Positions 1 through 64,000 of a stretch of 64,000 nucleotides of DNA are shown one piece after another. Position 1 is the first letter of the stretch, and each line of letters opens with the position of its first letter. Source of the DNA: Candidatus Deferrimicrobiaceae bacterium (lineage in GTDB: Bacteria; Desulfobacterota; Deferrimicrobia; Deferrimicrobiales; Deferrimicrobiaceae); assembly GCA_036504035.1 (NCBI GenBank), contig DASXVV010000009.1:310001-374000 (forward strand). Reading direction: 5' to 3'. Position numbers and translations under genes: made by a program. The notes under the pieces were generated by a model that was given only the letters and a program-made list of their open reading frames with translations, searched no databases and was not told where the DNA came from.

Positions 1-187
1 CCACGACGCGGGATTCCCGATAGACCAGCGCCCCGCCCTCGGGAATGTCCGCCTTGGGAACCGTCAGCAGCTTCCGCCCATCCGCGGCCCGTTTCGCGGG
101 AGAAAGCCACTTCCCGAGAAACAGCAGCGAGGCAGCGGCAGCTACCGACCCAATGAGCCGTCGACGCGATCGATCAACCGTTTCCAT
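1..187 (-). CDS. extO: Rieske-like Fe-S subunit ExtO, N-terminal 62 codons (partial, runs off the window)
   Basis: An open frame starts at the ATG at 187-185, overlaps the 3' end of extM by 46 bases and stays open to base 1. The N-terminus is METVDRSRRRLIGSV followed by a hydrophobic stretch (AAAASLLFLG), then a soluble part. An arginine cluster followed directly by a membrane anchor is typical of Tat-exported Rieske/QcrA-type iron-sulfur subunits. From memory, the selenite/tellurite (ext) operons place a b-type cytochrome complex Fe-S subunit, ExtO, after ExtM, so the position fits. The cluster-binding motifs would lie outside the window, so the function is inferred from the leader and the position only. 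Confidence 0.55.
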   Translation of the reverse strand, partial: METVDRSRRRLIGSVAAAASLLFLGKWLSPAKRAADGRKLLTVPKADIPEGGALVYRESRVV

Positions 188-1392
188 TTATTCACCAGCG
201 CGATCTTGTATTCGCGATTCCGGGATTTTAGCCGGGCGATCCGTCCCTCGTCCAGGAACGCCCCGTTGATCACCCGCTGCCCCTCCCGGTCGCGGAATGC
301 GGCAAGCGACAAGCCGTCGTCCTTCAACCGGAAGATGCGATCCGCCGCGGGTTCCCGCATCCATCGGTCGGGTGCGTCGTGGCACCCTTCGCACGTCACG
401 CTGCCACGCCGGACGGTGTGCGGAAAGATCGTCTTCCACTCGGCCGCCAGCAACCGGTTCTCGACACGGTCCTTCATGCCGGGGCGAACGTCGGAATAAT
501 AGAGGATGAACCGAGGCAGGATCGGGCTCACCTTCCCCTGCCCATCGATCCCGAGCGGCGGCGCATCCTGTCGGTGAAGGTATACGCTCTTCATGTATCC
601 GCCCTTTTCGTGCCGCAGGTCGAATCGGGACTTCGCATCAACGATCCCGTCGATTCGGAGATAAAAAGTGCCATACGGTTGAGCCGCCCAGGCCGAATGA
701 CAGGCGGAGCAGGTCATCCCGGACAGGTGCGACGAGATCGAATGCTCGACGATCTTCACGGACGCCTCGTGGCAGTCCGTGCAGCCCCGAGACGATCGAC
801 GACCTTCCGCAAGGCTTTGCATGGAATGGCAGGCACCGCACGCCATGCCCGCTTCCGCGTGGACGTCGGGCAGCATCTTCAGGTAATACTCGCCATCCCG
901 GGATATCCCGCGGGCAAACCGGGCGTTCTCTTCCCGGGGGGCCAACCCCAGGTACTCGGCCCCGATAAAATCGCCCGAATGGCAGCGAAGGCATTTCCCG
1001 ACCGGCGGCTTCGCTGCGGCGTGTCCACCCCCTTCGTGGCAATCGGCGCAGCCGGAAACGTGACACCCTGCACAGGCCTTTCCGAAGAAGGCCGGGTCGT
1101 ACCGCCCGATCGTCCTGGCGGCGAACGCCTTCTCGGGAGCGCGGGTCGCCATCGGCCCGTGCAGAACCGGGAGATATCCCGCGTGGCATCCGGCGGGGGT
1201 GCAACCATCGCGCGCGGCATCGGCTCCCCGAAATCGGCGGTCGCCCTTCGCCCCGTGACACCGGGTGCAGGTCAGCGAGGCGTGTCCTCCCGATCGCCTG
1301 ACGGTGCCGTGGCATTCCCCGCACCGGTCAGCCGGGGAAGCGAGCGAAGCGGCCGGGCTACCGATCAGCCAGCAGAGGACGATGAACCGCAT
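142..1392 (-). CDS. extM: Multiheme c-type cytochrome ExtM
   Basis: Exported cytochrome of about 416 residues. The start chosen is the ATG giving MRFIVLCWLIGSPAASLA, a clean signal peptide; a longer frame begins upstream but has no export signal at its end. I count nine CXXCH motifs plus one CX4CH (CTPAGCH), so up to ten hemes c. It overlaps the end of the upstream cytochrome gene (1358-1392) and is itself overlapped by extO, so translation is probably coupled. The probable role is electron transfer between periplasm and the porin-cytochrome conduit encoded upstream. The ExtM name rests on cluster order and heme richness; the exact substrate is not readable from sequence. Confidence 0.72.
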   Translation of the reverse strand: MRFIVLCWLIGSPAASLASPADRCGECHGTVRRSGGHASLTCTRCHGAKGDRRFRGADAARDGCTPAGCHAGYLPVLHGPMATRAPEKAFAARTIGRYDPAFFGKACAGCHVSGCADCHEGGGHAAAKPPVGKCLRCHSGDFIGAEYLGLAPREENARFARGISRDGEYYLKMLPDVHAEAGMACGACHSMQSLAEGRRSSRGCTDCHEASVKIVEHSISSHLSGMTCSACHSAWAAQPYGTFYLRIDGIVDAKSRFDLRHEKGGYMKSVYLHRQDAPPLGIDGQGKVSPILPRFILYYSDVRPGMKDRVENRLLAAEWKTIFPHTVRRGSVTCEGCHDAPDRWMREPAADRIFRLKDDGLSLAAFRDREGQRVINGAFLDEGRIARLKSRNREYKIALVNKWKRLIDRVDGSLGR

Positions 1393-3205
1393 CGCGAAGC
1401 GCACGGTAATCGAGTCTCCTTCGGTAGACGTTATCCGACGGCTTGTCGTGGCAGACGAGGCACAGGTTGACGGCAAGCGCGCGTTTGACCTCCGCCGCCG
1501 AAAGCGGCCTGGAATTTTCCCGCGTCACGGCCGCGTCCGCCCGAACCCGCCCCCCGTCCATCGACAGGAACGCGTCGAGCGCCTTGTCGTCGCGCTTCTC
1601 GCAGCGAAGGGTGCCCTCGAACGTGGCCCCGGAAAGGACTCCGGTGCCGAAGCCCAGGAAAGCCGGATCGGCGTGGCAGCGGACGCAGGCCACCGCCTTG
1701 TCCCCCGTGTTGTGCGAGAAGAACGGGGCGAACCGCAGCTGCGGCTTCCCTTTGTAGCGGGCCACGTATTCACGCCGGGTTTCACGCCCGCTCTCGTCGA
1801 CGGCGGAGATGAACGTCTGGCAGCCGGGCGTCACCGTCGCAATCCGCCCCTGCTCGTCGAGCGCAAGCGGAAACGGGAACAGCGCGCGATAGTCCTCGGT
1901 CTCGGAGAACGCCCCCTCCGTTTCCTGCCGGCGGATGAAATCGTACGAGGTCCGGGTCTTGTCATAAGTCGTATGGCAGCCGTAGCATTGCACGACGGTG
2001 CGCGAGTGGCATGCGTGGCACGACATTCGCTCGTGGCCGACGACCGTGTGCGCTGGCGTTCCCGTTATGACGCGGCTTTCGTGCAGCTTCCCGCTCCGTT
2101 TCCCCTGCACCACGATTTTTTGGCCGGCGACGAACACGTTGGAATAGCTGCGCCCTTTCCCGGTGACGATCATCCGCATGCCCGGCCTGGTCGGAACCTT
2201 GTAGCGTCGTGATTCGCGAACCGGCTCTTCGTTTTCCCGGGCAATGTCGCGGTAACGCGGCAGTTCGGTCGCGCTGCCGTGGCAATCCTCGCAGCGAACC
2301 TCCACCTGCCGATAGAGGTTTTTATAGGCGTAGCCGTCGCCCATCACATCGCGGGAGGTGTGACAATCGATGCAATCCATGCCCCGGGCGAAATGGATGT
2401 CCGGCATGATCCCGGCGAGACTGCGGCCGCCCCCCATCATGCGGGGTCCCGGCTCGCCGTCCCGGGTCGGGACCTGGGCCGCATTGCCGTCGTAAAGCCC
2501 CTGGTAGGAAAGCGCGATCCGACCGCTCCGGTTGTGGCAGCGCAGGCATGTGCGGTTATCGGGGAGCGCCGATAGCGCATGGTTGTCGGAATATCCCCGT
2601 TTCCCGTGCACGGTCGGGTCGCCGCCCATATAGGTGGCGTTGTCGTTGAACGGGAAATGGCAGGCGGCACAGCCGGAAGCGTGGGACGCACCGAGGACCC
2701 TCGTCGGCTCCGCCCCCACGTGGCAAAGCGCGCAGAATTTCCGGTACAGCTCCCCGGACAGACCGGGCAGCGACCCGACCGGCAACGCTAAGAACGGCCG
2801 GCCCCCCGCGTCATACAGGTCCGTCCCCGCGGAAGCATAAAGGTTGTCCTCGCCGCCTTCCCATGTGGCCCGGATGTTCCGGATCATCCCGATGTTGGTA
2901 GTCATCAGCGAGCTTATCACGCGGGCTAACTGGTACGGATGACAGCGGCCGCAGCTTTTATCCCACGTTTGAGGCGCTGCGGGATTCCGGGGGGCAAACA
3001 TCCCCATGTGGGAACGGTTCTTGTCCCTCGTCCGGTCATCGCCGCCGTGGCATGCGACACATGAAGCGTGGGAAGCCGAGGCCGGTTCGATACCTGCGTG
3101 ACAGGTTTCGCAGGTGGAAACGGGGTGCCGCCCCGCAAGACGGCACCCCGAAAGAGAGACCAGCGACAGGAGAAGGAGCGCGGCAATCCTGCCCTTGCCG
3201 CTAAT
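1358..3205 (-). CDS. extS: 12-heme c-type cytochrome lipoprotein ExtS (apparent ATT start)
   Basis: About 615 residues with twelve CXXCH motifs (CETCH, CVACH, CGRCH, CALCH, CAACH, CLRCH, CIDCH, CEDCH, CHACH, CYGCH, CVRCH, CLVCH). The N-terminus reads (M)SGKGRIAALLLLSLVSLSGC, an ideal lipoprotein signal with lipobox LSGC, but the codon where Met should be is ATT (3205-3203). It overlaps the TAG stop of extKL as ATTAG. The nearest in-frame ATG (3304) lies inside extKL and would add about 33 unlikely residues ahead of the signal. GGGGAAGG just upstream could serve as ribosome site. It is likely lipid-anchored at the outer membrane and exchanges electrons with the ExtI porin conduit. The lipoprotein cytochrome of this operon type is named ExtS; that name is from memory. 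Confidence 0.75.
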   Translation of the reverse strand: MSGKGRIAALLLLSLVSLSGCRLAGRHPVSTCETCHAGIEPASASHASCVACHGGDDRTRDKNRSHMGMFAPRNPAAPQTWDKSCGRCHPYQLARVISSLMTTNIGMIRNIRATWEGGEDNLYASAGTDLYDAGGRPFLALPVGSLPGLSGELYRKFCALCHVGAEPTRVLGASHASGCAACHFPFNDNATYMGGDPTVHGKRGYSDNHALSALPDNRTCLRCHNRSGRIALSYQGLYDGNAAQVPTRDGEPGPRMMGGGRSLAGIMPDIHFARGMDCIDCHTSRDVMGDGYAYKNLYRQVEVRCEDCHGSATELPRYRDIARENEEPVRESRRYKVPTRPGMRMIVTGKGRSYSNVFVAGQKIVVQGKRSGKLHESRVITGTPAHTVVGHERMSCHACHSRTVVQCYGCHTTYDKTRTSYDFIRRQETEGAFSETEDYRALFPFPLALDEQGRIATVTPGCQTFISAVDESGRETRREYVARYKGKPQLRFAPFFSHNTGDKAVACVRCHADPAFLGFGTGVLSGATFEGTLRCEKRDDKALDAFLSMDGGRVRADAAVTRENSRPLSAAEVKRALAVNLCLVCHDKPSDNVYRRRLDYRALRDAVHRPLLADR

Positions 3206-4523
3206 GGCCTTCCCCGATGAGCACCTTCTTCTTGAATTCGCGCCAAAGAAAAGCGTCTGAGTTCCGGGTCCCGTAGGGCAGATACCAAAGCTTGACTGCG
3301 ACATCGATCTCCCGGTCGGCTTCGGCCGATTCTCCGTCGGGGACCGGAACGAGGATATCGAACCGCTCCTGGACCATCCGGTTGACCGGAAGGCCGGTGT
3401 CTTCAATGATACCGCTTTTTTCGTAGGGGCCTCGCCCCATCTTGCCGCCGCGCCCCATTTTCTGGGGAACCGGCATGTAGATCTTGGACTGGAAGTAAAT
3501 TTCCTTGCCTTCTTTCGTGCTCGCGGTCACATCCAGGACCACCCGATTGGGGGTGGGTCAACCATCAGGGATCGAGTGGCCCGCCCGGTTGGTCATCGAT
3601 ACCTTGACCACCGCCTTGGGCACATACCTCGATCCGTCTCGCCAGAGGACGCCATACGCCTCAGGTACGAAGTCGATTGCCGCCTTCGCCATGCCCGGGT
3701 CCCGGTAGCTCTGCATGTTGTGACCCAGCCCGCTCTTTCTCATGTGGCAATCCTGACACTGCTCCCGGCCCCCATCGGCCCGGTATGCCCAGAGGTAGCT
3801 GCCGTAAGCCGTTGCGCACTGCGAAGGACCGTCGAACTCGAGATTGGGACCCAGGCCATGGCATTGGCCGCACAGGATCGCCTCCCCCATGATGGAACTC
3901 TTCGCCATCCGGGGATATTTCGGGTCTTCGTGCGCGCCTTCTTTGCTGCCGTAGACCACGCCTGCCTTCGGGTACCCCTCGCCCCATTTGTGGACGATCG
4001 CGTTCCGGTTATGGCAGACAAGGCAGTTGATGTTGAGCGATTTGATGAGCGGTTCTTCCTTCTTGGCCGCCTCGGTATCGTCGTTCTCGAACGCATCCTG
4101 CCAGCGGAAAAGCGACTCGACGATTTCCATGGCGACCGGGTCTTCCGCATCGGCCAGTTGCGGGAGATGGCACTTGGCACAGGTCATCAGGTGCTCGACC
4201 TTGATGTCCTTGAGCTCCTTGACCCCGGAATTCGGCCACTGCAACAGGCCGTTCTTGATTGCGGTCACGAAGGTGGCGGCGGTCCGCCCCGTCCCGTAGA
4301 TCGACCGGGAGTGAACCGACTTTTCCCAACCTTCATGAATTTCTCGGTGACATTCGATGCAGGAGGACGAGTCGTACATGGACACGAGCTCCGATACCGT
4401 CCGCGCCTTTTTGACTGCGATCCCTTCCTGCCATCCGACGCCGGCACGTCCCGCCCCGGCGGGCGCTGCCGAGAACAACAACGCCACCGGGACAAGGACG
4501 ATCAATATACGGCTTCGCTTCAT
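3201..4523 (-). CDS. extKL: Five-heme cytochrome ExtKL, probable selenoprotein with in-frame TGA
   Basis: Read through the TGA at 3560-3558, this is a 440-residue exported cytochrome. It has a signal peptide (MKRSRILIVLVPVALLFSA), five CXXCH hemes at residues 55-59, 115-119, 167-171, 218-222 and 256-260, then a C-terminal domain. The break falls in GHSIPDG-(TGA)-PTPNRVVLDV, and both sides continue in the same frame with no shift. The downstream piece alone would start at 3542 and lack any signal peptide. In related Geobacter clusters the two halves were originally named ExtK and ExtL and later treated as one protein ExtKL (from memory). The upstream gene extJ ends 7 bases before the start. 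A decayed stop (for example TGC or TGG to TGA) is the alternative. Confidence 0.72.
3523..3560 (-). promoter_or_regulatory. Putative selenocysteine codon (3560-3558) and SECIS-like hairpin
   Basis: Two mutually exclusive hairpins follow the TGA in the mRNA. One pairs CCACCC with GGGTGG (3556-3551 with 3544-3539, 6-nt loop) but sits only one base after TGA. The other pairs 3542-3537 with 3528-3523 (six pairs including one U-G) around the loop CUGGAUGU, which lies 22-29 nt after TGA. That spacing and a G-containing apical loop are what bacterial SECIS elements usually show. This is inspection, not a covariance result. Confidence 0.45.
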
Positions 4524-4530
4524 GCGCTTC

Positions 4531-4857
4531 TCAGCAACCCTGCATTTCTTCAGAACCCGCCTTTTTCTTCTGGTCGATCGAAACGGCCTCGCCTGCCTTC
4601 AGGCTCGACGCCTTCCCCTTGCGGACCTGGATCGTCACCTTGTCGCCATCGACCTCGGCCACCTTGCCCTTGATGGTTCCGCCCGGTCCCTTGACTTCGA
4701 CCCCGGCAGCTCCGACCGCTAGCCCGTGTCCCTTGGCCGACACGGTCACCTTTTCCCCCTGGACCGACACGACCTTGCCTGCTGCAGCAAACGCAAATCC
4801 GACCATGCACGCCGTAGCGAGCATCGCGCCCATCAAAACGATCATCTTTTTTCTCAT
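4531..4857 (-). CDS. extJ: Small periplasmic protein ExtJ
   Basis: 108 residues with a signal peptide (MRKKMIVLMGAMLATACM, then AFAAA cleavage region). The mature part is a small beta-rich, KOW/SH3-like sequence with repeated K-V-x-V units (GKVVSVQGEKVTVSA, GKVAEVDGDKVTIQV) and ends in a lone cysteine (MQGC). It lies between the porin gene extI (24-base gap) and extKL (7-base gap), on the same strand. Position and size match ExtJ of the selenite/tellurite reduction operon. No catalytic motif is visible; a role in assembling or docking the porin-cytochrome complex is inference. Confidence 0.68.
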   Translation of the reverse strand: MRKKMIVLMGAMLATACMVGFAFAAAGKVVSVQGEKVTVSAKGHGLAVGAAGVEVKGPGGTIKGKVAEVDGDKVTIQVRKGKASSLKAGEAVSIDQKKKAGSEEMQGC

Positions 4858-4881
4858 GATTCCGAATCTCCTCTCAGGGTT

Positions 4882-6129
4882 TTAGAACACGACCTGAAGT
4901 TGCGTCGTGAACGTGTTGAAATCCTTTGAAGTCGCATTCTGCTTGTCGAAAGCGGCCTTGGACCACTCGAAAGTCAGCTTGAGCGCCTGATCGTTGTTCG
5001 GATTCAGGACGTTCTTGATGTAATAATTGGCGCCCGCGCCATACCAGGAGACCTTCTGGTCAAAGACGTTCCCGGAGGCGGCGCCATTCGAATCGTTGTT
5101 CAGGCTTGCAAAACGCCACTTTTCGTAACGTCCAAAGAACTGGAGCGGGGTCGACGGCAGCAGATAGCCGGCCTTTGCATAGTAACCGTTCTTCTGCCCG
5201 GCCAGGCCGAGGAGAGACGGGTCGGGATTCGCGCCCTTGTAGAGGTCGCCCAAGTCGATATCTTCGTAGGCGCCCGAAACCGTGACGGTGCCCACTTTTT
5301 CGATGGGGTATTCGAAGAACAGGTCGGCCGTCCAGCCTTTGTAATCTTCCGCTCCGCTTTTGTCGACGATATCGGCGTATGCGATCTTCGGCTCGACCTG
5401 ATAGGCGCCGCCAACGGTCAACACTTTCTTCTTGCCGAGATAGGTGCCCTTGTAGCCGTAATCCTTCTCCGGATCGAGAAGGCTGACATGCCCGCGCACC
5501 CCGTACCGGAATGAGGATGCCGGCTGGGTTGCGTCCGCCGTGGTCGCTTTGCGGCCTTCGGTCACGTCGGCCCGATACTGGAACATCCCGCCGGCGATGT
5601 TGCCCCACACCCCGACGCCCTTGTCGCGCGTGGCGACCGACGGCGCGCGGAGAAACAGGGAACGGTCGAGCGTCAACGGCGCCTCGCACGCTTCCAGCGT
5701 TTCGCGGTTGAATCCGTACTTGAACTTGCCGATGTTGAACTGGAGGCGTTCATCGAGCTTGATCCGGAAATTCGCATCGATCAGCTCGAAGTTGCTTCCG
5801 GAATTGGTGTCCTGGACGTTCAACGGGTTGATATTCTGGTCTTCCGTGAACTCCGTCTGGACATAAAGTCCGAACATGTCGCCGTACTTGCCCATCAGCG
5901 CAAGCCGGTTCCTGCGGAAATTCATCGACATGGTGCTGTTCTCTTTCGCAGGGCCGCTTCCCGCATCGCGGCCCACGAGCTGGAACTGCCCCTTGTAATC
6001 GATTTGCAGCGCCCCCTCGTCGTCGGGGCCGAATGTCATCTGCGGCCCTGCGAACGACTCGCCCGCAAAACCGACCGCCAGTCCGAGCGCAGCCGCGAAA
6101 AGGATACCTGCCTTGAAAGACTTCCTCAT
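4882..6129 (-). CDS. extI: Outer-membrane porin ExtI
   Basis: 415 residues from the ATG at 6129, preceded by GGGGAGGACCC; a start 12 codons upstream lacks this site. There is a signal peptide ending near GESFA, then alternating beta-strand sequence and a terminal phenylalanine (LQVVF), the usual outer-membrane insertion signal. Short aromatic-bounded strands and acidic loops recur throughout, for example FELIDANFRIKLDERLQFNI. It follows extH and precedes extJ. In Geobacter, ExtI is the porin-like part of an outer-membrane electron conduit and has been linked to selenite and tellurite reduction (established, from memory). Here it would hold the cytochromes ExtKL/ExtS across the outer membrane. 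Confidence 0.8.
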   Translation of the reverse strand: MRKSFKAGILFAAALGLAVGFAGESFAGPQMTFGPDDEGALQIDYKGQFQLVGRDAGSGPAKENSTMSMNFRRNRLALMGKYGDMFGLYVQTEFTEDQNINPLNVQDTNSGSNFELIDANFRIKLDERLQFNIGKFKYGFNRETLEACEAPLTLDRSLFLRAPSVATRDKGVGVWGNIAGGMFQYRADVTEGRKATTADATQPASSFRYGVRGHVSLLDPEKDYGYKGTYLGKKKVLTVGGAYQVEPKIAYADIVDKSGAEDYKGWTADLFFEYPIEKVGTVTVSGAYEDIDLGDLYKGANPDPSLLGLAGQKNGYYAKAGYLLPSTPLQFFGRYEKWRFASLNNDSNGAASGNVFDQKVSWYGAGANYYIKNVLNPNNDQALKLTFEWSKAAFDKQNATSKDFNTFTTQLQVVF

Positions 6130-6189
6130 GGGTCCTCCCCTGTGATTTTCGTTAATTGAATCCACAAGCCCGCAGGCCTTTCGTTCCGA

Positions 6190-7488
6190 TCAGCAGCCGC
6201 CTCCGGCTCCTCCGCCCGTGCCGCCGCCCGAGCCCGTGGAGCCGGCGCCTTGCTGCATGTAGGCCGCGTCTTCTTTTTCGATCTGGTTGACGGCGGGATC
6301 GCTCGTGTTCGTGAAGGTTGTATCGACGATGGCGTCGACCGTCATCGCCTCGATCGTCGCGGCGTTGTCCTGGTTATAGACGACCAGCTCGGAAAGGGCG
6401 GGAACGTCCGTCGCCCAGGTCGCCGAAGGAAGTTTCCCGCCCTTTGCGGTGGCAATCGTGGACTGCTGGCCCCACTGGCTCCAGGAACCGTCGTAAAGCT
6501 GCGTCGGCCAGTCGAGAATCCCGTCGAGGGCGAAGAAAAGGGCCGAGGCGATGTAACCGGTCCGGCAGTAGACGTAATTCGTCTTCGAGGCGCTGGCGCC
6601 TTTCGCGGCGAAGAGCGCCGCCAGGTTGTCGGCCGGCAGATATTTCCCGGCGCTGAAAAGCGTCGAGAAGGTCAGTGCGGTCGCGCCTTTCATGTGCCCC
6701 TCGAAAACGACGTAATCGCCGGCTACCGCGGGAAATACCCCGGCCGTCGTCCGGAAATCGCCGTCATAGGAAAAAGCGGTGCCCACGCCAACGGCGTTGT
6801 CGCTGCCTCGTCCGTCGACAAACGCATTGGAGGCCGTGCCCGCCCTGACGGCGGCCATCATTTCGCCGAGGGAGGCGCGGACGCCGGCCGCGAGACCACC
6901 GTTATCGCGGACGCTGAAGGTGGACGGCGCGACGTTTACGACACTGTTGTCTAGCGAGGAATAGGCGGCGAGCCAGGCGGCGTTCTGCCCGTCGAGCACC
7001 TTCAGGCGCGCCTTCGGGAAGCCCCAGTACCGGAAGACGAAATAGCCGCGGGCGGCCAGATACGACGCCTTCCCGACCGAGGTGGTGAACACCACGGTCG
7101 TGTTCCGGTCGATGCCGCATCGCTGGAGGATGGCGTCCATGTGCGCCCCGTCCGCGACCATCGAATTGCTCAGCGAAGATCCTTCCATCCGGTTCTGGTC
7201 GATCTCGCTCTTGTTCACCAGCACGGCGCCTGGGATGTGACCGGAGGAATACAGGGCCGGATTGTCGGTGATCTCGACCACGACGACCCGTTCGAAGCCG
7301 GTCCCGTTGACGAGCCCCGAATCGGCCCAATTTTTCAAGGTATCGGCCGAAATCAACGCGGTCGGAGTCTTGGTAACCGTCGGTTGGTCGTAACCGCCGC
7401 ATCCCCAGACGACAAGAAAAGCAGCCAGAAGCCCCGCGGCGCAGGCTCCCATGATGATCCTTGCTTTACCCGTTTTCTTTCCGGACAT
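6190..7488 (-). CDS. extH: Tandem rhodanese lipoprotein ExtH
   Basis: 432 residues from the ATG at 7488, preceded by AAAGGAGGGTTT. A lipoprotein-type signal ends VVWGCGG, with candidate lipidated Cys30. Two rhodanese domains follow. In the first, the active-site loop reads VVFTTSVGKAS and lacks cysteine; in the second it is YVYCRTGYIAS with Cys about residue 308, so only the second can carry a persulfide. The protein ends in a glycine-rich tail closing with a final Cys (GGGTGGGAGGGC). It is the first gene of the ext cluster after the chemoreceptor gene (35-base gap). ExtH of selenite/tellurite operons is a rhodanese-like lipoprotein, which fits well. A role in binding reduced selenium or sulfur is inference. 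Confidence 0.78.
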   Translation of the reverse strand: MSGKKTGKARIIMGACAAGLLAAFLVVWGCGGYDQPTVTKTPTALISADTLKNWADSGLVNGTGFERVVVVEITDNPALYSSGHIPGAVLVNKSEIDQNRMEGSSLSNSMVADGAHMDAILQRCGIDRNTTVVFTTSVGKASYLAARGYFVFRYWGFPKARLKVLDGQNAAWLAAYSSLDNSVVNVAPSTFSVRDNGGLAAGVRASLGEMMAAVRAGTASNAFVDGRGSDNAVGVGTAFSYDGDFRTTAGVFPAVAGDYVVFEGHMKGATALTFSTLFSAGKYLPADNLAALFAAKGASASKTNYVYCRTGYIASALFFALDGILDWPTQLYDGSWSQWGQQSTIATAKGGKLPSATWATDVPALSELVVYNQDNAATIEAMTVDAIVDTTFTNTSDPAVNQIEKEDAAYMQQGAGSTGSGGGTGGGAGGGC

Positions 7489-7523
7489 AAACCCTCCTTT
7501 TGGAATAATTTCAGTGCCGGTCC

Positions 7524-9125
7524 TCACAATCCTTTTTCCTGGTCCTCGAAAGGAATCTCTTTTTCGGCTGCGGACCTCGAAACGGCACGAACCCGACCCG
7601 AAGGCGATGCCGCGACGAGTCGCCGGGGCGATGCGCCCGCCTCGGCAGGCGGCCTTCCAGACCGGAAGCCATTCGCACCCGGATCCCCATCGCCCGCCAC
7701 GATTCCCTCGAGCGAGCGGACGACCGCCTTGACCGATGTGGCCTGCCCGCCCAGCGCCTCGGCCGATGCGGCGACCTCTTCGGCACCCGCGGCGGATTGC
7801 TGCGTTACCCGATCCAGTCGCGAAACCGCTTGCCCGACGTCTGTGATCCCTCGCGACTGTTCGGATGATGCAGCCGAAATCTCGCCCACGAGATCCGTCA
7901 CCTTCCGGAACGCAACTGCGACTTCCTGGAATTCGTCGTTCGTCCGGTGGACCAGACTCGTGCCCTCCTTGATCTTTCCGACGGTGGATTCGATCAGGTC
8001 GGAGGTATTCCTGGCCGCTCCGGCGGCACGCTGGGCCAGGTTGCGCACCTCGTCGGCGACAACCGCGAAGCCGGCCCCCGCCTCTCCTGCCCGGGCGGCC
8101 TCGACCGCAGCGTTGAGCGCCAGCAGGTTGGTCTGGAAGGAAATCTCGTCGATCGTCTTGACGATCTTGCCTGTTTCCTCACCCATCCGGGAGATTTCGG
8201 TCATAGCCAAAACCAGGGCGCCCATCGACTCGTTGGCCTTGTCGACCCCGCATCGGGCCTTGTCCGCGAGCTGCTTCGCTAGCCCCGCGTTATCGGCGTT
8301 CTGACGCGTCATGGAGCTCATTTCTTCCATCGCGGCGGAGGTCTCCTCGAGCGAGGCAGCCGCTTCGGACGCCCCCCCCGCCAGCGACTGGGAGGAGCTG
8401 GTCAAATCGGATGCCGAAACGGATAGCTGCGACGCCCCCTCGTCCAGCGACCGAGCCGCTCGGGTCAGAGAACCGGAAAGATTCAGCGACAGGAAGATTC
8501 CGAACGCCAGCCCCAGCCCGACACCCGCGACGACCGCAATGATCGTAAACAGCTTGGTCCGCCGGACATCCGACTCGAATTCCCGGTCGATCCGCTCGGA
8601 GCTCGCCAGCTCGATCTCGATCAGCTTGTCCAAGGCGACACGCGTCGTGTGGAAACGCACGCGGGAAGGTCCCGTTGCCTCGTCGTATCCGGCCGACCGC
8701 TCCGCGGCGCTCCCCCCCAGGCTGGCCGTCACCCTGTCGGCCCCGCGAATCCAGTCGTCCCATGCCGTCTTGAAAGCCTGCCAGGCCGACTTCTCTTCCT
8801 GGCCGACCGGAAGCGACTCGAAGAGCCGGATTCCTTCGTCGGCCTGCTCGCGCGCCTTCTGGAGGTTTTTCATCATGCCCGCGATTTCGTCCTCGTCGAG
8901 TTGCGGCTGGAACATCACGAGCTCAACCCGCCTGGCGACGTCCAGAGCATCCTTGATCATCCAGATCGCGTTGACTGCGGGAAGCTGGACCGATCCCATC
9001 TGGTCCTGGGCGCCCTTGGCGAACAGGATGCCCCGATATCCGATCACGCCGATGACTGCGGCGATCAGTGCGACAACGACAAACGCCCCGATCAGCTTCT
9101 TCTTCAGGGAAAAGGTTCCGATCAT
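7524..9125 (-). CDS. Methyl-accepting chemotaxis protein (4HB-type sensor)
   Basis: 533 residues. The N-terminal membrane helix (KKKLIGAFVVVALIAAVIGVIGYRG) precedes a periplasmic region of about 165 residues that looks like a four-helix bundle. A second membrane helix ([19 protein letters not shown]), a short HAMP-like linker and a long signalling coiled coil follow. The hairpin tip carries the conserved [21 protein letters not shown] core that contacts CheA/CheW. The C-terminus is a proline/arginine-rich tail without a clear CheR-docking pentapeptide. It starts 33 bases after the fic gene and ends 35 bases before extH, so it may be co-transcribed with the electron conduit and could steer cells toward an acceptor (inference). 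Confidence 0.88.
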   Translation of the reverse strand: MIGTFSLKKKLIGAFVVVALIAAVIGVIGYRGILFAKGAQDQMGSVQLPAVNAIWMIKDALDVARRVELVMFQPQLDEDEIAGMMKNLQKAREQADEGIRLFESLPVGQEEKSAWQAFKTAWDDWIRGADRVTASLGGSAAERSAGYDEATGPSRVRFHTTRVALDKLIEIELASSERIDREFESDVRRTKLFTIIAVVAGVGLGLAFGIFLSLNLSGSLTRAARSLDEGASQLSVSASDLTSSSQSLAGGASEAAASLEETSAAMEEMSSMTRQNADNAGLAKQLADKARCGVDKANESMGALVLAMTEISRMGEETGKIVKTIDEISFQTNLLALNAAVEAARAGEAGAGFAVVADEVRNLAQRAAGAARNTSDLIESTVGKIKEGTSLVHRTNDEFQEVAVAFRKVTDLVGEISAASSEQSRGITDVGQAVSRLDRVTQQSAAGAEEVAASAEALGGQATSVKAVVRSLEGIVAGDGDPGANGFRSGRPPAEAGASPRRLVAASPSGRVRAVSRSAAEKEIPFEDQEKGL

Positions 9126-9158
9126 TCCAGCCTCCTCAGCCGCATCATCTGCCCCCCC

Positions 9159-10322
9159 TTACATCGGGGGCCGGGTGTATCCGGGTCTCAGGAAACCCGA
9201 ATCGTCTAGAGACAGGAGCTTCGCTTCCCGAAGCTGGCGCAGGTCGCGCTGCTTCGTCTTGTCGGCCAGCCTGCGATAGATTTCCTCGTACCAGGGGGAC
9301 CGGCGAAGTTGATCGAGGGAGATCGGGGTCAGGGACGCCATCAGGTGGGTCACAATCGCGTATTGGCGCAGGTTGATCCCGTTCTCGTCACGAAGTCGAC
9401 GAAGCTCCCCCTCGAACAGGAGCGTGCCCGTGATCCCGCTGACTCGTTCGAGTTTCCGGAGGAACGACGTCAGCATCGCTTCCAGATGGAACGATACGAT
9501 CGGTGTGAAGGGTTTGGCCTCGCCCCGAACCGCTGCCTTCCGGGATTCGTTGAACAGCGCGTAATATCGGTCGACCCGCTCAGCGTAATAACGCCAGAGG
9601 CAGAAGGCGGCAAGCCCGTAGCCGGACGAGTAGAGGATCGAGGCTTCCAGAAGGCGCCCGACCAGGCCGTTGCCGGCCCAGAACGGGTGAATAAGCTCGA
9701 AGTAGAAGTGGACCAGCGGCGCCCGGATCAGCGCAGGAACGCCATAACTCGTGATTTCGTCGTGCCACGCGATGAGCCCGTCAAGCAGCCGCTCGATATC
9801 GGCTGCGAATTGCGGGGGAATATATCGTCCCCCGTGGCCTTCATCGCCGACCGGAATCGGTGTCTCGATGTTGCCGTCGCGCAGCTGACCGGGCCGGTTG
9901 CGCTCGTGCGTGACGCCTTCGGACAGGATTTCGTGAATCGACCGGATATACCCCCCGGTCAACCGCCAGCCGGTGGACGCCGTTTCTTCCCTGGCCATCT
10001 TGCAGGCGGTCCCGATATTGATCACCCGCAACTGGGATTCGGAACAGGGTTCACCGGGTTGTATACGGAGGGCTGCGTCGGTTTCGGACTCGGACAGCAG
10101 GCCTCCCTCGATCCGATGGGTATAGGAAACGCTGCAGACGTGGATTTCCCTTTCGAGCAAGGAAACCACTCTCGGGAGAAGCGGCGCGCGATCGAAACGG
10201 ATCTTCGCCGCTTCGATGTGGTTCAGGAGAATTTGGAGCGATGAAAGGTCGACTCCGACCTGGATGGTGAACGACTCCGAGGAGGACAGATCGATCCGCT
10301 TGGGATAATCCGGCAAGATCAT
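9159..10322 (-). CDS. Fic family protein (class II-type, putative AMP transferase)
   Basis: 387 residues. The Fic core reads HPFWAGNGLVGR, matching the HPFx[DE/A]GNGR pattern with Leu in place of the first Arg of the motif and the last Arg kept. N-terminal to it is SYTHRIEGG, which fits the inhibitory (S/T)xxxE(G/N) helix placed before the Fic domain, that is, class II autoinhibition. The C-terminal third resembles a winged helix (LRQYAIVTHLMASLTPISLDQL), as in many Fic proteins that bind DNA. Fic proteins typically transfer AMP from ATP to a hydroxyl side chain. No partner toxin or antitoxin gene is adjacent; the next gene on this strand is a chemoreceptor. Confidence 0.85.
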   Translation of the reverse strand: MILPDYPKRIDLSSSESFTIQVGVDLSSLQILLNHIEAAKIRFDRAPLLPRVVSLLEREIHVCSVSYTHRIEGGLLSESETDAALRIQPGEPCSESQLRVINIGTACKMAREETASTGWRLTGGYIRSIHEILSEGVTHERNRPGQLRDGNIETPIPVGDEGHGGRYIPPQFAADIERLLDGLIAWHDEITSYGVPALIRAPLVHFYFELIHPFWAGNGLVGRLLEASILYSSGYGLAAFCLWRYYAERVDRYYALFNESRKAAVRGEAKPFTPIVSFHLEAMLTSFLRKLERVSGITGTLLFEGELRRLRDENGINLRQYAIVTHLMASLTPISLDQLRRSPWYEEIYRRLADKTKQRDLRQLREAKLLSLDDSGFLRPGYTRPPM

Positions 10323-10474
10323 GGACTATATTGTCCCTGATAATGTCCGGTTGTCAACTACTTCAACTGCCCAATTAATAACAGTATTTATATAATTAAA
10401 ACAGCTATCGGTAACAGTTGGTGTCCGCTTTAATGCCGCTCTACGATCCCGGTTGACGCGTCCGGCTTCGACCG
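10323..10474 (-). promoter_or_regulatory. AT-rich spacer upstream of fic with a sigma70-like promoter
   Basis: This 152-base stretch is much richer in A+T than its neighbours and holds no gene. On the minus strand a TTGACA box is followed 16 bases later by GACAAT, ending about 7 bases before the fic ATG. If used, it would give an almost leaderless mRNA. The other end lies downstream of the cysK stop; no strong terminator is visible. Confidence 0.35.
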
Positions 10475-11428
10475 CTAGACCCCCTCGAACAGCGCCGTCG
10501 ACAGGTAACGCTCGGCCAGGTCGGGCAGGATGACAACGATCGTCTTGCCCGCAAACTCGGGCAGTTTCGCCAGCCGAAGAGCCACCGCCGTCGCGGCGCC
10601 CGAGGAGATGCCGACCAGAATCCCTTCTTCCCTGCCGAGCCGCTTCGCGGTCTCGATCGCCTCGTCTCCGCTGACCGTCTCGACGCGGTCGACCAGCGTC
10701 AGATCGAGCGTGTCGGGGATGAATCCCGCCCCGATCCCCTGGATCTTGTGGGGGCCCGGCTTCAGCGGTTCACCGGCCAGTTTCTGCGTAATGACCGGGC
10801 TCTCCTTCGGTTCGACCGCCACCGAAATGATCGCCTTGCCCTTCGTCTTCTTGATGTAGCGCGAGATGCCGGTGAGGGTGCCGCCCGTGCCGACGCCGGA
10901 GACGATCACATCGACCGCACCATCGGTATCGTTCCAGATTTCGGGCCCCGTCGTCTTTTCGTGGATCTCGGGATTCGCGGGATTCTTGAACTGCTGCGGC
11001 AGGAACCACTTGTCCGGGTCGGACGCCTTGATCGCCTCAGCCTTTTCGATCGCGCCCTTCATCCCTTCCGCGCCCGGCGTCAGCACCAGATTGGCGCCCA
11101 GCGCACCGAGCACCCGCCGTCGTTCGATGCTCATCGTCTCGGGCATCGTCAGCGTGAGCTTGTAGCCGCGCGCCGCGGCGACGTACGCCAGCGCGATGCC
11201 GGTGTTGCCGCTGGTCGGCTCGATGATCTGCACGCCGGGCTTGAGCACGCCCCGCTTCTCGGCGTCCGTGATCATGTTCTCGCCGATCCGGTCCTTGACC
11301 GAGTAAGCCGGATTGCGCCCCTCGACCTTGACGAGCACGATCGCCTTCGCGCCCTCCGTCATATGGTTGAGCCGGATCAGCGGAGTGTTCCCGATCGACT
11401 GCGAATTGTCGTTGTACACGTTGCCCAT
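10475..11428 (-). CDS. cysK: Cysteine synthase A (O-acetylserine sulfhydrylase)
   Basis: About 317 residues. The start at 11428 is preferred because AGGAGG lies seven bases upstream, while the ATG six bases earlier abuts it. This is a PLP enzyme that makes cysteine from O-acetylserine and sulfide. The PLP lysine lies in [10 protein letters not shown], the substrate/phosphate loop is [10 protein letters not shown], and the glycine-rich cofactor loop is [10 protein letters not shown]. The length is normal for CysK. It is the last gene of a metY-rrf2-cysK unit, with a short 25-base gap after the Rrf2 gene, so it is likely under the same control. Confidence 0.95.
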
Positions 11429-11453
11429 GGCCATCCTCCTCGCGGTTTCCTGA

Positions 11454-11915
11454 TTAAATCGAAAAATCGATGATCTTCCGGCTCGTCATCCGAACCGCCC
11501 GGCTTCGCTCGACCATGTCGGCCACCGAGATGGCGTCCATGACGCCGGTGACGGCATTCTTGACGTCCCACATGACCAGTCGGATGCCGCAGCTCTCCTG
11601 GTCGTCGCATTCCTCGCACCGCGTGCCGTGCGCCTCGCTCAGGCAGGGCAATGGGGCAAACTCGCCCTCGAGGATCCGGACGACCTGGCTCACCATGATC
11701 TCGGCGGGCGGCACCGCCAGCAGGTAACCGCCCCCCTTTCCAATCCGGCTCACGAGAATCCCCCCTTTTCGCAACGCCACCAGGATGGCCTCGAGAAATT
11801 TCTTGGGGATGTTCTCTTTCTCGGCCAGCTCGGCGATGAGGATCGGCTCGCCGGTCGAATGCTCGGCCAGGTAGCCGAGTGCCTTTAGAGCATATTTCGT
11901 CTTCTTGGAAATCAT
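11454..11915 (-). CDS. Rrf2 family transcriptional regulator
   Basis: 153 residues from the ATG at 11915 (a longer frame extends into metY and is not real). The N-terminal winged helix is typical of Rrf2 ([19 protein letters not shown], then [29 protein letters not shown]). The cysteine set C91, C100, C103 and C109 sits where Rrf2 members hold an Fe-S cluster, with one extra cysteine. It begins two bases after the metY stop and precedes cysK. Being embedded between two sulfide-fixing enzymes suggests a CymR-like role sensing sulfur or cysteine status (inference). A perfect inverted repeat lies over the metY promoter. Confidence 0.9.
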
Positions 11916-11917
11916 CG

Positions 11918-13869
<1,952 letters not shown>

Positions 13870-13892
13870 AGCGCCACCCCGCTTCCCCCAAT

Positions 13893-13931
13893 GGAAACGG
13901 CTCGCGGAAATTGCATCCGCGAGCCGTTTCC
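13893..13931. terminator. 16-bp perfect hairpin between convergent genes
   Basis: Bases 13893-13908 pair perfectly with 13916-13931 around a 7-base loop. The hairpin sits between the DAHP-synthase-domain gene and the converging PEP-CTERM gene, so it can end transcription from both sides. T-runs after it are short. Confidence 0.7.
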
Positions 13932-13964
13932 GCGTTTCCGCTTGCGCCGTCGGCGCCCGGCGGA

Positions 13965-14633
13965 TTACGCCGTGAACCGACGCCGGCCGAAGCCGATGAG
14001 GCCGATGAGCCCGCTGCCGAGCAGCATCATCGTGCCCGGCTCGGGAACAGCCGTGTGGTAATCGAAGGAGGTCGTTCCCATTTCTCCGTGGTTGATCGTG
14101 GCACCGAGGAAGAGGAAATCGGTTGGCGTCAACGTGGCGGTGCCGAATCCGGTGCCGTGAATCTTGCCGGGCACATCGATAAAATTGAAAGAAATGATGC
14201 TGTCCAGAGCAAACGGAGCAGGCGTCGGTTTAGCGACGCCCGTGATCGCCGTGACCGAACCGACCGAATTGAAGGAGTTGCCATCGATATCGGATCGGAA
14301 CCCCATATTGGCGACCGAGAACTTGTCATCCAGAAACGCGACATCCAGAAAACCGAGACCGATTGCGATGGTGTTGAGGTCCATTTCCGGTGAGCGCACA
14401 CTCCCGAGGAGCGGTTTCGAGACCCCCGTGGAAACATCCAGAGCCCAGCTTCCGAAACTGCCCACGAAGCTGACCGCACCAACGACCGGATTTTGGTCGC
14501 CCACCCCCCCGTCGGTGATGGTCCTCACGTTGGTGCCGTCGCTCAGGTAAAGAATCGCGGCCGCATTCGCATGCGACGCAAACAAGGCCGATGCGGCGAA
14601 GAGTGCCAAGGCAGGTAACAAAATACGTTTCAT
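13965..14633 (-). CDS. PEP-CTERM sorting-domain protein
   Basis: 222 residues. A signal peptide (MKRILLPALALFAASALFAS) is followed by a beta-rich secreted domain of about 170 residues of unknown function. The C-terminus is VPEPGTMMLLGSGLIGLIGF followed by GRRRFTA, the full tripartite PEP-CTERM signal (PEP motif, hydrophobic helix, basic tail) processed by exosortase. AAGGAGGAGA lies before the start. The multicopper oxidase gene ends 27 bases upstream on the same strand, so the two may be co-transcribed. The surface or polysaccharide-matrix destination is known for the family; the specific role is not. Confidence 0.85.
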   Translation of the reverse strand: MKRILLPALALFAASALFASHANAAAILYLSDGTNVRTITDGGVGDQNPVVGAVSFVGSFGSWALDVSTGVSKPLLGSVRSPEMDLNTIAIGLGFLDVAFLDDKFSVANMGFRSDIDGNSFNSVGSVTAITGVAKPTPAPFALDSIISFNFIDVPGKIHGTGFGTATLTPTDFLFLGATINHGEMGTTSFDYHTAVPEPGTMMLLGSGLIGLIGFGRRRFTA

Positions 14634-14660
14634 ATCATTCTCCTCCTTATGATCGCCGGT

Positions 14661-16988
14661 TTACTTTATGACCTTGTACGGCCGCATCATGTCGTTGTCT
14701 TCGTGATCGATGATGTGGCAATGCCACACGTATCCGTCTCCGACCGTCGGGTCGAACGGGTAAAGGTTTTTGCCGGGGGTTGCCGAGGCCACCGAAGCGC
14801 TGGTCGGGGCGAAACGTACCAGCATCCGCATGACCTGGCCGGGATACGCCTTGGCCGTGTCTTTCCAGCCGGACTCCCAGGGAGCAGGTGCTGCGGGGGG
14901 ATGAAGCGCGTTGCTGAGGTACGGGCTGAGCGCCGGGTTGCCGCCCAGGGCGCCATCTCCGTTCAGGAGGTTGTAAGGTGCCGGCGGGCCGTAGCCGGGG
15001 CACGGGTTGTCCGGAAGGACGTTATCGCAGAATGCCGGAAGCACGGGTCCGAAGGCTGCCGCCCAGTCGAGCGGGTAGGAGTTTGGATCGGTGGCGACCA
15101 TTGTGTTGTCGTTGAAGGTCTGGCGATCGAGGACCTGGAACTGCGCCAGGTGGGTGTGCATCGGGTGCGCGTCCATCGTCAGGTTGATGATCTCCCACAG
15201 CTCGGTGGTCCCCACCCGCGGCAGTTCGGTGACGCCGTCGGCACGTCCGAGGGCTTTCACGCTTGGCGACATGTTGCCCATGTAATAGGTGTTATTGACC
15301 AGCACTTCGAGCGGACCGCCTGGTCCCGCGTGCTCTTTGAGGATCAGTTGACGCTTCGGAAGGGCGGCCAGGTTGATCCCGGCTGCCGCATTCCCTTTTC
15401 CGTCGGTCAGGCGGACATACGGCACGGGGCGGGAGCAATTGTTCGAAAGGGCGGAAGGGTTGCAACTTTTGTCTGCGCTCAGAAGCGGGAGGACCACCTT
15501 GAACTGCATGATCTTGGCCATCGTCGGCTGGTCGGCCGGGCACATGCCGGTGGTGTTGTCGGAGGGGAATCCGAAGAAGCAATTGTCACCCGGATTTGCC
15601 ACCTTGTACGGCACGGGCGACATACCGCTCGGGAACGGTGCGGCGGCGTCATTGGTCACCGTGATCGTCCTGCCGGTCAGCCCGGTGAAATCGACGATAA
15701 CGTCGTAGCGCTCGCCGGGCGCCATGAACAGCGGGTCGGCCGGGACCGGCTTGTTGAGGTAACCGTCGTCTGAGCCGATCACATAGACGGGCGCCTTGGA
15801 GCCGTTGTCGGCCAGGAAGGTCATATTGTACATGCGGGCGTTGGAGCCTTCGACGATCCGGAAGCGATACCGGCGCGGCTCGACTTCCTTGACCGGCCAG
15901 GGCGAACCGTTGACGACCGCGACGTCTCCGAAGAATTCGGGGATCCAGAAGGGGTGCACGCTAGGGTTCCCCGGAGTACCGTTCAGGTTGGTCACGCCGG
16001 CGTCAGCGCCGCTTCCGTCAGGGAAGAACAGCTGGCTGTTGTTGTCGAACTGGCGGTCCTGGATCGCCATTTCGACTTCGTAGTCGCCCTGCGGGAGATT
16101 GGCCGGCTCCCTGGCGGGATCACGGATGAAGTAGAAACCAGCCAAACCGCTGTAGACATTGGTCCGCGTTGCGCCCATGGAATGGTCGTGGAACCACGGG
16201 GTTCCGGCCTCCTGGGTATTGTTGTAGAAGTAGAGCGCCTTGCCGGCGCCCACGGGCCAAAGCGAGCTGTAAGTGGGCCCCCTGAATCCGCCGCTGAGGG
16301 CGGATGTGAACCATGCGCTCGGCCCCCCGTCGAACTGGGGAGGCACTTCGCCGCCGTGAAGGTGCGGCACGGACGGGACCGCGCCCACGTACGGCTCGTT
16401 GCACTTGAGCGGGGGGGCGCAGGCCATCTGGTTCGGAAGCAGGTATGGATTGGCCAGGTCGATCGTCTGGTCGACTGTGACCAACCCCTGGAGCATGCCC
16501 GGCCCGGTCGGATTGTTGTTGTCGAACGAGGGCAGCTCGTTGACGTAGTTCACGAGCGTCGGGATGTTCCGCCGGATCTCGAGCGTGACGGCCGGCCAGA
16601 ACGCGGGGCCGAGCACCTTGCCCGTAATGCCGTCGGAGGTCTCATAGGCCCAGATCCGGGTGTTGTCGATGGTCACCGTCGGGCAAACCAGATTGCTCTG
16701 CGAGGGAACGTCGAAATAATTCGACGGATAGGGGATGGCTGGCGTCGGCGGCGGAAGCACCGGCCGATTCGACTCTTTCATCTTGATCGTGAGCACGGGG
16801 TGCTTGAGAGCGTCGACCCGCGGCAATGCCGCTTTCGTTCCCGGCCCGAATGAAAGTAGCGGTGTGGCGAATTGCGGAATGCACGCACCCGGCACGACGG
16901 TCTGCGGGATAAGCGTGCTCGCCCAGGCGGCCCCGGTCCCCAGAGTGGCGACCAATACTGCAGCGATCTTGAATCTCGTCTTTGCCAT
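14661..16988 (-). CDS. Secreted multicopper oxidase
   Basis: 775 residues with a signal peptide (MAKTRFKIAAVLVATLGTG). All four copper motifs are present: HLHGG, WFHDHSMG, HPMHTHL and the C-terminal WHCHIIDHEDNDMM, whose last Met can be the axial T1 ligand. The three-cupredoxin layout with long inserts resembles CotA/bilirubin-oxidase-like enzymes. It is longer than most (about 500-600), with an extra N-terminal segment of about 170 residues before HLHGG. Possible substrates are Mn(II), Fe(II), Cu(I) or phenolics; the sequence does not decide. It is followed by a PEP-CTERM gene and preceded by a spacer with palindromes. Confidence 0.88.
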   Translation of the reverse strand: MAKTRFKIAAVLVATLGTGAAWASTLIPQTVVPGACIPQFATPLLSFGPGTKAALPRVDALKHPVLTIKMKESNRPVLPPPTPAIPYPSNYFDVPSQSNLVCPTVTIDNTRIWAYETSDGITGKVLGPAFWPAVTLEIRRNIPTLVNYVNELPSFDNNNPTGPGMLQGLVTVDQTIDLANPYLLPNQMACAPPLKCNEPYVGAVPSVPHLHGGEVPPQFDGGPSAWFTSALSGGFRGPTYSSLWPVGAGKALYFYNNTQEAGTPWFHDHSMGATRTNVYSGLAGFYFIRDPAREPANLPQGDYEVEMAIQDRQFDNNSQLFFPDGSGADAGVTNLNGTPGNPSVHPFWIPEFFGDVAVVNGSPWPVKEVEPRRYRFRIVEGSNARMYNMTFLADNGSKAPVYVIGSDDGYLNKPVPADPLFMAPGERYDVIVDFTGLTGRTITVTNDAAAPFPSGMSPVPYKVANPGDNCFFGFPSDNTTGMCPADQPTMAKIMQFKVVLPLLSADKSCNPSALSNNCSRPVPYVRLTDGKGNAAAGINLAALPKRQLILKEHAGPGGPLEVLVNNTYYMGNMSPSVKALGRADGVTELPRVGTTELWEIINLTMDAHPMHTHLAQFQVLDRQTFNDNTMVATDPNSYPLDWAAAFGPVLPAFCDNVLPDNPCPGYGPPAPYNLLNGDGALGGNPALSPYLSNALHPPAAPAPWESGWKDTAKAYPGQVMRMLVRFAPTSASVASATPGKNLYPFDPTVGDGYVWHCHIIDHEDNDMMRPYKVIK

Positions 16989-17296
16989 GACCTTTCCTCC
17001 TCATGAAAGAGTTGAGCGGTGCGGCTACGACACAACGATTCGATCGTCCTCTGGTTCGTGGATGTCCTGTTATAAGGCAATCATCGTGCCTAATGCTATC
17101 GATCAGAAACCTATCGATATCGGTAGGGATTTTCCCTGATGCCCCTGTTATGAACCGGTTTCATCGATAAATTTTGAGAATTCAGGAGGGTCTTTTCGGA
17201 AAATTGCGATAAATAATTTCTCCTTTCCCCACGAAGTCCCCCACGTCTCCCCCCGCCTTTTTGACAGAAAACCGGCTGCGTGCTATTGGTAAAAAC
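16989..17296. promoter_or_regulatory. Divergent spacer between multicopper oxidase and glnS with palindromes
   Basis: No gene is seen in these 308 bases. They contain CCTATCGATATCGGTAGG (17110-17127), an 18-bp palindrome with one mismatched pair, followed directly by AGGGATTTTCCCT (17125-17137), an inverted repeat with 3-base spacing. On the minus strand a TATAAC box lies about 75 bases before the oxidase start. The palindromes are operator candidates for the oxidase or glnS. Confidence 0.35.
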
Positions 17297-19621
17297 ATGG
17301 CAGAAAACCTCGACTTCATCCGCGAAATCGTCCGGCGCGACATGGAATCCGGCCTCCACGGCGGTCGCGTCGTCACGCGCTTCCCTCCCGAGCCGAACGG
17401 CTTCCTGCATATCGGTCACGCGAAGTCGATCTGCCTCAATTTCGGCATCGCCCGCGACTTTGGCGGCGTCTGCCATCTCCGCTTCGACGACACCAACCCC
17501 GAGACAGAGGACATGGCCTTCGTCGAGTCGATCAAGCGCGACGTGCGCTGGCTCGGCTTCGACTGGGCCGACAACCAGTTCTTCGCTTCCGACTATTATG
17601 AGCAGCTCTACGGTTTCGCCGTTCGTCTCATCGAGGACGGCAAGGCCTACGTCGACAGCCTGACCGAATCCGAGATCCGCGAATACCGGGGAACGGTCAA
17701 CGATCCCGGGCGCGATAGCCCATACCGCAGCCGCAGCGTTGCCGATAATCTCGACCTGTTTGCCCGCATGCGCGCCGGCGAGTATCCTGACGGTGCCCAC
17801 ATCCTGCGCGGGAAGATCGACATGGCGGCCGCCAACATGAAACTCCGCGACCCCCTCCTTTACCGGATCCGTCATACCTCGCACTATCGAACCGGCGACG
17901 CCTGGTGCATCTACCCCATGTACGACTTCGCGCATCCCCTTTCCGACGCCATCGAAGGCATTACCCACTCGATCTGCACGCTCGAGTTCGAGAACAACCG
18001 TGCGATCTACGACTGGCTCCTCGAAGCCCTGTTCGACGGCCCGCGCCCGCATCAATACGAATTCGCCCGTCTCAACCTCGACTACGCGGTGATGAGCAAA
18101 CGAAAGCTGCTGCAGCTCGTCGAGGAAAAGTTCGTCTCCGGTTGGGACGACCCCCGCATGCCGACCATCGCCGGGCTTCGCCGACGGGGATACACACCCG
18201 AGGGCATTCGCCTCTTTGCCGCTCGTATCGGCGTCGACAAGTCCAACAGCCGCGTCAGCATCGACCTGCTCGAGGACGCCCTCCGCGACGACCTCAACGC
18301 CCGCTGCCCCCGCGTCATGGCAATCCTTCGTCCGCTCGAAGCGACGATCACCGACCTGCCCGAAGGCGAGACCGAGTGGCTCGACGCCCCCTTCTGGCCT
18401 CGGGACCTGGGCCGGGCCGAAAGCCGCAAGCTTCCGTTGACCCGCCGGATCTTCATCGAGCAGACCGACTTCAGCGAGAACCCGCCCGAGGGCTGGCTTC
18501 GCCTGTCGCCCGGCGGCGAGGTCCGGCTCGCAAACGGCGGCTTCATCCGGTGCGACGCGGTGGTCCGCGACCCGGCCGACGGGCGGGTAACCGGCCTGCG
18601 CTGCAGCCGCGTCGCCGACGGGCCGGCCGCAGGCGGCAAGAAGAAACGGGGCGCCGCCATCCAGTGGCTGTCCTCGGCGCACGCGGTCCCGGCCGAGATC
18701 CGCCTTTACGATCATCTCTGCACGGTTGCCAATCCGGAAGATGCCGCGGAAGGGAAAACGTTCAAGGACTTCCTGAACCCCGATTCGATCCGGATGCTGC
18801 CGGGGGCGTTCGTCGAGCCGGGGCTGGCCGGCGCGCAGCCGGGGGAGCGTTTCCAGTTCGTGCGCCACGGCTACTTCGTCGCCGACGAGGTGGATTCGAA
18901 GCCGGGCGCCCCGGTGTTCAACCGCATCATCGAGCTACGCGACGGCTACAAGGCCCACAAGGCGGCCGCGACTTCGCCGCCCCCCGCCGCCCCGAAGCCG
19001 GACCGCCCGAAAACGGCGCCCCGCCCCTCGGCCGAAGCGTCCGGCACGCTTTCCGACGAGCGGCTCCGAGCGCGTGCGGCCGATCCATCGCTTGCCGAGC
19101 GCCACGAGCGCTACCTCGGCGCGCTCGGCCTGACGCCGGAGCAGGCCGACGTCCTATCGGGTTCCCGGGCCGTTGCCGATTTCTTCGACGCCGCCCTATC
19201 GGCGCACGCCAATGCGAAATCCGTCGCCAACTGGGTGGCAAACGACCTGCTGCGGGAGCTGAAGGGAAAGACCATCGAAAGCCTGCCATTCGGGCCGGCC
19301 GAGCTGGCCGAGCTTGTCGCGCTGGCCGACCGGCAGGCGATCACGACCCCTGCGGCCCGGACGATCTTCGGCGAAATGATGTCCGGCGGGGGAAGGCCAT
19401 CGGAGATCGCGGCGCGACTCGGTCTCGACCGGGTTCTTTCCGAATCCGAGATCGAGGTGGTGATCGACTCGCTGCTCGATTCGCTTCGTGAAAAGGTCGA
19501 CGAATACCGGGCCGGGAAGACCAACCTGTTGGGGATGTTTACGGGCCATGCGATGCGGGCTACGGCCGGGAAGGCCGATCCGCAGGCCGTTCAGAAAATC
19601 CTGAAGATCAAGCTGGGGTGA
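17297..19621 (+). CDS. glnS: Glutaminyl-tRNA synthetase with C-terminal GatB/YqeY-like domain
   Basis: 774 residues. The class I signature is FPPEPNGFLHIGHAKSI near residue 30, and the second signature is VMSKRKL near residue 265. The catalytic and beta-barrel anticodon-binding domains fill about 560 residues. A low-complexity Pro/Ala linker then leads to a tail of about 190 residues ending in GRADPQAV-type YqeY/GatB sequence (here TAGKADPQAVQKILKIKL). Such a tail is known in some Deinococcus and delta-group GlnRS and is thought to help tRNA binding. The start ATG has only a weak ribosome site; a few in-frame codons upstream could also serve. Confidence 0.95.
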   Translation: MAENLDFIREIVRRDMESGLHGGRVVTRFPPEPNGFLHIGHAKSICLNFGIARDFGGVCHLRFDDTNPETEDMAFVESIKRDVRWLGFDWADNQFFASDYYEQLYGFAVRLIEDGKAYVDSLTESEIREYRGTVNDPGRDSPYRSRSVADNLDLFARMRAGEYPDGAHILRGKIDMAAANMKLRDPLLYRIRHTSHYRTGDAWCIYPMYDFAHPLSDAIEGITHSICTLEFENNRAIYDWLLEALFDGPRPHQYEFARLNLDYAVMSKRKLLQLVEEKFVSGWDDPRMPTIAGLRRRGYTPEGIRLFAARIGVDKSNSRVSIDLLEDALRDDLNARCPRVMAILRPLEATITDLPEGETEWLDAPFWPRDLGRAESRKLPLTRRIFIEQTDFSENPPEGWLRLSPGGEVRLANGGFIRCDAVVRDPADGRVTGLRCSRVADGPAAGGKKKRGAAIQWLSSAHAVPAEIRLYDHLCTVANPEDAAEGKTFKDFLNPDSIRMLPGAFVEPGLAGAQPGERFQFVRHGYFVADEVDSKPGAPVFNRIIELRDGYKAHKAAATSPPPAAPKPDRPKTAPRPSAEASGTLSDERLRARAADPSLAERHERYLGALGLTPEQADVLSGSRAVADFFDAALSAHANAKSVANWVANDLLRELKGKTIESLPFGPAELAELVALADRQAITTPAARTIFGEMMSGGGRPSEIAARLGLDRVLSESEIEVVIDSLLDSLREKVDEYRAGKTNLLGMFTGHAMRATAGKADPQAVQKILKIKLG

Positions 19622-19623
19622 GA

Positions 19624-19639
19624 GCGCCCCTCCGGGCGC
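19624..19639. terminator. Short GC hairpin between convergent glnS and chemoreceptor genes
   Basis: GCGCCC and GGGCGC pair around a 4-base loop just after the glnS stop, in a 34-base gap between convergent genes. There is no clear T-run, so activity is uncertain. Confidence 0.3.
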
Positions 19640-19655
19640 CCTCCCCCATCGATGC

Positions 19656-21134
19656 CTATCGAAGTGCCAAGGGTCCCGGCGGCCTGCGCCCTGCGTCGCC
19701 GCCCTGCTCCCCCTCCACCATCAGGTTGAGCCGGTCCACGACGCTCTGGACCTGCTCGGCATAGCTTCCCAGCTCTTCGGACGAGGATGCCACTTCCTGC
19801 GAGCTGGCCGCGGTCTGCTGGGTGATCTTGTCGATCTCGGATACCGCCTTGCTGACTTCGGCGATTCCCCGGGACTGCTCCGAAGTCGCCGCCGAGATCT
19901 CGGCCACCAGCTCCGTCACCTTCCGGACCGCGGACGCCACATCGCCGAAATCGGTGTTCGTCTCCTCGACGAGCATCGTTCCTGCCGAGACGACCATGAG
20001 CGTCGACTCGATCAGTTCGGAGGTGTTCTTCGCCGCCTCCGCCGCACGCTGGGACAGGTTGCGCACCTCGCCGGCCACGACCGCAAAGCCTGCGCCCGCC
20101 TCTCCGGCCCGCGCCGCCTCGACCGCGGCGTTCAGCGCCAGCAGGTTGGTCTGGAACGCGATCTCGTCGATCGTCTTGATGATCTTGCCGATCTCCTCGC
20201 TGCGCAGGGAGATCTGCTCCATCGCCGTAACCATCGAGACCATGGAGCCGTTCGCCTTCTCGACGCTGGCGCCCATGCCGTCGGCCAGCGTCTTGGCCAA
20301 CCCCGCGTTTTCCGCGTTCTGGCGCGTCATCGCGGACATCTCCTCCATCGCGGAAGCGGTCTCCTCGAGCGAGGAGGCCTGCGATGCGGAGGCATCGGCC
20401 AACGAAGCCGAGACGGAGGAGATCGACGACGAGGTGGAAAGGAGGTGGGATACGCCGCTGTCCAGTTCCTCGACGGAGGCGGATAGCGCACCGGCCAGCG
20501 AACGCGAGAGCCACAGGGAAACCCCTACGCCGGCGGCCACGATCAGCGCGACCACCCCGTATAGCATCAGGAGAAGCCGGTTCAGCTCGGCCTTGATGTC
20601 GTCGATGTAAACACCCGAACCGATGACCCACCCCCACTCGGGCAGCGCCTTGACGTAGGAAATCTTCTCGACCGGATCCCTGCTGTCGGGCTTCGGCCAC
20701 AGGTAGTCCACGAACCCGGCGCCGTCGGCCTTGACCTTGTCGACAAAAGCGACGAACAGCCGCTTCCCGTTGGGATCCTTGAATTCGGACAGGTCCTTCC
20801 CGTCGAGCTCGGGCTTGAACGGGTGCATCACCATGGCCGGCTTCATGTCGTTGATCCAGAAATAGTCGGACTTCTCGTAACGCAGCGTGCGGATGACGTC
20901 GAGCGACCGCTTCTTTGCCTCTTCCTCCGTCAGCGCCCCATCCTTCGCCTGCTTCGCGAAGGAGGCGGCGACCCCGTACCCCACCTCAACCAGGTGGCGC
21001 GTCTTGGTCCGGCGATCCTCGTAAAGCACCCTGCGGATCGTGGGATAGATCCAGGCCAGGACCAGGGCGAAACAAAGAACCAGGACGACGGCCTGCGAAA
21101 AGATCCGGACGGACAGCTTGCTGCGCGCGAACAT
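19656..21134 (-). CDS. Methyl-accepting chemotaxis protein with single Cache domain
   Basis: 492 residues. A first membrane helix lies at about residues 10-30. An extracytoplasmic domain of the sCache_2 type follows, with the signature [26 protein letters not shown] and the later [14 protein letters not shown] second membrane helix ([22 protein letters not shown]) and a signalling domain with the [21 protein letters not shown] tip complete it. Such Cache domains usually bind small carboxylates. It starts 15 bases after the tusA-like gene and is the last gene of the hydrogenase/hdrA operon, so it may respond to the same metabolic state. Confidence 0.9.
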
Positions 21135-21149
21135 TTCCGTGCCCCTTTC

Positions 21150-21380
21150 CTAGAACTGGATCTGGCAGCGCTTGACGCCGCCTTCGTCCCGGATGTAAAC
21201 GAGCACCTTCTTGTTCCGGGTACACCAGGACTTGATGTCGTTCTCGAAGGTGGGGCAGTCGGCAATCACCTCGAGGACGTCGCCCGGCTTGATCTCGTTC
21301 TTGCGGAGCTTCCCGTCGACCATGAGCGTCGGCAACGGACATTTGAGACCTTTCGCATCGAGCGTGTGCTTGGTTCCCAT
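21150..21380 (-). CDS. TusA-family sulfur carrier-like protein
   Basis: 76 residues with the family motif CPLPTL (LDAKGLKCPLPTLMVDGKLR), where the first Cys is the persulfide-carrying residue of TusA/SirA proteins. The fold pattern is that of the short two-layer TusA domain; extra cysteines occur at DCPTF, SWCTR and KRCQ. It lies between mvhD and a chemoreceptor gene in one operon (34- and 15-base gaps). TusA homologues next to Hdr proteins are known to relay sulfur in sulfur-oxidising systems; here it may pass sulfur to or from an HdrA complex (inference). Confidence 0.85.
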   Translation of the reverse strand: MGTKHTLDAKGLKCPLPTLMVDGKLRKNEIKPGDVLEVIADCPTFENDIKSWCTRNKKVLVYIRDEGGVKRCQIQF

Positions 21381-21414
21381 TGCTTCCTTGCCTCCTCTGT
21401 TCCTCGTTTATGCG

Positions 21415-21825
21415 TCAGGCCTGCAATCCGATCGGCCCCATCGTCTTCAGCTCTTCGACCATCCCGGTCACGACCCGTGCGAACGTCTCGCCCTCGGCGG
21501 CGGAAACGAAATCGAGCCGGCAACGCGCCTCCCCGATGCCGAACGGCGCGAGCAACCGCAGGAGAAGGCGGTGACGCTGGATGGCCCGGTAGTTCTGTTC
21601 CTTGTAGTGGCAATCGCCCGGGTGACACGCAAGGATGATGACGCCGTCGGCCCCCTCCCTGTACGCGGAGAGAACGAACTGCGGGTCGACCCGCCCCGTG
21701 CACATGACCCGGATGATGCGCAGGTTCGGCGGGTAGGCGATCTGCGCGGTTCCGGCCTTGTCGGCGCCTGCATACGAGCACCAGTTGCACAGGAACCCGA
21801 CGATCTTCGGCTCGAAGGGGGTCAT
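21415..21825 (-). CDS. mvhD: Hydrogenase iron-sulfur subunit, MvhD-like
   Basis: 136 residues from the ATG at 21825, which overlaps the hdrA stop as ATGA. The family motif FLCNWCSYAGADKAG is at the N-terminus and the second cysteine region is HPGDCHYKEQN, with a further Cys in MCTGRVDP. MvhD carries a [2Fe-2S] cluster and links [NiFe]-hydrogenase to HdrA. The order mvhG-mvhA-protease-hdrA-mvhD on one strand supports the assignment. Confidence 0.92.
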   Translation of the reverse strand: MTPFEPKIVGFLCNWCSYAGADKAGTAQIAYPPNLRIIRVMCTGRVDPQFVLSAYREGADGVIILACHPGDCHYKEQNYRAIQRHRLLLRLLAPFGIGEARCRLDFVSAAEGETFARVVTGMVEELKTMGPIGLQA

Positions 21826-23789
21826 GCCAGCACCTCCGCGATCTCGGCGAGAATTTCCTCGTTGGTAAAGTGGATCCCCTTGATGGCGCCCGAGGGGCAG
21901 GCCGCCACGCACGTCCCGCATCCCATGCAGAGCACCGGGTTGATGACCGCGGCATCCTTTTCGGCATCAAAGACGATCGCCTTGTAGGGGCAGACCAGGA
22001 TGCAGGAGCGGCACCCGGAGCAACGCTCCGCGTCGACTTCGGCGGTCACCGGCTCGACGACCATCTTCCGGCCGGGAACGAGCCCGGACAGGGCGAGCCC
22101 CGTAGCGGCGAGCGCCTGATTGACGGCCTTCTGGACGTCCATCGGCGCCTGGCAGGTTCCCGCAAGGAAGACGCCGCGGACGTTTCCCTTCGCGGAATCC
22201 ATCCGGCCGTGGAGCTCGGCGGCGAATCCGAACCGGTCGCTGGCAAGCTCGAGGAGGGAGAGCATCTTTCGCGTCCCGTCGGAAGGGACGATCGCCGGGC
22301 AGAGGACGACCATGTCGTATCTGTCGAGCGCATTCCCGCCCCCGCGCGCGGAAGAGATCGAGATGCCTTTCCCCTCGCCGCCGCCCGACACGGAAAGCTC
22401 GGATAAGTCTTCGTACTGGAGGAACCGGGTGGTGCCGCGGCTCTTGGCCTCCTCGTACAGCTTGAATTCTTCTTTCCCCGCGACGCAGATCGTCCTGTAG
22501 AAGTGCGTGACCGTCGCTCCTTCCAGCTTGTGGGCGATCAGGTGGTTGAACTTGAACGCCACTTCGCAGCAAACGCCCGAGCAGTAATTCATGTGCCGGT
22601 GATCGAGGCTGCCGACGCAGTGGACGATCGCGATCCGTTCGGGGATCTTGCCCGAAGCGGTCCGGAGCACCCCCTCGGTGGGCCCGCTGGCCGCGAGCAT
22701 CCGCTCGAACTCGAGCGCGTCGAGGACGTCCGGAACCACTCCATGGCCCAGGTTCGGAAGCCGAGAGCAATCGTAGAGGGCTCCGCCGGTCGCCAGGATG
22801 ATCGCCCCGATGTCGCGGGTGACGACTTCTTCCGCCTCGTCGAGCAGAACGGCCCCTTCGACGAGACAGGCGTCGCGGCAGGCGGTGCAATCCTCGCCCT
22901 TCGTCGTCCGGACGCAGGCTGCGGCGTCGATGTAGGGAAGGTTCGGCAGCACGCCGCGGAACGGAAAATCGATCGCCTTCTTCTCGTTCATCCCGCAGTT
23001 GTAAGGATTGGGGCCTTTGGCGGGGCAAGCCTCGATGCACATGCCGCATGCGATGCAAAGGTCCGCGGAGACGCGACGCGCCCGTTTCCGAATCGTGGCC
23101 GTGAAATTGCCGTGGTAGCCGACGACCCCCTCGACCTCGGACAGGTTCAGGATCTCGACATTTTCGGCGAAGGGACCGTGCAGGAGATCTCCCATGACCG
23201 GCTCGAGCATGCAGGGGCCGCACTCGATGTTCGGGAACATCTCCTCGTAGCGGACCGGCATCCCGCCGATCATAGGCTCCTTCTCGACGAGGACGACCTT
23301 GCGGCCCGCCTCGGCGAGCGTCAGCGCGGCCTTGAGCCCCGCAGGCCCGGAGCCGACCACGAGAACGCCGGTGTTGACGTCGAGCTCCTGCCGGACCAGC
23401 GACTCGTGCAGGACGACCCGCTTCATCGCGGCGCGGATCTGGGCGATCGCCTTCGCGGTGGCCTGCAAGGGATCGGCCGTGACCCAGGCGATATGCTCGC
23501 GGATGTTGACCATCTGCATCAGGAACGGGTTGATGCCGGCGCGCGACAGCACGTCGCGGAACGTCTCCTCGTGGTCGCGGACGGAGCAGGCGGCGACGAC
23601 GACCCGGTCGGGCTTTTCGGCCGAAATGTCGGCCTCCATCTCTTCGGTCCCGGTCGACGAGCAGAGGAAATCGACGGTCCGGAAATAGCCGAAGCCCTCG
23701 ACCTGCGCGACCGCCTCGCGCACGGCCGCGGAATCGATCTTCTCGGAGATGTTCGGGCCGCAGTTGCAGAAGTAGACGCCGATCCTCAT
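21822..23789 (-). CDS. hdrA: HdrA-like FAD/iron-sulfur oxidoreductase
   Basis: 655 residues. The order is an N-terminal segment with CNCG (YFCNCGPNISEKID) and a FAD-binding GSGPAGLKAALTLAEAG near residue 150. A cysteine group follows (NIECGPCMLEP), then a ferredoxin insertion (CIACGMCIEACPAKGPNPYNC) and a C-terminal 2[4Fe-4S] ferredoxin (CSGCRSCILVCPYKA, CMGCGTCVAACPSGA). HdrA is the flavin subunit that bifurcates electrons between a low-potential carrier and the HdrBC site. No hdrB or hdrC gene is in the window. With MvhADG present, H2-linked electron confurcation or bifurcation is the likely role. Confidence 0.93.
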   Translation of the reverse strand: MRIGVYFCNCGPNISEKIDSAAVREAVAQVEGFGYFRTVDFLCSSTGTEEMEADISAEKPDRVVVAACSVRDHEETFRDVLSRAGINPFLMQMVNIREHIAWVTADPLQATAKAIAQIRAAMKRVVLHESLVRQELDVNTGVLVVGSGPAGLKAALTLAEAGRKVVLVEKEPMIGGMPVRYEEMFPNIECGPCMLEPVMGDLLHGPFAENVEILNLSEVEGVVGYHGNFTATIRKRARRVSADLCIACGMCIEACPAKGPNPYNCGMNEKKAIDFPFRGVLPNLPYIDAAACVRTTKGEDCTACRDACLVEGAVLLDEAEEVVTRDIGAIILATGGALYDCSRLPNLGHGVVPDVLDALEFERMLAASGPTEGVLRTASGKIPERIAIVHCVGSLDHRHMNYCSGVCCEVAFKFNHLIAHKLEGATVTHFYRTICVAGKEEFKLYEEAKSRGTTRFLQYEDLSELSVSGGGEGKGISISSARGGGNALDRYDMVVLCPAIVPSDGTRKMLSLLELASDRFGFAAELHGRMDSAKGNVRGVFLAGTCQAPMDVQKAVNQALAATGLALSGLVPGRKMVVEPVTAEVDAERCSGCRSCILVCPYKAIVFDAEKDAAVINPVLCMGCGTCVAACPSGAIKGIHFTNEEILAEIAEVLA

Positions 23790-23799
23790 CGAATCCTCC

Positions 23800-24267
23800 T
23801 CAAGCGCCTGCCGGCGCCAGCCTTTCCAGAAGTTCGCAGACCACTCGCGGGACCACGTCGGCCACGCGCCCTGTCAATGTTTCGCCGAATGTGGAGACAT
23901 CCTCCGGCTCGATCCCCACGATCTCGATCGTGCCGGGAAGCGGAAGGCCCACCGCGCGGCCGACCTCGAGCGCCTCGCCAAGCGTGGCGTTGTGGGCGCA
24001 CGAGGAATTGCGCGATTCGAAGAGCGTCTCGGGCGTGCTCCGGTAGATCGTGCCCGGCGCCCCCCCGCCGGCCATGGCGTCGACGATGATCGCGCGGTCG
24101 TAGCCGACCAGCGCCTCCATCAACTCCATGCCCCCGACGCACAGTTCGCGCACCGTCACGTCGTCGCGCCCCGCAAGCGATTTCCCCACGAGGCGGGCGA
24201 CCTGGATTCCGACGGAATCGTCGGTCAGCACCGGATTCCCCACGCCCACGACGACGGTTCCCGGCAT
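23800..24267 (-). CDS. [NiFe]-hydrogenase maturation protease
   Basis: 155 residues from the ATG at 24267. The family start GVGNPVLTDDSVGIQVA is present, with the nickel-sensing acidic residue in TDDSVG, and IIVDAM and the later LPGTIEIVGIEPED fit the HycI/HoxM/FrcD fold. It removes the C-terminal peptide of the large subunit after nickel insertion. The large-subunit gene ends two bases upstream and has the expected C-terminal extension, so this is its dedicated protease. Confidence 0.92.
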   Translation of the reverse strand: MPGTVVVGVGNPVLTDDSVGIQVARLVGKSLAGRDDVTVRELCVGGMELMEALVGYDRAIIVDAMAGGGAPGTIYRSTPETLFESRNSSCAHNATLGEALEVGRAVGLPLPGTIEIVGIEPEDVSTFGETLTGRVADVVPRVVCELLERLAPAGA

Positions 24268-24269
24268 CG

Positions 24270-25766
24270 TCAATCCTTCCGGACGCTCTGGATCAGCGCG
24301 CCCGCGGAGTCGCGGACATCGACGATCAGCGGCATCTGCCCGGGCAGCGTATGGGTCGCGCACGACATGCACGGGTCGTAGACGCGGAACGCCATCTCGA
24401 TCATGTTGAGGTCGGATTCCTTCAGCGGGCGTCCCGGCTGGATCAGCTTCTGGGCTGCGCGCTTGATGCTCATCGAGATGGGGGCGTGGTTGTTGGTCGT
24501 CCCGACGACCAGGTTGACCTTGGTCAGGACGCCGCGCTCGTCGGCGAAGTAGTGGTGGGTCAGCGTCCCGCGCGGCGCCTCGACGCAGCCGACCCCGCCA
24601 AGAGGGGCGACCACGGGCCCCGTGGGGATGTTGCGCAGGTCGGGCGAGGTGATCTCGGGGTCGGTCGCGAGCTCGAGCATCCGCTCGGCCGCGTAGAGCA
24701 GCTCGACCAGCCGCGCCCAGTGGGTGGCCAGCCGGTGGTGGACTGGCGCATAGCGGCGGCCCTCGACCTTTTTGCTTCCCAGCGTCTCGAAGAGCCGCTC
24801 GAACGCCTCCTGCGCCCGCGGCGTGGGCATCCCTTCGGAAACGTTGAGGCGGGTCAGGGGCGTCGCGCTGTAGACGCCGCTGTCGACGCCGTCGGTAAAG
24901 CCCTTCCAGCCGACCTTCTTGAGGTAGGGGAACTTGAGGTAGCTCCAGCTCTCGACGCGCTCGGCGATGTGCTCGGCATAGTCGCGCGGGTGGTACTTCG
25001 CAAACTCTTTGCCGTCGGGATCGATCACGCGGATCTGCCCGTCGTAGAAGTTGACCTGGTTGTTGGCGTCGACCATCCCCATCGAATAGGTGCGGTGCAG
25101 GTAGGTGTCGGAGACGACGAGATCGAGGTAGCCGCTGTTCTTGAGCACGATGTCGTCGAACGCCTGGAGGCTGAACAAGGCGAACTCGACGTTTTCCCGC
25201 GCGGCCTTCTCGATGAATTGCCGCTCCTCCTCCGTCACGGGACGGCTCCAGCCGCCCGGCAGCCCGGCCACCGGATGGATCGGGCGGCCTCCGAGCATCC
25301 GGATGATCTCGTGGTTCCGCCGCCGGCAGGCGATGACCTGCTTCCCGATGTCGACGCCGACCTTGCGGATGACACCGAGCAGGTTCCGCTCGGAGGGAGG
25401 CGCATCGGGGCCGACGATGAAGTCGGGACCGCCGAGCGCATAGAAGTGGGTTGTGTGGTCGGTCACATAGAAGGCGCTGTAGAGAAGCTCGCGCACCTTT
25501 TTGGCGGCGGGCGGCGGTTCGACGCCGAACAGGGCATCGAGCGCCTTGGCCGAGGCCATGTGGTGGGCCTCGGGGCAGACGCCGCAGATGCGGTTCGTGA
25601 TGACCGGCATTTCTTCCGCCTGGCGTCCGACGCAGAACTGCTCGAAACCCCGCAGCTCGGGCACCTGGAAATAGACGTTCTCGACGCCCCCGGCGTCGTC
25701 GAGGAAGATCTCGATCCGGCCATGCCCCTCAAGGCGGGTGATCGGGTCGATGCTGATGCGCTTCAT
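24270..25766 (-). CDS. mvhA: [NiFe]-hydrogenase large subunit, group 3c (MvhA-like)
   Basis: 498 residues from the ATG at 25766, overlapping the small-subunit stop as ATGA; the longer frame upstream is not coding. The nickel ligands are in RICGVCPEAHH near residue 62 and in DPCMSCATH near the C-terminus. Twenty-six residues (TLPGQMPLIVDV to the end) follow the final His and are expected to be cleaved. All four Ni ligands are Cys, with no selenocysteine. The N-terminal DPITRLEGHGRIEIF is typical of F420-non-reducing enzymes that pair with HdrA. Confidence 0.95.
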   Translation of the reverse strand: MKRISIDPITRLEGHGRIEIFLDDAGGVENVYFQVPELRGFEQFCVGRQAEEMPVITNRICGVCPEAHHMASAKALDALFGVEPPPAAKKVRELLYSAFYVTDHTTHFYALGGPDFIVGPDAPPSERNLLGVIRKVGVDIGKQVIACRRRNHEIIRMLGGRPIHPVAGLPGGWSRPVTEEERQFIEKAARENVEFALFSLQAFDDIVLKNSGYLDLVVSDTYLHRTYSMGMVDANNQVNFYDGQIRVIDPDGKEFAKYHPRDYAEHIAERVESWSYLKFPYLKKVGWKGFTDGVDSGVYSATPLTRLNVSEGMPTPRAQEAFERLFETLGSKKVEGRRYAPVHHRLATHWARLVELLYAAERMLELATDPEITSPDLRNIPTGPVVAPLGGVGCVEAPRGTLTHHYFADERGVLTKVNLVVGTTNNHAPISMSIKRAAQKLIQPGRPLKESDLNMIEMAFRVYDPCMSCATHTLPGQMPLIVDVRDSAGALIQSVRKD

Positions 25767-26776
25767 CCCTTGACCTCCGGCGTCCGCTTCCCGAGTGCCC
25801 CTTCGAGCAGCGAGGACGCGAGCGTGAACTTGTAGAAGGTTCCCGCATAATCCGGCATCCCGTCGAGAATGGCGTCGATGTGGCGGCGGATCGCTTCCTC
25901 GGGTAGCCCTTTCAGCGGTTCGATGTCGAGAATGGAGCCGAGCGTCGAGGCCATCTTCGCCCCCTGGTCGAGCACCCCTTCGGGAATCCCGTAGCAGCCG
26001 TTGCATGGCATGTTCGCCTGGGGACACAGCGCCCCGCATCCATCGCGCGTCGCGACTCCCATGCAGAGAAGCCCCTGTTCCAGTAAGCAGGTCTTCGGGT
26101 CGGGGGCGAATTCGTACGGCCGTCGGATCCGGTCGATCTTCTTGTCGTGCCGCTCCCGGGCGCACTCGTCGCAGACGGTTTTTCTTCCGCCGCCCAGGAG
26201 GCTTCCACGGGGAGGCAGCGGGCCGCCGGCGATGAGCAGCTCGAGGATGCCCCAGAGCTGGTGCGATTCGGGAGGGCAGCCGGGGACGAAGTAGTCGACC
26301 GGAACGACCTGCGCGAGCGTGCGGACGCGGTCGTGGAACCGGGGCAGCTTCAATTCCCCCTCGGCCACGTTCGTGCTCGTGGTGGGAAGAACCCCTTCCG
26401 GATTGTCGATCGACGGGTTGTCGAGATAGGCGGCCCGAAAGTGGTCTTCCCGGCGATGCAGGTTGGAGAGGGCGGGGATGGAGCCGGAGGATGCGCACGC
26501 GCCGTAGGCGACGAGCACCTTGGATTTCCGACGCATCAGGTGCGCCATCTCCTCGTTCTCGTCGGTGCGGATCGCGCCGTTGAACAACGTCACCTCGATG
26601 GCGCCGTCGGGCATGGCGCGGACGTCGTCGACCTTGGTGTCGACCAGGCATGGGCAGAAAACGAGTTGGAAATTGGCGTCGAAATCGAGGAGATGGTCGT
26701 GAAGGTTGGCGACGGAGATCTCGCAACCTCCGCAGGAGGAACCCCAATAAATCGCAACCGGCCGCTTGTTCGTCAT
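25763..26776 (-). CDS. mvhG: [NiFe]-hydrogenase small subunit (MvhG-like)
   Basis: 337 residues without a Tat signal, so the enzyme is cytoplasmic. The proximal cluster motif is WGSSCGGCEISV; further ligands are in YGACASSGS and VPGCPPE. The medial/distal clusters lie in the C-terminal part (CLLEQGLLCMGVATRDGCG, CPQANMPCNGCYG). It is the first gene of the mvhG-mvhA-protease-hdrA-mvhD-tusA-chemoreceptor run. CAGGAG precedes the start, and a 17-bp inverted repeat lies just upstream. Confidence 0.94.
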   Translation of the reverse strand: MTNKRPVAIYWGSSCGGCEISVANLHDHLLDFDANFQLVFCPCLVDTKVDDVRAMPDGAIEVTLFNGAIRTDENEEMAHLMRRKSKVLVAYGACASSGSIPALSNLHRREDHFRAAYLDNPSIDNPEGVLPTTSTNVAEGELKLPRFHDRVRTLAQVVPVDYFVPGCPPESHQLWGILELLIAGGPLPPRGSLLGGGRKTVCDECARERHDKKIDRIRRPYEFAPDPKTCLLEQGLLCMGVATRDGCGALCPQANMPCNGCYGIPEGVLDQGAKMASTLGSILDIEPLKGLPEEAIRRHIDAILDGMPDYAGTFYKFTLASSLLEGALGKRTPEVKG

Positions 26777-26790
26777 GCCGCATCTCCTGA

Positions 26791-26807
26791 CAAGTTGGTT
26801 GAACTTG
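26791..26807. promoter_or_regulatory. Inverted repeat upstream of mvhG
   Basis: CAAGTT-N5-AACTTG lies 15 bases before the mvhG start, ahead of the ribosome site. It could be an operator for the hydrogenase operon or a small mRNA hairpin. No sigma54 GG-N10-GC pattern was seen nearby. The rest of 26777-26959 is AT-rich without a gene. Confidence 0.3.
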
Positions 26808-26959
26808 GGAACGGCTAAGCAACGTTATCGGTGCAGGATGGCTCAATGACCCTTTAGTTATCGGACGGTTTTCGATATTTCTTCACGAATTTATTTCCGA
26901 ATATCCCCCTTGGACAGAATTATTTCTTTTTTATCGCTTATCGAGAGCGATTCACGAAA

Positions 26960-26988
26960 AAGCCCCTTCGGTTGACCCGAAGGGGCTT
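26960..26988 (-). terminator. Rho-independent terminator of tRNA-Asp
   Basis: A 12-bp perfect stem (26960-26971 with 26977-26988) with a 5-base loop is followed on the minus strand by TTTTT. It lies just downstream of the tRNA-Asp gene. Confidence 0.88.
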
Positions 26989-26999
26989 CTGGAATGCAA

Positions 27000-27076
<77 letters not shown>

Positions 27077-27145
27077 GCATGAGTTGAAACGGAACCACAG
27101 ATACTAGACGATGGAAACGCGGGTGTCAACATGGAATCGCACCGG

Positions 27146-27958
27146 TCAGAACCGCATCCCCAGCCGGAAGCCGAGCACGTCGCTCTGCGCCTGCTTCGCG
27201 CCCGTGTAGTCGTACTTGATCGTTTCGTAGTAGACGGCGGGCTGCCAGCGCCCGATCCGCCCGCTCGCCTCGAAATAGGCGCCGGGATAATACTTGGTCC
27301 GGATCCGGTTCTGGTTGATACCGCCCTGGTATTCCATGTAGGCGGGCACCAGCAGCCCGCCCTCGACATAAAGGTGCCGCGCGGAGAATTCGTCGAGCGT
27401 CCGCTCGTCGCCCGGCCCCCCAAGCTCGCCGATCGTGCCCCGCAGGCCGATCCGGGCCATGAATCCGCGCCGCTCCTCGCGATAGCGTCCCCGCAGGATG
27501 AAGGTGTTGTCGGCCGTGCTGCCGGCCGAACCGGCGCCGATCACGCGGCGATCCATCCGGATCGCCATCCCCAGCACCGGCTCGAGCGCGAAGGATTGCG
27601 TCACCGGGATCCGGTAGAGGTAATCGAGCTCGGCGCTCATCCCCGACAGGCTGCTCTTGGAATCGATGTCGCCCGAGACCGTCTTTTCCTTATAGTTGGA
27701 ACGGCCCATGTACCCTTGCAGGCGCGGGCGCCAGTATCCCCGGTAACCGTCCCCCTCGAACTGGCCCTCCCAGCCGATCCCCCCGGCATATCCCTTGTCG
27801 TCGGTCACCGCCGACCCGTCGACGAGGCTGAAATCCTTCCAGCCCTGGCCGGCGAGGAACAGGTAGACCTGCTGATCGTCGCGCGGAAATTCGCCGGCGA
27901 GCCCCGGCGCGGCCGGAAGGAGAAGGAACAACAATGCGGCGATCGAGAAGCGCTTCAT
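27146..27958 (-). CDS. Outer-membrane beta-barrel protein of unknown function
   Basis: 270 residues from the ATG at 27958, with a signal peptide (MKRFSIAALLFLLLPAAPG). The mature part is made of amphipathic strands (AELDYLYRIPV, FILRGRYREERRGFMARIGL, QPAVYYETIKYDY) and ends GFRLGMRF, with a terminal Phe as in outer-membrane proteins. The size suggests a barrel of about 10-12 strands. No enzymatic residue pattern was recognised. It stands alone between tRNA-Asp and the DUF1848 gene. Confidence 0.75.
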   Translation of the reverse strand: MKRFSIAALLFLLLPAAPGLAGEFPRDDQQVYLFLAGQGWKDFSLVDGSAVTDDKGYAGGIGWEGQFEGDGYRGYWRPRLQGYMGRSNYKEKTVSGDIDSKSSLSGMSAELDYLYRIPVTQSFALEPVLGMAIRMDRRVIGAGSAGSTADNTFILRGRYREERRGFMARIGLRGTIGELGGPGDERTLDEFSARHLYVEGGLLVPAYMEYQGGINQNRIRTKYYPGAYFEASGRIGRWQPAVYYETIKYDYTGAKQAQSDVLGFRLGMRF

Positions 27959-28014
27959 TGGGCATCCTTGCGGGTTGAGATGGTCGTCCGGCAAAACGGG
28001 ACTATCTTACAACA

Positions 28015-28881
28015 TCAGCTCACGTAGCAGTAATCGCATCCGCCCGGGCAAGTGTTTCCCGTCCCGATGTCCCGCGACTTGATGCAGCGGCATCCCTGCC
28101 GGGTCGGGGCTGAGGCCTGCATGACGATCCGGGGACCGATCCCGTAGTCTGCGAAAAGTTCGGCGCCGCAGCAGACCGCCGGCGGGAGCCCGAGCCCGGG
28201 ATCGCAACAGGCGCGAAGCGTAATATCATGCTCAGCGGCAATCCGGGCGAGGTCGGCCATCAAAGCGATTTCCGGCGCGCCGACACGACGCAGTCCCGGG
28301 TGCTTCCGGTCGACGCCTTCGTGGCGGCCCGCCTCCGGGAGGCGATACGCCACCCCCTCCCCCATTCGGCGAACGACCTTGCGATAGGCTTCGACGATCG
28401 AGGTGTTGCAGACGCGCGTGGCGCCCGCGAGACGGCCGGCGATCCGGCGAAAGTTGGCCCGGTGCCAATCGATGTCGAAGTCGTCCGCGACCACGACGGG
28501 ATCGTACCGCCACTGGATGGCCGAAGGGGACGGCAGCATCTTCGAGGCGCGGAGGAAGGCGGGAATCGTCACGTCGAGGCCGGGGATGTTCTTCTCGACG
28601 GCCGGGCCGTATCCGTTGATCGTGAACTGGAGGGCGACCGGCGTTCCCGCCGCCAGCAGGTCGCCCAACTCCCCTTCGAACGGCGCCGTGTTCTTCGACC
28701 AGAACAGGTACCCGAGGACATCTTCGGGCAGGAGCGAAATGCGGTCGGTCCGGCCGAAGACGCTCCGGGCCTCGCAAAAGCCGGCGCGGCGCCGTTCGGC
28801 GAACCACGCTCCAAAGAACTGCGGGATGTCCGTGCGGCGCGACGCGCTGACGATATAGGGGCTCAAACCACTCGCCGGCAT
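28015..28881 (-). CDS. DUF1848 family protein
   Basis: 288 residues. IVSASRRTDIPQFFGAWFAERRRAGF at the start, the FWSKNTAPF segment and YDPVV are typical of DUF1848. The C-terminus is cysteine-rich: CRCIKSRDIGTGNTCPGGCDYCYVS, suggesting an iron-sulfur or metal site as in radical-SAM-like folds. It overlaps the 3' end of sbcC by 19 bases, so it is translated from the same message. Its function is unknown. Confidence 0.85.
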   Translation of the reverse strand: MPASGLSPYIVSASRRTDIPQFFGAWFAERRRAGFCEARSVFGRTDRISLLPEDVLGYLFWSKNTAPFEGELGDLLAAGTPVALQFTINGYGPAVEKNIPGLDVTIPAFLRASKMLPSPSAIQWRYDPVVVADDFDIDWHRANFRRIAGRLAGATRVCNTSIVEAYRKVVRRMGEGVAYRLPEAGRHEGVDRKHPGLRRVGAPEIALMADLARIAAEHDITLRACCDPGLGLPPAVCCGAELFADYGIGPRIVMQASAPTRQGCRCIKSRDIGTGNTCPGGCDYCYVS

Positions 28882-31800
28882 CCCGGGCCACTAAGGGTGC
28901 TGCGTCCGGCACTTCCGGCTTCCACCAGGATCCGGGTGCCGATGCGCTCCTTGAGCGCCGGGACGTGCGAGATGATCCCGATCAGCTTGCCGTCCTGCTG
29001 CAAACCCGACAAGGTCTCGAGGGCGGTTTCCAGGGCATCCTCGTCCAGGGTTCCGAACCCTTCATCCAAAAACAACGAATCCACGCGCACGTTGCGGCTG
29101 GCCATGTTCGATAACCCGAGCGCCAGTGCGAGGCTGACGATGAAGCTCTCCCCGCCCGAGAGGTTTTTGGTCGAGCGGATTTCCCCGGCCTGGTAGTTGT
29201 CGAGCACGTTGAGCTCAAGCGGTTCAAGACTGTCCCGGACCAGGATATAGCGGTCGCTCATCTTCCCGAGCTGCCGGTTGGCATGGCCAACCATCATCTC
29301 GAAGGTGAGCCCCTGGGCGAAATTGCGGAACTTCTTCCCGTCAGCCGACCCGATCAATTCATGCAGGCGCTCCCATCGGGCGCATTCGATCTTCTGGGCT
29401 TCCGCGGCCTGCAACCGGACCTGACGGAGTTGTTGCTGCCCCCGGTGCTGCTGAAGCTTCTCTCCGAGTGCGCCCAACGCCTTCTGCAGTTCGTTCAACT
29501 TCAGTGAAACCGCGGCGTACTCCTCCCCGATCTGATCGACTGTTTTCGGGGTCAGGTTTTTCTCCCGCTCCGCCTTCAAGGTCGCCGCCCGGTCTTCCAG
29601 GCGGGCCCGGAGTTCGGTCTCTTCCCGCAGCAGCGCGTCGGCGAAGCCGGCGAGCGCATCGAGCCGCTCCGGAGACAGACGTGCCTCCAGAAAAGCGGCT
29701 TCGTCCGCAAATTCGGCGTCGGACATCCGCTGCTTGAAGCCCCCCTCAAGCTCGGCAAGTTCCAATGCGCGCGTCGCGATCGTCGCGGCCAGCGTCTGAA
29801 TCCGCTCCTGCAACCCGGCAAGTTCCGCCTGAAGATGATTGCGCTCCTGCAACGCCGCTTCCCGTTGCCCGCCTGCCCGCTCGATTCCATCGGCCAGCCG
29901 TTTTTCCTCGGTGTCGGGATTGCGATCTCCGAACAGCGCCAGGCGCTGGGTCGCCAATTCCCCCCGGCGTTTCAACTGTTCGCACCGAAGGGCTTCCTTC
30001 TCGCCCAGATTTCTTGCGGCCTCGGCAAGCAAGGCCCGCAGCGTCTGCACTTCGCTGCCGAGATCGGACAACCGCTTTTCGAGCGTTTCCTTTTCCCCCA
30101 CCTGCTCTCCGTAGCTGTTGCGCCGGGCGGTGAGGGCTTCGAGGATCTCGTCGGCATTCTGCGGGGATATCCCCCGACAACCGTACGGCTCGACGGCCCG
30201 TTCCGTTTCCGCCAGCGCACGGTCGAAATCGTCCTTCAAAGTTGCCGATTCCCGCTCGAGACGTTCGCGTTCCCCCACGGCATTTTCGGAGGCGATCGCG
30301 GCGGTCTGGCGCGCCGTATCCCTTCGGGCCAGCTCGTCCTTTACCTTGTCGTACGCCGATTTCGCTTCCCGCGCTTCGGCTTCTTTCGCGTCAACCTGCC
30401 CGATGATGTCCCGGCAGCCCGCCAGCGATTCCCGGCACGATTCCAGCTCAGCCCGTAGGCTGTCGGGGCGAGCCGCGGCATCGATATCAAGCTTCAGCTC
30501 GAGCAAGGCTCCGGTGCACGAAGCTTCATCCCGAGCCAACATCGCCAGGCATTCGTTTCGTTCTCTTTCGACCTGTTCGAGACCCGTGGCGACACCCGCC
30601 GCCTCCGCCTTGACGGCAGAGAGACGATTCGCTGCATCCCTCGCCTCGTCGCGGGCCTGCGCCAGCGCCTGCTGCGCCTCATCGGGGCAAGGGACGTTTC
30701 CGACGGCGTACGGATGATCGATGGCGCCGCACAAGGGACAGGGCACCCCATCCACGAGCTGCGCCCGTTCCGCTTCCAGGGTCTTGACCCGGTTCAGCAG
30801 GATGACCTTGTCCTGTAACTGGCAGGCCACCGTTTCACGCAACCCGCATTCATCGGTCAGTGCCTTTTCCTGCCGGGAAAGCCGCTCGCGCGATCGCTCA
30901 AGCGCTTCATGCCTTGCACGCACCGATTCGAGTTTATTGCGGAGATCCCCGACTCGCGTCACGGCATCGAGAAGGCCCTGCAACCGGCTTTCCCGGGTCG
31001 CGTACGCCTCGGCGTCGGCACGCCAAAGCGGGAGGTCGCGCCCACCCAGCAGCTTTTCGCATTCGGCCTGGATCGACCCGAGTCTGTTCCCGGCCGTTGT
31101 GACCGCCTCCAGGGCAGCCTTCAAATCGGCCTCGGCCTTCGACTTCGTTCGCTCGGCGCTTTCGCATACCCCGATCTGTCGGGCAAGTTGCTCCCGCCTG
31201 GCGGAATCCTGCTCTCCGAGCGCCTTGAGGGTCTTGACCTGCTGCCCGATTCCCGTCAGCGTCTCCGCCAACACTGCATCCGCCCCATTCGTACTTAAAA
31301 AGACCTCGACAGCCTGCAAGGAGGAGCCCGTCCCGCGGATCCGTTCCTCGCCGGCCGCGATCTTCGCCCGGTACTCGTCACCCTGCCCTACGAGTCTTCC
31401 GATCTCGTCCTCACCTCCCCGAAGCTGCGAGCTCGCCTCGTCGAGCTTGAGGTCAAGCGTCCGCGTCCTGCGGATCGGTTCGGCCTTGCGGAGTTGCTCG
31501 GCACGGGCCTCTTGAAGACCGATTTCCGCCTTGTCCAGCGCAACCCCCGCAACTTGACACGCCTGTTGCACCTCGAGGAGGCGATCGCCGGAGCCGGCCC
31601 ATTCGTCCTGCTCCACGCGCTGCTGTTTCCGGACGCCCTCGAGGTTCGCATGATCGCCATCGAGGGACAAGGCACGGCGGCCCCAAGCCAATTGTTCGAG
31701 TTGGGGGGCGCCACTTTCCTTCTTCTGCTCAAATGATTGCCATGCCAGCCGGGTCTGAGCGATTTCCGTTTCGAGCGTCTCGATCCGTTCTTTCCAGGCC

Positions 31801-32537
31801 TTTTGTTCTCCGATGGCCTGGACCCATCCGGTGAGATTCGCCTCTTCCCGCTCCTTTTCCGTCTGCTCGCTTCGAAAACGCTCCTCTTCTTCGGGTGAGA
31901 GCAGCTGCATCCCGGACAGGTCGGCACGAAGCACGTCCAGCTTCCGGCGCTCTTCGGTAGTTCGCTCGTGGGCCTTCACGGAAATCCGGCTGTAGATCTC
32001 GGTGCCGGTGATCTGCTCCAGGATCGGAGCCCGTTCGTCCGGACGCGCCTGGAGAAATGCGGCGAATCCGCCCTGCGCCAGCAGCACGGACCTGGTGAAC
32101 CGGTCGAAGTCCATCCCGGTCACTTCCTCGACCTTGCCGGCTACGGCCGTCAGCTTCGATTCGATGATCAGTCCCGTTGCCGCCTCGGCGATTTCGTGAC
32201 GGGGCGCCTGCAAATTGCCGTCGGCCTGCTTTCGCGCCCGGTGCTGGCTCCAGTGGCAGCGAAAAAGCCCCTTTGCGGTTTCGAACTCGACCTCGGCCGA
32301 ACAGTCGGCCAACTGGCGCGACATGATCTCGTTGCCGCTCTGGTTGACCCGGTTCAGGCGCGGGGTCCGGCCATAAAGGGAAAGGCAGATCGCGTCGAGG
32401 ACGGTGGTCTTCCCGGAACCGGTCGGACCGGTGATGGCGAAGATTCCGCTGGATACGTAGGCGGGATGGGTGAAGTCGATATCCCATTCGCCAGCCAGAG
32501 AATTCAGGTTCCGGAAACGAAGCCGCAGGATTCTCAT
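28863..32537 (-). CDS. sbcC: Exonuclease subunit SbcC
   Basis: 1224 residues, a Rad50-type ATPase. Walker A is [14 protein letters not shown] near residue 40. Long coiled coils flank a zinc hook CPLCG near residue 600. The ABC signature NLSGGESFIVSLALALGLS and a Walker B (VDSLFLDEGFGTLDEDAL) lie near the C-terminus. With SbcD it forms a nuclease that opens hairpins and trims DNA ends. The start overlaps the sbcD stop as ATGA. Confidence 0.95.
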   Translation of the reverse strand: MRILRLRFRNLNSLAGEWDIDFTHPAYVSSGIFAITGPTGSGKTTVLDAICLSLYGRTPRLNRVNQSGNEIMSRQLADCSAEVEFETAKGLFRCHWSQHRARKQADGNLQAPRHEIAEAATGLIIESKLTAVAGKVEEVTGMDFDRFTRSVLLAQGGFAAFLQARPDERAPILEQITGTEIYSRISVKAHERTTEERRKLDVLRADLSGMQLLSPEEEERFRSEQTEKEREEANLTGWVQAIGEQKAWKERIETLETEIAQTRLAWQSFEQKKESGAPQLEQLAWGRRALSLDGDHANLEGVRKQQRVEQDEWAGSGDRLLEVQQACQVAGVALDKAEIGLQEARAEQLRKAEPIRRTRTLDLKLDEASSQLRGGEDEIGRLVGQGDEYRAKIAAGEERIRGTGSSLQAVEVFLSTNGADAVLAETLTGIGQQVKTLKALGEQDSARREQLARQIGVCESAERTKSKAEADLKAALEAVTTAGNRLGSIQAECEKLLGGRDLPLWRADAEAYATRESRLQGLLDAVTRVGDLRNKLESVRARHEALERSRERLSRQEKALTDECGLRETVACQLQDKVILLNRVKTLEAERAQLVDGVPCPLCGAIDHPYAVGNVPCPDEAQQALAQARDEARDAANRLSAVKAEAAGVATGLEQVERERNECLAMLARDEASCTGALLELKLDIDAAARPDSLRAELESCRESLAGCRDIIGQVDAKEAEAREAKSAYDKVKDELARRDTARQTAAIASENAVGERERLERESATLKDDFDRALAETERAVEPYGCRGISPQNADEILEALTARRNSYGEQVGEKETLEKRLSDLGSEVQTLRALLAEAARNLGEKEALRCEQLKRRGELATQRLALFGDRNPDTEEKRLADGIERAGGQREAALQERNHLQAELAGLQERIQTLAATIATRALELAELEGGFKQRMSDAEFADEAAFLEARLSPERLDALAGFADALLREETELRARLEDRAATLKAEREKNLTPKTVDQIGEEYAAVSLKLNELQKALGALGEKLQQHRGQQQLRQVRLQAAEAQKIECARWERLHELIGSADGKKFRNFAQGLTFEMMVGHANRQLGKMSDRYILVRDSLEPLELNVLDNYQAGEIRSTKNLSGGESFIVSLALALGLSNMASRNVRVDSLFLDEGFGTLDEDALETALETLSGLQQDGKLIGIISHVPALKERIGTRILVEAGSAGRSTLSGPGCRRVV

Positions 32538-33766
32538 GGCACGCCCAGCGCGTCGTCTTCATGCAATGCGAGAAGGGTTTCGTGGAACGTGGCGAGCAAC
32601 TCTTCGTGCTGATCCGTCGGCACCTCGTGGACGGCAAGGCAACGAGCGAAGACCTCGTCCGCATCCAGGTCGTGCAACGTTTCTTCCGTGGACGTCCCGC
32701 TCAGCGTCCGCTCGACCAGGCGCATGTTCCGGGTTCGGAGGATCTCGATCTCGGTCCCCTCGACCAGCGCGCGCAACCGCTCCTGCAGGTCGCCCAGCAG
32801 CTCGTCGCCATCGTAGATGACTTCGAGCCAGACCGACGCGGATTCCTTCTTCATCCCGGCGATCCGTTCGGCAATGTCTTTCCAGTCTCCGCGCACCGTA
32901 GCCAGCGACTGGAAGCATGGAACGGGGATTTCCTCGACCGTAACGCCCGCATCTCCGGTTTCCACGACCACGACCACCTTGCGCTGCCCGGCCTCTCCGA
33001 AGCTCATCGGGATGGGTGAGCCCGAATAGCGGTGGTGCTCCGAGCCGACGATCTTCTGGGGCGTGTGCAGATGGCCAAGGGCCAGATAGTCGATGCAAGC
33101 AGGGAAGACCTCATCCCCGACATGACCGAGGTTGCCCACGTAAAGTTCGCGCACGCCGTCCCCGTCGACCGTTCGGCTGCCCGCCGCGAAGAGGTGCCCC
33201 ATCGCGACGATCGGGACATTTCCGCCCAGCTCGACCCGTTTTGCTTCGGCCGCGTCGCACACCTTCCGGTAATGGTCGCGAATGCCGTCGATCAGCTTGC
33301 GCCCCTTGTCTTCGAAGGTTTCACCGGCCTCGGCGGTCCGGATATCGCGGTCGCGCAGATACGGAATGGCGCACACGATCATCTCCGGCTCCCCGGCGGC
33401 ATCCCGCAAAACGATCACTTCGTCCTCGGCGGCATCGGTCATGCAGCCGACCACGTGAACGTTCAGGAAACGAAGCACCTCGCGAGGCGCGTTGAGGAAA
33501 GAGGGGGAATCGTGATTGCCGCCCGTGACCACGACGTGCCGGCAACCGGCGCCGGCCACGCGGACCAGGAAGCGGTAATAGATCTCGAGCGCCCGGTTGC
33601 TCGGCGTCCCGTTGTCGAAGACATCGCCGGAAACGAGAAGCGCCTCGACGCCCTTGTCGGCGATGCAGCCGATCAACCAGTCGAGGAAACGCTCGAATTC
33701 CTCGTAGCGTTTACGTCCGTAGAGCGCCCGGCCGATGTGCCAGTCGGATGTGTGAAGAATAAACAT
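32534..33766 (-). CDS. sbcD: Exonuclease subunit SbcD
   Basis: 410 residues. The calcineurin-like phosphoesterase motifs are in order: HTSDWHIG, SGDVFDNG, TGGNHDSPS, then AMGHLFAAG and ALGHLHTPQ, which supply the two-metal site. The C-terminal capping domain is of normal length. It is the nuclease partner of SbcC, transcribed upstream of it. Confidence 0.95.
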   Translation of the reverse strand: MFILHTSDWHIGRALYGRKRYEEFERFLDWLIGCIADKGVEALLVSGDVFDNGTPSNRALEIYYRFLVRVAGAGCRHVVVTGGNHDSPSFLNAPREVLRFLNVHVVGCMTDAAEDEVIVLRDAAGEPEMIVCAIPYLRDRDIRTAEAGETFEDKGRKLIDGIRDHYRKVCDAAEAKRVELGGNVPIVAMGHLFAAGSRTVDGDGVRELYVGNLGHVGDEVFPACIDYLALGHLHTPQKIVGSEHHRYSGSPIPMSFGEAGQRKVVVVVETGDAGVTVEEIPVPCFQSLATVRGDWKDIAERIAGMKKESASVWLEVIYDGDELLGDLQERLRALVEGTEIEILRTRNMRLVERTLSGTSTEETLHDLDADEVFARCLAVHEVPTDQHEELLATFHETLLALHEDDALGVP

Positions 33767-33794
33767 TTAATTTGGCACCCCACAAGAGAGGAGT

Positions 33795-34232
33795 TTAATC
33801 GGCCCTCTTTGGAATGGCCGGCTCTCGGCAACCTTCCGCCTTCGCTGCGGCGTTTTGCCGTCCATCGAAAGATACAAATCCGAAGTGAGTATTTTCGTCC
33901 TGACGTTTCAGTAACAGAGCAGCCGCCAGATGAACCGCGTCGAATCCCCGCAGAATATGCTTTATGGCGAGTTGCGCGGCGTCCATCTCGTCGAAATCGA
34001 CGACCGCGTAGTGCCCCCAATCAGCGCTCAAGGCATCCTTCAGTCTGCGAAACTCACTGAGAGATAATTCCTTCGCCTTGTGTCTCCTGGCGAATGCGGA
34101 CATCGCCTCGGGAAGGGCCACCTTGCAAGTCGCAACGATCTCTGCTTCCGCTACCCATTCGCGAACCTTGTCGCTTTGCTCCTCGTCGACGTAAAGCTTC
34201 ACCAGGGCACTGGTGTCGAGATAAAGGATCAA
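33795..34232 (-). CDS. PIN-domain toxin (VapC-like)
   Basis: 145 residues. The acidic PIN site is visible: D6 in MILYLDTSALVKLY, E in ALPEAMSAFA, D in RGFDAVHLAAALLL and a final D in FVSFDGRQNAAA. This is a metal-dependent RNase. It overlaps the antitoxin gene by four bases (ATGA) and is downstream of it, as is usual for vapBC pairs. The C-terminal extension after the last acidic residue is short and basic. Confidence 0.9.
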   Translation of the reverse strand: MILYLDTSALVKLYVDEEQSDKVREWVAEAEIVATCKVALPEAMSAFARRHKAKELSLSEFRRLKDALSADWGHYAVVDFDEMDAAQLAIKHILRGFDAVHLAAALLLKRQDENTHFGFVSFDGRQNAAAKAEGCREPAIPKRAD

Positions 34233-34492
34233 CGCCGATCCGAGAGGACGGTCTCGGAGACCGGAATGCCTTTCGCCCGGATTCCGGAGGCGCCGGTCGG
34301 CTTACCGCCACTCCAACGGACTCGACCGTGTTCCATCATCGTCGTAACGACACGCCGCTCCCGCGATATGGGAACAACCAAGGCAATCTCGTGCCCCCGG
34401 TCGGTAATGATGACTTCCTCGCCACCTTTCACCCTGTCGACGTAGCTGCTTAAATGGGCCTTCAATTCCTTGATGCCGACTGCGATCATCAT
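34229..34492 (-). CDS. Phd/YefM-type antitoxin
   Basis: 87 residues. The N-terminal GIKELKAHLSSYVDRVKGGEEVIITDRGHEIALVVP is the Phd/YefM dimer and DNA-binding fold; the C-terminal part is presumably the disordered toxin-binding arm. Either of two adjacent ATGs may start it, after AGGGGG. It is paired with the PIN toxin gene just downstream, and a palindrome lies over its promoter. Confidence 0.88.
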   Translation of the reverse strand: MMIAVGIKELKAHLSSYVDRVKGGEEVIITDRGHEIALVVPISRERRVVTTMMEHGRVRWSGGKPTGASGIRAKGIPVSETVLSDRR

Positions 34493-34510
34493 TGCCCCCT
34501 TACACTTGTA

Positions 34511-34535
34511 GTCACTTCATATTATACATAGTGAC
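34511..34535 (-). promoter_or_regulatory. Toxin-antitoxin operator/promoter
   Basis: GTCACT (34511-34516) and AGTGAC (34530-34535) form an inverted repeat with a 13-base AT-rich centre containing TATAAT on the minus strand (34526-34521). It lies 19 bases upstream of the antitoxin start, the place expected for autorepression by the antitoxin. No good -35 box is seen. The remaining bases to 34704 hold no gene. Confidence 0.5.
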
Positions 34536-34704
34536 CACCTTTGCCGCCATTCTCTTCCGCGATTAAACCGCTTTCGTCCGCTCGACTTAAAATTATTAGT
34601 GCTCTCCATCTGTCTCATTCTTGGCGACACCTCTCACAAGTGATTTCTGTCCGCGGATTTTCCAGGTTGCATGTTGGGGATAGTGGTGGGGCGACGTTTC
34701 CCAA

Positions 34705-34803
34705 ACGCAAACAAGGGGCCACGGAATCACCCGTAACCCCTTGATTTAATGGATGGTAGGCGGAACAGGGCTCGAACCTGCGACATTCGCCGTGTAAAGG
34801 CGA
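34705..34803. repeat. attL: 99-bp direct repeat with tRNA-Val 3' fragment
   Basis: This 99-base segment recurs at 46786-46884 with only two differences (C/A and A/T). It includes the 3' half of tRNA-Val from the anticodon stem to CCA (34754-34803) and the tRNA terminator. After 34803 the sequence diverges from the tRNA, so this is the displaced original 3' end left by integration. Confidence 0.93.
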
Positions 34804-34810
34804 ACTACCC

Positions 34811-34939
34811 ATATTCCCACCAATTCCCCACATTCCACTGCATGCGTAACTAATCGATATATATGCATATATATTTCTCGTTGATTCCCTTAACGGCATT
34901 CGATATCCTAACTTTGTGCTGGGAGTAGTGCTGGGAGTT
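34811..34939. repeat. Candidate integrase arm-type sites, left end
   Basis: Just inside attL are three near-repeats of the form ATTCCCAC / ATTCCCCAC / ATTCCAC (34812-34837). At 34918-34939 there is a 22-base sequence made of TGCTGGGAGTAG followed by TGCTGGGAGT. The latter recurs exactly at 46752-46773, and ATATTCCCAC (34811-34820) recurs at 46683-46692. Repeats near both ends of the island are what integrase or excisionase arm sites look like. Confidence 0.5.
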
Positions 34940-34968
34940 ACACGAGCACCCCTGCGAAGGAGGATACA

Positions 34969-36153
34969 ATGCCGGGCGGCAAGATGAAACTTGAAAGAAC
35001 CAAGACAGACTATCCCGGCGTCTGGCACATCGTGGGGACCGGGCTCGACGGGAAACCCGAACGCATCTATTACATCGGCTACCGTGTCGGCGGGAAATGG
35101 ACCGAGGAAAAGGCAGGGCGGGCCAGACGCGACAGCATGACACCCGCCCGCGCAGCCGCGATCCGGTCCCGAAAAATAGAAGGCAAGGCTCCGACCAACG
35201 AGGGCAAACGTGAAGCAGAGCGCGAAGCACGGACGGCAGAAACCGGGCGATGGACAATTGATCGTCTGTGGACCGAGTGGAAGAAAGTCAACGCTGACAA
35301 GAAAGGCGTCGTGAAGGATAACAGCCGATACAACGTCCATATTAAAGCCCCCTTCGGCGACATCGAACCAAAGGACATCGACCCTCTTTCTGTTCGGCGC
35401 TTGTCTAGCACGTTGGTCAAGGGCAAGCGAGGGAAGAAACCCCTTGCCGTGTCCACCGTGGTATCCGTCCTAACGCTTCTCCGACGCATTGAGTTTTTCG
35501 GCAAGAAAAGCGGGTTGTGCGAAGGGCTCTCGTTCACCATCGAACTGCCGAAGGGATCAAAGCAAAAGACCGAGGACATGACCGAAACGCAGATGTCGCA
35601 ATACGTTAAAACCTGCCGCGAATGGAAAGACTCACAAGCGGGCGCGTTCCAGTTGCTCGCGCTGTTCACCGGCATGAGACGGGCGGAAATACGCGGGTTG
35701 AAGTGGGTTGACGTTGACGACGACCGAGGATTTATCCATATCCGCGACCCCAAAGGCGGGACTGACCAGAAAATACCGATGAACGACCCGACACTCGAAC
35801 TGGTCAAAACGATCCCGCACGTCAAGGGAAGCCCCTACGTCTTCACCGGCGAGATGGGCGGCATGATCGGGTTGAAGCAGGTTGGCGCGTCGGCTAAAGA
35901 CATTCGCGATGCGGCGGGGCTCCCTGCCGACTTCCGCCCCCTTCACGGTCTACGGCATACGTTTGCCAGTCACCTGGCATCGAGTGGTGAAGTGGACCTA
36001 TTCACGCTGCAAAAATTGCTCACGCACAAATCACCCCTCATGACACAGCGTTACGCCCACCTTCGTGATGATTCGATCAAGCGCGCATCGAACGTCATGG
36101 GACGCATTGTGGCGGGCGCTACGGCTCCAGTGGCAGTTGAATCAGGGGAATAA
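34969..36153 (+). CDS. int: Tyrosine recombinase (island integrase)
   Basis: 394 residues, start supported by GAAGGAGGATACA. The catalytic set is visible: Arg in LFTGMRRAEIRGLKW, a Lys in the following beta-hairpin (RDPKGGTDQKIP), HGLRHTFASHLAS for the His-x-x-Arg box, LLTHKSP, and the nucleophile Tyr in TQRYAHL. The N-terminal part contains an arm-binding-like region and a SAM-like core-binding domain. It sits 166 bases inside attL, the usual place for the gene that inserts into tRNA-Val. Confidence 0.95.
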   Translation: MPGGKMKLERTKTDYPGVWHIVGTGLDGKPERIYYIGYRVGGKWTEEKAGRARRDSMTPARAAAIRSRKIEGKAPTNEGKREAEREARTAETGRWTIDRLWTEWKKVNADKKGVVKDNSRYNVHIKAPFGDIEPKDIDPLSVRRLSSTLVKGKRGKKPLAVSTVVSVLTLLRRIEFFGKKSGLCEGLSFTIELPKGSKQKTEDMTETQMSQYVKTCREWKDSQAGAFQLLALFTGMRRAEIRGLKWVDVDDDRGFIHIRDPKGGTDQKIPMNDPTLELVKTIPHVKGSPYVFTGEMGGMIGLKQVGASAKDIRDAAGLPADFRPLHGLRHTFASHLASSGEVDLFTLQKLLTHKSPLMTQRYAHLRDDSIKRASNVMGRIVAGATAPVAVESGE

Positions 36154-36354
36154 ATAAACGTCACTCTCAAGGCGAATTTGTGCGAAACCGGGAGCAGATG
36201 ATAGATTCGGGCTGGACGCCCATAATCAGATCAAGGCAGCAATGGCTGCGAATTAGAAAATCCGCCTTTCGAGGATAGGCCAACGGGCCAACTAGCGGGG
36301 CACCCTCACCCCGTTTCCCCGGATCATCTTGAGGCCGCATGGAGGGTGCGGACA

Positions 36355-37038
36355 ATGCCTAGGCCGATCAAGGACAATCAACTCCCGCGGTTGTCCCGCC
36401 GATATTGGGAAGAAGAAGTTTTCACCCCCGTCTCCAAGCTAATCCGCGACAGCATGCCCGCCGACATTCAGACGCAAGCCCTAAGAATACTTGGCCACCA
36501 TGAAGTAGGGGAGGCGCTACGATATCTTATGCTCGAAAACAGCCACGGATCGACCGACACCCGATATTTCCGAAGATTCGACACGGACAGCGGCGACGGG
36601 ATCAACCTTTTCGGTATGATCCGCGAATGCGTCGAATGGGCCACCGTTCCCGATCCTGCTTTGACGCTAAAACGGGCCAAGGAAACATACTCGACCACCG
36701 ACGATCCGAGAATGCACGACCTTTGTTTCAAGATGGTCTGTTCTGTCGCGAACGGGTTCCTTGCCCCCAAACGCCAAGGCCGCCAAGAAGACTACCGAAG
36801 GAATTTCCTTACGCTTTCGCTCGACTTCAGGTTGAGGCGAAAATTTGGGGTGGCTCCGGGTGTGGCGTCGTTCAAAGATGTTATCGCCTTTTTCCTGTCG
36901 GCAACGTATGGGGACGATACAGACCCGGAAGCTGTCAAGAGGGCTCTTACCAGACTCCGCAAGCGTGCCGTCGTGGACATTTATAAAGATTCCGACGGCA
37001 AGCTTTACAGAAAACTCCGCTTGAATCCGCTCAAATAG
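36355..37038 (+). CDS. Hypothetical protein, island backbone
   Basis: 227 residues from the ATG at 36355, which has GGAGGG eight bases upstream; an earlier start three codons before is less likely. The sequence is charged and helical with many Arg and Asp; no domain was recognised. Segments such as MPRPIKDNQLPRLSRRYWEE and DPEAVKRALTRLRKRAVVDIY suggest nucleic-acid contact at most. It is placed between the integrase and the AlpA-like gene. The 200 bases before it (36154-36354) hold no gene that I can see. Confidence 0.65.
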   Translation: MPRPIKDNQLPRLSRRYWEEEVFTPVSKLIRDSMPADIQTQALRILGHHEVGEALRYLMLENSHGSTDTRYFRRFDTDSGDGINLFGMIRECVEWATVPDPALTLKRAKETYSTTDDPRMHDLCFKMVCSVANGFLAPKRQGRQEDYRRNFLTLSLDFRLRRKFGVAPGVASFKDVIAFFLSATYGDDTDPEAVKRALTRLRKRAVVDIYKDSDGKLYRKLRLNPLK

Positions 37039-37131
37039 CGGGCTGAAACAGGGGACACAAACCCCGGCCCTACGTCCCCGTTTATCCGATAATCCCGTGT
37101 CAAATTACCTCTATACACGGGAGGGCTCAAG

Positions 37132-37353
37132 ATGGACACGAATCAAACGCTGAATCTGCTCACTGCCCCGCAAGCCGCCGAATTTCTCAACCTGTCCCCG
37201 AAAACGCTGTCGAACCTCCGGAGCCAGTCACGCGGGCCGCGTTACATCGTCCTCCGGGGCGCTGGACGCATTCGGGGCGCGATCCGCTACCGGCATTCAG
37301 ACCTGCAAGCATGGATCACCGACGGAATTGTCACCCCCAGCGGCGCTGAATGA
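37132..37353 (+). CDS. AlpA/excisionase-like helix-turn-helix protein
   Basis: 73 residues. LLTAPQAAEFLNLSPKTLSNLRSQSRGPRY is the MerR-like HTH_17 helix-turn-helix, followed by the wing AIRYRHSDLQAWI. Such proteins act as excisionases or AlpA regulators in satellites and islands. It overlaps the next small ORF by four bases (ATGA), starting a coupled set with the primase gene. Confidence 0.88.
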   Translation: MDTNQTLNLLTAPQAAEFLNLSPKTLSNLRSQSRGPRYIVLRGAGRIRGAIRYRHSDLQAWITDGIVTPSGAE

Positions 37354-37490
37354 TGCGGGCGCGAATTAAGGCGGCGCTGCTAGCCCGCGTCACGGACGAA
37401 TGGAACGCCCTACCGCCCGCCACACCGCGAATCCGTTCAACATGTGCCCTGCTGTGGCATGTGCTGGGTCCATGGCTCAAGGGGGAATGA
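37350..37490 (+). CDS. 46-codon small ORF coupled to primase gene
   Basis: The frame opens with ATG ATG at 37350, overlapping the stop of the HTH gene, and closes with TGA at 37488-37490, overlapping the ATG of the primase gene (37487). The protein is MMRARIKAALLARVTDEWN and a further 27 residues ending GPWLKGE. It has a basic amphipathic start and two Trp near the end. The double ATGA overlap strongly suggests real translation; the function is unknown. A translational coupler or small regulator is possible. Confidence 0.6.
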   Translation: MMRARIKAALLARVTDEWNALPPATPRIRSTCALLWHVLGPWLKGE

Positions 37491-39853
37491 TGACGCCCCT
37501 TGCCCGCGTTTTGGATCGTCTCCCCGATGCGAAATGGACCCCGGCGGCTGGACAGTATCGGGCACGATGCCCGGCGCATTGGGACCGTAACCCCTCCCTC
37601 GACGTAAAGGAAGGGAACGACGGGCGCGTATTGCTCTGTTGTCGGGCCGGATGTCCGAATGAATCAATAGTCGAAGCGATGGGGCTAACGATGAAAGACA
37701 TAATGCCCGAATCAGATTGGAACGGAAGCCGCCGCAACGTGTTCCCGGTATCGAGGCCGACAAAAATCAAGCCCGCCCTGGCCCCCGTTGCTCCGCCTTC
37801 CCCGCCAGACGTGGACAAGTATCACAGCGCCTTCCTTTCGACTCATGATGCGTTGGCGTACATGGAGACGCGGGGAATCGACCGCGAGACGTGCGAACGC
37901 TTCCGGATCGGCTACAAGACGACGACGGACGGGACCGGCTGTATCGGCTTCCCCACTTTCAAGGACGGCTCACCCCACCTGATTAAGTGGCGCACCCTTC
38001 CGCCGACGGAAAAGACCTTCCGGCGGGAACCAGCGGGCGCGACATCTACACTGTTCAACGTCGATTGCCTGAAAGATGCGGCGGGGAAAACCGTCTTTGT
38101 CGCGGAAGGTGAAATAGACGCCCTGACACTGTTGCAGGCATCGCCGGAAGCTCGCATCGTCGGAGTCCCGGTTGGCGCTGGAACATTTGAGCCCGAATGG
38201 GCCGCGGCGCTTGCCGATGCCGGAACTGTCTTTATTGCGTACGATGGCGACACCGCGGGGCGGGATGGGGCGATAAAAACCGCAAGGATGATCGGGCTGA
38301 CGCGCTGCCGCATTATCCCGATGCCGGACGGGAAGGACGTGAACGACCTCTACTGCGACGACCCGGAGGGATTCCGGGGGCTGTTCATTAAACTCTGCAA
38401 AGCGGCTCCCCTAGCATCGAACGTAGAAGAAATAGACGCTACCGGGAAAGGCAACACCGACGCCATGAGCGAGGGAGACGATGGAACCTCCCCCCGCGTG
38501 CTTGACCGCCGCGATCCATACGACAACGCGAGAATCTTCCTTGAAGCAGAGCACGCCCACTCCGAAGGGCGGACCCTTAATCATTTCGGCGGCGTGTTCC
38601 GCCAGTGGACCGGGACGCATTGGCCCGAAGCCGACGATGGCGGCATCAGGGCGCGGCTGTGGGCCTTCCTTGCGGAATCCATGGTCGAAGGCGACAAGCA
38701 ATTCAAGCCGACCCGCTCCACAACGGGAGACGTACTTGAGGCGCTGAAATCCCACGCCTACATTCCCCCGGACCTGGCTCCCCCGGCGTGGACGGAAAGG
38801 AAAGTCGAAGACCTTCCGCTCGCGTCCGAAATCGTCGCGTGCAATAACGGTCTGCTGCACATTCCCACGGGAGAACTGTCTCCGCACACGCCCCGCTTTT
38901 TCAACGCAAACGCGGTTCCCTTCGACTTCGACCCCGTGGCAACTTGTCCTCATTGGAAATCGTTTCTTGACGAACTGTGGGATGAAGACATCGACGCACG
39001 GGAGACGCTGCAAGAAATCTTCGGGCTGTTGTTGACGCCGGAGACGCGATACCAAAAACTTTTTTTGATCGTTGGTCCGAAACGAGCCGGTAAAGGTACG
39101 ATCACGCGCATTCTATCCGCTATGCTCGGGCCTGAAAACGTGGCGCATCCTACCCTTTCGAGCATCGGCGGACAATTCGGGCTTGCTCCCCTTGTCGATA
39201 AATCGGCGGCAATCATCGAAGATGCACGGCTGGGCGGGCGGACTGACCAAGCCGCCCTTGCCGAACGATTGCTAACGATTTCCGGAGAGGATGCCCAAAC
39301 GATTGATCGGAAATTCCTACCGGCGCTGACTCGACGGCTTTCAGTGCGCTTCCTGATCGTCTCGAATGAACTTCCCCGCATCGCGGACGTTTCGGGCGCG
39401 CTGACTTCGCGGTTCGTAATCCTCACGCTCAAAGAATCGTTCTTCGACAAGGAAGATACCGGGCTGACAGATCGACTGCTTACGGAACTTTCCGGCATCC
39501 TGAATTGGGCGCTTGCCGGATGGCGACGGCTCAAGGAACGCGGGCGCTTCATCATCCCTGAATCCAGCCGCGACGCGATGCAGGAACTCGAAGAACTTTC
39601 GTCCCCTATCTCGGCATTCATTCGACAACGTTGCGAATTGACTCCTGGCGCAATGGTCAGTTGCGAGCAACTATTCGAAGGATGGGGGAAATGGTGCAAG
39701 GAGCAGGGGCGCGATCACGCGGGAACGGCTCAAACCTTCGGGCGCGACATCCGGACGGCGATCCCCCGGATTGAAGTTCGGAGGCCGCACGGACTGAATC
39801 GGCAGTATAGCGGCATCCGTTTTCGGCCCGACGTAGGGACTGAACCGCAATGA
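37487..39853 (+). CDS. Phage/satellite primase-helicase
   Basis: 788 residues from the ATG pair at 37487/37490. The order is a zinc finger of CHC2 type (CPAHWDRNPSLDV ... LLCCRAGCPNES), a Toprim domain (VFVAEGEIDALTLLQ; FIAYDGDTAGRDGA; MPDGKDVNDL) and a linker. A D5_N-like region follows, then a superfamily 3-like helicase with Walker A GPKRAGKGTITR and the later SNELPRIADVSGALTSRF. This is the P4 alpha type of replication protein that primes and unwinds at its own origin. Iteron-like repeats lie at its stop codon and just after. Confidence 0.92.
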   Translation: MMTPLARVLDRLPDAKWTPAAGQYRARCPAHWDRNPSLDVKEGNDGRVLLCCRAGCPNESIVEAMGLTMKDIMPESDWNGSRRNVFPVSRPTKIKPALAPVAPPSPPDVDKYHSAFLSTHDALAYMETRGIDRETCERFRIGYKTTTDGTGCIGFPTFKDGSPHLIKWRTLPPTEKTFRREPAGATSTLFNVDCLKDAAGKTVFVAEGEIDALTLLQASPEARIVGVPVGAGTFEPEWAAALADAGTVFIAYDGDTAGRDGAIKTARMIGLTRCRIIPMPDGKDVNDLYCDDPEGFRGLFIKLCKAAPLASNVEEIDATGKGNTDAMSEGDDGTSPRVLDRRDPYDNARIFLEAEHAHSEGRTLNHFGGVFRQWTGTHWPEADDGGIRARLWAFLAESMVEGDKQFKPTRSTTGDVLEALKSHAYIPPDLAPPAWTERKVEDLPLASEIVACNNGLLHIPTGELSPHTPRFFNANAVPFDFDPVATCPHWKSFLDELWDEDIDARETLQEIFGLLLTPETRYQKLFLIVGPKRAGKGTITRILSAMLGPENVAHPTLSSIGGQFGLAPLVDKSAAIIEDARLGGRTDQAALAERLLTISGEDAQTIDRKFLPALTRRLSVRFLIVSNELPRIADVSGALTSRFVILTLKESFFDKEDTGLTDRLLTELSGILNWALAGWRRLKERGRFIIPESSRDAMQELEELSSPISAFIRQRCELTPGAMVSCEQLFEGWGKWCKEQGRDHAGTAQTFGRDIRTAIPRIEVRRPHGLNRQYSGIRFRPDVGTEPQ

Positions 39854-39956
39854 ACCGCGGTTTAAGCATTGCAGGATGGTCGGAAGGTAAAGATTTATCT
39901 AGCACATGATTAAAGTATGGGCCGCAATGCTCTGTGTCGCGGTTCATCGCGGTTCA
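39841..39956. repeat. Paired inverted iterons: origin candidate
   Basis: TGAACCGC occurs at 39841-39848 and 39851-39858, and its complement GCGGTTCA at 39939-39946 and 39949-39956. Within each pair the repeats are 10 bases apart, about one helical turn. About 80 bases between the pairs are partly AT-rich (around 39887-39917). The position right after a primase-helicase gene suggests the replication origin of the island; an operator or hairpin for the next gene is the alternative. Confidence 0.5.
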
Positions 39957-39972
39957 AGGGAGGATTACGACG

Positions 39973-40215
39973 ATGGCGAAACGACACCCCCGGCCCGATA
40001 AGGCGATGCAAGCGGCAATCGGTTCCGGATTCTATCAAGCGATACAGGACAAGACCGAAGGGGATAAGGCGCACCGTTGTTGCGGACGATGCCTTGAGGC
40101 ACCAGCAACGGATTCGAGCGTCGGCGAGGTGCGTTCCCTGCGTGAAGCGGCGCTGCGAGCGGACGACCGACAGGCCGACATGGATGGGTTGATGATGGGA
40201 ACAGACGAAATGTAA
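39973..40215 (+). CDS. Small hypothetical protein with CCxxC motif
   Basis: 80 residues from the ATG at 39973, preceded by AAGGGAGGATTACGACG. It contains a possible metal-binding knot HRCCGRCLEAP in the middle and an acidic Met-rich end (MDGLMMGTDEM). The start is basic (MAKRHPRPDKAMQAAIG). It follows the putative origin and ends the rightward backbone genes. No family recognised. Confidence 0.6.
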   Translation: MAKRHPRPDKAMQAAIGSGFYQAIQDKTEGDKAHRCCGRCLEAPATDSSVGEVRSLREAALRADDRQADMDGLMMGTDEM

Positions 40216-40252
40216 GATATGACGTTGAACGAAATAATGAAGGAATGATGGG

Positions 40253-40651
40253 CTAAACCTGACCGCTCTCCCGGATGTCCACCTTTTGAGCGATCTGCAT
40301 CAGGCCCGAAAGGTTCGCGGTCGATTTCCCCGTTTCCAACCGCTCCTTGTCGAATAAGATGCCGAAACCGAGAACTCTATCACGCGGGGCCATTTTTTTT
40401 ATATCCGCGTCCGTCAGGTTGTCGAGTAACATTTTTTGCTTTGCTGCTAGAATTGCCCCGCGATTCGATCTGAAAGACGCCACCGTTCCGAGGTCGATCC
40501 CATTCCTCACCAGTAATTCATGAATGGATTGTTTCGAGGCCCCCATGATCTTTCCTATTTCCGCGTAAGATAATCCTTTCTCACGGTATCCAATGGCAGT
40601 GTCAAGGTCAAGCCCTTTAGGTGAATTATTTGGTTTTTCATATATAATCAT
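40253..40651 (-). CDS. Small helix-turn-helix protein, possibly small-terminase-like
   Basis: 132 residues. A helix-turn-helix is clear in EKGLSYAEIGKIMGASKQSIHELLVRNGI. The C-terminal part (NLTDADIKKMAPRDRVLGFGILFDKERLETGKST) recalls the end of small terminase-like phage proteins. A terS-like gene would fit a satellite that redirects helper packaging, but this rests on a loose resemblance. It converges with the 80-residue gene and lies downstream of the defence operon. Base composition is intermediate between backbone and cargo. Confidence 0.65.
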   Translation of the reverse strand: MIIYEKPNNSPKGLDLDTAIGYREKGLSYAEIGKIMGASKQSIHELLVRNGIDLGTVASFRSNRGAILAAKQKMLLDNLTDADIKKMAPRDRVLGFGILFDKERLETGKSTANLSGLMQIAQKVDIRESGQV

Positions 40652-40931
40652 ACGTTACTCCTGATAGCAATATAATAAGACGACAATTATAACCAAACAC
40701 ATCATCATTATCTTTAATCTAGATTAACAATATTTACCATACTACGTAATATATTTTACCGAGTCAATAAAATATACCAAAAGAAACGCGTACCCATCAC
40801 GATCAATTGATTTTGCAGCAGTCCATCACTTAGCATGCACATTTTGAACAATAATTGTATCATGATAAAAGAAATATTGCGTAATTTGGAAAATAAAACT
40901 ATCGAAATAAACTAGCAAACGAATTCTTTGT
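40652..40931. other. AT-rich spacer after the defence operon
   Basis: About 280 bases, very AT-rich, with no open frame of note. Both flanking genes read leftward, so it should hold the promoter of the HTH gene and possibly the end of the dtc transcript. I see no GC-rich terminator hairpin. Confidence 0.4.
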
Positions 40932-42161
40932 TTAAGATATTTCAGCAACAAGGTGTTTTTCAACAAAATGCCTCATTGCTTGTGCGCTAGTATATGCAGA
41001 GTATTTTTGATAGCTGTCCATTTTTGATGGATCAGCATAATCAACAACAGATTTCATAGAAAATGCTATAGGGTGTGGAGATGCTGCTTCTTCAGCAGCA
41101 GCAAAGATACTATAGGTTTCCATTTCTATCCCTAATATTTCCCTGTGCTGTTCTTTAATACGTTCTGCAGTAACTCCATCAGCAAGCACGGATGCCCCAG
41201 AGGCCAATGGTCCTCGGTAAATATTTAATTCATGATCTGGAGCATCGGATGGCCAATCGCTTTTAATTTTCTGGAATAATCCTTTTTCTAGTACAAATTT
41301 TCTTATAGCGCCTCTCAAATTGGGGTTGAGTGATATTTGATATGGAGCAGATGAAAATGACAATTTCCCATCTTTAATCACCCATTTACCACTTCCCCAA
41401 TCCCAAGATGGATCGGCGATAATAATGTCTCCATATTTTGTTTTCCCCGCAATTCCCGCGGTTATACCCGTCATTCCTATATAAATGGGCTTAAATAGAT
41501 TTATTAATTTGGTCGCGAGTATGGCTGAATACGGAAGACCAGTCCGAGTAGCTGATGCTGCATATACCTTAAATAATTTTTCGTTGTGCTTAATCTCCCC
41601 TTGAAATATAATTGCTGAATCATTAGGTATTACTATTTGCTTCCAATTCCATGGAATCTGTTTAACACTTGACAACTCAGGGTTTTCAAGAGCACAAACA
41701 ATGACTAAAAAAGATTCATTTTTTGTATCTAAGCGTTCACATTGTTTTGATAATAATATTTGCTGAGTCCTATTTCTAAGACGATCTTCCCAAGATTCAG
41801 AGCTTTCATCGTATTGCATAATCATTATTAATCGCTGATCCATTGCTACTTTAGCGATATTATAAATATCTGAATAAGCCGTAATCCCTATAATATTCGC
41901 GGGAATGACATACCCATCTCTTTCAAATATTTCATCCAATAGCTTTATTCCAGCATCGGGTTCTATATCAGTTCCCAATCGATTAGGTACCGCAATGTCT
42001 AACATCATTAAGTCATAGTGTTTTTCTCTTAATTTTGTTTTTGCGGAATGTATATCAAGGACATAACAGATGTCACCTTCATCGACGCCTTCAACAGACG
42101 TAAGAACTCTTATTAAGTTTGCGAGTTTATCATGGTTGTCTTCAATAATAAGTATGTTCAT
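40932..42161 (-). CDS. dtcC: Receiver-nucleoside phosphorylase fusion, DtcC-like Detocs effector
   Basis: 409 residues. Residues 1 to about 125 form a response-regulator receiver (MNILIIEDNHDK; phosphoacceptor Asp in DLMMLDIAVP). The remainder is a PNP/UDP phosphorylase domain with GMTGITAGIAG, GIEMETYSIFAAAEE and the catalytic-Asp region SVVDYADPSK. In place of the usual Lys-Pro of receivers it has MQYDESSESW. In Detocs, this fusion is activated by phosphotransfer from the sensor kinase and cleaves ATP to adenine and ribose triphosphate, stopping phage growth (established, from memory). It starts 5 bases after the dtcB stop. Codon use and GC differ sharply from the chromosome. Confidence 0.9.
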   Translation of the reverse strand: MNILIIEDNHDKLANLIRVLTSVEGVDEGDICYVLDIHSAKTKLREKHYDLMMLDIAVPNRLGTDIEPDAGIKLLDEIFERDGYVIPANIIGITAYSDIYNIAKVAMDQRLIMIMQYDESSESWEDRLRNRTQQILLSKQCERLDTKNESFLVIVCALENPELSSVKQIPWNWKQIVIPNDSAIIFQGEIKHNEKLFKVYAASATRTGLPYSAILATKLINLFKPIYIGMTGITAGIAGKTKYGDIIIADPSWDWGSGKWVIKDGKLSFSSAPYQISLNPNLRGAIRKFVLEKGLFQKIKSDWPSDAPDHELNIYRGPLASGASVLADGVTAERIKEQHREILGIEMETYSIFAAAEEAASPHPIAFSMKSVVDYADPSKMDSYQKYSAYTSAQAMRHFVEKHLVAEIS

Positions 42162-42166
42162 ATACT

Positions 42167-42625
42167 TTACTCCGCACTTAATGCAGTTTTAATTAATTCA
42201 TTCAACTGGTCTTTCCATATATCAATCGTTGGGTTATAGTATACAGTTCCTATATAGCAATCTTTATGAGCGGCCATTAATTCGCGATCTAGTTCCTCTA
42301 AATTCAAGGCATCCTTACCTTCACCAAATCTATCATAGGCGGTAACAACTATCACTGGAGACCTGATATCCCTGCGATCCATTTGTCTTAATATTTCACG
42401 GCCTGCATATGCTTGAGGTCTTCCACCATCTTCGTTAAAACTTTGGTCATATGTTGGTAGTGTCATATCAAGCAATACAATACTTACTTCAGAATTTATT
42501 ATTTTCCTTAATCCAGACTGGAGGGACATTGCAAGTGTGATCTCGCAACCAGGAAACGACTCCTTAAGAGAATTGCATATTTGTAAACGTTTATTTTCAT
42601 CATCTTCAACTAGTAAAATCTTCAA
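42167..42625 (-). CDS. dtcB: Stand-alone receiver domain, DtcB-like
   Basis: 152 residues from a TTG at 42625, six bases after GGAGGTG; an ATG at 42643 lacks a ribosome site. It is a single receiver: acidic pocket LLVEDDENKR, phosphoacceptor Asp in VSIVLLDMTLP, Thr in VIVVTAYDRF. Like the DtcC receiver it lacks the usual Lys-Pro and reads VYYNPTIDIW instead. No output domain follows. In Detocs, DtcB is a phosphate sink that prevents accidental activation of DtcC. It overlaps the sensor gene and precedes dtcC. Confidence 0.85.
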   Translation of the reverse strand: MKILLVEDDENKRLQICNSLKESFPGCEITLAMSLQSGLRKIINSEVSIVLLDMTLPTYDQSFNEDGGRPQAYAGREILRQMDRRDIRSPVIVVTAYDRFGEGKDALNLEELDRELMAAHKDCYIGTVYYNPTIDIWKDQLNELIKTALSAE

Positions 42626-45600
42626 TTGGCACCTCCACTCCATAAATCTGAAATTTTACAAAAAAACGATCATTTTCTCGTATCCCGAAATCATATTCAA
42701 GTTTCTTTTGATTACTTCTAAAATCATGTGTCAGTATTTTTCCAATTTTATGAAATCCAGTTCCGCCTTCAGACGATATGGATTTGCCGTAATTACCTTC
42801 TCGCATCACTTCTTTAATTGCGTTAATTTTAACATTGGTCTCTCTAATATTTATTGTTTTACCAATTTCATTTTCAATCTCAATATTTATAACCCCTTTA
42901 TCGTAAAAAACAGTAACAAATGCTTCGGGCCGATCTAGAAGCCCAGAATGGCGAACAATATTTTCAAATATAATAAATAATATATCGACGAAGCTTGTAA
43001 GCAACTTCCCCTTGAAATGGATTTTTGGCATATCCTCATTTGTAGCTATGTGAACGTTAAAATTAGTTGAATACATCTTTACGCTTTCTTCACCTATATT
43101 AATCGCATCTTCGATAAGGAATGGATCATTCGCAGATATCTTAGAAAGTCTAAACCATTCTTTTATACGGTCCATTACAAGTTGCATGTCTGTCATGGTT
43201 GTTCTAATAGTATTTCGTAAATCACCTATATTTATTACATTATCGTGGCTATCAATTTTAGTCATTAATGAATCAAATAAATTGTTTACTTGTGATTTAC
43301 CATTTGTATCAATAACTTTTCTAATCTCAGACAAGTTGGTCATCAATAAAGAGTTGAAAAAATTAAATATGATTTCCAAAAAATCATCAAAAGCCGTATC
43401 CGATGTGATTAAAGTTGCCAATTGCATTGTATCGGTCTTATATAGTGAGAAATCAAACAATCCTTTTTCTTCAGGTGACTTTTTTACTTGTATCCAATTA
43501 TTGTTAATGTCAGATATTAATTTATCAAATCCCTTTGAGTACTCCTCAAAAGCAGTATCAAATTCAGATAAAAGCTGATCCCCCTCGATATGGAGCTTGT
43601 TAATCCAATATTCATTCCGCCGATATTTGCCTGTATTATTATCAATCCTCGTGATAAGATTTGCTGATTCTAAATGTCTTCTTAATTGGCCGGATAAAGT
43701 CCCATGACGAATCCTAACACTTAGGTACCCATCTAAACCGTATTCAGTGCTAGAAATAAACGCATCACGCAATTCTATAATCATATTCTCAAATATCTCA
43801 TATGCTTCATTCGTAGGGGTAGGGAATGATATCCCTGAATTAGACAATAAATCGGGTAATATAATTTTACTTTCCTCTGCAATCGAATTATTATCCGATT
43901 TAATGCCGTGCGCTAAAAACGATATATATCGTATGTATATTTCTTTCATTGATTTTGTTACATGTTTCCTTATACCTTCAATATCTACATATATTTTACT
44001 TTGCTCTACTTCTCGCATACGTTTTTGAATTGTAAGTCTCTTTAGTATGTTTTTAATTTCATCCTCATGTAATTCATATCCGTCTACTTTATTTTCAATA
44101 AGGAACTTACACACAGCTAAACGTTCTTCGGCAACATCCGTAGAGCCGGAAAATACAATGGAGTTATCCATTATTGGCTCAATGCACAAATATTTTAAGA
44201 AATAATATATCTTCTCTCGATCAAATTTATCTACTATTTTGTTTATTTCAGATGGACGTGAGATGCCATTACTCAACAGGAAGTCTTCGTAGGCAAATGC
44301 TCGTAACGAATCATATTTATTGTCTATGTATTTTGAATATAAATCATAAAATATAGAAAGCGATATGTCATTTTTCATTCTTCCTCTAATGTCTTTAGTA
44401 ACCATATCAGCAATGGTGGTGATTGGAATAATATGCCTAACGCTTGCATCGTTAATATATTTAGCAGTTATAAACCGTATACATTCCTCTAACTCTCCAT
44501 TCAGAATATATCTAGCGATGGTTATAACTATTGCTTTGTTATTATAAAACCGATATTTTGATAACTCCAACTTTGATAATACTTCATCGATATTACTCCA
44601 TTTACTATTTATTCTCATTATTTCTGCTTCAAGCAAACATTTTTCCTCATCTCTTAATCCAATTGCAATATCTTCGCTATAAACCCCCTCATTCAAGCAC
44701 TCGACACAACCAAGAGCCGAATTAATACCATAATTGTCTTTATACATATCAATCATGTTAGCAATATCCGATTTACCGCCTAACGATAACATCCTAAACG
44801 GGTTCAATAATGGATGAGTAAAGGCATAATTAATTAATGGAAAGGTAATGTACCGATCTCCATTGATATAATCTGACGACGTTTCTATTCCTAAATAATT
44901 ACTAAGACCGAAAGCCCATTGGAAATGGAAATTATTAATTGCTATTTTTGACAAATAACTTACATCATCTTCAAATGTATTAGAGTTATTTATAACAGAG
45001 GCCATTCTTATCGATATTTCTTGAAGTAAGCACTTCTTAATATTATCGACATTAATATTTTCAATTGAAAATATTTTTGATAACAACTCAATATTTTCAA
45101 ATAAATCAGGATGCAACTCAACATTATCTTTCAGCAGGTCAGTTGATAATTCTATATTTCCTTTATAGAATTGGTTTAAGGCATCAACGTATTTGTCATA
45201 TTTGTGTTCGTCGCGGATAGGTATCTTAAAGATACTTTGCAGGAGACGTAACATCCGGCTGTCATTAATATCTGCCGCAAATCGTAGCACCATATTTTTT
45301 ATGCAATTTAACTCTTCCAAATATCCTTTATGAATTAATACCTGTATTACCCTAACAAACCCCTCGTAATAATCTATAATTGACCCGGCGCATTCATTTC
45401 TCAAAATGTCGCTTAAGTCTTCTTTGTCATAATCTATATCTGGGTCTATATGGTATTTGAGGTATACATACGTGTCCTTAGGCATTGACATTTTAGATGT
45501 ATGATTCTTAAATATAGAAGAAAATCTATTAGTAGTTATAGTTGATTCGTTCCTAATGCTTACATAATATGCTATGTATTGTGCCGTTCCATTTTTTATC

Positions 45601-46109
45601 GCCGTATCTTTTATAAGGCGAAAGTATTTTTTTTGTGATTCTAGCCCGCCCGTAATATCTAGTAAGTTTAATTTTGTCTTTATAAGCCAAATTGATTGTC
45701 CATAGGTCTTTTCAATTCCATTCAATATTTCTAAACATTTCTCGTAATCGCTATTTAAAAAGGATTGTTGGTACTCTAACGATAGGGCGAGAAAACCTTT
45801 AATCTCACTTACATATATATTTAAGTAAACGCATGCCCACCGTAACTCGCTTCCAAAGTTTATCCTATACAATGGAGCTATCCCTTTAAGTTCTTTTAGA
45901 GAGCGGGGGAAATCCTTATGAAATACTAAAGGTCTTAATATTGGATTTGATCGAACCCAAGAAATCAATTCTGGGTAAGTACTTTGCCCCAAAATAATTC
46001 TAGCATCAGATAAAACAAGTATCGGTTTTTTTAAGCCGCGTAATTTATTCTTATATTTTAACAATAATGAGTTTGGCGCTTTATTTTTATGTTTTTTATC
46101 TTTCCGCAT
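42606..46109 (-). CDS. dtcA: Large helical sensor histidine kinase, DtcA-like
   Basis: 1167 residues with no membrane segment. The first 900 or so are alpha-helical repeats of TPR-like character, expected to sense infection inside the cell. The kinase part is at the C-terminus: candidate phospho-His H955 (DSHDNVINIGDLRNTI), N-box FENIVRHSG near residue 1050, and glycine box EGGTGFHKIGKIL near residue 1115. The H-box is not a classical HE[IL]RNP type. It is the first gene of the dtcA-dtcB-dtcC run, matching the known Detocs order, and is very AT-rich. The exact trigger cannot be read from sequence. Confidence 0.85.
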   Translation of the reverse strand: MRKDKKHKNKAPNSLLLKYKNKLRGLKKPILVLSDARIILGQSTYPELISWVRSNPILRPLVFHKDFPRSLKELKGIAPLYRINFGSELRWACVYLNIYVSEIKGFLALSLEYQQSFLNSDYEKCLEILNGIEKTYGQSIWLIKTKLNLLDITGGLESQKKYFRLIKDTAIKNGTAQYIAYYVSIRNESTITTNRFSSIFKNHTSKMSMPKDTYVYLKYHIDPDIDYDKEDLSDILRNECAGSIIDYYEGFVRVIQVLIHKGYLEELNCIKNMVLRFAADINDSRMLRLLQSIFKIPIRDEHKYDKYVDALNQFYKGNIELSTDLLKDNVELHPDLFENIELLSKIFSIENINVDNIKKCLLQEISIRMASVINNSNTFEDDVSYLSKIAINNFHFQWAFGLSNYLGIETSSDYINGDRYITFPLINYAFTHPLLNPFRMLSLGGKSDIANMIDMYKDNYGINSALGCVECLNEGVYSEDIAIGLRDEEKCLLEAEIMRINSKWSNIDEVLSKLELSKYRFYNNKAIVITIARYILNGELEECIRFITAKYINDASVRHIIPITTIADMVTKDIRGRMKNDISLSIFYDLYSKYIDNKYDSLRAFAYEDFLLSNGISRPSEINKIVDKFDREKIYYFLKYLCIEPIMDNSIVFSGSTDVAEERLAVCKFLIENKVDGYELHEDEIKNILKRLTIQKRMREVEQSKIYVDIEGIRKHVTKSMKEIYIRYISFLAHGIKSDNNSIAEESKIILPDLLSNSGISFPTPTNEAYEIFENMIIELRDAFISSTEYGLDGYLSVRIRHGTLSGQLRRHLESANLITRIDNNTGKYRRNEYWINKLHIEGDQLLSEFDTAFEEYSKGFDKLISDINNNWIQVKKSPEEKGLFDFSLYKTDTMQLATLITSDTAFDDFLEIIFNFFNSLLMTNLSEIRKVIDTNGKSQVNNLFDSLMTKIDSHDNVINIGDLRNTIRTTMTDMQLVMDRIKEWFRLSKISANDPFLIEDAINIGEESVKMYSTNFNVHIATNEDMPKIHFKGKLLTSFVDILFIIFENIVRHSGLLDRPEAFVTVFYDKGVINIEIENEIGKTINIRETNVKINAIKEVMREGNYGKSISSEGGTGFHKIGKILTHDFRSNQKKLEYDFGIRENDRFFVKFQIYGVEVPIEDFTS

Positions 46110-46785
46110 TTATCAACCACCATTCATTATTTATTAAACCGTAAATAACAAAATAATAGCTACACAATTATGTAGGTCGTATCCTGAAATTTTTAGTAAA
46201 AAAATAAAACGCCTTCGGGTCGATTCCAACATGAAGGGAATACTGGGGAATATATTTCTTGGCCGAGTCGGAGTCCTCATCCCTTTAGTTACCGCATATA
46301 AAGCGTTATATTGTTTTTAAGGGCATCATACGCCATTTATCGAAAATAAAAAGATGTCAATCAACTACAGCATTGATATCCACGCCCGAATGCCTGCGAT
46401 TATTTAACATGCCGACTATGCGCATTGGCGAATGCTTATATGAATTTGAATAGGTCACCCGACTGCTTGCCTCATGTTACGGGAACGCGATGGGAGCATT
46501 CCCCGTTTCCAGACTTGTTAACAGGTCGACCGTGGACCGGATGGAATGAGTTGCGCCGGAGGGAAACCCTTTTTCTTGAAGTCGATAAAATACAGGGCGA
46601 ACTTACGATACCCCGGCACCGATTCTGACCCCCCCCCCGACGCCCTCCCAACGGGCTAAATTTATTTTCGCTGATGTCGCGAATATTCCCACACGTGAGA
46701 GTTTGACGGGGTTAATTTCGATGAGGGGTTTGCTTGCATGTCCTTGCTGCATGCTGGGAGTAGTGCTGGGAGTGAGATATTATAG
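46110..46785. other. Gene-free stretch at the right end of the island
   Basis: About 675 bases with no convincing gene. The first part is AT-rich and should contain the promoter of the leftward defence operon. The second part contains the repeats ATATTCCCAC (46683-46692) and the 22-base TGCTGGGAGT tandem (46752-46773) shared with the left end. One 67-codon frame on the plus strand (46425-46628) lacks a ribosome site and coding character. Confidence 0.5.
46752..46773. repeat. Right-end copy of the 22-base tandem repeat
   Basis: This copy is identical and in the same orientation as 34918-34939; it consists of TGCTGGGAGTAG plus TGCTGGGAGT. It ends 12 bases before attR and is a candidate arm site for the integrase or its directionality factor. 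Confidence 0.5.
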
Positions 46786-46884
46786 ACGCAAACAAGGGGC
46801 CACGGAATAACCCGTAACCCCTTGTTTTAATGGATGGTAGGCGGAACAGGGCTCGAACCTGCGACATTCGCCGTGTAAAGGCGA
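46786..46884. repeat. attR: 99-bp direct repeat
   Basis: 97 of 99 bases match 34705-34803. It supplies the 3' half of the intact tRNA-Val and the tRNA terminator. The identity ends at the anticodon stem, the usual crossover place for tRNA-directed tyrosine recombinases. Confidence 0.93.
46792..46825 (-). terminator. tRNA-Val terminator carried by the att repeat
   Basis: On the minus strand ACAAGGGG (46825-46818) pairs with CCCCTTGT (46799-46792). Further inner pairs extend it, ending in ACGG with CCGT, and a short T-rich end follows. Its counterpart in attL keeps most of the stem. Confidence 0.65.
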
Positions 46885-46910
46885 CGCTCTGCCAACTGAG
46901 CTATCCGCCC
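46835..46910 (-). tRNA. tRNA-Val (UAC), integration target
   Basis: 76 bases with encoded CCA. The acceptor GGGCGGA pairs with TCCGCCT, the D-arm is TAGCTCAGTTGGCAGAGC, the anticodon stem TCGCC/GGCGA holds TTTACAC (anticodon TAC), and the T-loop is TTCGAGC. It is complete although its 3' half belongs to the inserted island. Confidence 0.95.
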
Positions 46911-47019
46911 ACGTTCGTGAATACACGTGGATCGATCACAATATCAGAGCACCGACGGCGGGTCAAACGGACCGGCGGCCCCCTTCCCCGCACCGCCCGG
47001 GTCCGGTATGATGTCCGGC

Positions 47020-48027
47020 ATGAGAATACTTTTGTTGGGGTGCAACGGGTTCGTCGGGCGGCAGGCCGCGGCGACGCTGGCGGCGAGAAGCGACGTGAGC
47101 GCGCTGATCCTCGCCGATTACGATGTCCGGATCGCGAAGAAGCTGGCAAAAGCGCTGTCGCCCAAGTGCAATTGGGCGATGGTCGACGCAAGCAAGAGGC
47201 CCGACCTCGAGCGGTTGCTGCACGACATCGACGTCGTCGCGTCGGCCGTCGGTCCCGCCGCCACCTACGAAGAGACGATCCTGTCGGCCTGCGCGCACAA
47301 GGAAGTGCCTGTTGCCATCATCGGCGACGCGAAGCTCCACGAGAATGCGCGGCGCGAGCTCAACGCCGCCCTTCGCCACGCGGGCGTGCCGGCGATCACG
47401 GGCTGCGGGCTGATGCCCGGCTGGACCGACCTGCTGCTCGAACGCTTCCTGGCCGGCGGCACCGGGCCCGCGCGGACCGGCGACCCCGTCCCCTTCCTCT
47501 TTTTCTCCCCCGACCGCTTCGGCGGGTACGCCTTCTACCGCCGCACTATCCTCCACCGCTCGGGGGCGGTCGAAGCCCCTCCAGGTGCCCCGCCGGGCCT
47601 GTGGCGCGCCACCCTCGACGGGCACCGGGTCGGCATCCCCTCCGGAAAGCCGGCGCGCCGTTACCGGCTGCTCGAGCTCACGTTCGGACGTCTCGGCGGC
47701 ATCGGCAACGAGTTCTTCTCGGCGTTCCTCTATTGGGCGAAAGACGGCATGCGGGGGGAAAAAGGGAGCCCCGTGGCGATCGCAGGCGTCTACCTGCCCG
47801 ATGCCGAGGGCGGTCGGACCGCCACGGTGACCGACCCCGACGGGCGGCTCGCGGCGGCGACGCTTTCGGAGATGACCGTCCGCCTCCTCGAGGCGCACCG
47901 CCGGAAAGAAAGCGGCCTCCTCTCGCCCGCCGCGCTGCTTGGGAAAAAGGAGGCCGAAGATATTGCGAAGTCGGTCGGCGCCACGATCATCGTCGCACGC
48001 CAAGCCGCGATCAATGACGCTGGATAA
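47020..48027 (+). CDS. Saccharopine dehydrogenase-like NAD(P)-binding protein
   Basis: 335 residues from the ATG at 47020; two ATGs three or four codons earlier are possible. The N-terminal Rossmann motif is [20 protein letters not shown] (GxxGxxG variant), followed by [18 protein letters not shown] and [15 protein letters not shown], typical of the saccharopine dehydrogenase/SCCPDH family. The C-terminal half has a mixed alpha-beta dimerisation domain. The substrate is unknown. It converges on lon and overlaps its 3' end by 17 bases. Confidence 0.8.
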
Positions 48028-50446
48028 CGTCCCCTTCGCTTGATCCGGCGCCCGGCGGGATCATCCCGCTCGTGTCGGGCATGATGTCTTCGGGAAGCGC
48101 CACGGGCGGCGCGCTTCCGCGAATCCCCTTGCCCAGCGCCTCCTCGATCACCTCGTCCATGTGACGCACGAAGCGGATCGCGAGCCCCCGCTTGATCTTG
48201 GCCGGGATCTCGTCGAGGTCTTTCTCGTTCTCGGCCGGCAGGATCACGGTCTTGATGCCGCCCCGGTGCGCCGCCAGCAACTTCTCTTTAACCCCGCCGA
48301 TCGGAAGCACCCGCCCGCGAAGCGTGATCTCGCCCGTCATCGCCAGGTCGTTGCGGACCGGGATGCGCAGCAGCGTCGACGCCAGTGCGGTCGCCATCGT
48401 GATGCCGGCCGACGGGCCGTCCTTGGGCGTGGCGCCCTCGGGCACGTGGATGTGGATGTCGAGGTTCTGGTAGAACGACTTGTCGAGCCCCAGCGCCTCG
48501 GCGCGCGACCGGACGTAGGACAGCGCCGCCTGGGCGGATTCCTGCATCACTTCGCCCAGCTTGCCGGTCACCTTGAGCGACCCCTTGCCCGGCATCGTGA
48601 CCGCCTCGATCAGCAAAAGCTCGCCCCCGACTTCGGTCCAGGCCAGCCCCATCGCGACGCCCGGCTGCCCGACCGCCTCGGCCTCGCCGTGCCGGAAACG
48701 CCGCGGCCCCAGGTATTTCTTGAGCGACGCCGGCGTGACCACGATCTTGCCGGCCTCGTCCGGGTGCGTCACGACCTCGCGCGCCACCTTGCGGCAGACG
48801 GCGGCCAGCTCGCGCTCCAAACTGCGGACGCCCGCCTCCCGGGTGTAGTACCGCACGATGGCGAGGATCGTCGCGTCGGGAATCGAAACGCGCGCCGGCG
48901 ACAATCCGTGCTCCTCGAGCTTCTTCTGGACGAGGTGCCCGCGGGCGATCGCCACCTTCTCGTACTCGGTGTAGCCTGACAGCCGGATGATCTCCATCCG
49001 GTCCTGGAGCGGTCCCGGTATGCCGTGCAGCATGTTGGCCGTCGTGATGAACATGACGTCGGACAGGTCGTAGTCGACGTCGAGGTAGTGGTCGTTGAAC
49101 GCCACGTTCTGCTCGGGATCGAGCACCTCGAGCAGCGCGGACGACGGGTCGCCGCGGAAATCCGTCGACATCTTGTCGACCTCGTCGAGCAGGAAGACCG
49201 GGTTGACGGTGCCCGCCTTGCGCATCTGGTGGAGGATCTTGCCCGGCATCGCGCCGATGTAGGTGCGGCGGTGCCCCCGGATCTCGGCCTCGTCGCGCAC
49301 GCCGCCCAGCGACATCCGGACGAACTTGCGCCCCATCGCCCGGGCGATCGAGCGCGCCAGCGACGTCTTGCCGACGCCGGGAGGCCCCACAAAGCAGAGG
49401 ATGGGCCCCTTGAGTTTGCTCACGAGCGAGCGGACCGACAGGTATTCGAGGATGCGCTCCTTGACCTTCTCGAGCCCGTAGTGGTCTTCGTCGAGGATCT
49501 TCTCGGCCTCGAGGATGTCGAGCTTGTCGTCGGTGCGCTCGTTCCATGGAAGCGACAGCATCCAGTCGACGTAGTTGCGGCTGACCGTGGCCTCGGCCGA
49601 CATCGCCGACATCATCCGAAGCTTCTTGATCTCTTTGCGCGCCTTCTCGGCCGCCTCGGAGGGAATCCCCTTTTCCTTCAGCTTTTCCTCGAGCTCGTCG
49701 GCCTCGTTCTTGCCGTCCTCGCCCTGCCCAAGCTCTTTCTGGATGGCGCGCATCTGCTCGTTGAGGTAGAACTCGCGCTGCGAGCGCTCCATCTGCTTCT
49801 TGACGCGCCCCCGGATGCGCCGCTCGATGTCGAGGATCTCGACCTCGGACTCCATCAGCACCAGCAGCTTCTCGAGCCGCTCCTCGACGGGCTCGGTCTC
49901 GAGCAGCATCTGCCGGTCGGAGATCTTGAGCGGCAGGTGCGCCGCGACGGTATCGGCCAGACGGGAGGGATCGGCGATGGCGGCCGCCTGCGCGATCAGC
50001 TCGGTGGGAATCTTCTTGCTGAGACGGGCGTAGTTCTCGAAGGAGGCCTGCAGGTTTCGCACGAGCGCCTCGGTCTGGAGCCCCTCGGACACCGCCCCGG
50101 AGACGATATCTTCGGCGCTGACCTGAAAATAGCGGTCGTTGGGCAGGTAGTGGAGGATGCGGGCGCGCCGCTTCCCCTCGACGAGCACCTTGACGGTGCC
50201 GTCGGGCAGCTTGAGGAGCTGCACGATGTGGCTGACGGTGCCGATCCCGTGGATGTCTTCCTCGGCCGGCTCGTTGGTGGAGGCGTCGGTCTGGGATGCG
50301 AGCATGATGAGGCCGTCGAACGAAACCGCCGCCTCGAGGGCGGCGATGGACTTGTCGCGGCCGACGAAGAGCGGGACGACCATATAGGGGAAAACGACGA
50401 TGTCGCGCAACGGCAAAAGCGGGAGGATCATCTTGCGGTCATCCAT
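48011..50446 (-). CDS. lon: ATP-dependent protease Lon
   Basis: 811 residues from the ATG at 50446 (GAGAGG upstream; a GTG two codons earlier is less likely). It has the N-terminal LonN substrate-binding domain ([20 protein letters not shown]), AAA+ Walker [16 protein letters not shown] with [25 protein letters not shown], and the protease domain with catalytic Ser in [12 protein letters not shown] and Lys in [12 protein letters not shown]. It degrades misfolded and regulatory proteins. It is the last gene of the tig-clpP-clpX-lon cluster. Confidence 0.97.
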
Positions 50447-50470
50447 GGCCACCTCTCGCTATTGGGAAGA

Positions 50471-51724
<1,254 letters not shown>

Positions 51725-51739
51725 AAGGTGAATCCTCCG

Positions 51740-52344
<605 letters not shown>

Positions 52345-52348
<4 letters not shown>

Positions 52349-53631
52349 TTTGCGGCCTCCTTGGACTCGGTGGCGTTGTCAATCAGGAACTGCATGACCT
52401 TGCGCTCCATCAGCCCCATCCGGAGATGGTCGAGCCGCTCCTCGTCGCCGTAGATCTCGCGGACCTTCTCGAACGCCATGCCGGCGCCGGTCGCCATCTC
52501 TTTCATCTCGGCTTCCATCTCGGGGTAGGAGACGTCGATGGTCTCTTTCTTGCCGATCGCCTCGAGCAGCAGGGAGACGCGGACCGAATCGGCGGCGCCC
52601 GGCTCGAAGCGCTCCTTCATCTTGTTGAAGTCCATGTTGAGCTGGCGCAGATCGACGCCCTGGGACGCGAGCCGGCGCGCCGTGTCCTCGATCATCGTGC
52701 GCGTCTGCCGGTCGATCAGCGTCTTGGGAATCTCGAATTCGTTCTTGGCGAGCAGCCCCTTGCGGATGTCGTCCTCGGCGCGCTGGCGCGCATGGTCGTT
52801 GCCCTCGGCGACGAGGCGCTCGCGCAGCCTGGCGCGCAGCTCGTCGAGCGTGGCGACCTCGGGGAAGTTCTTGGCCAGCTCGTCGTCGAGCGCTGGCAGC
52901 TTCTTCTCCTTGATGCCGTTGACCGTGACCTTGAACGCGACGGTCTTGCCGGCAAACTTGTCGGCGGGAGAATCGGCGGGGAACACGATCTCGAATTCGC
53001 GGTGGTCGCCCGTCTTCACGCCGGTCAGCTTCTCTTCGAACTCCTTGCCGAAGGGCACCCCGCCCTCGAGCAGGACGCCCAGCGAGTCTTTGCTCTCGAC
53101 CTGCTCGCCCGCCTCGGATGCGACATAGGCGATCTCGACCAGGTCGCCGGAAGCCGCGCCCCGGGACTCGACCGGCTCGTAGCGGCCGTACGCCTCGCGG
53201 ATGCGGGCCACGGAAGCCTCGACGTCGGCGTCGGTCACCTCGACCTTCTCCTTGGCGACGGGAATCCCCTTGTAGTCCTTCGGCTCGACGTCGGGCGTGA
53301 CCTCGACGACCGCGGTATAGGTGAAGTCGGCGCCGTCGACGATTTCGGCGCCGTCGACCCTGGGCATCGAGAGGACGCGCAGGTCGTTGGTCTTCACGGC
53401 CTCGGCCAGCGTCTCGCGGACCAGCTTCTCGGCCACGTCGCCCTGGACCGCGTCCTTGTAGAGGCGCTTGACCATGGACATCGGCGCCTTGCCGGGACGG
53501 AAGCCGCGGACGGGGACCATCTTCCGGACCTCGACAAACCCTTCCTCGATCCGCTTGGCCACTTCTTCGGCCGGAACCTCGACCGTGATCTTCTTTTCGA
53601 TGCCGCTGACCGCTTCGATGCTCGTTTTCAT
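52345..53631 (-). CDS. tig: Trigger factor
   Basis: 428 residues. The ribosome-binding signature is [17 protein letters not shown] in the N-terminal domain (usually GFRxGKxP). A central FKBP-like PPIase domain ([10 protein letters not shown] ... [16 protein letters not shown]) and a long helical C-terminal chaperone domain follow. It binds nascent chains at the exit tunnel. It is the first gene of the proteostasis cluster and lies next to tRNA-Leu. Confidence 0.96.
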
Positions 53632-53678
53632 CGCGTTCGTCCCACCCCTTTTGGATTATTTCGGTATTCGATCGATTC

Positions 53679-53760
53679 TGGTGCGAGAGGAGGGATTTGA
53701 ACCCTCACGGTTGCCCACCGGATCCTAAGTCCGGCGCGTCTGCCATTCCGCCACTCTCGC
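53679..53760 (-). tRNA. tRNA-Leu (UAG)
   Basis: 82 bases with encoded CCA. The acceptor GCGAGAG pairs with CTCTCGC, the anticodon stem CCGGA/TCCGG holds CTTAGGA (anticodon TAG), a variable arm (TGGGCAACCG) is present as in class II tRNAs, and the T-loop is TTCAAAT. Confidence 0.94.
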
Positions 53761-53809
53761 GTAGCAATGCCGTTTTGACGTAAACGTACAGTATATATGA
53801 ACTTATGTT

Positions 53810-54187
53810 TCAGGCAACCGGTAAGGAACCGGCGGGGAGGGGGGTGTCGAAGGTCATGCCGAAGATGTAGCGTCCCGGCCTTTCCTCGTCGGCGCGGAAC
53901 CAGATCACGGTGCCGGAGACCGAAAACGGGGAACCGGCCGCCGGCCGGACCTCGGCCTCGATCCGGTTGCGCACGATCATGAGGGTGTCGTACATGATGT
54001 GGATGCCGTCGGGAGCCAGGCGCGGGGACGCCACCGACATCCCGGTATGGGACAGGTCGCGCAGAAGCGCGGAGACCGGGGTCGAGACACGCCCGGCCTC
54101 CTTGCCGTCGCGCACGACGAAGACCACCTCGGTGTCGGGAAGCCCGACCCGGCTCGCAGCCCGTCGCTCGCGGCCGAAACGGCTCAT
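53810..54187 (-). CDS. PilZ-domain protein
   Basis: 125 residues from the ATG at 54187, overlapping the stop of the HD-GYP gene as ATGA. RERRAASRV at the start matches the RxxxR c-di-GMP-binding motif. LLRDLSHTGMSVASPRLAPDG corresponds to the (D/N)xSxxG motif and the following strand of PilZ. It is therefore a likely c-di-GMP receptor, coupled to a protein that should hydrolyse c-di-GMP. Confidence 0.82.
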   Translation of the reverse strand: MSRFGRERRAASRVGLPDTEVVFVVRDGKEAGRVSTPVSALLRDLSHTGMSVASPRLAPDGIHIMYDTLMIVRNRIEAEVRPAAGSPFSVSGTVIWFRADEERPGRYIFGMTFDTPLPAGSLPVA

Positions 54188-55905
54188 GCGGGAACGTCCC
54201 GGCCCTTTCCTTCTTCGTCGAGCCGTCGCATCCCCTCCATCATCAGTTGCATCTCGTCCATCTCGATCGTGCGGACGGCGGTGGTCTGGCCGTGCGCGAT
54301 GACGAAGGGGCCTTCCTGCCAGCGCAGCATCTTGTAGAACGCCTCTTCCCCGCGCGCGGTGCCGACTTCGCAATGGCGGATCCGGCCGTTCTCGAAGAAA
54401 ATGCGCCCTTCCTCGTCCTCCCGTGTGACGGTTACGCAGGCGGTCTTCAGCCCCAGGTGGAGCGTCTGGACGATCTCGGGGATGCCCAGGTTCTTGAGGT
54501 CGCCGACCACGCCCGTGCTGGGTCCCGGAGACGCCCCCTTCTTGCGCTTTTCGTCTCGCCGGATCACATTGCGGATCTTGGCCGCCAGCAGGACGAAGTC
54601 GACCGGCTTGAGCATGTAGTCCTCGGCGCCCAGATGGAGCGCCTGGATCTTCACGCTGTTGTCGTCGCGCCCCGACAGGAATACGACGGGCAGGTCGGCG
54701 TATTCGGGCTTCTCGCGCAGGCGGCGCAGCATCTCGAGGCCGTCGGTCCCCGGCATGATGACGTCGCTCAGCACCATGTCGGGCTTGGCGCGCGCGATGT
54801 GGAGCAGCGCCTCCTCGGCGTTGTCGGCCGTGTCGACGTCGAACCCCTCGCTGACCAGCTTGAGCTTGAGCAGCGTGAGGTAGTCGACCTCGTCGTCGAC
54901 CAGCAGGATCTTGGGCTTGGAGCCGACGCCCCGGAAGAAGTATTTCAGTTCGACCACCTTGCTGAAGTGCTCGACGACCTCGGGATCGAACTGGGTGCCG
55001 ACGTTCTTGTGGAGCTCGAGCACCGCCTCTTCGCGCGAGAGCGCGCGGCGGTAGGGTCGGTTGGCGGTCATCGCGGCGAAGGCGTCGACCACCGACAGAA
55101 TGCGGGCGCCGATCGGGATCTCGCGACCCTTGAGCCCGCTCGGGTAGCCCTTCCCGTCGTAGCGCTCGTGGTGGTGGATGATGATCGGCTTGATCTTCCA
55201 GGGGAAGTCGATCGACTCGAGGATCTTGGCGCCGTTTTCGGAGTGGGAGCGGATGGTGCGGATGTCGGCCTCGGACATCTCTTTCTTGCCCGAGAGGATT
55301 TCACTCTTGATGCCGATGCGGCCGATGTCGTGGAGCAGCGATGCGACGACGATCTCGTCGATCATCTCCTGGGACAGCTTCATGTCCTCGGCGACCGACC
55401 TGGCGTACTCCATGGTGATGTGGGAGTTGCCGCCGAAGAACGGGTCGTTGACCTCGAGAAGGCCGACGAGGATGTCGATCGTGTCGACCAGGCAGTGCTT
55501 GAGACGGTCGTCGGCCGGAAGCGTCGCGGCCGGGACGGTGCGTTCTTCGGCGGAGGACTCCACGAGCTCGAGGATCTCGCGCTGGTCGAGGATGAAGTCG
55601 GAGGGCCCGAAGCGGAGCACGTCGTCGGAGCTGCGGATGGTGGTGAACGACGAGACGACGATGACGCGCGTCTTGGGGGAGAGGCGGCGGATGCGACGCT
55701 TGAGCTCGACGCCGGAGAAGTCGGCAAGGAACAGCTCGACGAGGACGAAGTCGAGCGCGCTGTTGGTGACGATCTTGACGGCCTCGGCGCCGGAGGACGC
55801 GAGCGACACGCTGAAGCCGGCCTCGGTCAGCAGGTTCGTCAGCATGTCGCGCACGCCGGGATCGTTGCTGATGACGAGGATCGACTTCCGCATGGAGGCG
55901 GTCAC
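54184..55905 (-). CDS. REC/HD-GYP/REC/PATAN signalling protein
   Basis: 573 residues. Receiver 1 covers residues 1 to about 120, but its phosphoacceptor position is Glu57 (FVLVELFLAD) instead of Asp. An HD-GYP domain follows (LLHDIGRIGI, HSENGAKIL, HHHERYDGKGYP), the c-di-GMP phosphodiesterase type. Receiver 2 has a normal Asp (MVLSDVIMPGTDGL) and the Lys-Pro (MLKPVDF). The C-terminus is a PATAN/DUF4388-like domain (GDLKNLGIPEIVQTLHLGLKT). It overlaps gpmI upstream and the PilZ gene downstream by four bases each. Confidence 0.88.
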   Translation of the reverse strand: MTASMRKSILVISNDPGVRDMLTNLLTEAGFSVSLASSGAEAVKIVTNSALDFVLVELFLADFSGVELKRRIRRLSPKTRVIVVSSFTTIRSSDDVLRFGPSDFILDQREILELVESSAEERTVPAATLPADDRLKHCLVDTIDILVGLLEVNDPFFGGNSHITMEYARSVAEDMKLSQEMIDEIVVASLLHDIGRIGIKSEILSGKKEMSEADIRTIRSHSENGAKILESIDFPWKIKPIIIHHHERYDGKGYPSGLKGREIPIGARILSVVDAFAAMTANRPYRRALSREEAVLELHKNVGTQFDPEVVEHFSKVVELKYFFRGVGSKPKILLVDDEVDYLTLLKLKLVSEGFDVDTADNAEEALLHIARAKPDMVLSDVIMPGTDGLEMLRRLREKPEYADLPVVFLSGRDDNSVKIQALHLGAEDYMLKPVDFVLLAAKIRNVIRRDEKRKKGASPGPSTGVVGDLKNLGIPEIVQTLHLGLKTACVTVTREDEEGRIFFENGRIRHCEVGTARGEEAFYKMLRWQEGPFVIAHGQTTAVRTIEMDEMQLMMEGMRRLDEEGKGRDVPA

Positions 55906-57449
55906 GTCCTGGGTCGCGCCAGGAGATCTTGCCCGGTCATCTCGGGCGGTTGCGGAATCCGGAGGATGGCGAGCATCGTCGGCGCCACGTCGGCCAGCGC
56001 CCCGTCATCGGAGAGCCGCCCCCCCATCGCCTGCGGGTCGGCGTAGACGAAGGGCACGAGGTTGGTCGTGTGCGCCGTCATCGGCTCGCCGGTCTGCGCG
56101 TCGACCATCGTCTCGCAATTGCCGTGGTCGGCGGTCACCAGCGCCACGCCTCCGCGGGCCCACACCGCTTCGACAACGCGCTGCAGGTTGGCGTCGACCG
56201 CCGCGACCGCCCGCATCGCCGCGGGCAGGATGCCGGTGTGCCCGACCATGTCGCCGTTGGCGAAGTTGAGCACCATGGCGTCGTAAGCGCCCGAGGCGAT
56301 CTCGGCCACGGCCCGGTCGCCGACCTCGCGGGCGCTCATCTCGGGCTTGAGGTCGTAGGTGGCCACGCGCGGCGAGGGGATCATCGCCCGGGTCTCGCCG
56401 GGGAATTCCTTCTCGATGCCGCCGTTGAAGAAATAGGTGACGTGGGCGTATTTCTCGGTTTCGGCGATGCGCAGGTTGCGCACGCCGTACTCGGCGAATA
56501 CGTCGGCCAGCAAATGGGTCATCGGCTGGGGCGGGAACGCCACGGGCAGCCCGAACGTCGCGTCGTACTCGGTCATGCAGGCGTAGGAGAGCCCGAGCCG
56601 CTCGGGGCGCGGGAACCCGTCGAAGGGCTCGATCGCCAATGCCCGGGTGATCTCGCGCGCGCGGTCGGCCCGGAAGTTGAAGAAGATCACGGAGTCGCCG
56701 GGGGCGATGGCGCCGACGGGACGGCCGTCGCGGGCGATCACCGCCGGCTCCATGAACTCGTCGGTCTTGCCCGCCGCGTACGAAGCGCACACGGCGTCTG
56801 ACGGATCGGAGGCCGGGACGCCCTCGCCGCGCACCATGGCCTTGTAGGCGCGCTCGACGCGGTCCCACCGGTTGTCGCGGTCCATCGCGTAGTAGCGGCC
56901 CATGACGGTGGCAATCTCGCCCGCGCCCAGCCGCTGCATCTCGGCGCGCAGGTTGTCGACGTGGTGGATGCCGCTGGTCGGAGGGGTGTCCCGTCCGTCG
57001 AGGAGGACGTGGACGAGGATTTTGTCGAGGCCGCGCGCTTTCGCCATGCGGATGAGGGCATAGAGGTGGGTGCTCAGCGAGTGGACGCCGCCGTCGGAAA
57101 GCAGCCCGACGAGGTGGAGAGCCTTGCCATTTGCGCGCGCCGAATCCATCGCGTCGACGAAGGCGGCTTTCTCGAAGAAGTCGCCGTCGCGGATCGACTT
57201 GCTGATGCGGACGATTTCCTGGTAGACGACGCGGCCCGCGCCGAGGTTGAGGTGCCCCACCTCGGAATTGCCCATCTGGCCGGCGGGCAGGCCGACCCGC
57301 TCTTCGGATGCGTGGATGAGCGTGTGCGGAAACTCGCGCCAGAGGCGCCCGAAAAAAGGCGGATCGGCCAGGGCCACCGCATTGGCGTCGCGCGCCTGGC
57401 GGTAGCCCCAGCCGTCCATGATGATCAGTGCGACGAAGCGTCGTGACAT
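55902..57449 (-). CDS. gpmI: 2,3-bisphosphoglycerate-independent phosphoglycerate mutase
   Basis: 515 residues, normal length. The metal-site motif LIIMDGWGYR is at the N-terminus and MGNSEVGHLNLGAGRVVYQ contains the catalytic Ser. DGRDTPP and the C-terminal TADHGNCETM complete the alkaline-phosphatase-type site. It interconverts 3- and 2-phosphoglycerate. It starts one base after the enolase stop, so the two consecutive glycolytic steps are co-expressed. Confidence 0.97.
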   Translation of the reverse strand: MSRRFVALIIMDGWGYRQARDANAVALADPPFFGRLWREFPHTLIHASEERVGLPAGQMGNSEVGHLNLGAGRVVYQEIVRISKSIRDGDFFEKAAFVDAMDSARANGKALHLVGLLSDGGVHSLSTHLYALIRMAKARGLDKILVHVLLDGRDTPPTSGIHHVDNLRAEMQRLGAGEIATVMGRYYAMDRDNRWDRVERAYKAMVRGEGVPASDPSDAVCASYAAGKTDEFMEPAVIARDGRPVGAIAPGDSVIFFNFRADRAREITRALAIEPFDGFPRPERLGLSYACMTEYDATFGLPVAFPPQPMTHLLADVFAEYGVRNLRIAETEKYAHVTYFFNGGIEKEFPGETRAMIPSPRVATYDLKPEMSAREVGDRAVAEIASGAYDAMVLNFANGDMVGHTGILPAAMRAVAAVDANLQRVVEAVWARGGVALVTADHGNCETMVDAQTGEPMTAHTTNLVPFVYADPQAMGGRLSDDGALADVAPTMLAILRIPQPPEMTGQDLLARPRT

Positions 57450-57450
57450 G

Positions 57451-58860
<1,410 letters not shown>

Positions 58861-59151
58861 TTACTTCTTCTTCTTCTTGCCGCCGATCGCTTCCTTGAGG
58901 CCCTTGCCCGCGGTGAACTTGGGGAGCTTGGCGGCCGCGATCTTGATGGCAGCGCCGGTCTGGGGGTTGCGGCCCGTACGCGCCTTGCGCTCGCTCACGG
59001 AAAAGGTGCCGAAGCCCGTCAGCGCCAGCTTCTCGCCCTTCTTCAGCGTCTTTTCGACCGCCGAGAGAAAAGCGCCGAGCGCCTTTTCGGCTTCGTTCTT
59101 CTTGATGCCGGCCTCTTCCGAGATGAACGTGACCAGATCCGCTTTCGTCAT
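58861..59151 (-). CDS. HU-family DNA-binding protein
   Basis: 96 residues from the ATG at 59151. MTKADLVTFISEEAGIKKNEAEKAL, GFGTFSVSERKARTGRNPQTG and a Lys-rich end (GGKKKKK) are typical of HU. The GRNPQTG turn that intercalates DNA is intact. It bends and compacts DNA. It is a single-gene unit between the rhomboid gene and its own terminator. Confidence 0.95.
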   Translation of the reverse strand: MTKADLVTFISEEAGIKKNEAEKALGAFLSAVEKTLKKGEKLALTGFGTFSVSERKARTGRNPQTGAAIKIAAAKLPKFTAGKGLKEAIGGKKKKK

Positions 59152-59258
59152 TGCACTGCCTCCTGAAGTTTTTTTTCCTGGATCTTCTGCCGCCGGATCG
59201 GGGACGCCGGCCGGGAATCTGCAAATTCCCTTAAATAAAGCCGAATGAGCCGTGAGTG

Positions 59259-59915
59259 TCAAGATTTTTTAAAGACGTTCAGCAGGGCGATGCCGGCGAT
59301 GAAACCGCCCACGTGCGCCCACCAGGCGGTGCCCCCCGTCAGCGCCGCGCCCGTCCCAATCGAGGCCGCCCCGCTCAGGAACTGGAGCAGGAACCAGATT
59401 CCGATGAAGACATACGCGGGCAGCTCGATCAGCGGAAAGAAAAACAGCAGCGGGACCACCGCGATCACGCGGGCTCGCGGGTAGAGGAAAACGTACGCCC
59501 CGAGCACGCCGGCGACGGCGCCCGAGGCGCCGAGCGTGGGAATCATCGACTGCGGCGAAAGCACGATCTGGACGAGGAAAGACAAGTAGCCGCAGGCGAG
59601 GAAGAAAACGAGGAAGCGGAAGCGGCCGAGACGATCTTCGACATTATCGCCGAAAATGTGCAGGTAGAGCATGTTGCCGATCAGGTGGAGCCATCCCGCG
59701 TGCATGAACATCGCGGTGAAGGGGGTCGAAAGTTCCCCGAGGTCCTCGCTCCAGCGAAGCAGGAAGCGATACGGGATCACGGCGTGCGGGTAGATCGCCA
59801 GATCGTCGCCCCCCGGGAAGCGTCCGGCGAGGAAGACGCCGACGTTGGCCGCGACCAGAAGCCAAGTGACCGCAGGGAAGTGCTGCGTCGGTACCGAGTC
59901 GCGAATCGGGATGAT
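59259..59915 (-). CDS. Rhomboid family intramembrane serine protease (apparent ATC start)
   Basis: 218 residues if started at ATC 59915-59913. That start yields (M)IPIRDSVPTQHFPAVTWLL, the usual N-terminus of this rhomboid subfamily, and GGGGAGG lies seven bases upstream. A stop lies 8 codons before and there is no ATG, GTG or TTG between. The next possible start (GTG, 59780) would cut the first membrane helix. The catalytic Ser is in LGASGAVAGVLGAY and the His in HVGGFIAGIAL; HAGWLHLIGNMLYL is the conserved loop/helix. There are about six membrane helices. Confidence 0.85.
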   Translation of the reverse strand: MIPIRDSVPTQHFPAVTWLLVAANVGVFLAGRFPGGDDLAIYPHAVIPYRFLLRWSEDLGELSTPFTAMFMHAGWLHLIGNMLYLHIFGDNVEDRLGRFRFLVFFLACGYLSFLVQIVLSPQSMIPTLGASGAVAGVLGAYVFLYPRARVIAVVPLLFFFPLIELPAYVFIGIWFLLQFLSGAASIGTGAALTGGTAWWAHVGGFIAGIALLNVFKKS

Positions 59916-59965
59916 GGGACAGCCTCCCCGGTTTTTTCACCGCCAATGAAATATAATAGTCCGTT

Positions 59966-60964
59966 ATGCCCCGCAGTCGCCTGCTTTCCGTCTGCATTGC
60001 CGTATCGCTCGCCCTGCATATCGCAGCGACGGTCGTCTTCCTGCTCCTCCCGCAAGGGAAGCGCCCGCATCCCGATTTCGTGCCGGTCGAGCTGGCCGAC
60101 ATGCCGCGCGCCACCGATTTCCTGAAGCCCGAACCCGGGGCCGTGCAAGGCGCCCCCCCGCCCCCCGCGCCGGTTCCGCCGTCCACGGCGCCGAGGCCGC
60201 CGGCCCCTGCGCCTCCGCCGCGCGCAAGCACCCCGAAGGCCGCCCCGACCCCGAGCGCGCCGAAAGCCGCAGCCCCTGCGGGCGCCCCGAAAGGCGCGCC
60301 GTCCGCGACGACTTCGGCACCCGTCGCGCCCGAGCCGCCACCGCAAGCTCAGGAAAAGCCTGCGGCGGGCGCCGCCTCCGAAAAAGCAACGCCTGCTGCG
60401 GCCGAACCGGTCCCGTCGCGTGGCCCCGCCGGAAATTCTCCGACGCCGCCTCGCGCCGCGCCGAAGGCGCTCAAGGAACTATTGCCGAGGCTCGGGGCGC
60501 TGGTGCGCGCGCCCGGAGAGCCGGGCGGCCGGAGGGAGAAGCCGAACAAGGGAAGTGCGGTCGGCACCGAGTCGAAACCGAAGGAGAAGGGACTGATCAC
60601 CGAGGAGAGCGGCGGCGGGGTCCATCTGTCTTCCCTCGACTCCGACGATGTCCAGCTATTGACGTACTACGATTCGCTGCGTTTTCGCCTGGAGCAGAGG
60701 TGGAACCCATATGAGGCGTTGTCGTCGATCCGGGAAGGTCGACAGGAGACGTTCGTGGAATTCACCATCCTGAGAGACGGATCGCTCACCAATCTCAAGC
60801 TGGTCAAGAGTTCGGGCTCGAGAGCGATGGACGATTCCGTGCTGCGCGCGATCCGGAGCGCCGCGCCCTTCAACAAGCTGCCCTCTTACTATCCGAAGCC
60901 GTCACTGACGATCTACCTGACAGGAACCATCTCGGTGGAAAAAGGGATCAATCTCTATCGGTAG
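59966..60964 (+). CDS. TonB C-terminal domain protein
   Basis: 332 residues. One N-terminal membrane helix (LLSVCIAVSLALHIAATVVFLLL, with the SxxxH pattern) is followed by a Pro/Ala-rich periplasmic linker of about 150 residues. A C-terminal TonB-like domain completes it (RLEQRWNPYEALSSI, VEFTILRDGSLTNLKLVKSSGS, MDDSVLRAIRSAAPFNKLP). It would transmit proton-motive energy to outer-membrane receptors, or act as a TolA-like protein. No exbB/exbD genes are adjacent in the window. It diverges from the rhomboid gene. Confidence 0.88.
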   Translation: MPRSRLLSVCIAVSLALHIAATVVFLLLPQGKRPHPDFVPVELADMPRATDFLKPEPGAVQGAPPPPAPVPPSTAPRPPAPAPPPRASTPKAAPTPSAPKAAAPAGAPKGAPSATTSAPVAPEPPPQAQEKPAAGAASEKATPAAAEPVPSRGPAGNSPTPPRAAPKALKELLPRLGALVRAPGEPGGRREKPNKGSAVGTESKPKEKGLITEESGGGVHLSSLDSDDVQLLTYYDSLRFRLEQRWNPYEALSSIREGRQETFVEFTILRDGSLTNLKLVKSSGSRAMDDSVLRAIRSAAPFNKLPSYYPKPSLTIYLTGTISVEKGINLYR

Positions 60965-60971
60965 CCAGGGG

Positions 60972-61370
60972 TCAGGCGCCGCTGTCTTCCGGCGATCCGT
61001 AATCCTCCGACGCCATGAGGGCGTCGAGGTCGGACGGGTCGGGCATCCGTAACCGGAGGAGCCACCCCTCGCCATACGGGTCGGAGGTGGCGCGCTCGGG
61101 CGATTCGATCACGGCCGGGTTGACCTCGACCACGAAGCCCGAGACCGGCGACACCACCTCGAAGACCGACCAGGAAGACTCGATCAGGCCGACCGGCTCT
61201 CCCGCCCGCACCTCGATCCCTGCGGCCGGCATCTCGAGATAGAGCGCGTCGCCGAGATAGCCCGCCGCGATGTGGGTGATCCCCACCCGGACATTTCCGG
61301 CCTCTTCGGATACCACCCAGCTATGGGACGGGGAATACCGCCTTTCGGCCGGAACCGGGACGCGTTCCAT
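60972..61370 (-). CDS. GcvH-like protein lacking the lipoyl lysine
   Basis: 132 residues from the ATG at 61370, which overlaps the folD stop. It is clearly a glycine-cleavage H fold: HSWVVSEEAGNVRVGITHIAAGYLGDALYLEMP and VSPVSGFVVEVNPAV. At the lipoylation site, where the family has ESVKAxSD, it reads ESSWSVFEVVSP: the Lys is replaced by Trp (codon TGG). It therefore cannot carry lipoate. No gcvT or gcvP lies nearby. The link with folD (one-carbon metabolism) is suggestive; a regulatory or scaffold role is speculation. Confidence 0.82.
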   Translation of the reverse strand: MERVPVPAERRYSPSHSWVVSEEAGNVRVGITHIAAGYLGDALYLEMPAAGIEVRAGEPVGLIESSWSVFEVVSPVSGFVVEVNPAVIESPERATSDPYGEGWLLRLRMPDPSDLDALMASEDYGSPEDSGA

Positions 61371-62236
61371 CAGCCCTTGGCTGCCGCGACCTGCCGTTCG
61401 GCGGCCTCGAGCGTGTTCTGGATCAGCATCGCGATGGTCATGGGACCCACGCCGCCCGGCACCGGAGTGATCTTGCCCGCAACTTCGCTTGCCTCGGCGA
61501 ACGCGACGTCGCCGCACAACTTCCCTTCCGCGTTCCGGTTCATCCCGACATCGATGACGACAGCGCCCGGCTTGATCCAGGAGCCGCGGACCATCTCGGC
61601 CCGCCCCACGGCAGCGACCAGGACGTCGGCGCTCCGGCACACCGAAGGCAGGTCGGCCGTGCGGGAGTGGCAGATCGTCACGGTCGCGTGCTGCGCGAGC
61701 AGCAGCATGGCCATCGGCTTGCCCACGATGTTGCTGCGCCCGACCACGACCGCGTTCTTTCCCTTGAGCGCGACCCCCTCGTGCTCGAGCATCTTCATCA
61801 CGCCATACGGCGTGCACGGCAGGCAGGACACGCCGCCCGTGAACAGCCGGCCCGCGTTCATCGGGTGGAAGCCGTCGACGTCTTTCTCGGGGGAGATCGC
61901 CTCGATCACCTTGGCCTCGTCGATGGGGCCGGGCAGCGGGAGCTGCACGAGGATGCCGTTGACGGAACGGTCGGCGTTGAGCTCGGCGACCAGCGCGAGC
62001 AGCTCCCGCTCCTGGACGGTCGCCGGGAGGTCTATCTGCCGCGACAGGATACCCGCCTCGGAGCACGCCTTGCCCTTGTTGCGCACGTAGACCTGGGAGG
62101 CGGGGTCTTCGCCGACGAGTACCACCGTGAGGCAGGGGGTGATGCCGGTTCGGGCGACGAAATCCTTGACCTTGACCGCGACCTGGGCGCGGACCGACGC
62201 CGCGATGGCCTTGCCGTCGATGATCTGTGCGGGCAT
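61370..62236 (-). CDS. folD: Bifunctional methylenetetrahydrofolate dehydrogenase/cyclohydrolase FolD
   Basis: 288 residues from the ATG at 62236 (GGAGG seven bases upstream; a TTG two codons earlier is less likely). The substrate-site motif is [14 protein letters not shown], with the catalytic Lys in this stretch. [29 protein letters not shown] and [17 protein letters not shown] (cofactor loop) are typical, as is the C-terminal [13 protein letters not shown]. It interconverts methylene-, methenyl- and formyl-THF. The length is normal. Confidence 0.96.
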
Positions 62237-62360
62237 ATGCAATCCTCCGGGATGAATGGTGAACTCTCACTTTTACACCATTGGGCGGTATAATGGAACC
62301 AGGCCAGGAAGCCCCGTCAACCCGCCGAACGCCCCGCAACGGGGAAATGGAGGTACGGGC

Positions 62361-62873
62361 ATGTTGTCCACTGCCAGGTTCAATCCCGCAAGCCGGAAGA
62401 ATGTCACCCGCGACACCGACCCCTACATGCCTCGGAAGGCAGCACCTGCCTTGGGCGTCTGCCCAGGCTGCAACGCCGTCAGGGAGGGCCACCGCTGGAC
62501 CCTCGATCCCCGGAAGGCCCGGATGCTGATGAAGGAGGAAGGCGTGGATCGCCACCACTGCCCTGCCTGCCGGAAGATCGCCGACGGATTCCCCTTCGGC
62601 CTGGTCTCCCTCGAGGGCGGCTTCCTGGCATTCCACCACGACGAGATTCTCTGCATCGTCCGGAACGAGGAGAAGCGGGCCATGTCCACCAACCCGATGG
62701 CGCGCATCATGTCGCTCACCGAGGTCGGCGGGCGCGTCGAGATCGCGACCACCGACGAGAAGCTGGCGCAGCGGATCGGGCGGGAAGTCCACAAGGCGTG
62801 CCAGGGCGATCTCGAGTACACCTGGTCCGACTACACCAAGTTGCTCAGGGTCCGCTGGATCCGGGACGCCTGA
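62361..62873 (+). CDS. BCAM0308-like zinc-ribbon protein
   Basis: 170 residues from the ATG at 62361, preceded by ATGGAGGTACGGGC. Two CxxC knuckles, VCPGCNAVREGHRW and HHCPACRKIADGFPFG, form a treble-clef or NMD3-like zinc ribbon, followed by an alpha-beta domain (RIMSLTEVGGRVEIATTDEKLAQRIGREVHKAC). The family is conserved but poorly described. It diverges from folD; the 124-base spacer has no obvious motif. Confidence 0.7.
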   Translation: MLSTARFNPASRKNVTRDTDPYMPRKAAPALGVCPGCNAVREGHRWTLDPRKARMLMKEEGVDRHHCPACRKIADGFPFGLVSLEGGFLAFHHDEILCIVRNEEKRAMSTNPMARIMSLTEVGGRVEIATTDEKLAQRIGREVHKACQGDLEYTWSDYTKLLRVRWIRDA

Positions 62874-62909
62874 CGCCCAGATCGAAGGAACAGGCCAGAA
62901 AGCGATCGA

Positions 62910-63242
62910 TCAGGCAGTCGCCGCGGCGTTCACCCTGGCCGCCATGATGAAGTCGTTCTCATGCAGGCCGTGGATCTTGTGCGTCTGGAAAGAGACCGTG
63001 CAGTAGCCCCACCCCAGTGCGATGTCGGGATGATGCTTCTGCTCCTCCGCGATCGCGCCGACTTTCCGGGCAAACCCGAGCGCCGACACGAAATCGGGGA
63101 AACGGAAGGTCCGGGAGATCCGGGTCGACGCATCCTCGAGCGTCCATCCCGGAAGTTCCGCGATCTTCGCTTCGGACTCTACCGCCGTCAGCGGCGCGAC
63201 GCCGCCCCGACAGGGAACGCAGATCATTTCCTCGAGCTTCAT
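62910..63242 (-). CDS. Pterin-4a-carbinolamine dehydratase family protein
   Basis: 110 residues from the ATG at 63242. The active-site pattern is EEQKHHPDIALGWGYCTVSFQTHKIHGLHENDFIMA, with the HHP and the later TH of the PCD/DCoH family, and ELPGWTLEDASTRISRTF upstream. It would dehydrate the 4a-hydroxy pterin or have a related folate/molybdopterin role. It lies 32 bases after the prpD stop on the same strand. Confidence 0.88.
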   Translation of the reverse strand: MKLEEMICVPCRGGVAPLTAVESEAKIAELPGWTLEDASTRISRTFRFPDFVSALGFARKVGAIAEEQKHHPDIALGWGYCTVSFQTHKIHGLHENDFIMAARVNAAATA

Positions 63243-63274
63243 GCTTCCCACCTCCCTTGAAATGAGGCGAACGC

Positions 63275-64000
63275 TCACGGCGCCGTCGTCAGCGCCATGA
63301 ATTCGTCGACCGGCATCGCGGACAGCCGGGCCCGGTCGAGGCAAAGCGCGACGAGCGTCTCGACCCGCTCGGCCGGGAGCCGCGTCGCGAGGTTTTCGCG
63401 GGCCTTCCGCAGGAGCAGCGGCAGCGCCTCGCTTCGCCGGCGCCGGTGCCCGACGGGGTACTCGACCTCGACTCGGCAGGTCGCGCTCCCATCCCGGAAG
63501 AACACTTGGACCGCGTTGGCAATGGACCGCTTGGCGGGGTTCAGGTAGTCCTGCGAATAGCGGGGCTCCTCGACGACTTCCATCTTTTCCCGCAAGGCGT
63601 CGATGCGCGGGTCGCCCGCCACGGCGTCCTCGTAATCGTCGGCGGTCAGGCGCCCGAAGATCAGGCCGATCGCCGTCATATATTGCAGGCAATGGTCGCG
63701 GTCGGCCGGGTTGTAGAGCGGACCGCGCTTGCTGATGATGCGAACCGCCGACTCCTGCGTCTCGATGACGACCCGCCCGATCTCGCCCAGCCGCTCCCGA
63801 ACGGCCGGGTGCAGCGCCAGGGCGCACTCGACGGCCGTCTGGGCGTGGAACTCGGCCGGGAACGACACCTTAAACAGGACGTTCTCCATCACGTAAGACC
63901 CGTACGGCCGCGGACGGCTGAAGGACCCGCCCCGGAAGGAGACATCGTAGAACCCCCACTCCTTCGCGGTCAGGGCGCCCGGATATCCGGGCTCTCCCGC
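63275..64000 (-). CDS. prpD: 2-methylcitrate dehydratase PrpD, C-terminal part (cut by the window end)
   Basis: 241 codons of the 3' end remain; the frame is open up to base 64000, well upstream of the first ATG (63892). GYPGALTAKEWGFYDVSF, RPYGSYVMENVLFKVSFPAE and FHAQTAVECALALHP are highly characteristic of PrpD, with YNPADRDHCLQYM further on. PrpD dehydrates 2-methylcitrate in the methylcitrate cycle for propionate. Other prp genes should lie beyond the window end. Confidence 0.92.
   Translation of the reverse strand, partial: AGEPGYPGALTAKEWGFYDVSFRGGSFSRPRPYGSYVMENVLFKVSFPAEFHAQTAVECALALHPAVRERLGEIGRVVIETQESAVRIISKRGPLYNPADRDHCLQYMTAIGLIFGRLTADDYEDAVAGDPRIDALREKMEVVEEPRYSQDYLNPAKRSIANAVQVFFRDGSATCRVEVEYPVGHRRRRSEALPLLLRKARENLATRLPAERVETLVALCLDRARLSAMPVDEFMALTTAP

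Follow-up and report, generated by a model that had tools for sequence, protein, structure and literature searches.

Does the 3' end of a primase gene in Candidatus Deferrimicrobiaceae bacterium (assembly GCA_036504035.1, contig DASXVV010000009.1) hold a replication origin, and is its design peculiar to one mobile element or shared by relatives of the primase? The question is raised by two direct and two inverted copies of an octamer, which face each other at positions 39841-39956 of the window, i.e., of the whole stretch of 64,000 nucleotides that was analyzed. Sequence comparison and structure modeling indicate that this segment very probably serves a 12-kb tRNA-Val integrative element as its replication origin, and that this origin is of the SaPI/PICI/P4 kind. 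We base this reading on the recurrence of the layout, on known sites, on the predicted fold of the C-terminal domain of the adjacent protein, and on the SaPI5-like character of that protein, here called Rep.

The integrative element and its primase-helicase

The site is placed inside a 12-kb integrative element because an exact 59-bp direct repeat of the tRNA-Val 3' half is found at both ends. The main features of the element are:

34745-34803, no strand: attL, remnant of the tRNA-Val 3' half, identical to 46826-46884
34969-36153, plus strand: tyrosine integrase (PF00589, E 9e-27; phrog_1)
37132-37353, plus strand: small AlpA/Vis-like HTH protein, excisionase or regulator (HTH_17, 7e-11; phrog_66, 1.6e-7)
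37400-39853, plus strand: Rep, primase-helicase of 817 aa (Toprim_2, D5_N, DUF5906; TIGR01613)
39596-39838, plus strand: codons of the C-terminal winged helix, putative iteron-binding domain (model residues 25-105 on 1ka8)
46826-46884, no strand: attR, the 59-bp repeat, within intact tRNA-Val (46835-46910, minus strand)

ARAGORN finds a tRNA-Val at each end, and the Rfam tRNA model matches at the right end only. The G001 contig aligns to both att sides (empty-site comparison). The label of phrog_66 is 'excisionase and transcriptional regulator', and the integrase, AlpA-like HTH protein, Rep and putative ori, which come in this order, are the components expected of a PICI (integrase, AlpA- or Stl-type regulator, pri-rep and ori); small ORFs and low-GC cargo follow downstream of the repeats. 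Since no packaging or capsid gene was recognized among the nine scanned proteins of the element, we call it PICI/P4-like rather than a PICI.

The cargo (40932-46109, minus strand, about 33% GC) matches A, B and C of PDC-M60, a PADLOC candidate defence system, and includes a response-regulator/nucleoside-phosphorylase fusion. Beside the element, tRNA-Asp and tRNA-Val, which are adjacent in the related genomes L110, L113 and L114, stand 19.8 kb apart in the window (27000-46910), so that the region of 27.1-34.7 kb, which contains sbcCD and VapBC-like genes (names given on reading the ORFs), may have been inserted or rearranged at an earlier time.

Rep consists of a Toprim primase, a D5_N/SF3 helicase and a C-terminal winged helix, and scores 165 bits with TIGR01613 (cut-off 108.7). 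The nearest solved structure by sequence is 7ola, titled Primase-Helicase in SaPI5 (E 6.8e-28 with a profile of 25 homologues), which also comes first by fold of the full Rep model, itself of modest quality (pLDDT 73, pTM 0.54). The matches to D5_N, TIGR01613 and 7ola identify the SF3/D5-type helicase that goes with origins of the SaPI/PICI type. The C-terminal 109 residues are modeled as a winged helix (pLDDT 82), the best folds being RFX1 (1dp7, Z 10.6) and RFX5 (Z 10.4); the P4 origin-binding domain, 1ka8, follows with Z 9.7 and rmsd 2.1 over 78 residues. The likeness of the P4 domain and the RFX1 fold is implied in PMC10516667.

Facing repeats at the end of the rep gene

The site itself is made of five parts:

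39841-39848, plus strand: iteron L1, TGAACCGC, within the last codons of Rep
39851-39858, plus strand: iteron L2, TGAACCGC, with the TGA inside it being the Rep stop codon
39859-39938, no strand: core, putative melting region, 80 bp, 44% GC
39939-39946, minus strand: iteron R2, inverted copy of TGAACCGC
39949-39956, minus strand: iteron R1, inverted copy of TGAACCGC

The preliminary description was exact as to the four copies, the 10-bp period of both the direct and the inverted pair, and the 80-bp gap. Its partly AT-rich core is borne out by a GC content of 44% versus 62% in the flanks, and its placement at the stop of a replication gene by the TGA of the second copy, which ends a P4-family primase-helicase. 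It overlooked an inner inverted repeat, AGCATTGC at 39865-39872 and GCAATGCT at 39924-39931. The sequence was said to be unfamiliar; this holds for the letters but not for the architecture, which is the published SaPI/PICI layout, with a site 3' of the initiator gene and opposed iterons flanking an AT-rich region. Together the arms make up an inverted repeat of 19 nt with 95% complementarity, and the segment folded as a DNA strand has z = -5.7.

Facing exact 6-mer pairs appeared in 0 of 100 dinucleotide shuffles of this region, and facing 8-mer pairs with one mismatch in 0 of 40; an earlier run at the latter setting gave 1 of 20, with 0 of 20 matching the observed quality. The window has 8 copies of TGAACCGC versus 3.35 expected. 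With up to two mismatches, TGAACCGCNNTGAACCGC occurs at three places in the host genome, two of which are at the site studied here, and of 395 genomes searched in the phylum, 1 has the facing pattern in its exact letters, namely that of the window's host, so the letters of the paired motif are practically private to the host.

Inverted ends 116 bp apart might also be expected of an unrelated repeat, such as a MITE-like insertion, a terminator or an RNA element. This reading is extremely improbable: nowhere else in the host genome do both pairs of the motif occur, Rfam has no match at the site, and the sequence has no T run. In addition, many genomes and plasmids have such repeats at the corresponding place downstream of a primase gene.

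The same layout behind other primase genes

Relatives of Rep were gathered from genomes and plasmids, and duplicates were removed. Loci with a match that stops short of the C-terminus (L009, L026, L033, L068, L069, L070) or with a contig end (L064) were skipped; one later match list contributed only 28 loci, L079-L106, and seven loci from a scan of viral contigs, which match the primase part only, were left out. The detector required two direct and two inverted 8-mers with at most one mismatch, a spacing of 7-13 and a gap of 15-250. The region scanned began 100 nt ahead of the stop codon and ended 700 nt past it.

The layout was detected in 39 of 60 primase regions (that of the window and those of 59 loci). 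The controls gave 15 positives in 2400 dinucleotide shuffles and 19 among 468 real 3' ends taken from other frames. The shuffle count was repeated to give the former figure because earlier counts had been uneven (8/640, then 0/600); the latter control is conservative, since its 19 positives include the primase ends of L009 and apparently L015. Among the first 32 regions, exact 6-mers were seen in 16 and exact 7-mers in 12, compared to 1 and 0 of 3200 shuffles. The 8-mer, one-mismatch setting detected nothing in 21 of the 60 primase ends; several of these have degenerate or uneven repeats by eye (L055, L059, L016), which were not counted, and others have none.

Spacings of the left and right pairs are equal in most origins and range from 8 to 12 bp. 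The numbers of facing copies are unequal in 18 of the 39. Carriers of the layout include planctomycete genomes (L002, L003), actinobacterial and Salinibacter plasmids (L041, L042, L044), and a locus adjoining a terminase (L120). GC content is lower in the core than in the flanks in 32 of 39 origins.

In many cores, the place of AT-rich DNA is taken by long stretches (12-38 nt) in which purines and pyrimidines alternate as CG/CA (L007, L010, L041, L044, L082-L086, L101 and others). In 26 of 39 cores such stretches exceed those of shuffles in length (p<0.05); the core of the window has p 0.42, and for this reason they play no part in our account of its origin. Could they be Z-DNA-prone melting aids? 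Beyond the inner pair, outer direct arrays of two to five iterons are seen in L042, L083, L084, L091, L095, L096, L103 and L106, mostly with 10-12-bp spacing (9 in some) and about 42-76 bp off on the left side; these are possibly copy-control repeats. By eye, the right iterons of L002, L003, L052 and L093 apparently fall within the first part of an open frame that follows the core, and so would also be coding; these frames have a common '..PxWL/WWL..' motif.

A symmetric inner box

Inward of the iterons, both halves of the site contain a second element:

39866-39872, plus strand: inner box GCATTGC of the left half-origin, matching SCATTGY at 7/7 positions, 7 nt inward of the inner iteron
39924-39930, minus strand: inner box GCATTGC of the right half-origin, matching SCATTGY at 7/7 positions, 8 nt inward of the inner iteron

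The clade of the window's Rep (the window, L002, L003, L005, L052 and L079-L106) has 23 detected origins, and when each half-origin is followed inward from the inner iteron, SCATTGY recurs at offset 7-8. With the window excluded, the exact box occurs in 12 of 44 halves (shuffle mean 0.07, maximum 1) and a 6/7 match in 23 of 44 (shuffle mean 1.5, maximum 7), although SCATTGY was chosen on the same sequences, and the counts are inflated by relatedness, with helicase identity up to 0.93. At other offsets it was seen in one half at 12-19 and in none at 20-27.

The 16 more distant origins have SCATTGY in 1 of 32 halves. Their inner flanks are nevertheless mirror-like across the core, with a mean best 8-mer match of 5.62 versus 4.60 +- 0.21 in shuffles, and this likeness extends further in (offset 14-30; 5.56 versus 4.60), which it does not do in the window's clade (4.04 versus 4.27). 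A symmetric inner element therefore seems to be general, and its letters clade-specific.

Two trivial accounts of the box were rejected. As a start codon, the right box fares poorly: of ten with ATG, two open frames of at least 50 codons and one is preceded by an SD-like sequence. Nor is the box a common sequence, as SCATTGY occurs 27 times in the window versus 28.8 expected, and its position alone is special. We found no account of the inner box in the accessible literature, which includes few subscription papers and is weak evidence of absence; the box, common to the Rep clade despite differing iterons, appears to be undescribed.

Known origins and competing readings

The closest published counterpart is the SaPI/PICI ori, which, like the site described here, lies immediately 3' of pri-rep and has two opposed iteron sets around an AT-rich region (PMC6092414, PMC7581432); SaPI/PICI Rep likewise has a SaPI5-type helicase. 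The site differs in its iteron letters and in the clade-specific inner box, and the element in that no packaging gene was seen in it. SaPI primases are of the AEP type (PMC7581432), whereas Rep has a Toprim primase.

P4 alpha resembles Rep in that its Toprim primase is fused to a helicase and to a winged helix, which in alpha is the origin-binding domain (1ka8; PMC4234260). The annotated P4 crr, directly 3' of the alpha gene, contains facing type 1 repeats and was positive in the detector at the 8-mer, one-mismatch setting (three mismatches in all; 0/30 shuffles). P4 is unlike our element in that it has two cis sites, its units contain more repeats, and its core is shorter.

The existence of crr, separate from the annotated rep_origin of P4, lends itself to another reading of the window, namely that the repeats are an operator or copy-control site (rep autoregulation, incompatibility, or a crr-like second cis site), and the real origin is elsewhere in the element. 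The outer arrays of several relatives, about 42-76 bp from the inner pair, could be such control repeats. We consider this very unlikely for the site studied here: in PICIs, a plasmid is replicated from the very site that follows rep (PMC6092414), the two-sided layout with a low-GC core suits an origin better, and the repeats are at the end of the rep gene, not at its start.

The annotated origin of phage Sfi21 (a 302-bp non-coding region) is also an origin with facing pairs right behind the primase gene, in this case a perfect TTAGTTAC pair; unlike the window, Sfi21 has a separate second polymerase/primase gene annotated, an 8-bp period and other letters. Two lytic phages with such a primase, from a tblastn list, had no site at either the 8-mer or the exact 6-mer setting.

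In the Sulfolobus plasmids pRN1 and pRN2, the origin follows the gene of a primase-helicase whose C-terminus is a winged helix, as in the window, but the primase is archaeo-eukaryotic, and the origin was published as a stem-loop without iterons (PMC4234260). The 8-mer setting missed the pRN1 origin, while at exact 6-mers it shows TGTCCA pairs with a 9-bp period in both arms (0/30 shuffles); pRN2 is weak in the detector, with 3 of 30 shuffles positive too. By our reading, the 'stem-loop' behind ORF904 (L075) of pRN1 can be taken as facing TGTCCA pairs.

These plasmids bring up the question of whether the window, too, has a stem-loop (cruciform) origin, as proposed for pRN1 and phage BIP-1, with the hairpin shape and not the iteron letters being recognized. 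Its strand does fold well (z -5.7), the inner flanks are mirror-like in all origins, and the pRN1 stem-loop is required by experiment, with iterons denied by the authors (PMC4234260). Stem-loop and iterons describe the window itself equally well. Across the family, we favour repeats read by a protein because facing copies are unequal in number in 18 of 39 origins and the inner box keeps its letters from origin to origin, a constraint that a hairpin alone would not impose; together with the TGTCCA pairs in the pRN1 arms, this makes recognition of shape highly improbable.

The preliminary description also had the origin recognized by the adjacent primase-helicase. This putative role of Rep gains from the layout in 39 of 60 regions, from the annotated and tested sites, and from the predicted P4-origin-binding/RFX fold of its C-terminus. 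In SCCmec, the C-terminal domain of Cch2 binds a direct-repeat site behind its own gene (PMC7581432).

Iteron letters and the protein

The letters of the iterons vary between elements, and the layout stays constant. L005, whose protein comes nearest in the alignment (45% over full length), has TGTCACGC in the same layout, yet L006, which is more distant (42% over the matched C-terminal part), has TGAACCGC exactly; L003 has GGTCCGCG. Conservation of the repeats in close relatives had been set as the test on which the origin proposal should stand or fall. The layout is conserved, whereas the letters differ in L005 and agree in L006, and letter conservation is too simple a test.

Similarity of iterons follows protein similarity (rho -0.36, p 0.0004) and correlates alike with C-terminal distance (rho -0.36) and with helicase distance (rho -0.38; n=26); the partial p values are 0.10 (C-terminus) and 0.04 (helicase). 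C-terminal columns were no better than helicase columns for covariation with iterons (p 0.24), and no specific covariation of the C-terminal domain with the iterons was demonstrated in these tests. Common history of protein and site explains the correlation as well as recognition does.

A model of initiation

By analogy with SaPI Rep, P4 alpha and SCCmec Cch2, from which binding, facing helicases, melting and priming are all inferred, the origin might work as follows. After excision of the element, the C-terminal winged helices of Rep would bind two iterons per side, about one helical turn apart, and it is proposed that therefore one helicase hexamer would be loaded per half-origin, the two hexamers standing face to face. 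Another contact may be made at the symmetric box that lies 7-8 bp farther inward. The core that separates the boxes, low in GC, would then melt, the Toprim domain would prime, and host polymerases would extend bidirectionally. The iteron letters would be the private key of the element, and the inner box would be common to the Rep clade.

A bolder version, which we put forward tentatively and with less than even confidence, has two locks per half: the variable iterons as the private key, and the constant SCATTGY, recognized by some part of the initiator that is itself conserved, e.g., helicase hairpins or the primase. This two-tier facing-pair design might be common to P4, PICIs, phages, plasmids and the archaeal pRN plasmids, in which case the published 'stem-loop' origins would be facing iteron pairs.

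A probable general origin format

Judged from sequence, the facing-pair layout looks like a general origin format of P4-family primase-helicases. The examples from plasmids, from the neighbourhood of a terminase (L120) and from planctomycetes suggest that it belongs to the primase-helicase and not to PICIs; in the accessible literature, which takes in few subscription papers and is weak evidence of absence, we found no account of the layout outside PICIs, SaPIs, SCC and P4-type elements. An origin of this format can be found mechanically. Letters that are swapped within a constant layout make initiator specificity, the compatibility of co-resident origins and the question of the pRN1 stem-loop directly testable, and the constant inner box is a concrete new target.
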